Source of the DNA: a virus
Direction: 5' to 3' (one strand)
Virus record (IMG/VR): IMGVR_UViG_3300008117_006924
Span: 1 to 21,666 of that record
Length of the DNA: 21,666 nucleotides
Shown here: positions 1 through 21,666 of the stretch, in pieces
Position numbering within the stretch: the stretch's first letter is position 1
Layout: each line of letters starts with the position of its first letter
Notes under the pieces: model-generated
Database searches by the model: none
The model's input: the letters and a program-made list of their open reading frames with translations, nothing else
Told to the model about the DNA's origin: nothing
Made by a program: the position numbers and the translations under genes

Positions 1-202
1 CTTTTTGTAGAATGTTATCTACACCACCACCAATATCGATTTTACGGACATAAGAATAAATCTGATGCAGTTCGTCAATATCGGTCACTGCATCAATTTT
101 AGTAATAATTGCTTGTTTGACATTTGTCAATGCACTAGAATTTCCAGCATCACTCGCTGCATTAGCACTGATTTTTTCTGATATAAATTCATATTTTCTC
201 AT
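1..202 (-). CDS. Small conserved phage protein, N-terminal part
   Basis: Open frame beginning at ATG 202-200 (protein start MRKYEFISEKISANAASDAG) that runs off the left edge of the window, so only about 67 residues are visible. The visible part is hydrophilic, with helical Ala/Ile/Lys-rich stretches and a GGGVDN turn near the cut. There is no signal peptide or membrane segment. It starts 9 nt after the bilin reductase stop codon, and a TAAATA element overlaps that stop, so it may have its own late start. I do not recognise a function. The length and sequence style resemble small conserved proteins of marine T4-type phages. Confidence 0.7.
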   Translation of the reverse strand, partial: MRKYEFISEKISANAASDAGNSSALTNVKQAIITKIDAVTDIDELHQIYSYVRKIDIGGGVDNILQK

Positions 203-210
203 ACAATTAT

Positions 211-891
211 TTAGCGGATTTCTGGGAACAGGCAATCCTGTATAAAATGCTGCACATCATCCTCTGACAGCCCTAAACTTACCATTACACGCGGTGTATG
301 CGGGTTCTGCTTCTGATTCTGTGCGTAATAGTTCTGCGCTGCTGTGGTGTTTGCAGCCTGTCCCAGCGTTTCTCCCACTGTGCTGAGATAGTGTTCTACG
401 GTGTCCTTGGCCATGGCTATGATTTGAGATAGTTCTTCCTCATTCTGCACATTGCCTGCTGCTACCATGCTGGGACTGAAAATGTTGGTGGCCCACTCCG
501 GTAGTTCTCGGACCCTGCGCCATTCCAGTTGGCTCACATAGTCTGCGAACCACTGCATCATAGGATGATCGGGATCCCCTGCTTTGGAGTAATCGTGGAA
601 ACAGCCAGTGATCTTGTTCTTCCCAGCTATAACATCAAATCCATAGATAGGACTGGGATCTGTGACATGTGGAAAAATGCAGCAGTGCATCATCCACAAT
701 CCTTTGGTATCTCTGGCATCTACTACATCTACGTGAGCTCTGCGATAACGATCGCTGGTCCACACACGATTCACCCAACCGGGCTGATTAAACCTTTCCA
801 TGCCAGGTTCATGAACTTCTATACCAGTTTGATTGAATTTAGTTTCTAGTAGCTGCTGAATTTCAATCAGCGTGTTCCACACTTGGCTCAT
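211..891 (-). CDS. Ferredoxin-dependent bilin reductase (PcyA/PebS/PcyX family)
   Basis: A 226-residue protein of the ferredoxin-dependent bilin reductase family, which reduces biliverdin IXalpha, the product of the heme oxygenase next door, to a phytobilin. Family features seen: DRYRRAHVDVVDAR around residues 47-60, the core DPSPIYGFDVIAG at 78-90 with the conserved Asp86 expected to protonate the substrate, an aromatic/acidic pocket segment HDYSK at 99-103, RELPEWA at 128-134 followed by a FSP turn, and a terminal FIQDCLFPEI with Asp219. The start overlaps the end of the heme oxygenase gene by 29 nt, so the two are probably co-translated. No phycobilisome genes are present and the surroundings are not cyanophage-like, which fits the PcyX-type branch described from non-cyanobacterial phages. 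The product (phycoerythrobilin or phycocyanobilin) cannot be read from sequence. The host must supply ferredoxin unless the phage encodes it elsewhere. Confidence 0.88.
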   Translation of the reverse strand: MSQVWNTLIEIQQLLETKFNQTGIEVHEPGMERFNQPGWVNRVWTSDRYRRAHVDVVDARDTKGLWMMHCCIFPHVTDPSPIYGFDVIAGKNKITGCFHDYSKAGDPDHPMMQWFADYVSQLEWRRVRELPEWATNIFSPSMVAAGNVQNEEELSQIIAMAKDTVEHYLSTVGETLGQAANTTAAQNYYAQNQKQNPHTPRVMVSLGLSEDDVQHFIQDCLFPEIR

Positions 892-1423
892 TGTTGAGAT
901 CTCTCATTATTTTTATGGCCCATTCAAAGGCCACACGAGCTTCATCACCTAGATCGTCTGTGAGCTCTGCACGGATCTGTTCTTTGAGTCGTTCTGGATC
1001 TTTAAATTTATAAAATCTACCTTGACCCGGCACACGTTTGGCCAAAATCTGTCCACCGTAAAGATCACCCATGTGTCGGCAGTATAGATGCGCTTTGATT
1101 AGATGTTTACGGGCAGGATCGTGTAACAGTTCTAGCAGATAGTTATGATAGTCCACTGTGCTAGGCAACCATGTATAACTGTGATCCTTGCCTGCTAGTT
1201 CGATGAAATCTTGATAGATGGCCCAGGTTCTTTCTATGTCAGGAAGATTAGCAAAATTTCCCTGTAATCTGTTTCCCATCTCTATGGGATTATAGATCAG
1301 CACCATCTGGTACAGATAGTTGGCATAATCTTCTACAGGTATATTGCCGCTGAGTAATTTCTTAGCGAATTCTGTGCGTTCTGCATCTGTGTGCAGGTCT
1401 TTGGTAATTTCTCTCAGGCTCAT
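863..1423 (-). CDS. ho1: Heme oxygenase (biliverdin-producing)
   Basis: A 186-residue heme oxygenase, which opens heme to biliverdin, CO and free Fe2+ using reductant and O2. The proximal heme-ligand helix is visible at the N-terminus (TKDLHTDAE, His11). The distal helix is YCRHMGDLYGGQILAKR at residues 114-130, with the Gly-Asp-Leu-x-Gly-Gly signature and Asp120, the residue that organises the catalytic water. The length is normal for a soluble bacterial or cyanobacterial HO1, without a C-terminal anchor. Its ATG overlaps the clpS stop by 4 nt and its end overlaps the bilin reductase start by 29 nt, making a tight clpS-ho1-bilin reductase operon. Together the pair would turn host heme into bilin plus iron. 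Whether the purpose is the pigment or the iron is open. Confidence 0.93.
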   Translation of the reverse strand: MSLREITKDLHTDAERTEFAKKLLSGNIPVEDYANYLYQMVLIYNPIEMGNRLQGNFANLPDIERTWAIYQDFIELAGKDHSYTWLPSTVDYHNYLLELLHDPARKHLIKAHLYCRHMGDLYGGQILAKRVPGQGRFYKFKDPERLKEQIRAELTDDLGDEARVAFEWAIKIMRDLNNEPSVEHAD

Positions 1424-1671
1424 TCCTGCTCCACAATGCCTTTTTGTTCTGCTATCTCAAAAGGATATATGCCTACTATAGAACTACCGGTTTCGTGTAT
1501 CTCTAGAGTGATTTCTTTGGCTTTGGATTCTGAATGTTTGAAAATGCCTGTGAGTAGTTCTATAACCAATTCCATGGGTGTTTTATCATCATTGAGAAAT
1601 ATCACCTTCCACAATGCCGGAGGAGCTAACTGAACTGTGGTTTTTTCTTTGACTTCAATTTCTGTAGACAT
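1420..1671 (-). CDS. clpS: ClpS adaptor of the ClpAP protease
   Basis: An 83-residue ClpS, the adaptor that delivers N-degron substrates to ClpA/ClpP and blocks other ClpAP substrates. The core reads WKVIFLNDDKTPMELV at residues 21-36, with the NDD motif (27-29) that holds the substrate alpha-amino group. His59 in LEIHETG matches the family's pocket histidine, and YPFEIAEQK near the C-terminus matches the ClpA-contact surface. The start is supported by AGGA 7 nt upstream. No clpA or clpP is in the window, so the protein presumably redirects the host protease. It follows hsp20 after a 10-bp hairpin and overlaps ho1 by 4 nt. Confidence 0.93.
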   Translation of the reverse strand: MSTEIEVKEKTTVQLAPPALWKVIFLNDDKTPMELVIELLTGIFKHSESKAKEITLEIHETGSSIVGIYPFEIAEQKGIVEQE

Positions 1672-1698
1672 TTCAATCCTAGTTTATATCTGTATTTA

Positions 1699-1722
1699 AC
1701 AAGAGAGGTTGCCCTCTCTTGT
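1699..1722 (-). terminator. Hairpin between hsp20 and clpS
   Basis: A perfect 10-bp inverted repeat (ACAAGAGAGG, loop GCAA, CCTCTCTTGT) lies 7 nt after the hsp20 stop. The bases after it are TAAATACAG rather than a U-run, so it looks more like an attenuator, a 3' end stabiliser or a processing site than a strong terminator. The following TTAAATAC could itself be a degenerate late promoter for clpS. Confidence 0.6.
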
Positions 1723-1728
1723 ATTATA

Positions 1729-2163
1729 CTACTTCACATCAACAATGTCAATGATCTTGGGTTTGGCCGATTCTGGGATGTCTCTAATCAACTTCACAGT
1801 CAGCATACCATTCTTGGTTTCCGCACCCACAACTTCAATGTGTTCGGCCAAAGGAAATTCTTTGATAAAATCACGAGTTGCAAGGCTGCGATGCAGATAC
1901 TGCTCTGCCGCATAATCTGTGGTCTGGCTTTCACCCTTGACGATCAGCACATTGTTTTCAACAGTCACTGAGATCTCGGTCTTATCGAAACCAGTCACTG
2001 CCAATTGAATGGCGTATTCGTTTTCGTCTAGTTTAATGATGTTGTGTGGCGGATAGTTGTTTGATACACTGTTGGCAAATCTGCGTTCCATTTGATCAAA
2101 CATGGTATCAAATCCCACAAGTGCTCTGCTTAGAGCGTCTATTCTAGCTAATTGATTGTTCAT
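1729..2163 (-). CDS. Small heat-shock protein (Hsp20/IbpA type)
   Basis: A 144-residue alpha-crystallin-type chaperone that holds unfolding proteins for DnaK. The alpha-crystallin domain spans about residues 40-130, with the signature AVTGFDKTEISVTVENNVLIVKG (listed as its two halves AVTGFDKTEI and VENNVLIVKG) and the closing GMLTVKL strand. The N-terminal arm LVGFDTMFDQMERRF and the terminal IIDI (an I-x-I type motif) are also present. A strong ribosome site, AAAGGAGA, precedes the ATG inside a leader almost identical to that of dnaK. It lies directly downstream of dnaK, so phage DnaK and Hsp20 are probably expressed together. Confidence 0.93.
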   Translation of the reverse strand: MNNQLARIDALSRALVGFDTMFDQMERRFANSVSNNYPPHNIIKLDENEYAIQLAVTGFDKTEISVTVENNVLIVKGESQTTDYAAEQYLHRSLATRDFIKEFPLAEHIEVVGAETKNGMLTVKLIRDIPESAKPKIIDIVDVK

Positions 2164-2167
2164 AATA

Positions 2168-2185
2168 GTCTCCTTTTAAAGTAAG
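2168..2185 (-). promoter_or_regulatory. Shared leader/RBS of hsp20 (also before dnaK and OMP)
   Basis: The leader TTACTTTAAAAGGAGA precedes the hsp20 ATG. The same string precedes dnaK (4122-4137), and a close variant, TTACTTTTAAAAGGAAA, precedes the outer-membrane protein gene (13784-13800). The AAAAGGAGA core is a good Shine-Dalgarno site, while the identical upstream U-rich part suggests a shared translation enhancer or a copied cassette. Confidence 0.6.
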
Positions 2186-2191
2186 AACAAT

Positions 2192-2214
2192 TAGGGGCCT
2201 CGAAAGTACCCCTA
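2192..2214 (-). terminator. Hairpin after dnaK
   Basis: TAGGGG (minus strand) pairs with CCCCTA across an 11-nt loop, starting 6 nt after the dnaK stop. No U-run follows, so it probably acts as a partial terminator or mRNA stabiliser within the dnaK-hsp20 unit. Confidence 0.45.
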
Positions 2215-2219
2215 TATGA

Positions 2220-4115
2220 TTAGTCTGCTTTCTTCTCTGTGAAGGTAGCATCAACTACATCATCCTGTGCGGGCTGTGTGGGTTGGGCCTGAGCCTGTTC
2301 CTTAGCCTGCCTTTTCTCCAACAATGTTTTCATTGCAGGGAAAACCTTGTTAAGTTCTTCAGTGATTTTTTCTTTGTCATCACCTTTGACTGCTTCTTCT
2401 ACTTCTTTGATTACCGTTTCAAGTTCTGTTATTTCCGCATCACTGAGTTCACTGCGGAATTCTTCAAGATCTTTTTTCACTTCATGGATCTGTGCTTCTG
2501 CAGAATTTTTCACATCAATCAATTCGCGGGCTTTCTTGTCCGCTTCAGCATTAAGTTCTGCATCTTTGATCATGGCCTGTATTTCTGCATCGCTTAGTCC
2601 ACTGTTGGATTTGATAGTGATCTTGTTTTCTTTGCCTGTGCTTTTGTCTTTGGCAGAGATATGCATGATACCATTGGCATCAATATCAAATGTGACTTCA
2701 ATCTGAGGTTGGCCTCTGCGAGCAGGTGCGATACCTTCTAGATTAAATTCACCTAGCAATTTGTTATGCTGAACGAGTTCACGCTCACCTTGGAACACCT
2801 TAATGGTCACTGCAGGTTGATTGTCATCTGCTGTTGAGAATGTCTGTTGTCCTTTGGTAGGAATAGTGGTATTTTTCTGTATGATTTTTGTCATCACACC
2901 TCCCAGTGTTTCAATACCAAGGCTCAGTGGAGTCACATCCAGCAACAGTACATCTTTGCGATCACCGCCTAACACAGCGCCTTGAATGGCAGCGCCTACG
3001 GCCACTGCTTCGTCCGGATTAACATCTCTGCGAGGTGCTTTACCAAACAGTGCTTCCACGGCTTCCTGCACCTTAGGCATGCGTGTCATACCGCCTACTA
3101 GGATGACTTCATCAATGTCAGCGGCTGTGACTCCTGCATCTTTCATAGCGATCTTGCAGGGTTCTATAGAGCGTGTGATCAATTCAGCAACCAAACTTTC
3201 TAGTTTGCTGCGAGTGATCTTGATATTCATATGACGTGGGCCGCTGGCATCTGCTGTAATGTATGGCAGATTCACATCTGTCTGTGCAGAGCTAGACAAT
3301 TCAATCTTAGCCTTTTCTGCAGTTTCTTTGAGACGTTGCAGTGCTAGGACATCTTTGGTTAAATCAACACCAGTGTCTTTCTTAAACTCATCAACCAAAT
3401 AATCCATGATACGTTGATCAAAGTCCTCACCACCTAAGAACGTGTCTCCGTTGGTACTGAGTACTTCGATTTGTTTTTCGCCGTCTACGTTTGCTATTTC
3501 GATTATACTAACATCAAATGTACCACCGCCTAGGTCATATACAGCAATCTTTCTGTCTGCTTTGTCCTGTTTATCAACTCCATAACTCAGTGCGGCTGCA
3601 GTGGGTTCGTTGATGATACGCAGAACTTCTAGACCTGCAATCTTTCCTGCGTCTTTGGTAGCCTGCCGTTGGCTGTCGTTGAAGTAGGCAGGTACAGTGA
3701 TCACTGCCTGGGTGACAGTGGTCCCAAGATAGTCTTCTGCGGTCTTTTTCATTTTACGCAGAACTTCTGCGGAAATCTGTGGGGGTGCTAGCTCTTTGCC
3801 TGCGGCTCGTACCCATGCATCACCATTTGATGCTTCCATAATTTCATATGGCATCAGGTCGATGTCTTTTTGCACGGCCTGTTCTTTGAATTTACGTCCA
3901 ATTAATCTCTTGCTGGCGTAAATGGTGTTTTTTGGATTTGTAACCGCTTGACGTTTAGCCGAGGCACCTACCAGCACTTCATCATTGGCATAGGCCACGA
4001 TACTGGGCGTGGTTCTAGCGCCTTCATTATTTTCAATTACTTTGGGAATTCCATTCTCGATAACAGCCACACATGAATTGGTGGTGCCGAGGTCAATACC
4101 GATGATCTTAGACAT
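2220..4115 (-). CDS. dnaK: Molecular chaperone DnaK (Hsp70), full length
   Basis: A complete 631-residue Hsp70. The ATPase domain opens with [15 protein letters not shown] (residues 4-18), contains [14 protein letters not shown] near 193-206 and the hinge-proximal [13 protein letters not shown] near 340-352. The linker [13 protein letters not shown] leads into the substrate-binding domain with ETLGG, and a helical lid rich in Glu/Lys follows. The C-terminus ends [14 protein letters not shown], so the canonical EEVKD-like tail is altered. Length and motifs match bacterial DnaK with no truncation. A full dnaK is rare in phages. No dnaJ or grpE is in the window, so it either uses host cochaperones or has them elsewhere. 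The ribosome site AAAAGGAGA precedes the ATG, and an exact TATAAATA lies at 4193-4200, suggesting late expression. Confidence 0.97.
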
Positions 4116-4148
4116 AATTATCTCCTTTTAAAGTAAGATCTAGTTTGG

Positions 4149-4161
4149 GCACTATGCCCTG
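4149..4161 (-). promoter_or_regulatory. Small hairpin in dnaK 5' leader
   Basis: GGGCA-TAG-TGCCC forms a 5-bp stem in the roughly 65-nt leader between the putative late promoter and the dnaK ribosome site. It could modulate translation or mRNA stability. A temperature-sensing role is only a possibility because the ribosome site itself is not within the stem. Confidence 0.35.
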
Positions 4162-4192
4162 TAAACCGCCCAGTTGGTACAGCCTACAATTT

Positions 4193-4200
4193 TATTTATA
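4193..4200 (-). promoter_or_regulatory. T4-type late promoter octamer upstream of dnaK
   Basis: The exact octamer TATAAATA, the late promoter -10 element of T4-type phages read by the gp55-type sigma factor, lies on the minus strand immediately after the stop codon of the MazG-like gene and about 78 nt upstream of the dnaK start. Position, strand and exact match support a late promoter for the dnaK-hsp20-clpS block. The phage sigma factor is not in this window. Confidence 0.7.
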
Positions 4201-4485
4201 TCATATATCCTCTAAATTCTGGATATTTGACCATTTTTTTAGTTTTTCGATTTTAGCAGTTTGGGCTCGTTCAATATTGGTATATGACACAATATCCATG
4301 CTATGCAGAATATCAATCATTGCTAACATGTCACCTAACTCTTCTTCAAGATGTTGCCTATTGGTTTTAGGTTTTCCTGGTTTGAAATTGTCCAGTCCAA
4401 ATCTGCTTATTTTACTAACTGCTTGAATTACTTCTGCACATTCTTCTTGTAGAATATCCATGACTTCTTTGGTTTGACTATCCAT
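4201..4485 (-). CDS. MazG-like nucleotide pyrophosphohydrolase
   Basis: A 94-residue all-alpha NTP pyrophosphohydrolase of the MazG-like superfamily, which removes pyrophosphate from (d)NTPs or from alarmone-type nucleotides. The metal-binding EExxE motif is at Glu14-Glu15-x-x-Glu18 (QEECAEVI), and the second ExxD motif is in EEELGDML (Glu49, Asp52). The short single-domain length is typical of phage versions. It starts 3 nt after the dexA stop, with its ribosome site AAAGG inside the end of dexA, so the pair is translationally coupled. Substrate is unknown. Nucleotide pool cleaning or lowering of host stress signals are the usual proposals. Confidence 0.82.
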   Translation of the reverse strand: MDSQTKEVMDILQEECAEVIQAVSKISRFGLDNFKPGKPKTNRQHLEEELGDMLAMIDILHSMDIVSYTNIERAQTAKIEKLKKWSNIQNLEDI

Positions 4486-4488
4486 ATA

Positions 4489-5070
4489 TTACCTTTGATT
4501 TGCAAATGGAGCGATATAACTACCGTTGCTCATCGTACTGGTACGCAGAGCTCTGTAGACATTTTGTACACCCACTGCTTGATTCCACGCATCTTCAAGA
4601 GCATGATGTTTTAACACAGGTGGTCGATTGGGATTGATGCCCACATCAAAGATCGTTCGGGTATCCCGTACTTCCCAAAACTGCCAGGGAATTGCTTTGC
4701 CAATTTTGCGGAAGTACCATTCTAATATAGTAACGTCAAATCCAGCACCGTGACTCCATACCCGTTTAGAACCCCAACAGAATTTATACAGTTGATCTAA
4801 AGCAATATGAATATTAGCCCTATCATCGGGATTGAACGCCTCTTCTTGTGCTTCTTTGCTTTGACTGGCCCACCAATCCAATGTGCTCTGGCTAACTGTT
4901 GTTCCTAAACTATCGCAACTGTCAATGTCCACACGAGTGTAGAATTTAACAGCAGAAGATTCATTAATTTCATCACCAAAGGGATCAAATTTAACGGCTC
5001 CGATTGATAAAATAGTTGCTGAGGGGAGTACGTCAAGCGTCTCTAAATCTATCATAATATCTGTGTTCAT
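4489..5070 (-). CDS. dexA: DexA-like 3'-5' exonuclease (DEDDh)
   Basis: A 193-residue exonuclease related to T4 DexA and the Rv2179c-like 3'-5' exonucleases, which degrade DNA or RNA from the 3' end. The catalytic acids are visible: Asp8 and Glu10 in IMIDLETLD, Asp112 in SHGAGFDVTILEWYF, and His155 with Asp160 in KHHALEDAWNQA, giving the DEDDh pattern. The initiator at 5070 falls where a transcript from the strong promoter at 5077-5105 would begin, so the message may be nearly leaderless. An internal Met6 starting MIDLETLD is an alternative start. It forms an operon with the MazG-like gene. Confidence 0.88.
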   Translation of the reverse strand: MNTDIMIDLETLDVLPSATILSIGAVKFDPFGDEINESSAVKFYTRVDIDSCDSLGTTVSQSTLDWWASQSKEAQEEAFNPDDRANIHIALDQLYKFCWGSKRVWSHGAGFDVTILEWYFRKIGKAIPWQFWEVRDTRTIFDVGINPNRPPVLKHHALEDAWNQAVGVQNVYRALRTSTMSNGSYIAPFANQR

Positions 5071-5076
5071 ACAGTT

Positions 5077-5105
5077 ATTATACTGCCTTTCTGACTCTAG
5101 GTCAA
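5077..5105 (-). promoter_or_regulatory. Sigma70-type promoter for dexA
   Basis: TTGACC (-35, 5105-5100), a 17-bp spacer, then TATAAT (-10, 5082-5077) on the minus strand, filling the gap between the bS21 gene and dexA. This is a near-consensus host promoter, as expected of an early phage gene. The predicted start point, 6-7 nt past the -10, coincides with the dexA ATG. Confidence 0.8.
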
Positions 5106-5108
5106 TGA

Positions 5109-5348
5109 TTAATATAGTTTAGGAGGAAGTTGTTGATCGCGAAGTTTTTTACGCCAGCGGGCTTTGGCGGCACCTTTTTTGCGTTTGCGTTCTGTCGTGG
5201 GTTTTTCGTAGAATTCTTTCTTGCGTAGTGTATCCAGCATGCCAGATTCTTCTACTTTCTTTTTGAATCTACGTAGAGCTTGATTTATGTTCTCATTTTC
5301 TTTGACAGTGACACTGTTGCCTCTGAGTGTGTTGTAGATTTTAGCCAT
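5109..5348 (-). CDS. rpsU: Ribosomal protein bS21
   Basis: A 79-residue bS21 homologue, the small-subunit protein that sits near the anti-Shine-Dalgarno end of 16S rRNA and helps initiation. It shows the expected Val-Thr-Val-x-Glu-x-Glu opening (SVTVKENENINQALRRFKKK), the helical Lys/Arg-rich middle and a basic tail KRKKGAAKARWRKK. Phage-encoded bS21 is known from aquatic phages and may replace the host protein to favour phage messages. The start overlaps the upstream gene by 8 nt. There is no clear Shine-Dalgarno, so it is probably translated by coupling. Confidence 0.93.
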   Translation of the reverse strand: MAKIYNTLRGNSVTVKENENINQALRRFKKKVEESGMLDTLRKKEFYEKPTTERKRKKGAAKARWRKKLRDQQLPPKLY

Positions 5349-5730
5349 GTGGTTTCGCAGTCTTCTCCATTAATTTTAAAATGTCAGCACTATTATATAT
5401 CATACGATCATTAACCATATTTAAATCACGAAGATTGCCGAAATAATATGATCTAGGATCAGCACTTAGCCAACCGATCAGCATTGCAGATTCTTCATCG
5501 CAGTCAGCATTGAATAGGATTAAATCTGTTTTTGCGATCTTATCAAACAACCACTGTTTAGAATCTCCCCGATTCCACACATAGTTTATAACAGAGTGGG
5601 GCAATGTGCTCTGCATCAATGCCTGAGAAATAGTCTGAGACTGTGGCTGAGAGAGATTGACGTGAGCAATTCTGATACCGCTCTGCAATATGTCGTCTGG
5701 AGCAGTGACTACTAAAATTCTGTCAGTCAT
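5341..5730 (-). CDS. Conserved phage protein of unknown function
   Basis: A 129-residue soluble protein, not recognised. The sequence alternates predicted strands and helices (RILVVTAPDDIL at the start, TDLILFNADCDEESAMLIGWLSA in the middle, YNSADILKLMEK at the end), as in a small alpha/beta Rossmann-like or toprim-like fold, with no membrane segment. Its ATG overlaps the stop of the upstream membrane protein gene by 4 nt and its end overlaps the bS21 gene by 8 nt, so the three are one operon. No function can be assigned from the sequence. Confidence 0.8.
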   Translation of the reverse strand: MTDRILVVTAPDDILQSGIRIAHVNLSQPQSQTISQALMQSTLPHSVINYVWNRGDSKQWLFDKIAKTDLILFNADCDEESAMLIGWLSADPRSYYFGNLRDLNMVNDRMIYNSADILKLMEKTAKPHG

Positions 5731-7271
5731 TTTTTAATTTCTTGTATTCTCTGCCAAAGAGTGCGCTCATTCTGTTCAGCGTTTTGTGTGTAGGTTTCTT
5801 TGATTTTTTTTATCTGATTGCCTTGTTCGTCATTTTCCATCCAGCTCACAGATTTATCGGGGTCAATTTTTTCTTCAGCCCATTCTTTGGCCTTCACCGA
5901 TTCTTCTAGGCTAGGATTTTCTTCTGCCCATTTTTTAGCTTCTGTAACCGCGTCTTGAAAATCTGCCTGGGGTTTGAGATAGTCTTCCCACGGCAGATGA
6001 TCTATGACTCCTTTTTCTAAGAGGCGTCTTTGTAATTTTAAACTCATCGCAGGATGATCATGTTTCCAAGCAGTCATGGCCTGCTTTTCATTTTGGGGAG
6101 CAGATTCCATCAATTCTTGATCTTCTTGTTCACGTTCTTCCACCACAGCTCTCTCTGCTTCAGCGATCATCTGATTCCACTCTTCTAGGCCAGCTTTCTT
6201 TTCTGCTTCAACATGATCACTTTCGTCTAGACCTGCATCATCTTTGACAGTCACATCTTCATAGCCGGGATGATATGGCGCCTCTTGAACCTTGTCTTGA
6301 TATTTTATGTTTTCAAAAAGATCCATTTGGTTAGGAGCAGCCTTCACTGGGAACGGCCAATATGGACTGGCCCGTAAATGTGGGGGATCTATTCTTTCTG
6401 TCTCTTCTGGTTCGGTATCATCAGTTGTGACAGTAGGCGTGTCAACGGACACACTGCTTATAGGGCTGCCACCCTCCGTGGTTTCTTCTTCCTGTTTGCG
6501 GAACCATTGAAACGAATATTGGCTGGCTAACAACAATATAACTGCCAATGGATCAAATACAATAACAATAATAATGATTACCCAAGTTACTGCTTTTTCC
6601 AAAACATTGGCATCCGGATTATCGCCGTATATAAAATTGGCAATATATTTTATTGGCCCGACTTCTGCTTCGACTTTACGCACCTCAGCGGCAATAGGCG
6701 CCCTTTCTTCAGATAGTTGACTAATAACTTTCTGTTCGGCAGTGATCTCAGATTGGAGACGAGCACGTTCTTTTTGTTGTCCTCTCCGAATTGCCACTGC
6801 TTTATCAGCACCCTTTTCATCTTGGCTTCGGCCCATAACTTGGTCCACAGCTTCGTCCATCTGTCTTAGTGCTTTACGATTGGCTTCTATATTGTCTTTA
6901 GCAGTCTTAATTTTTTCATCGTAGATCGCAATCCTACTTTGCACATCACCCGATACTAGACTTTGATCACTGTGAGCTTTTGATAAAAATCCAAAGATAC
7001 CCATGCTGGTTATCAACATGAGAATGGCAATAGCGGCTAACAGATATGCCCGTATAAAATATGGTGCTCGACTCCAATTTTGTTTTAGCCATACGGTGCC
7101 GGCTAGTTTGCTGATTTCTAAGGCCACACCCATAACAATAATGGGAATAACTGCTGCCGAGAATATTGCCATCAGTCCAGCCACGCTGTACCAAATGGCC
7201 ACAGCAGATACAGTCAACCCGCTGAGCAAGGCCGACCAGGCAATGAATTTATCGCTTGTATGGATTCTCAT
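5727..7271 (-). CDS. Large coiled-coil membrane protein
   Basis: A 514-residue protein (516 if the TTG at 7277 is used; I prefer ATG 7271, with no strong ribosome site for either). Hydrophobic segments lie near residues 10-30, 33-52 and 72-96, and a fourth, AVTWVIIIIVIVFDPLAVILLLA, lies near 225-247. Between them residues 115-210 form a Lys/Glu-rich coiled coil (EEKIKTAKDNIEANRK-like heptads). The C-terminal half after 260 is hydrophilic, acidic and repetitive (AEE, EEW, KEWAEEK). Motifs such as GVALEISKLAGTVWLKQNW are familiar from an uncharacterised membrane protein common in marine T4-type phages. Function is unknown. An envelope or virion-associated role is possible. Confidence 0.85.
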   Translation of the reverse strand: MRIHTSDKFIAWSALLSGLTVSAVAIWYSVAGLMAIFSAAVIPIIVMGVALEISKLAGTVWLKQNWSRAPYFIRAYLLAAIAILMLITSMGIFGFLSKAHSDQSLVSGDVQSRIAIYDEKIKTAKDNIEANRKALRQMDEAVDQVMGRSQDEKGADKAVAIRRGQQKERARLQSEITAEQKVISQLSEERAPIAAEVRKVEAEVGPIKYIANFIYGDNPDANVLEKAVTWVIIIIVIVFDPLAVILLLASQYSFQWFRKQEEETTEGGSPISSVSVDTPTVTTDDTEPEETERIDPPHLRASPYWPFPVKAAPNQMDLFENIKYQDKVQEAPYHPGYEDVTVKDDAGLDESDHVEAEKKAGLEEWNQMIAEAERAVVEEREQEDQELMESAPQNEKQAMTAWKHDHPAMSLKLQRRLLEKGVIDHLPWEDYLKPQADFQDAVTEAKKWAEENPSLEESVKAKEWAEEKIDPDKSVSWMENDEQGNQIKKIKETYTQNAEQNERTLWQRIQEIKK

Positions 7272-7281
7272 GAACAAGTAT

Positions 7282-7710
7282 TTAGTTGGACCATGTCCAA
7301 CGATTATCTACGTCGTTAAAACATGCAGTGGCTCGCATAGTTTTTTCTACATTGTAGGCAATGGCCTGGATGTGTAATCTACGGCAATAGCCTGCACCAC
7401 TGGGCCATGTAGCGGATGTCATGGCCATACCGCTGGCATCTTTCTTGTACCAACGCACCACTTCACCATTGTCTGCATACATCACTGCATGATGAATGGC
7501 CTGATTGTAGGCGGTCTTTTGTTCATCATCTAGAGTCTTGAACCAACCAAAAGTTAGATCCGCTAACCTATTGGACCAAGCCGAGGTACTGTAATTAAAG
7601 AACCTGGGATTCTCTATATCATTGGCCAGTGCCGAACTACTGGCCGTGAGTATCAACAATTTCCCAACTACCATCAGGCAGCTGACAACTGAGCGCACGG
7701 TATTGAACAT
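7282..7710 (-). CDS. Exported protein with signal peptide, unknown function
   Basis: About 142 residues. The start is decided by a ribosome site, AAAGGTGG, 5-6 nt before ATG 7710, rather than the in-frame GTG at 7719. The N-terminus MFNTVRSVVSCLMVVGKLLI followed by LTASSSALA is a signal peptide with an Ala-x-Ala cleavage site before NDIE. The mature part contains DEQKTAYNQAIHHAVMYADNG, YCRRLHIQAIAY and ACFNDVDNRWTW, a pattern like the C-terminal domain of small bacterial surface antigens (a paired-Cys sheet ending D-x-x-W). It overlaps the preceding lipoprotein gene by 74 nt, unusual even here. Likely periplasmic. Role unknown. Confidence 0.75.
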   Translation of the reverse strand: MFNTVRSVVSCLMVVGKLLILTASSSALANDIENPRFFNYSTSAWSNRLADLTFGWFKTLDDEQKTAYNQAIHHAVMYADNGEVVRWYKKDASGMAMTSATWPSGAGYCRRLHIQAIAYNVEKTMRATACFNDVDNRWTWSN

Positions 7711-7960
7711 CGGTTCCACCTTTCTTCATCCATCCATTAAAGTATCCACAGTTAGAACCTATTCCAACTCTGGCCACAGTGAGTCGCTTGACCTGATCGT
7801 CTGAGCATTCCACAGTGGTACGGCTATTAACCCTCTCACCATTTTCTGTGACAATGGTTTGATTGGTGTAGCAGTACTGTGGTTTCTGTGCCTGTGTCTT
7901 TGGCGCTGAGCCACAGCCTACCAACAGCGCCAATGCAGTGCCGGCTATGATCAATTTCAT
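7637..7960 (-). CDS. Small lipoprotein with surface-antigen-like domain
   Basis: A 107-residue lipoprotein: MKLIIAGTALALLVGC gives a short signal peptide and a lipobox (LLVG-Cys16), followed by a Ser/Pro/Gln linker. The rest includes YCYTNQTIV, a Cys-rich core, and a C-terminal ALSCQLPDGSWEIVD resembling the 'ACrqpDGsW' end of bacterial 17-kDa-type surface antigens. The ATG overlaps the upstream lipoprotein stop by 4 nt. With its two neighbours it forms a trio of exported proteins just after the lysis genes. An outer-membrane spanin-like or superinfection role is possible but unproven. Confidence 0.78.
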   Translation of the reverse strand: MKLIIAGTALALLVGCGSAPKTQAQKPQYCYTNQTIVTENGERVNSRTTVECSDDQVKRLTVARVGIGSNCGYFNGWMKKGGTDVQYRALSCQLPDGSWEIVDTHGQ

Positions 7961-8442
7961 TGGCGTGCCAATTTTTGTTCTTTGGCTTCAGCGATCAGCT
8001 GATCGAACACAGGCTTTGGCATTTTCAACCTTACAAAGGTATAGTGGCGGCCCTGCATAGTGAAATGTCCAACTTCACGCTGAAGATGCTCACGGATAGT
8101 AGTATCACGCACCACATATGAGATCTTTGTGTAGGTAGATTTCTTGTCGTCTTTGAACTCAATACGTGTTTCGGAGTTAACTTCGGAGTTTATACGTTTG
8201 GCAAAGTTATTCATAGCGATGGCATACATCTGTTCTTCAGCGGCCTGTGCATGAATTGATTCACCTGCACCGCATGCATATGCCATGTCTTTTGACCACC
8301 AAAACCAACCCTCAGTTCCTGCCTGAGCACAACTCTGATACCAACTGGGTTGAGCATAGGATTTGCGATCCTCGATACTCTTCATTGACGAACAACCAGA
8401 AATGGCTGCTGCCATCAAACCAACTGCTAGTGCCTTTTTCAT
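7957..8442 (-). CDS. LPP20-like lipoprotein
   Basis: A 161-residue lipoprotein with signal peptide MKKALAVGLMAAAISGC and lipobox Cys17. The mature domain has EQMYAIAMNNFAKRINSEVNS, an amphipathic helix followed by strands (TRIEFKDDKKSTYTKISYVV) and a closing helix, the layout of LPP20-family proteins of Gram-negative outer membranes. GAAAGG lies 7 nt before the ATG, and a near-consensus sigma70 promoter lies at 8477-8505. It leads an operon of three exported proteins. Role in infection is unknown. Modification of the host envelope or superinfection exclusion fit the context. Confidence 0.8.
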   Translation of the reverse strand: MKKALAVGLMAAAISGCSSMKSIEDRKSYAQPSWYQSCAQAGTEGWFWWSKDMAYACGAGESIHAQAAEEQMYAIAMNNFAKRINSEVNSETRIEFKDDKKSTYTKISYVVRDTTIREHLQREVGHFTMQGRHYTFVRLKMPKPVFDQLIAEAKEQKLARQ

Positions 8443-8476
8443 AAAAACCTTTCTGTGTGTAAATTAGGACAGTATA

Positions 8477-8505
8477 AGTATAGCACCATGGCCGACCTAA
8501 GTCAA
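8477..8505 (-). promoter_or_regulatory. Sigma70-type promoter for the lipoprotein operon
   Basis: TTGACT (8505-8500), 17-bp spacer, TATACT (8482-8477), followed by a second TATACT 6 nt further on. It sits in the gap between the holin-like gene and the LPP20-like gene, about 35 nt before that start. A host-type promoter here suggests the exported proteins are made early, unlike the lysis genes upstream. Confidence 0.78.
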
Positions 8506-8522
8506 CCACAGCGGTTGCCAAA

Positions 8523-8825
8523 TTACTTGAAGAAGATCAATGCCATCATCGCTGCCTGCACAATGAATCCCACTCCAATTGTCACTATATTCAGCATGTC
8601 TTTTTGGATAGCTGCTTTAACAAAGAGCAGTGTCAGACCTGTCCAAACTAATAGCACCAAATCTACTCCCGGTAATCGGTCTGTAAGCCCTGCCATAACT
8701 GCTAGCAGACTGGGGATTGTTGAGGCATGCAGTACTATTGCTGCCAACCATCCAAATGTTTCTGCTGAAATAACAGAAATTTTAGTTTGGATGAATTCTT
8801 TGAGTTGCTGGATATCTGTCATCAT
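8523..8825 (-). CDS. Holin-like small membrane protein
   Basis: A 100-residue protein with three hydrophobic segments, about residues 22-42, 50-69 and 76-98, a short hydrophilic N-terminus (TDIQQLKEFIQTK) and a C-terminal Lys. Size, topology and the position directly after the cell-wall hydrolase (ATGA overlap of 4 nt) fit a class I holin that would time lysis. There is no sequence motif that proves this, and small three-span phage membrane proteins of other function exist. Confidence 0.6.
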   Translation of the reverse strand: MMTDIQQLKEFIQTKISVISAETFGWLAAIVLHASTIPSLLAVMAGLTDRLPGVDLVLLVWTGLTLLFVKAAIQKDMLNIVTIGVGFIVQAAMMALIFFK

Positions 8826-9376
8826 AGTTTAACTTCCTTTGCTCGATAAAAAATGTGTTGCCCTATTTGTCCAACTTTTGGAAGATTCCATCTTGGATTA
8901 ACATAGGTGGCATGATAATACAAAGCATCTTTGAGAACAGATAATCTAAATCCTTCCAAAAGAACTTTCTTAGCGACTTCATAGCTTTCATTGTAGGCTT
9001 CCTTGTTTATGGGACGATTTTTATGTATAGAATCGCAGTACCATGAGAACTGGCACACTACTCTTTCCATGACAACATTTTTTTGATACACGACTCCGCA
9101 GACGTCCTTGCCAAATACACCAGCTTGAACACGATTAAGAGTCACCTGAGCCACTGCCACTTTACCTTCGAACGGCTCATATCCTGCTTCTCGATAAATG
9201 TTGATAGCTAGGCAATCCAATTGTTGCTCTCGGGTTTTAATTGACACAACATCTCGACTATAATATCCATTTTTCTCTTTGAGACCTGCAAATTTAGTCG
9301 AGGTCAACGTTTGAACTAACACAACTACTAAAATAAATCCTACAATGTAGGATATGATACGAATTGACTTTTCCAT
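8822..9376 (-). CDS. SleB-type cell-wall hydrolase (endolysin)
   Basis: About 184 residues. The start is set by AGGAGG 5 nt upstream of ATG 9376; the in-frame ATG at 9391 lies before that ribosome site and is unlikely. A single N-terminal membrane segment (IRIISYIVGFILVVVLVQTL, residues 5-24) is followed by a hydrolase_2/SleB catalytic domain: LAINIYREAGYEPFEGKVAV with the likely catalytic Glu63, VAQVTLNRV, then CQFSWYCDS and a late YYHATYV. SleB-family enzymes are muramidases or transglycosylases of peptidoglycan. The N-terminal anchor suggests a membrane-tethered or signal-arrest-release endolysin acting with the adjacent holin-like protein. Confidence 0.85.
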   Translation of the reverse strand: MEKSIRIISYIVGFILVVVLVQTLTSTKFAGLKEKNGYYSRDVVSIKTREQQLDCLAINIYREAGYEPFEGKVAVAQVTLNRVQAGVFGKDVCGVVYQKNVVMERVVCQFSWYCDSIHKNRPINKEAYNESYEVAKKVLLEGFRLSVLKDALYYHATYVNPRWNLPKVGQIGQHIFYRAKEVKL

Positions 9377-9666
9377 AAGTCCTCCTTTCATTTAGTGTGC
9401 GATATTCTGCACATTACATTAAGGGAGTTAACTTCACGAGGCTCTGAAAGAACCCTACTTTCGTGTAGTTGTCTCCATTGGACGCATGATCTCATAACTC
9501 ATGTGCCTTTGGCGACCCTTGGCGTCCCGAAAATACGGGTTTCTCATTGGCCAAGACCCGCGGATCTGTTTCAGCTTTTGGCATACTTTGGATCTACTAT
9601 CTCAGTTTCTTTGCGAAACGTTTAATATATAGTCGATATCGTGAATTCATATACAAAAACCGGTGA
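9377..9666 (-). other. 290-bp gene-free, structure-rich interval
   Basis: No convincing gene in 290 bp. Read on the minus strand it holds several inverted repeats. CTTGGC/GCCAAG (about 9512-9554) encloses a CCCG/CGGG hairpin, CTAC/GTAG lies near 9452-9466, GGTTC/GAGCC near 9439-9453, and GTTTC/GAAAC near 9605-9619. A TGTGC/GCACA pair (about 9396-9413) lies just before the endolysin ribosome site. Two overlapping 30-codon frames exist without ribosome sites. It is either a long structured 5' leader of the endolysin gene or a small noncoding RNA. It resembles no RNA family I know. Confidence 0.4.
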
Positions 9667-10056
9667 TTATCGACGCATTTTGGATATATCCACAGCTTCT
9701 TCGTCTGAAAACACAGGTACCGCATTTGACTTGTGCATGGTAGCGATACCCTTGACCATTGTGCCAGTATATACTTTTGGTGCAGGCATTGTACAAGCAC
9801 CTCCGGAAAATGGAAGGCTGGGTATTTTGGCAGCACTCGAACCTCGATATGATGCAGGCGGGGGGTTCCAGACTTCGCTGCTCATAGCACGTTTTCGCTT
9901 GCCTTCTGTCTGCTCTATACCCTGCCTTCTCAGAAGATCTTTCCAAGATTCGTCTAATTCACGGGCTTTTCTAGCATGTTCTGCCGATGCAAATTTTTTC
10001 TTGCCTCGTTTCTTGCCCGTGGTAGATAACCACGGACCTTCTAAGTGCATACTCAA
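9667..10056 (-). CDS. Conserved phage protein, basic N-terminus
   Basis: Up to 129 residues from TTG 10056 (GGAG lies 8 nt upstream) or 127 from ATG 10050. The TTG has the better ribosome spacing. The N-terminal part is strongly basic (STTGKKRGKKKFASAEHARKAREL), suggesting nucleic-acid contact. The C-terminal part ends VKGIATMHKSNAVPVFSDEEAVDISKMRR, a tail I associate with an uncharacterised protein conserved in aquatic T4-type phages. No enzyme motif is seen. It has its own promoter (10090-10118) fused to the terminator of the preceding operon. Confidence 0.8.
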   Translation of the reverse strand: MSMHLEGPWLSTTGKKRGKKKFASAEHARKARELDESWKDLLRRQGIEQTEGKRKRAMSSEVWNPPPASYRGSSAAKIPSLPFSGGACTMPAPKVYTGTMVKGIATMHKSNAVPVFSDEEAVDISKMRR

Positions 10057-10089
10057 AATTTATCTCCAAAAAAATTAAACTACTCTATG

Positions 10090-10118
10090 AGTTTAACACC
10101 TCTACAAAAAAAAGTCAA
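10090..10118 (-). promoter_or_regulatory. Sigma70-type promoter overlapping a terminator T-run
   Basis: TTGACT (10118-10113), 17-bp spacer, TAAACT (10095-10090). The first two T's of the -35 are the end of the T-run of the terminator at 10124-10141. It drives the small conserved gene starting at 10056. Confidence 0.65.
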
Positions 10119-10141
10119 AAAAAATCCCACCAAAGTGGGAT
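10117..10141 (-). terminator. Rho-independent terminator after kinase fusion gene
   Basis: A 7-bp stem ATCCCAC/GTGGGAT with loop TTTG, followed on the minus strand by a run of eight T's, 17 nt after the stop of the kinase-nucleotidyltransferase gene. Confidence 0.88.
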
Positions 10142-10158
10142 AAAATCAAAAAGGATTG

Positions 10159-10992
10159 TTAAAGACCCATTTCTTTTCGAATTTTTGTTGCCGAAATATC
10201 AGTGATTGACAAATCAAATGTTTCTTGTTCGATTTTATAACCAACATCACGACCATAAGTGATATTGACGATATTAGGAACAACCTGTATTTCATATTGT
10301 CCTTGATAAATGGGGTCTAGATCTCTTTTTATGTATTGCATTACCTGATCCAGAGCAAAAGGATTAGTGCCTTGCCAGCCCTGGCAATCACGTATTTGTA
10401 TAACAACTTGTCCTGTTTTCGCTATAGCACGTTCAAACAGCGCCCGATGGCCTGCATGCCAAGGTTGCCATCTACCTAGCATTTGAACAGTTTCTTGCCG
10501 CCAATTAAACACAGGTCTTCGACGATTTTCTAAAATATGTTCGCCTACAAACTCTGCCCACTTCTCACTATTTTGTTCTGTAATGCGGAAGTCATAAACT
10601 TCGGGTGGCACAAACATTTTATTTGTGTCTTCAAAACGCCCTTTATCTATAGTATCCATCCAAATAGTCCAATCCGCTTTGTAGTTGTTTCGCATTTCTA
10701 CCAATGGGGCCACGAAATCCACAATACAATAATCAGTATCGGCTTTGTCTGCCAAATCTCTCATGCGTTGGCTTTGTCTAATCCGGCCATCTAAACTGAA
10801 GTCCCAGTCATTGAACTGTCTGCGAACTTCATCAGCATTTAGCCATCTCACTGTAACCATCGAGTCATTTAAGGGGCGTAATGAATTTTCATTTATAGGT
10901 TTAAAATTATTTTCTAAATATTTTTTTAGTTGCTTGGCAAGATATGTTTTCCCTGAACCAGGTAATCCCATTATTAAAATTCTTTTAGTCAT
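10159..10992 (-). CDS. APS-kinase-like / nucleotidyltransferase fusion
   Basis: A 277-residue two-domain enzyme. Residues 1-150 are a P-loop kinase resembling adenylylsulfate kinase (CysC): Walker A GLPGSGKT (9-16), LNADEVRRQF (51-60) like the CysC DGDxxR segment, FSLDGRIRQSQRMRDLA (66-82), and a late VDFVAPLVEMRNNY. Residues 165-277 are an HxGH-type nucleotidyltransferase: GRWQPWHAGH (173-182) and ISATKIR (266-272), as in NMN adenylyltransferase and cytidylyltransferases. The kinase-then-transferase order recalls PAPS synthases, but the C-terminal domain is much smaller than an ATP sulfurylase. It overlaps the sulfotransferase-like gene by 4 nt, which favours a PAPS-supply role. NMN or CTP-based chemistry is the alternative. 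Confidence 0.8.
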   Translation of the reverse strand: MTKRILIMGLPGSGKTYLAKQLKKYLENNFKPINENSLRPLNDSMVTVRWLNADEVRRQFNDWDFSLDGRIRQSQRMRDLADKADTDYCIVDFVAPLVEMRNNYKADWTIWMDTIDKGRFEDTNKMFVPPEVYDFRITEQNSEKWAEFVGEHILENRRRPVFNWRQETVQMLGRWQPWHAGHRALFERAIAKTGQVVIQIRDCQGWQGTNPFALDQVMQYIKRDLDPIYQGQYEIQVVPNIVNITYGRDVGYKIEQETFDLSITDISATKIRKEMGL

Positions 10993-11570
10993 AATTTATA
11001 TTTTTCCTTTTCTGTAGTGAACTGATAATTGATTTGCAGTTCTTGTACCCAATCTAACACTTCTTTTTTGTTAATGACTTTGTCCCATACCGGTCCATAT
11101 CCAAGATAATGCTTATCAGAATCAGATGTCCAATCGTCGAATCCTAGAATCTGTCCGGTTCTCTGCCAATCAGTAATTATATCTTCATAAATCAGCCAAT
11201 GTATTTTTTTAAATTTCGGCCATTCTTTGATATTAAAAATTCTTTCATGAAAAAATAAAATGCCATGTGCAAATGTAAAGAAATATGTTCTTGGAATGAC
11301 AAATGGTGCTAAAGCGATATCTTTAAATTTGTGGGTCTGTTTAGTTAGCATTATTGTATAGAAACTCAATACCTGAGCTAACATGTCTTTTCTCGTACAA
11401 ATTACCACAGTCCACTGTTCTGGCTGTTCTTGGATTTCAGGCCATATAATAGGCATTTCTAAATTTTCTACGATTCTGGGCTTGCCTAATCTGTCCAACG
11501 AGCTTTCAATATGAGCTTTTAGACTATTGCTGGCTGATCTTCCAGGGCTAACTACAATATATTTTTCCAT
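10989..11570 (-). CDS. Sulfotransferase-like protein
   Basis: A 193-residue protein with features of the P-loop-like sulfotransferase fold. YIVVSPGRSASNSL (residues 4-17) matches the 5'-phosphosulfate loop, VVICTRKDMLAQVLSFY (about 54-70) matches the 3'-phosphate-binding Arg/Ser segment, and a late WLIYEDI is like the 'l.YEdl' motif. It is shorter than typical cellular enzymes but normal for phage ones. The ATG overlap with the downstream APS-kinase-like gene implies a two-gene unit that makes and uses PAPS. Substrate is unknown (glycan, host surface or virion component). Its promoter abuts an upstream terminator, and a 15-bp palindrome lies in its leader. Confidence 0.72.
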   Translation of the reverse strand: MEKYIVVSPGRSASNSLKAHIESSLDRLGKPRIVENLEMPIIWPEIQEQPEQWTVVICTRKDMLAQVLSFYTIMLTKQTHKFKDIALAPFVIPRTYFFTFAHGILFFHERIFNIKEWPKFKKIHWLIYEDIITDWQRTGQILGFDDWTSDSDKHYLGYGPVWDKVINKKEVLDWVQELQINYQFTTEKEKYKL

Positions 11571-11596
11571 ATAAATTCCAAAATAGAAACAATGAT

Positions 11597-11611
11597 AGAT
11601 AAGTCTTATCT
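11597..11611. promoter_or_regulatory. 15-bp palindrome, candidate operator
   Basis: AGATAAG-T-CTTATCT is a perfect 7-1-7 inverted repeat immediately downstream of the predicted start point of the sulfotransferase promoter, a typical place for a repressor operator. It could equally form a small hairpin in the leader. Confidence 0.5.
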
Positions 11612-11616
11612 TGTCT

Positions 11617-11646
11617 AATATATATCGAAAAGATCAGCTAGGTCAA
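11617..11646 (-). promoter_or_regulatory. Sigma70-type promoter for sulfotransferase operon
   Basis: TTGACC (11646-11641), 18-bp spacer, TATATT (11622-11617); a 16-bp spaced TATATA is also possible. The -35 begins right after the terminator stem at 11647-11673. Confidence 0.65.
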
Positions 11647-11673
11647 GGAAAAGCGGCGATAGGCCGCTTTTCC
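11647..11673 (-). terminator. Terminator after pqqA
   Basis: An 11-bp perfect stem GGAAAAGCGGC/GCCGCTTTTCC with a 5-nt loop lies 12 nt after the pqqA stop. The T's lie within the 3' arm, so it could act in both directions. Its GCGGC core resembles the terminator at 13852-13878. Confidence 0.8.
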
Positions 11674-11685
11674 AACGTTACAAAA

Positions 11686-11757
11686 TTACCTATTCATAAC
11701 ATACATAGTGATTTCAAAACCAAAACGCATGTCGGTTGCTGTTGGTGTGGTCCACAT
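11686..11757 (-). CDS. pqqA: PqqA, precursor peptide of the cofactor PQQ
   Basis: A 23-codon gene too short for most gene finders. The peptide begins MWTTPTATDMR and ends FGFEITMYVMNR, matching PqqA in length, in the Met-Trp opening, in the D-x-R-x-GFE core and, decisively, in the E-x-x-x-Y motif (Glu15, Tyr19). These two residues are cross-linked by the radical SAM enzyme PqqE and become the whole PQQ molecule. A consensus ribosome site (AAGGAGG, 11762-11768) precedes the ATG, and a terminator follows 12 nt after the stop. No pqqB, C, D or E is in the window, so the peptide must feed the host pathway (PqqD/E). PQQ serves methanol, glucose and alcohol dehydrogenases in the periplasm. The TATAAT at 11815-11820 is a likely -10 though its -35 is weak. 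I am confident of the family, less so of the physiological purpose. Confidence 0.9.
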   Translation of the reverse strand: MWTTPTATDMRFGFEITMYVMNR

Positions 11758-11761
11758 AATA

Positions 11762-11768
11762 TCCTCCT
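11762..11768 (-). promoter_or_regulatory. Consensus ribosome binding site of pqqA
   Basis: AAGGAGG, full anti-16S complementarity, 4-5 nt plus ATT before the pqqA ATG. It is the strongest ribosome site in the window beside that of the endolysin, and it argues that this 23-codon frame is translated. Confidence 0.85.
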
Positions 11769-11814
11769 TTGTTGATAAAATTACACACTGCATCGTGCTA
11801 GTATGTATCATTAT

Positions 11815-11845
11815 TATATGGCAGAAACGTTGTAAAACGTATAGT
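11815..11845 (-). promoter_or_regulatory. Possible pqqA promoter with inverted repeat
   Basis: A TATAAT hexamer lies about 60 nt upstream of pqqA on the minus strand, with a poor -35. Just upstream is ACGTT-TTAC-AACGT, a 5-bp-arm inverted repeat where an activator or repressor could bind, and further up AATGATATT occurs twice about 23 nt apart. This fills the roughly 125-bp gap between the SGNH hydrolase gene and pqqA. Confidence 0.4.
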
Positions 11846-11882
11846 GAATATCATTAAATAACAGTAGCAAATATCATTATGG

Positions 11883-12296
11883 TCATTTGGTTTGAGCTGC
11901 CAATTCTCTATATCCGCGACCTGTGGGATGTATGCCGTCGGCGCTCATGTGTGCTTTTGGTCTGGATAAAATTGTATCGCCGTATTCTTTGGCCAACATA
12001 ACTATAGCATCATGTGCAAGAGGTTTTCTATCACGGCCCGGATCGATCCAAAATACCCTATCAGCGGTAATATTTTTACGCATGTTCTGTAATTCCCAAA
12101 TACTTCTCACACCAGCATGATCATTAGCACCTAGACTGATAATCACTGTCTTGGCAGGACTCTTGCTGGCTTTGGCAAGATAGTCTCTGTTCCACTGCTG
12201 GGAGTTCCAACCACTTCGGGCGTAGCTCACACACTCGGGCCGTGCCTGTGCAGTTCCAACTGCGATGCTGTCTCCAATAATCAAACATTCTAACAT
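11883..12296 (-). CDS. SGNH/GDSL-type hydrolase
   Basis: A 137-residue compact SGNH hydrolase (esterase, acetylhydrolase or lipase type). Block I is LIIGDSIAVG (nucleophile Ser10), block II Gly29, block III SLGANDH (Asn58), and block V ADGIHPTGRGY with Asp120 and His123, so all four conserved residues are present. There is no signal peptide, so it acts in the cytoplasm or is carried in the virion. Its TTGAGGATT ribosome site lies in a 12-nt gap after the preceding small gene. It may deacetylate sugars of surface polysaccharide or modify small esters. The substrate cannot be told. Confidence 0.85.
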   Translation of the reverse strand: MLECLIIGDSIAVGTAQARPECVSYARSGWNSQQWNRDYLAKASKSPAKTVIISLGANDHAGVRSIWELQNMRKNITADRVFWIDPGRDRKPLAHDAIVMLAKEYGDTILSRPKAHMSADGIHPTGRGYRELAAQTK

Positions 12297-12308
12297 ACAA
12301 TCCTCAAA

Positions 12309-12611
12309 TTAAGATAATTTTAACACTGTCACCAAGGCTTCTTGTTCATTCCAAAACGCCCAATACCAACGTTGATGAGTATCATTGTCTAAAAATATTT
12401 CAGCACAACGATACCCTAATTTTTTTATTTCTGTATTGGTTGATTCCCAGGCAGATGGAACAACAGTCCGACTTTTTCTTCTACTGCGATCTATAGGATC
12501 CAGCACAAGAACCACTGCAGGAGGATCAGATTCATAACTTCTGTGTTGCCTCGTTTTCTCGTAGTAGGGAATGTGCCGATTCAACCAATCATTCCAGGCA
12601 ACAATCTGCAC
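12309..12611 (-). CDS. Small protein of unknown function
   Basis: A 100-residue protein that starts at GTG 12611 preceded by AGGAATAGG. It is Trp/Arg-rich (WNDWLNRHIPYYEKTRQHR near the start, HQRWYWAFWNEQEAL near the end), with a central PPAVVLVLDPIDRSRRKSRTVV. There is no membrane segment or signal peptide. It lies between rubrerythrin and the SGNH hydrolase with gaps of 12 nt on each side, probably in the same operon. I do not recognise the family. Confidence 0.7.
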   Translation of the reverse strand: MQIVAWNDWLNRHIPYYEKTRQHRSYESDPPAVVLVLDPIDRSRRKSRTVVPSAWESTNTEIKKLGYRCAEIFLDNDTHQRWYWAFWNEQEALVTVLKLS

Positions 12612-12623
12612 ATCCTATTCCTA

Positions 12624-13061
12624 TTACTGATTAGCCTTATGAGCTTCTAAAGTTCTTGTGAACTTATTAGCATGGCTGCGTTCTGCCTTTGCCAAGGTCT
12701 CAAACCAATCCGCAATCTCGTCAAAACCTTCTTCACGAGCTGTTTTTGCCATACCGGGATACATATCGGTGTACTCATGGGTCTCACCAGCGATCGCTGA
12801 TTCTAGAGCTTCTGCTGTGGTCTTGGCCGGCATGCCTGTTCCTGGATCACCTGCCCCTCCGTCAATCAGATATTCCATATGACCGTGTGCGTGGCCTGTT
12901 TCTCCCTCTGCAGTAGAACGGAATACAGATGCAACATCATTGTCTCCGTTAACATCTGCTAGGTTTGCGAAATACAAATAACGGCGATTGGCCTGTGATT
13001 CACCAGCAAATGCCTCTTTCAAGTTTTCTTCGGTACGTGTACCTTTTACAGTTTGTGACAT
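12624..13061 (-). CDS. Rubrerythrin, erythrin domain only
   Basis: A 145-residue diiron four-helix-bundle protein of the rubrerythrin family, which reduces hydrogen peroxide. Ligand motifs are clear: [18 protein letters not shown] on helix 1, [18 protein letters not shown] on helix 2, [21 protein letters not shown] on helix 3 (listed as [10 protein letters not shown] and MYPGMAKTA), and [14 protein letters not shown] on helix 4. The C-terminal rubredoxin domain of classic rubrerythrin is absent, so an external electron donor is needed. GGAG lies 6 nt before the ATG. Its promoter has TTGATC/TATAAT with an inverted repeat in the spacer. It is likely a peroxide shield during infection and heads an operon with two small genes. 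Confidence 0.92.
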
Positions 13062-13084
13062 AGGGTCTCCTTGTTTGTCAATGT

Positions 13085-13120
13085 ATGTGTATATTATATA
13101 TCCTATTAAGATAGGAGATC
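13085..13120 (-). promoter_or_regulatory. Rubrerythrin promoter with internal operator-like repeat
   Basis: TTGATC, 18-bp spacer, consensus TATAAT on the minus strand (about 13120-13091). The spacer contains the inverted repeat TCCTAT-CTTA-ATAGGA, an ideal position for a repressor or redox-responsive regulator to block RNA polymerase. Confidence 0.65.
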
Positions 13121-13173
13121 AATAGTTTTTTTGTGAATATTTTTTTATGGCGATAATAGATTTTGTCAATATC

Positions 13174-13201
13174 AAAAAAGAAAGGAGCCGAAGCTCCTTT
13201 C
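13174..13201 (-). terminator. Terminator after the outer-membrane protein gene
   Basis: A 9-bp stem GAAAGGAGC/GCTCCTTTC with a TTCG tetraloop, followed by six T's on the minus strand, 19 nt after the stop codon. A textbook intrinsic terminator. Confidence 0.93.
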
Positions 13202-13219
13202 TATGTGCTAATCTCTAGA

Positions 13220-13777
13220 TTAGAACTTGAAACCAACGCTGATATTAGTAGCATTGTAATCGCTGTCACCACGAACACTGTCGTAGCCTAGGCCAACGAA
13301 ATAATTCTTACTTAGAGCGTGCTCTGCACTCAGGCGATATGTGCGTGTGGTGTCAGCATTGACGCTGTCCATTGCTGCACGATAACGGTAACCTGCTTTA
13401 ACTGAAAGCGATGGAGTTACAGCATACTTGATGCCTGGCTCTACACTGTAGTAGCTGTAGTTAGTTGCAGTCTTGAACTTCTCACCAACACCTGCACGAC
13501 CGTATACGCTGAGACCAGTTGCACCGACTGGCTGTGTAGCTGTTAGACCGGCTTCTAAACGTGTGTCGCTGAGATTGTTACTGTTGTCAGTCTTTTGACG
13601 CAAGCTGAAATCAGCTTTGAACATTTGGTTAATGTCTGTGCCCATGGTAACTTTAGTTGCGCGAGCATCTGCGGTACTATCTACCCCATCACGGCTGCTA
13701 TACTCAACAGCACCAAACCCGCCAGCAAAGGCAGTACTTGCGGCGCTCAAAGCGGCCACTACGATAAACTTCTTCAT
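13220..13777 (-). CDS. Outer-membrane beta-barrel protein
   Basis: A 185-residue protein with signal peptide MKKFIVVAALSAASTAFA, cleaved before GGFG. The mature part alternates short amphipathic strands with aromatic girdles (GAVEYSSRD, FKADFSLRQKT, LSVYGRAGVG, SVEPGIKYAV, LSVKAGYRYRA, YFVGLGYDSV) and ends ISVGFKF, a C-terminal Phe as recognised by the BAM machinery. About eight strands can be counted, an OmpA/OmpW-like small barrel. A host-type promoter (13821-13850), a strong ribosome site and its own terminator make it an autonomous unit. Phage outer-membrane proteins may mask receptors from competing phages. A transport role is the alternative. Acquired from a host is plausible. Confidence 0.88.
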   Translation of the reverse strand: MKKFIVVAALSAASTAFAGGFGAVEYSSRDGVDSTADARATKVTMGTDINQMFKADFSLRQKTDNSNNLSDTRLEAGLTATQPVGATGLSVYGRAGVGEKFKTATNYSYYSVEPGIKYAVTPSLSVKAGYRYRAAMDSVNADTTRTYRLSAEHALSKNYFVGLGYDSVRGDSDYNATNISVGFKF

Positions 13778-13783
13778 TGATAT

Positions 13784-13800
13784 TTCCTTTTAAAAGTAAA
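13784..13800 (-). promoter_or_regulatory. Leader/RBS of the OMP gene, related to dnaK and hsp20 leaders
   Basis: TTTACTTTTAAAAGGAAA just before the ATG differs only slightly from the TTACTTTAAAAGGAGA leaders of dnaK and hsp20, suggesting a common translation-initiation cassette. Confidence 0.5.
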
Positions 13801-13820
13801 TGACTTGTATGTCAATGTTT

Positions 13821-13850
13821 AGTATATAGTATTTCTGCTATGCATGTCAA
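13821..13850 (-). promoter_or_regulatory. Sigma70-type promoter for OMP, abutting tmRNA terminator
   Basis: Consensus TTGACA (13850-13845), 18-bp spacer, TATACT (13826-13821). The -35 follows directly on the T-run of the tmRNA terminator. A second TTGACA lies about 30 nt downstream with a TAAAAG 17 nt on. Confidence 0.8.
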
Positions 13851-13851
13851 G

Positions 13852-13878
13852 AAAAAGCGGCTACGAATAGCCGCTTTT
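13852..13878 (-). terminator. Terminator of the tmRNA transcript
   Basis: The stem AAAAGCGGCTA/TAGCCGCTTTTT with a TTCG loop ends in T's on the minus strand, about 45 nt beyond the tag stop codon. Confidence 0.9.
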
Positions 13879-13879
13879 G

Positions 13880-14225
13880 GTGGTTTAGGTTACAAGGTAT
13901 GTCCTACCCCGGACCGCTGTTTTTTAGGCAGCTAGGGCAAATCTGCTTTCATTAGCAGCACCGCGAACGGTGTTACCAGTGAAGCTCATTGCACTGAAGT
14001 CAAATGTATCAATGTATCTGCGTTTGCATTTACGAGTTTTGCTTGATTTACAGTCATCGCCTACTGTGTTGCCGTCTCTATTATCTCACCCTGTCGAAAC
14101 CATGGCTCGCCCAACTAAGCACACTCGGCACTAAAGCCTTGCTACCAGAATACTCGGTTCGGAGTATGCTTAGGTGGACGAGGCGGGAGTCGAACCCGCG
14201 TCCAGAATGCCTTCACTTTGAAGGG
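13880..14225 (-). ncRNA. ssrA: Circularly permuted (two-piece) tmRNA
   Basis: Transfer-messenger RNA that rescues stalled ribosomes, in permuted order. Reading the minus strand, the 3' acceptor piece comes first: T-arm GCGGG-TTCGACT-CCCGC (about 14184-14200) then CTCGTCC-ACC (14182-14173). After a linker comes the 5' end GGGCGAGCCATGGTTTCGAC (14112 down), the near-universal tmRNA start. GGGCGAG pairs with CTCGTCC as a 7-bp acceptor stem with one G-U. The linker folds by CTAAGCATACTC against GAGTGTGCTTAG, as expected of an excised loop. CCA is not fully encoded (ACC then T). The tag frame ends NESRFALAA-TAA at 13924; the resume codon may be GCA 13992 (22 residues) or GCT 13959 (11 residues). 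Downstream, GGTCC/GGAC and GGTA/TACC interleave as an H-type pseudoknot (13896-13915). Confidence in tmRNA is high, in exact ends moderate. Confidence 0.93.
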
Positions 14226-14239
14226 ATTACAACAATTCC

Positions 14240-14308
14240 TTACATGAAAACTTCAATCAATACAAATACAACAATAAGAATTGCTACAATGAATTGATAG
14301 GCTTTCAT
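14240..14308 (-). CDS. Possible 22-residue membrane mini-protein
   Basis: ATG 14308 to TAA 14240 encodes MKAYQF followed by an uninterrupted hydrophobic stretch (IVAILIVVFVLIEVFM), a single predicted membrane span. It lies between the cold-shock gene and the tmRNA. There is no clear ribosome site and the frame is tiny, so it could be chance in AT-rich sequence. The clean span and basic N-terminus make it worth listing. Confidence 0.35.
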   Translation of the reverse strand: MKAYQFIVAILIVVFVLIEVFM

Positions 14309-14315
14309 ATTTATG
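14308..14315 (-). promoter_or_regulatory. Late-promoter-like CATAAATA after the cold-shock gene
   Basis: One mismatch from the T4-type late octamer TATAAATA. It overlaps the stop codon of the cold-shock gene and lies about 85 nt upstream of the tmRNA acceptor piece, so it could drive the tmRNA late in infection. Confidence 0.45.
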
Positions 14316-14514
14316 CAGGCTGAATGTTGCTGGCCTGCTGTCCTTTCTGACCCTGAGTTACTTCAAACCTTACACTCTGTCCTTCTTGTAGGCTTTTGAA
14401 GCCACTTGAATTAATTTGTGAAAAGTGTGCAAATAAGTCTGCGCCACCATCGTCCGGCGTAATAAAGCCAAAACCTTTGGCGTCGTTAAACCATTTTACT
14501 TTTCCTGTTACCAT
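14311..14514 (-). CDS. Cold-shock domain protein (CspA type)
   Basis: A 67-residue single cold-shock domain, an RNA-binding OB fold that melts mRNA secondary structure. RNP1 is KGFGFITPD (residues 13-21) and RNP2 is LFAHFSQI (27-34). It opens [10 protein letters not shown] and closes [15 protein letters not shown], typical of bacterial CspA/E. The AAGGAAATC ribosome site lies upstream, with a TTAAATAA element about 35 nt upstream. It is the first gene of a short stretch that leads to the tmRNA. With bS21 and tmRNA it suggests control of translation. Confidence 0.96.
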
Positions 14515-14557
14515 TTTACTTGATTTCCTTGTTGTTAAAAGACTCTGTCTCTGTATG

Positions 14558-14968
14558 TTATTTAATCCAACCTATGCGTTTTCCCGCAGCTATTCGCCGA
14601 TCATATTCCTCGACCGAGCTAGGGAATCTCCAGGCCCAAACTGCCACGCACAACATAAACAGTGCTGTATATATTATACCACGAACAGGAACTGAAGTCA
14701 ACCACATAATTACCAAACTGGTAGTCATCATGACCAGCATGAAGTACTTCATTTTCTGTGGGAACACACGCCTAGTATTCCAATTATGTAGGAACGGTCC
14801 AAACAACTGGTGATTATAGATCCAACGATGCATGCGTTCTGAACCTTTACTAAAACAATAGGCAGCAAACACCACAAATATACTGTATGGGATGCCCGGA
14901 GTGATAACTCCTATGTAGGCCATGCCTAGACTTAGAAATCCCAGCGCATTCCAAACAAGTTTTTTCAT
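14558..14968 (-). CDS. DUF454 (YbaN-like) inner-membrane protein
   Basis: A 136-residue membrane protein of the DUF454/YbaN family. Segments: [34 protein letters not shown] near residues 10-43 (two spans around the family's Pro-Gly-x-Pro turn), [20 protein letters not shown] (45-64), the conserved amphipathic loop, and two further spans at about 75-93 and 97-114. The family is widespread in Proteobacteria with no known function. It appears occasionally in large phages. The start codon overlaps the M15 peptidase stop by 1 nt (TAATG). Confidence 0.88.
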
Positions 14969-15933
14969 TATGCAGCCACTACTCTGTTAGGTACTGCAGC
15001 CACGATGATGTCTTGATGAAGATTAGGAGTAAACTTGCCTCCAGCAGCACCATTTAGCGTGGCTAGTTTATTAATGGGTTTCGAAACCCTCACAGATTGA
15101 CCACCATAAGGTAAGTTTGGAATAGCATAACTGATATGTATCCACACAGTTTTGCTTGGTAGATATTCTAACAGCAGTTGATCATACGGAATGTTTTTTT
15201 CTATCCATGTGGCAATTTCGAAATAGCTATGTGCTCCTACACCGCGGAACTGCAGATCTGCTGCCTGTCCCGTACCGTGTTGTGCCTGACCCTTTCCTTC
15301 TCTATAGGTGTTGGTAATCAACATATTAGGATATTTGGCCTTTATGGGTTCTAGAATATTGAGAGCCAGGGCGGCCAAATTATTCACGATGTTTTGAGGC
15401 GGTAGTCCCTTGACATTGTCAGCTAACTGAGCTATAGTTCTAGGAAAGGTAACATTTTTTATCGCTTGTCCTAGGGTGAATCCCGACGGTGTTAATTTAG
15501 TAGCAAATGTAATGTCACCCGAAACAGCTGCGCTAGGCTTATCTGCTGGTCTATTTTTACTGGGCGCCACTCCAGGTCCTTTTGCAGTGGGCGTTGTGGT
15601 TAAAGTTTTATGTTCTGCAGCAGTGATACGCCCTTCGGCGAGGAATCTATCAGCTTCTCTTTTACCTGCGGTGTTGTCTTCATCACCTTCCACGTTTTTT
15701 ACAGCAGCTACCCCAGTGACCTTTGGCACAGCCGCAGAGGCGAATGTTCCTGGTGTTGTGGCTGCATTGTACAGCGCAATTTCCACACCATTGGCAAACA
15801 CATTGTAGGGATTATATAAAGGTTCCTGCCGAGGCATCGTACCTGCTGGGTGAGAGTGATTATCAAGAGTATCACTTCCTGTACCGCCGCTAGGTCCGAC
15901 GCTGGTCGATTGTGGTGTTGGTGAAGTTGCCAT
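14968..15933 (-). CDS. Virion-type protein with M15 peptidase domain
   Basis: A 321-residue protein. The first 150 residues are low-complexity (Ala/Thr/Pro/Gly-rich, with GGTGSDTLDNHSHPAG) as in phage structural or tail proteins. The C-terminal part has the zinc peptidase M15 signature: TNTYREG (208-214), QHGTGQAADLQ (218-228) with His219 and Asp226 as ligands, and VWIHISY (263-269) with His266, matching D-Ala-D-Ala or L-Ala-D-Glu peptidases. It is probably a baseplate or tail-spike-associated protein that cuts cell-wall peptides during entry, distinct from the SleB endolysin used at lysis. There is no clear ribosome site at the ATG. Confidence 0.8.
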   Translation of the reverse strand: MATSPTPQSTSVGPSGGTGSDTLDNHSHPAGTMPRQEPLYNPYNVFANGVEIALYNAATTPGTFASAAVPKVTGVAAVKNVEGDEDNTAGKREADRFLAEGRITAAEHKTLTTTPTAKGPGVAPSKNRPADKPSAAVSGDITFATKLTPSGFTLGQAIKNVTFPRTIAQLADNVKGLPPQNIVNNLAALALNILEPIKAKYPNMLITNTYREGKGQAQHGTGQAADLQFRGVGAHSYFEIATWIEKNIPYDQLLLEYLPSKTVWIHISYAIPNLPYGGQSVRVSKPINKLATLNGAAGGKFTPNLHQDIIVAAVPNRVVAA

Positions 15934-15941
15934 GCTTGTAT

Positions 15942-16295
15942 TTAAGCCAAAGCAATGCCTGTGGTACTTTGAACGAACTGTTTGGCAAAAGTTTCGTCGG
16001 TGGCTTCTGCTACAGTAACGGTGGTTTTTGCCAGCTTGACTTCCTTGTCAGGATGCACTGTAAACAGATAGGGCATAAGTCCTGGGCCACGTTCGCCTAT
16101 GGCTATGACCATAGGTCTATGTAATTTGTAGTGAGTGGCAGTTTCTTCAATCAGCTTGGCCACTAATTCCTCTCCTGAGGTCAGTTTGAAAGTTGCTACT
16201 TCTCCAACTGCAAATTCTATGCCTCTTTGTGTGAGCAGAGCCTTGGCCTGATCACAGTAGGGACAGTTATACTTGCTCCATACCACAGCTTTCAT
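15942..16295 (-). CDS. Truncated glutaredoxin fused to Sm-like domain
   Basis: A 117-residue chimera. Residues 1-32 are the start of a glutaredoxin: AVVWSKYNCPYCDQAKALL with redox pair Cys11/Cys14, then RGIEF, i.e. the first strand, helix and second strand only. The rest of the glutaredoxin, including the cis-Pro and the GSH-binding GG, is missing. From about residue 34 the sequence becomes FKLTSGEELVAKLIEETATHYKLHRPMVIA, a small beta-rich Sm-like fold found as a stand-alone protein in marine phages. The ribosome site GAAAGGAAAAC supports the start, and reading frame is intact throughout. Either an in-frame deletion fused two neighbours or the protein is a genuine CxxC-tagged Sm-like protein. 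Confidence 0.75.
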   Translation of the reverse strand: MKAVVWSKYNCPYCDQAKALLTQRGIEFAVGEVATFKLTSGEELVAKLIEETATHYKLHRPMVIAIGERGPGLMPYLFTVHPDKEVKLAKTTVTVAEATDETFAKQFVQSTTGIALA

Positions 16296-16315
16296 TTTGT
16301 TTTCCTTTCAATATT

Positions 16316-16885
16316 TTATCTTTCTAACAAATGGTTATAATCATTTACAATTTTATCCCAAGTAGTTAAGTGCACAGGAGATCTTGCACTGATAGTCCAT
16401 CGATAAGAAGACCTATTAATCATTGCATGAGGATGATCAACACGAATAAGTATTAGTTGATTTTTCTCCATAACACATCTATCTATTTCTTGTAATTGAC
16501 TTATAGGCCAAGACAAGTAACTCTCCCCATCTGAATTAATAGGCATAAATGCGCCAGATTGTTGTGGTTTATCGTACCAAATCATTTCGCCGGGTTCACC
16601 ACTAATAACCCAATTAAATCCACAGTTTACAATTTCAGCAGGATTGCCTGCAAGATCTACATGGGCAAAATCATCAATAAGACATGGTCGTCTATAAAAA
16701 AGTATGCCTATTGCTATAGGAATACCTAGAGTCTCCATGGCTTCTAACCATTCTTGACTGAAAATATTTTCTCTTTCGATAGGCCAAACTTGTCTGTCGT
16801 CTATATCATTTGGAGTGGGAAATTTCCAGTCGTTTGATATTGCCTTAGAAACATCTATATTGAGTCGATACCAGCATTTTTTCAT
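16316..16885 (-). CDS. 2OG-Fe(II) oxygenase-like protein
   Basis: A 189-residue protein with the ligand pattern of 2-oxoglutarate/Fe(II) dioxygenases in a double-stranded beta-helix: FAHVDLAG (His75-x-Asp77), a later His in VDHPHAM (151-153), and YRWTISAR (161-168) with an Arg about 10 residues on, as used to bind 2-oxoglutarate. The middle shows beta-strand-rich stretches NCGFNWVISGEPGEMIWYD. Such enzymes in phages hydroxylate bases, peptides or small molecules. The substrate is unknown. Base composition is AT-richer than the flanks. It follows the radical SAM fragments by 1 nt. Confidence 0.62.
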   Translation of the reverse strand: MKKCWYRLNIDVSKAISNDWKFPTPNDIDDRQVWPIERENIFSQEWLEAMETLGIPIAIGILFYRRPCLIDDFAHVDLAGNPAEIVNCGFNWVISGEPGEMIWYDKPQQSGAFMPINSDGESYLSWPISQLQEIDRCVMEKNQLILIRVDHPHAMINRSSYRWTISARSPVHLTTWDKIVNDYNHLLER

Positions 16886-16886
16886 G

Positions 16887-17309
16887 TTACATATTTAACT
16901 TACTATGTTTGTAATTCTCAATCATTTCGTAATTAAGATGAAGCTTTGGAGAACCTTTTTTGTAGTCGTAAGATAATAGCTCACGTATTGACTTATCAGG
17001 AGCTGTGTAGAAAAACTTTTGAATAGGATATCTGATATCGTTTTCAAGAAATTTATAATACATCAGCTCTACCCATTCTGCCATTCTTCCCCAATTCGTG
17101 TGTTTGTTTTTCCACATTACATTATTTGGGCGGAATCCAGTAAGGTGATTGTAAGTGTCATATACTTCGAGTTTTTTTAGATACTCTTTTTGCTCTTCTT
17201 CTGTAGCAGGTTCATAACCGTATTTGGCATAGTCCATGGTCATCTTTGAATTTTGGTTTAAATGGTCAAAGGCATTTTTCTTTGGGATATCAAGTACATT
17301 TGCTACCAC
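16887..17309 (-). pseudogene. C-terminal part of a split radical SAM protein
   Basis: A 140-residue open frame from GTG 17309, overlapping the end of the upstream frame within ATGTGGTAG. Segments DIPKKNAF, MTMDYAKYGYEPATEEEQ and WVELMYYKFLEN resemble the C-terminal tail of B12-domain radical SAM proteins of large phages, which follow the enzyme barrel. Read with the upstream gene it looks like the end of the same protein with roughly a third of the barrel lost and a frame change at the junction. It could still be translated by coupling as a separate subunit. I infer disruption from family architecture, not from a visible stop in a known gene. Confidence 0.5.
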
Positions 17310-18268
17310 ATTCTCTCATCTATTAACCCTTGTTGTAATATTTCCGGATTCATTCCTTTACCAATGACCTTTCCCGATTCGTGGTTAAAAGTTTCAATGC
17401 CGTACAGATGAGAGACAACCTGCATTCTTATCAGTTCATCCCATTCCTTTTGCCCACGCTTCACAAGTAGGTCAGGACGAATAAACGCCCAGAAAAAAGG
17501 TTGAAAGTCCAGCTGCTGTACGACGTCAGCAAATTTTGTAATTTTTTCAGTGCGGTCATTGAATGTTTCGTCGCTGATCATGTATCGAGTAATACCGAAT
17601 CGATCATACGCATCTTTGATTTGTCTTTCAAAACTATCGGTGTCTCTAGTCCAATCTCCCTTGACTCCGATCATTGGATGATTACAATAGTCGCAGACAA
17701 ACTTACAACCCCTGCTGAATTCTATTGAAATCCATTCATATGATTGAAGGAAATCACGATCCTCATATATAATAACAGGATCTCTCCAAGGAGCGGCATC
17801 CCATCCGCCTTGTGCAACTTTTCTACCTTTCACGGTTGTAAACTCTATGGCCTCACCGGCGTCAAACAAATACTTTAATAGTTTTATAAAGATTGTTTCT
17901 GCATACCCGGTGATTTGATAGTCAATATGTTTTGTATTGATTTCTGCAAAAGTTTGAGAACCGTAGATGATTAATAGATTTGGATGATTTTCTTTAATCC
18001 ATGCGGCGGTTTGTTCAGCTAATTCTGGCCATTGCAGGAATAACGATCCAAACCCTATGAACTTCATATCCCCATCGATTCTTGATATCAGAAGTTGTTT
18101 TATTTCTTCAAATGTCCAGAACCGGAAAAAATCTATTACTTCTATATCCCATCCATGCTTACGTATCTCTGTGGCTATTCGATGACCTCCACCTGATCTA
18201 CCTGCCTCATCTTCTCTAGCAATAAGAAACAACAGAGCCTTATACTTACTTTTTGCAATAATTTTCAT
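17303..18268 (-). CDS. Radical SAM protein, probably C-terminally truncated
   Basis: A 321-residue protein. Residues 1-135 form a Rossmann-like domain of the B12-binding type (RSGGGHRIATEIRKHGWDIEVIDFF, cited as SGGGHRIATEIRK and WDIEVIDFF), though the cobalamin DxHxxG motif is not evident. The radical SAM cluster motif CxxxCxxC is Cys188, Cys192, Cys195 in SRGCKFVCDYC, followed by YMISDETFNDR (the 'GE/SDE' strand) and HLYGIETFNHESGKVIGKGMNPE. The frame then stops, well before the barrel would be complete. It is not PqqE, because there is no SPASM cysteine cluster. Related phage proteins of unknown substrate are longer. The following frame carries what looks like the missing tail. Confidence 0.75.
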   Translation of the reverse strand: MKIIAKSKYKALLFLIAREDEAGRSGGGHRIATEIRKHGWDIEVIDFFRFWTFEEIKQLLISRIDGDMKFIGFGSLFLQWPELAEQTAAWIKENHPNLLIIYGSQTFAEINTKHIDYQITGYAETIFIKLLKYLFDAGEAIEFTTVKGRKVAQGGWDAAPWRDPVIIYEDRDFLQSYEWISIEFSRGCKFVCDYCNHPMIGVKGDWTRDTDSFERQIKDAYDRFGITRYMISDETFNDRTEKITKFADVVQQLDFQPFFWAFIRPDLLVKRGQKEWDELIRMQVVSHLYGIETFNHESGKVIGKGMNPEILQQGLIDERMW

Positions 18269-18278
18269 GGTCTGGTTT

Positions 18279-18446
18279 TTAATTTGAATATATCACAGCA
18301 CCTTTTTTATCAGTGACCCTAACCAATAACATGCCTTTGTTTTTATAGATCAAGGCTGCTGATATGGCTGCTTGTTCGTTGCCATAACTGCCAATAGTGG
18401 TCCATGACTCATATGGATTGGTTCTTTTAAATTGTGCTTTGTACAT
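18279..18446 (-). CDS. Small conserved phage protein (55 residues)
   Basis: ATG 18446 to TAA 18279, below usual length cut-offs. The protein opens MYKAQFKRTNPYESWTTIGS and ends VTDKKGAVIYSN, with an alternating strand-helix-strand pattern (beta-QAAISAALIYKNKG helix-beta). The orderly sequence and the tight fit between nrdB (5-nt gap) and the radical SAM gene support a real gene. I associate this type with small conserved proteins in T4-type phages of water samples, function unknown. Confidence 0.8.
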   Translation of the reverse strand: MYKAQFKRTNPYESWTTIGSYGNEQAAISAALIYKNKGMLLVRVTDKKGAVIYSN

Positions 18447-18451
18447 GATTA

Positions 18452-19552
18452 TTATATAGCCGGAAGAGCATCGTAGTCAAGATTTTCACCCATGACGCCT
18501 ATCACATAGTTGGTGCTTTCGGTTTCTTGCAGAGCACTCTGTTTCTTCGAAGTGTCCGTGTGCTTATTGAACCAAGGAATCGGAGTTGATCTCGGAGCAG
18601 TGGCCTGATACTTGATGCCTATGTCTTTCAGCGCACCTACAGCGGTATAGTCTACAAAATCTTTGAGGATAGCTGCATTTAGTCCAATCACTGGACCCAG
18701 TTTAAACAGATGATCTGCCCAGGCCTTTTCTTCAGCTATGACATCCAGATACAGCTGATATACTTCTGCCTCACATTCTGCTTTAGCTGCTGCGAACCTT
18801 GGATCTTCCTTGACCACTTGATTGATCAGCCATGCAGTCCACCCTTTGTGTAACAGTTCGTCTTGTAGGATCAGGCTGATAATGTTGCCATTGCCAATGA
18901 AGATGCGATTCTCTACCATGGCCAGGCTTGTGGCAAATGATACCATGAAGCGGAATGCTTCTAGTGCGTAACTGGCATTGAGTGCCATCCAAATGCCTCT
19001 GACATGATCTTTTTCAGAGATTGCCTCACCTATCTCTTTTCTGCAGTTGATTTCATGCAGTTGATCATAGTATCTGCCCACGCTGGCAGCCATGTCTACA
19101 ATTTCCTGTGTGTCATGGATAGTATTGAACACATCCTTGGGCACGTTGTAGATATTGCGAATGATATGGCTGTACGAACGGCTGTGTATGTTGGTTTCAA
19201 AGAATGTCCAATTGTAGATCAGTGCTTCCAGTTCTGGTAGGCTGATCACAGGCATAAACACCTGGCTGGGAGCACGACCTTGCAGGCTGTCTAGAGCTGT
19301 TTGGCGCAGAAGGTTTGAAGTGAATATGTGCTTGACCGCGGCACTGGCATCTTTGAAATCGTTGGCATCCTTTGTGAGATTGATTTCTTCTGGCACCCAA
19401 AAGAATCCTCGAGCTGTTTTTTCGTAGTCAGCTATCTTGTTGTATTTGACTTCTTCGAATCGCTGTATGGTTACCGGACCGGCTGGGTCAAGAAACATCT
19501 TACGATTCACATAATCAGTTTTGTTGGTTAGATTGTATTGTCTTTTGCTCAT
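18452..19552 (-). CDS. nrdB: Class I ribonucleotide reductase small subunit
   Basis: A 366-residue NrdB, the diiron radical-carrying subunit that supports dNTP synthesis. Ligand sites: the Asp of ALDSLQGR, HSRSYSHIIRNI with the His ligand and the radical Tyr (as E. coli His118/Tyr122), YALEAFRFMVSFA with Glu, and LQDELLHKGWTAW with Glu/His. Before the His the sequence is ETNIHSRSY rather than ETIHSRSY, so the Glu that is usually three residues before it is four before, a one-residue insertion at a metal-ligand turn. The C-terminus VMGENLDYDALPAI is the NrdA-binding tail. nrdA is not in the window. Start overlaps the aldolase stop by 4 nt. Confidence 0.95.
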   Translation of the reverse strand: MSKRQYNLTNKTDYVNRKMFLDPAGPVTIQRFEEVKYNKIADYEKTARGFFWVPEEINLTKDANDFKDASAAVKHIFTSNLLRQTALDSLQGRAPSQVFMPVISLPELEALIYNWTFFETNIHSRSYSHIIRNIYNVPKDVFNTIHDTQEIVDMAASVGRYYDQLHEINCRKEIGEAISEKDHVRGIWMALNASYALEAFRFMVSFATSLAMVENRIFIGNGNIISLILQDELLHKGWTAWLINQVVKEDPRFAAAKAECEAEVYQLYLDVIAEEKAWADHLFKLGPVIGLNAAILKDFVDYTAVGALKDIGIKYQATAPRSTPIPWFNKHTDTSKKQSALQETESTNYVIGVMGENLDYDALPAI

Positions 19553-20208
19553 TTGTATTTTCCCGATGCAAGTACTATCTTGCAGATGTGTTCAAGTCTT
19601 TCGATGTGTTCGTAGGCTCGCCACGGAGTCACATCAATGGCCACAACCCCGTGTCCTTTTATTCCTACTATATCAAATTTAATATTTCCGTCTCGATCTA
19701 ACCCTAGGTTACGGTGGCAGGCATCACCAAGCTCTTGGCTGATTGGCGGAACATCTCCTACATTTGGCGCCACTCGGGTGTACCGATTCAGTTCTGGAAA
19801 AGCATCACTGATAGTGCTGAGATCAATACCGGCATGCATGGCTGCGATACAGTAGGTAGGATGTACATGTACTACCACCCGCACATCATCCTTGTGCTGA
19901 CCTAGTTCTCTCTGCAGTCCAAAATGCAGAGGCATTTCACCGCTGGGTTTTAGATTCCCGCTGAGATCATCCTGTTCTATCACACTCCAATGATAATCAA
20001 ATACAGCTGATCCTACACCGCTGTTGATGGTGCGTGTTACTGAGATTTTTTTGAACATCTCAGGCTGCATATTTTGTTTACGAACACCAGTAGGAGTGAT
20101 ATAGAAATGATCACGATCGTGATGTCGTATCGAAATATTACCATCTCTACTGGTAATCCAATTACGTTTGTAAGCGTCTACTAGTATATCACAACAGGTT
20201 TCTAGCAT
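19549..20208 (-). CDS. Class II aldolase/epimerase family protein
   Basis: A 219-residue zinc enzyme of the class II aldolase/adducin family (fuculose- or rhamnulose-phosphate aldolase, ribulose-phosphate epimerase type). Motifs: SRDGNISIR (20-28), KPSGEMPLH (87-95) with catalytic Glu91, VHVHPTYCIA (113-122) with zinc ligands His114 and His116, and IKGHGVVAIDVTPWRAYEHIERLEH (listed as IKGHGVVAI and YEHIERLEH) with His186. All three zinc histidines are present. Overlaps of 20 nt with the SOD gene and 4 nt with nrdB place it in the Fe-S/SOD/RNR operon. Such genes recur in aquatic phages. A role in sugar-phosphate supply for DNA or glycan is likely but the substrate is unknown. Confidence 0.88.
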   Translation of the reverse strand: MLETCCDILVDAYKRNWITSRDGNISIRHHDRDHFYITPTGVRKQNMQPEMFKKISVTRTINSGVGSAVFDYHWSVIEQDDLSGNLKPSGEMPLHFGLQRELGQHKDDVRVVVHVHPTYCIAAMHAGIDLSTISDAFPELNRYTRVAPNVGDVPPISQELGDACHRNLGLDRDGNIKFDIVGIKGHGVVAIDVTPWRAYEHIERLEHICKIVLASGKYK

Positions 20209-20740
20209 TAATAAAATCCCAATTAATAATTTTCCATTGATTTTCTAGATATTTTGATTTGTCTGATTGATAGTCTAAGGCCCATGCATGTTCCCACCAA
20301 TCTATCAATACTATAATATCTTTTTTAATTTCATGATTCACAATAGTCTTTATCTTGCCATCTTCGGCTAAGTAGGCCCACCCACTGCCCTGTATCGCCA
20401 TGGCTGTTTTTTCAAACTGTTGCTTGAACTGATCAAAGGTTTTATAATGTTCTTCGATGAAACTCAGTATAGGTCCTGTTGGCGTGTTGTTTCTACCGGG
20501 TGCCTGATATTGTTGGAACAGAGTATTGTGCAGGAATGCGCCAGCTTCATTGAACTTGGCATCACCTTCATTGCTGTTATAGCGTTTGGCATAGCCCTGT
20601 GCCAGTTCGCCGTAGTGATAGTTGATGGTGTCTTCGCTGATGCTGGGAGCCAGTTCATCACGCTCATAGGGCAATGGCAGTATTTCTAATCGATGCGGTC
20701 TCCCTTCGTTGAGCACGTTGCGTATAAAACTATAGGTCAT
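20189..20740 (-). CDS. Iron/manganese superoxide dismutase
   Basis: A 183-residue Fe/Mn-family superoxide dismutase. Metal ligands are all present: His42 (NYHYGELAQGY), His71 (GAFLHNTLF), Asp147 and His151 (IDWWEHAWALDY). Tyr50 and GSGWAYLA are also conserved. Oddities: the usual K-H-H after the first ligand is E-L-A, and the residue that orients the metal-bound water looks like His (VNHE, His136) instead of Gln, as in His-type members of the family. Metal preference cannot be assigned. It sits between the A-type Fe-S carrier (5-nt gap) and the aldolase, consistent with protecting Fe-S clusters. Confidence 0.92.
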   Translation of the reverse strand: MTYSFIRNVLNEGRPHRLEILPLPYERDELAPSISEDTINYHYGELAQGYAKRYNSNEGDAKFNEAGAFLHNTLFQQYQAPGRNNTPTGPILSFIEEHYKTFDQFKQQFEKTAMAIQGSGWAYLAEDGKIKTIVNHEIKKDIIVLIDWWEHAWALDYQSDKSKYLENQWKIINWDFINARNLL

Positions 20741-20745
20741 CGTGT

Positions 20746-21075
20746 CTATACTCTAAAACTTTCGCCACACCCACAGCGATCTCGTTCGTTGGGATTAACA
20801 AAATCAAATCCTTCGTTGAGTCCTTTCTTGGTCCAATCCATTTCTATGCCTTCTAGATAAACCAAACTCTTAGGATCTACAAACACATGCACACCGTGAC
20901 TGACAAAACTGACATCATCAGAGCGAGGACCATAAGGTGCATCTACATATTCCAGCACATAGGCCAAGCCACTACAACCTGTGGTTTTAACTCCAACACG
21001 GATGCCAATTCCTGTGGGTCTTTGTGCAAGATTGAATTTAACCTTGTCAGCGGCGGTTTCAGTGAGCGAGATCAT
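20746..21075 (-). CDS. iscA: A-type iron-sulfur carrier (IscA/ErpA family)
   Basis: A 109-residue A-type carrier that receives Fe-S clusters from IscU and hands them to apo-proteins. The three cluster cysteines are Cys34 ([10 protein letters not shown]) and Cys101, Cys103 (RCGCGESF), and the domain is full length ([14 protein letters not shown] at the start, [14 protein letters not shown] near the end). It overlaps the iscU gene by 17 nt and is one of two A-type carriers here. Phage-borne carriers of this family are known from aquatic viromes. Confidence 0.95.
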
Positions 21076-21445
21076 GTTTCTTTTTATAGTCCTCTATCGC
21101 GGCTTTGATAGCATCTTCTGCAAGTATGCTACAATGTATTTTAACCGGTGGTAGGGCAAGTTCTTCAGCAATTGTGCTATTAGTAATCGTTCGTGCCTGG
21201 TCAAGCGTTTTTCCCTTGACCCATTCTGTGACGAGGCTTGAGCTGGCGATTGCTGATCCACACCCGTATGTTTTGAATTTTGCATCTGTAATAATCCCAT
21301 CTGTTACTTTGATCTGTAGTTTCATTACATCCCCGCAGGCAGGAGCACCCACCATGCCAGTGCCCACATCTGTATCAGCTTTATCGAAACTGCCTACGTT
21401 ACGTGGGTTTTCATAATGATCAATTACTTTGTCGCTGTATGCCAT
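21059..21445 (-). CDS. iscU: Iron-sulfur cluster scaffold IscU
   Basis: A 128-residue IscU with all assembly residues: Cys37 and Asp39 ([10 protein letters not shown]), Cys62 ([11 protein letters not shown]), and His104/Cys105 ([16 protein letters not shown]). The LPPVK motif (98-102), the contact for the Hsp70-type chaperone HscA, is kept, so the scaffold can use a host or phage Hsp70 cycle. AAGGA precedes the ATG. The order A-type carrier, iscU, A-type carrier, SOD forms an Fe-S module. The cysteine desulfurase (IscS) and IscR are not in view, so sulfur must come from the host or from genes beyond the right edge. Confidence 0.96.
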
Positions 21446-21454
21446 ATTGTATCC

Positions 21455-21666
21455 TTATACGCTAAAACTGCTGCCACATCCACAAGTGCTTTGAGCATTG
21501 GGATTAGTGATTACAAATTGGCTGCCTGAAATATCCTCTTTATAGTCTATACTAGCGCCTTGTAGATACTGCATGCTCATAGCATCTACCAACACTTTGA
21601 ATTTTTCTAATGGTATCTCAAAGTCGTCTTCATTTGTTATTTCGTCGAAAGTAAAACCATAACTGA
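21455..21666 (-). CDS. Second A-type iron-sulfur carrier, C-terminal part
   Basis: The frame enters from the right edge and ends at TAA 21455. The visible C-terminal 70 or so residues include [33 protein letters not shown] and [11 protein letters not shown], the end of an ErpA/IscA-type carrier with its terminal Cys-Gly-Cys. It is clearly different from the carrier at 20746-21075 but plays the same kind of role. It lies 9 nt before the iscU start, so the three are one operon. Confidence 0.9.

Follow-up and report, generated by a model that had tools for sequence, protein, structure and literature searches.

Phage cassettes that pair a heme oxygenase (HO) with a bilin reductase, namely hemO-pcyX and hemO-pcyA/X-valaS, have been published for marine and freshwater phages, and the roles discussed for them include the supply of iron and of chromophores for phytochromes (PMC11480375). 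In that work, Wegner et al. described an Asp in place of PcyA Glu76 as specific to PcyX, and the freshwater phage enzyme CB_2, which is without this Asp, was found to be a true PcyA that makes phycocyanobilin (PMC11480375). On the side of the host, PqqA, ribonucleotide reductase and a class II aldolase have been described in T4-like phages of Lake Baikal that were assigned to Methylophilaceae (PMC7678222), and the tmRNA of Melnitz has been described as SAR11-like though its host belongs to the Methylophilales (PMC9004378).

We have analysed a whole viral record of 21,666 bases (called the window below), which is a fragment with open reading frames cut at both ends. The explanation that we find the best overall, and reasonably probable, is that the window carries a phage hemO-pcyX cassette that would convert heme to the pink pigment phycoerythrobilin (PEB) in a methylotrophic Burkholderiales host and would act in heme and iron turnover.

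The hemO-pcyX pair and its gene block

The original prediction had placed an overlapping pair of heme oxygenase and bilin reductase genes at 211-1423. We have confirmed this pair on the minus strand, where both products score above their Pfam cut-offs and the pair is the last part of a DnaK-Hsp20-ClpS-HemO-PcyX block:

211..891, minus strand: pcyX, ferredoxin-dependent bilin reductase (FDBR) assigned to the PcyX type, 226 aa (PF05996, E 9.2e-14, 52 bits with a cut-off of 31; 5owg; tree; Asp at the Glu76 position)
863..1423, minus strand: hemO, predicted heme oxygenase, 186 aa (PF01126, E 7.7e-21, 75 bits with a cut-off of 23; HmuO/HO-1 alignment; proximal His)
1420..1671, minus strand: clpS, ClpS adaptor (PF02617, E 6.3e-22; neighbour of the pair in 107/115 loci)
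1729..2163, minus strand: hsp20, small heat-shock protein (PF00011; same block as the pair)
2220..4115, minus strand: dnaK, Hsp70 chaperone (NCBIfam DnaK models; same block as the pair)

The hemO and pcyX genes share 29 bases. As the start codon of HO likewise overlaps with the stop codon of clpS, the three genes clpS, hemO and pcyX look translationally coupled. In IMG/VR, near-identical copies of the pair are found on independent contigs. Among distinct loci with room for the neighbour, FDBR directly follows HO in 101 of 102, which together with the overlap corresponds to a two-gene cassette, and HO directly precedes FDBR in 107 of 108. Both genes are under purifying selection, with a dN/dS of ~0.07 (median 0.066 for PcyX and 0.069 for HO). 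Since independent copies, linkage and selection agree, the pairing is far from chance.

The HO aligns with Corynebacterium HmuO and mammalian HO-1. All 108 aligned relatives have the proximal His, and the GD-x-x-GG motif of the distal helix is nearly always retained. By its Pfam family, proximal His and GD-x-x-GG motif, the window protein is thus predicted to be a heme oxygenase of the HO-1/HmuO family.

The block around the pair is also conserved. In the loci fetched with HO or PcyX, DnaK, Hsp20 and ClpS each adjoin the pair in 107 of 115. To avoid circularity, Hsp20 has been used as the query as well, which reached only relatives of ~50-100% identity; in this set, DnaK, ClpS, HO and PcyX are all present in 47 of the 48 distinct loci that extend at least 3.5 kb downstream. 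In this lineage, the pair thus counts as near-core. Exceptions exist, as L033 and L072 have HO-PcyX without the DnaK-Hsp20-ClpS block and the pair of Pelagibacter phage Mosig adjoins 2OG-Fe oxygenases and a ferrochelatase. These cases mean that both genes can move together and that the chaperone block is not required.

Two further observations concern the surroundings of the pair. In L174, a nitrilase/amidohydrolase-like gene (6922-7971) is inserted between HO and PcyX, and a similar gene lies near a PcyX fragment at L203 469-1332. Downstream of the pair, genes resembling CsgF, CsgG, curlin repeats and FecR (named by eye) are often seen, e.g., in L006, L009 and L012, in the csgF-csgG-curlin-FecR order that Melnitz has in its annotation.

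The fixed DnaK-Hsp20-ClpS neighbourhood could speak for stress protection, in which HO-PcyX and the chaperone block would detoxify heme and peroxide during infection, the release of iron being incidental. The window encodes two more proteins that would fit such a function:

12624..13061, minus strand: rubrerythrin-like di-iron protein (PF02915, E 2e-26)
20189..20740, minus strand: Fe/Mn superoxide dismutase, SOD (PF02777, PF00081)

However, the pair is also kept in L033, L072 and Mosig, where the chaperone block is missing, and the neighbourhood may be historical. We regard this explanation as unlikely.

Assignment of the reductase to PcyX

Among solved chains, PcyX_EBK42635 (5owg) is the closest to the window reductase (E 1.7e-71), followed by Synechocystis PcyA (E 3.4e-14), and the identity to PcyX is ~50% over the full length. 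The sole full-length match in annotated phages is that of pelagiphage Mosig (50% over 98%), while cyanophage PcyA gives partial matches only, at 24-31%. In a maximum-likelihood tree of 60 FDBRs, the window falls in a clade (support 100/98) with 36 related IMG/VR sequences, two misbinned phage contigs, Mosig and 5owg, and the sister of this clade is alphaproteobacterial PcyA (100/99). Within the cyanobacterial-type PcyA, the cyanophage PcyA sequences branch separately; PebS joins PebA.

The position of PcyA Glu76 is occupied by Asp in the window, 5owg and Mosig. Counted from the alignment of 105 distinct IMG/VR sequences, 99 have Asp, five Asn and one (L099) Glu at this position, and the equivalents of His88 and Asp105 are invariant. 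The window active site, Asp/His/Asp, matches that of PcyX. Overall, the tree, the active-site residue and the nearest solved structure support the PcyX type named in the original prediction, and the placement is apart from both PcyA and PebS.

As the window enzyme has the PcyX Asp, unlike the PcyA CB_2, it is predicted to yield PEB. It might alternatively be a PcyX by descent whose product is phycocyanobilin or another bilin, considering that phylogeny is a poor guide to regiospecificity in the FDBR family (PMC13193486) and that CB_2, from freshwater, proved to be PcyA. But CB_2 was reported without the Asp that the window has (PMC11480375), and the window is ~50% identical to PcyX along its length, which makes a different product rather improbable here.

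Some relatives deviate at this catalytic position, where PcyX has Asp and PcyA has Glu. L128, L129, L142, L147 and L150 form a supported sub-branch of PcyX with Asn there, which may make another product. The L099 FDBR, from a 149-kb contig, lies on a long branch with Glu and may, as CB_2, represent a true PcyA.

Light-harvesting genes and the probable host

HO and FDBR are classic auxiliary genes of cyanophages, and the cyanophage PcyA and HO are indeed matched weakly. A cyanophage light-harvesting pair is nevertheless highly improbable, as the window falls outside both cyanophage PcyA and cyanophage PebS in the tree, the photosystem reaction-centre genes psbA/psbD are found in none of 30 related contigs while the positive control, cyanophage P-RSM1, scored, and the window has a betaproteobacterial-type tmRNA and PqqA. 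Since the window is a 21.7-kb fragment, the absence of photosynthesis genes has been judged on the related contigs (up to 383 kb; many partial). The original prediction had noted that phycobiliprotein and photosystem genes are missing, and none is seen in the window; the claim, however, rests on the longer relatives, where no phycobiliprotein scores above the cut-off in 30 contigs. Four PF00502 (phycobiliprotein) matches have been rejected, all being below the cut-off and in frames of 2300-5800 residues. Neither the tree nor the search for marker genes gives the combination that would have spoken against the prediction, i.e., a place inside cyanophage PebS/PcyA together with cyanophage markers, and a cyanophage origin has been rejected on these two grounds.

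Three features of the window bear on the host:

11686..11811, minus strand: pqqA, PQQ precursor peptide, core peptide 11692-11754 (TIGR02107, 35.6 bits with a cut-off of 20; PF08042)
13924..14285, minus strand: two-piece (permuted) tmRNA, betaproteobacterial type (RF01850, 132 bits with a cut-off of 84; RF04321; ARAGORN)
18452..19552, minus strand: nrdB, ribonucleotide reductase small subunit, di-iron family (PF00268, phrog_86)

The tmRNA and PqqA on which the earlier reading of a heterotrophic host relied are both real. The best Rfam model of the window tmRNA is the betaproteobacterial one, and a tmRNA of this type is above the cut-off in 21 of 31 PcyX contigs. PqqA is found in 13 of 33 PcyX contigs, the window counted among them. 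Together with the lack of photosynthesis genes in 30 related contigs, these features support heterotrophy. We have also seen an unannotated PqqA peptide above the TIGR02107 cut-off at 76140-76196 (plus strand) of Melnitz (MZ577097.1), a phage isolated on Methylophilales. As in the Baikal phages, PqqA, NrdB and a class II aldolase are all present in the window, and the phage carrying the pair is T4-like. From the tmRNA type, PqqA (also in Melnitz) and the Baikal-phage-like gene set, we infer that the host quite probably belongs to the methylotrophic Burkholderiales and is Methylophilaceae-like. The type of the tmRNA does not strictly identify a host, because Melnitz combines a Methylophilales host with a SAR11-like tmRNA.

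Other searches have not narrowed the host. Host methanol dehydrogenase was not found in the related PcyX contigs, and a comparison of the tmRNA with 398 Pseudomonadota genomes by BLAST gave short matches only, in the tRNA-like part. An FDBR scan of bacterial genomes gave L173-L175 as best hits; as L173 and L174 share the Hsp20-ClpS-HO context, these look like phage contigs misbinned in unrelated MAGs, and they name no host.

The tag encoded by the window tmRNA (13924-14285, minus strand), ANADTLIHLTSVQ*, does not end in ALAA as is usual. Its frame is shifted by a tandem duplication of 8 bases (GATACATT) in comparison with L212 and L217, where the tags have the end ...ANESRFALAA; the shift is either a real variant or an assembly error. 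Unusually long tag peptides (~20-33 aa) occur in L212, L215-L217, L397-L404, L406 and L408, many with a TFEYF-like stretch ahead of a degron-like end. A radical SAM protein is encoded at 17303-18268 (minus strand), on the same contig as PqqA.

Heme turnover, iron and the bilin as possible purposes

Both protein families, the PcyX membership, the intact catalytic residues, the linkage, the purifying selection and the neighbourhood can be read from the sequences, and on this basis a course of reactions may be proposed. HemO would convert host heme to biliverdin IX-alpha, Fe2+ and CO, and PcyX would convert biliverdin to PEB by a four-electron reduction with host ferredoxin. The ferredoxin is presumably that of the host because no 2Fe-2S ferredoxin (PF00111) is found in 31 contigs; Mosig has one. 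Heme would be cleared in the infected cell, and its iron could be passed to the phage Fe-S assembly proteins, NrdB and di-iron proteins. By taking biliverdin away, PcyX would let the turnover of HemO continue. The Fe-S assembly genes of the window are:

20746..21075, minus strand: IscA-like Fe-S assembly protein (TIGR02011, 144.6 bits; TIGR00049 above cut-off)
21059..21445, minus strand: iscU, Fe-S scaffold (TIGR01999, 223 bits, above cut-off)
21455..21664, minus strand: ErpA-like Fe-S protein, truncated by the window end (NF010147, 1.1e-31; PF01521)

As the purpose of the pair, we tentatively prefer heme turnover with iron release, with PcyX as the biliverdin-removing partner. Of 31 PcyX contigs, 24 encode IscU, which was found in neither Mosig nor Melnitz nor P-RSM1. 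The window further encodes IscA, ErpA, SOD, NrdB and rubrerythrin. On the other hand, HemO alone frees iron, yet PcyX is equally conserved; AlaS, present in 9/30 related contigs, would form a futile cycle for iron together with HO; and the marine member Mosig is without IscU. Iron supply, one of the two purposes proposed originally, therefore agrees with IscU/IscA/ErpA/NrdB but leaves the retention of PcyX unexplained.

A role centred on the bilin ranks close behind heme turnover with iron release and is a possibility to be taken seriously. Here PEB or an intermediate would bind a host photoreceptor or another bilin-binding protein and so alter signalling in the host, or serve as an antioxidant or photoprotectant. 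PcyX is retained beside HO at nearly all loci under purifying selection, AlaS in those nine relatives would increase the flux to bilin, and a functional phytochrome is assembled with the bilin that the related enzyme of phage CB_2 makes (PMC11480375). The selection on PcyX and the AlaS of some relatives suggest that the bilin matters too. Against such a role, no PHY domain is found in the 30 related contigs or in Mosig, and no phycobiliprotein scores above the cut-off. The manipulation of phytochromes, the other purpose proposed originally, thus lacks support within the phages, and no accompanying PHY gene, as in a phytochrome-supply cassette of the Bradyrhizobium ORS278 type, is seen in these contigs. 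A search of the literature on phytochromes in Methylophilaceae gave nothing usable. PEB, unlike phycocyanobilin, is not known to form a photoactive phytochrome.

Comparison with known systems

Beyond the cited papers, this work adds the near-core status of the pair, its fixed DnaK-Hsp20-ClpS context, the host signal from PqqA and the beta-type tmRNA, the association with IscU, and the Asn-type sub-branch. A published phage pigment pathway is now tied to a fixed block of genes and to a particular type of host, which is probably found in the methylotrophic betaproteobacteria. We put forward, with some reserve, that in a large T4-like lineage on methylotrophic Burkholderiales the heme-to-PEB pathway would be a near-core function, fixed behind DnaK-Hsp20-ClpS and joined by phage Fe-S assembly, and not a sporadic accessory for light harvesting, and that the Asn sub-branch may make a different bilin. 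Because freshwater Methylophilaceae are cultured, the question of purpose becomes testable, and infection under iron or heme limitation could tell iron supply from a bilin role.

Melnitz and the Baikal phages VP_139 and VP_266 are T4-like and have PqqA, as the window does, but Melnitz has no heme oxygenase or bilin reductase annotated. The alphaproteobacterial PcyA (Falsiroseomonas, Acetobacteraceae; AX clade), the sister group in the tree, is 31-34% identical to the window PcyX, and its genes are chromosomal. The hemO-pcyA/X-valaS cassettes (Wegner et al. 2024, PMC11480375) likewise combine a phage HO with an AX-clade reductase in non-photosynthetic hosts; their CB_2 enzyme is a true PcyA while the window has the PcyX Asp, and no AlaS reading frame is seen in the window, a fragment, or in the two nearest contigs searched. 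Pelagibacter phage Mosig EXVC030M likewise has an overlapping HO followed by PcyX, and differs from the window in the neighbours of the pair, in encoding a ferredoxin and in being without IscU and PqqA. Among solved structures the closest is PcyX_EBK42635 (5owg), a marine phage phycoerythrobilin synthase from a marine metagenome: the predicted window enzyme resembles it in clade, in full-length identity and in the Asp/His/Asp site.

Follow-up and report, generated by a model that had tools for sequence, protein, structure and literature searches.

The occurrence of pqqA in a phage has been described by Coutinho et al. in 2020 (PMC7678222), who found PqqA together with a methanol dehydrogenase in the Lake Baikal methylophage VP_266 and proposed for it the same role as is considered below. 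A single case was seen, and P19250A was stated to be without the auxiliary genes described there. Viral pqqA is also listed from sediments (PMC13188868), and the view of the preliminary description of the present DNA, that no phage pqqA was established, is contradicted by both reports. In the bacterial pathway, PqqE cross-links the Glu and the Tyr of PqqD-bound PqqA, and a protease, PqqB and PqqC finish PQQ (PMC10906245), so that PqqA is a consumable and the enzymes turn over. Overexpression of single pqq genes in Gluconobacter, pqqA included, raised PQQ according to work cited in PMC7936290, and a cell extract is described as converting added PqqA peptide to PQQ in work cited in PMC9851590. 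Methylophilaceae have 3 to 12 pqqA genes and a single pqqBCDE set, additional pqqA copies apart from pqqBCDE being normal in this family (PMC4109929).

The window, i.e. the whole stretch of DNA that was analysed, is a fragment recorded in IMG/VR with a length of 21,666 bases. The features of its pqqA region and its tmRNA gene are as follows.

11686 to 11757, minus strand: pqqA, 23 codons plus stop, encoding MWTTPTATDMRFGFEITMYVMNR; PF08042, TIGR02107; silent-only divergence in four relatives (L250-L253)
11763 to 11770, minus strand: Shine-Dalgarno AAAGGAGG, read in the sequence, 5 nt from the pqqA ATG; invariant in the four relatives
11647 to 11673, minus strand: terminator-like hairpin 3' of the pqqA stop; RNA fold z -4.64, stem kept in L251-L253
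11807 to 11836, minus strand: weak candidate sigma-70-like promoter upstream of pqqA; 9/12 consensus match, alone no better than chance
10989 to 11570, minus strand: downstream neighbour, 193 aa, the query that found L250-L253
11883 to 12296, minus strand: upstream neighbour, GDSL/SGNH hydrolase (PF13472, E 8.8e-8)
13952 to 14285, minus strand: tmRNA gene (RF01850 beta_tmRNA, 132 bits; ARAGORN tag ANADTLIHLTSVQ)

The pqqA frame runs on the minus strand from the ATG at 11757 to the last base of the TAA at 11686. Its product exceeds the cut-offs of both the Pfam profile PF08042 (38.7 bits, E 9.3e-10; cut-off 21.1) and the NCBIfam equivalog TIGR02107 (37.7 bits, E 1.3e-9; cut-off 20), and a six-frame profile search of the whole record returned a PqqA match with an E of 2.1e-10. 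The PqqA residues W2, P5, R11 and G13 are all found together with Glu15-x3-Tyr19, and the core of the peptide, GFEITMY, contains E15 and Y19, i.e. a Glu and a Tyr four residues apart. Searches of PHROG families and of the PDB with the peptide gave zero matches. By its profile scores and core residues, the frame is a genuine full-length PqqA, in agreement with the complete 23-codon gene of the preliminary description, whose interval (11686-11768) spans the gene and most of its ribosome-binding site. The consensus ribosome site that it had placed ahead of pqqA was likewise recovered, and the terminator that it had placed behind the gene was recovered in part: a stable hairpin composed of a stem GGAAAAGCGGC, a loop CTATC and a stem GCCGCTTTTCC does follow the stop codon, and in L251-L253 the loop is different and the stem is maintained through a compensatory pair change, but this hairpin was not called in a consensus terminator scan of the window and is therefore termed terminator-like only. 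The downstream 193-aa protein belongs to no Pfam, PHROG or NCBIfam family; it looks sulfotransferase-like, as judged by eye only.

When the 193-aa protein was used as a query, four more IMG/VR contigs (L250-L253) were retrieved in which it is 94-99% identical and in which pqqA is flanked by the same genes and encodes an identical peptide. Their pqqA genes differ from that of the window by two third-position silent changes and no others, and this silent-only divergence argues that the peptide is not a chance frame. Both the frame and its ribosome-binding site, on whose presence in related phages the preliminary description had made its reading depend, are kept in all four. One of the four, G011, is 68 kb long and ca. 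90% identical to the window across 17 kb, and a megablast of the window against phage records gave zero matches. Proteins of phage-family RNR, exonuclease and kinase are encoded in the window, as are bS21, MazG, HSP70, ClpS and a cell-wall hydrolase. Judged from the relatives with the same arrangement and from the cultured phage genomes described below, the pqqA locus is viral, as had been claimed.

The window is also rich in host-type genes such as those for DnaK, an IscU-like protein, SOD and rubrerythrin. Its segment from 12624 to 21445 comprises rubrerythrin, Fe/Mn superoxide dismutase, the IscU-like scaffold protein, glutaredoxin, a class II aldolase and a B12-type radical SAM protein. 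A heme oxygenase gene (863-1423, minus strand) is directly followed by a gene for a bilin reductase related to PcyA (211-891, minus strand; NF002760, E 3e-22, below cut-off), and the two would probably form a bilin module carried by a phage that is probably betaproteobacterial. A 516-aa protein (5727-7277, minus strand) has a weak tetraspanin-like N-terminus, and a similar protein occurs in the virus G004 (L639:1046-2332) considered below. With regard to the host, a DNA search with the tmRNA gene was rejected as a means of assignment, Methylophilaceae giving short matches only. The tmRNA is of the betaproteobacterial type, but the peptide is identical at only 18/22 positions to the closest Methylophilaceae PqqA sampled; a Methylophilales host is likely for such a phage and, from tmRNA and peptide type, may be that of the window.

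A tblastn of the window peptide against 50,697 phage records, a search suggested in the preliminary description, matched 12 records, nine of which are Methylophilales phages: P19250A, Venkman, MEP301, MEP401, MEP402 and four Melnitz variants. The remaining three are a podovirus from the environment, ctXG6705, and two contigs that bear the label Acinetobacter phage. These two, Acinetobacter phage MD-2021a, were discarded: the contig that was examined (CAKLQF020000010.1) looks like bacterial chromosome, with ppk and a radical SAM gene in addition to pqqB, pqqC and pqqD. A second query with a PqqA of the Methylorubrum type found no further phages. Taxonomy also names the Methylophilales phages MEP431-434, HIM624-A and phiMB624-A, some of which may lack the gene; the nine are the records found by tblastn. 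P19250A carries pqqA at 28085-28153, contrary to the statement in PMC7678222. With the contaminants set aside, ten phage records have a match, and the gene is annotated as PqqA in none of them; in Melnitz and ctXG6705 a "hypothetical protein" that overlaps pqqA is called on the opposite strand. The publications that describe MEP301, MEP401/402, Venkman and Melnitz make no mention of PqqA either. The published isolate annotations missed the gene because it has only 23 codons, as had been anticipated from its length.

Comparison of the terminases of P19250A, Venkman, MEP301 and MEP402 revealed no significant mutual similarity, and Melnitz belongs to the Kyanoviridae, with a genome of 141 kb, which suggests that, where terminases were compared, the pqqA-bearing Methylophilales phages represent several unrelated lineages. 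The only DNA that the window has in common with P19250A, Venkman and MEP301 is pqqA itself (76 nt at 83%, 75 nt at 80% and 89 nt at 78% identity, respectively). In Venkman and ctXG6705, pqqA lies inside a common block of 85 nt with 90.6% identity, a situation that would fit an exchange of pqqA in the form of a small cassette. Among long and possibly incomplete contigs, from whatever host, that have terminases related to those of P19250A, Venkman or MEP402, 9/20 carry pqqA, and the gene would accordingly not be universal in those lineages.

A scan of IMG/VR with a degenerate DNA motif for G-F-E-x-T-M-Y detected at least 120 contigs with pqqA, and all 120 matches listed contain a complete short PqqA frame. 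Among the matches listed, 92/127 viral and isolate loci have the Methylophilaceae-like ending YV[MC]N[KR], 13/127 resemble Burkholderiales PqqA and 9/127 (L013, L021, L023, L029, L036, L040, L048, L056 and L063) form a viral subtype, RLGFE[VI]TMYF, that is distinct from the Methylophilaceae type. Also among the matches listed, the dN/dS of pqqA was 0.118 in viruses vs 0.128 in cells for the whole gene, and with the scan motif left out it was 0.196 vs 0.200; no variation was seen at P5 and R11. A Shine-Dalgarno of at least 4 nt matching AAGGAGG precedes 118/119 viral pqqA listed with enough upstream sequence vs 10% of random positions. These values point to viral pqqA as a small coding gene under purifying selection, to the same degree as cellular pqqA.

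The preliminary description had also proposed to look for pqqBCDE elsewhere in the genome. None of pqqB, C, D and E was found in the 120 viral pqqA loci listed, and pqqB was absent from 20 larger viral records, whereas 77/120 cellular pqqA loci retrieved with the scan motif do contain pqqB. The usual companions of PqqA in the same genome are therefore missing from the viral loci, an association that is not strictly defining. On the host side, 149/150 Methylophilaceae genomes contain pqqA, in 1-12 copies each, and 57/60 contain pqqE above the cut-off.

A link to methanol oxidation is found in the 72-kb virus G004 (IMGVR_UViG_3300025120_009955), as follows.

L636 (G004:30000-47000), 3990 to 12790: stretch with xoxF, formate dehydrogenase alpha, pqqA and a SoxYZ fusion

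The PQQ methanol dehydrogenase of G004 has the XoxF-type Ln motif DYD and its best solved-structure match is XoxF, and the formate dehydrogenase alpha matches TIGR01591 with an E of 2.9e-266. These genes lie in one stretch of ca. 12 kb flanked by the phage families phrog_37870 and phrog_35576, both of which are also found in G011, the 68-kb relative of the window, so that the two viruses probably belong to one broad group. This agrees with the Lake Baikal populations VP_139 and VP_266 (PMC7678222). Methanol dehydrogenase occurs in only 1/34 pqqA-carrying records tested, and most of these viruses would therefore depend on the enzyme of the host.

It is likely, in our view, that phage pqqA acts as an auxiliary metabolic gene which would feed the PqqB-E of the host and sustain methanol dehydrogenase; the gene resides in viral genomes, namely those of cultured phages and of the window relatives, rather than in cellular contamination. 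From the phage genome, pqqA would be transcribed as a short and probably monocistronic unit that carries a strong ribosome site. Host PqqD would bind the phage PqqA and host PqqE would cross-link Glu15 and Tyr19, after which host protease, PqqB and PqqC would complete PQQ. Respiration through the PQQ-dependent methanol dehydrogenase (XoxF/MxaF) could in this way be kept going as host transcription declines. Each PQQ would use up one PqqA and PqqB-E are reusable catalysts, so that one 23-codon gene would be the cheapest means to keep PQQ. A point against such a supply is that the hosts already have 1-12 pqqA copies and the precursor need not be limiting.

The same abundance of copies, easily acquired, would suit a stray host pqqA gained by recombination and carried without function for the phage, as would the lack of the gene in 11/20 of the related, possibly incomplete long contigs. 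Such passive cargo should drift towards a dN/dS near 1, which is not seen, and viral constraint equals that of cellular pqqA; it would also leave unexplained the own ribosome-binding site of nearly every viral pqqA listed, the silent-only divergence of the window relatives and the presence of the gene in unrelated phage lineages infecting the same hosts. We regard this explanation as very unlikely. PqqD could also be titrated by a short substrate analogue, in which case phage PqqA would occupy PqqD/PqqE and thereby reduce the PQQ of the host or exclude superinfecting phages; however, the phage peptide retains Glu15, Tyr19 and the rest of the core, so that it should be a productive and not a dead-end substrate, and G004 brings XoxF beside pqqA, which raises the need for PQQ. 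This decoy or brake is even less probable. There is still less in favour of a phage radical-SAM enzyme that would turn PqqA into a product other than PQQ: the window does encode a radical SAM protein of the B12 type (17303-18268), with two more in G011, but none has a PqqE match among the NCBIfam matches listed, the small pqqA-bearing isolates have no annotated radical SAM gene and the constraint on the peptide is that of an ordinary PqqA. Least probable of all is a cellular chimera or island at the pqqA locus, which the host-type genes of the window might suggest but which is at odds with the arrangement repeated in four contigs, with the long stretch conserved in G011, with the phage-family RNR, exonuclease and kinase, and with the cultured phage genomes that contain pqqA.

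Supply of the PQQ precursor is the reading retained here, and phages of methanol-using bacteria probably feed the PQQ supply of their host in infection. A broader proposal, which we hold to be somewhat better than even, is that phages whose hosts are PQQ-dependent methylotrophs have in pqqA a host-linked signature gene, repeatedly gained or swapped by unrelated phages, carried in every Methylophilales phage record found and annotated in none, and lying in some viruses within a module for methanol oxidation that comprises XoxF, formate dehydrogenase and pqqA. If so, phages would control the cofactor, and not just the enzyme, through its consumable peptide precursor. PQQ enzymes underlie methanol oxidation in oceans and lakes, and phages of the main aquatic methylotrophs, if they do supply the PQQ precursor, would influence one-carbon turnover. 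Cultured phage-host pairs allow testing (Venkman and Melnitz with H5P1, MEP401/402 with FZCC0133 and P19250A with IMCC19250), and the PqqA peptide is a possible marker of host for uncultured phages. The concept of a phage pqqA had been put forward before (PMC7678222); what appears to be new is how general it is and that it was overlooked in the cultured methylophages considered here.

The window PqqA compares most directly with that of Methylophilaceae (PF08042 / TIGR02107), with which it shares a length of 23 aa, the same core, Glu15-x3-Tyr19 and the occurrence of solitary copies; it differs in lying on a phage contig without pqqB-E and in D9, I16 and R23, which depart from the common host peptide. 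The Baikal populations VP_266 and VP_139, likened to the window by their published description, include a T4-like methylophage that carries PqqA; their class II aldolase and RNR also occur in the window, and their methanol dehydrogenase has its counterpart in G004. Host-linked auxiliary genes of phages include psbA of cyanophages and pmoC of methanotroph phages. Like these, phage pqqA stands for a single component of host energy metabolism, limiting or rapidly turned over, that the phages of that host carry; unlike these, its product would be a 23-residue consumable cofactor precursor and not an enzyme subunit.
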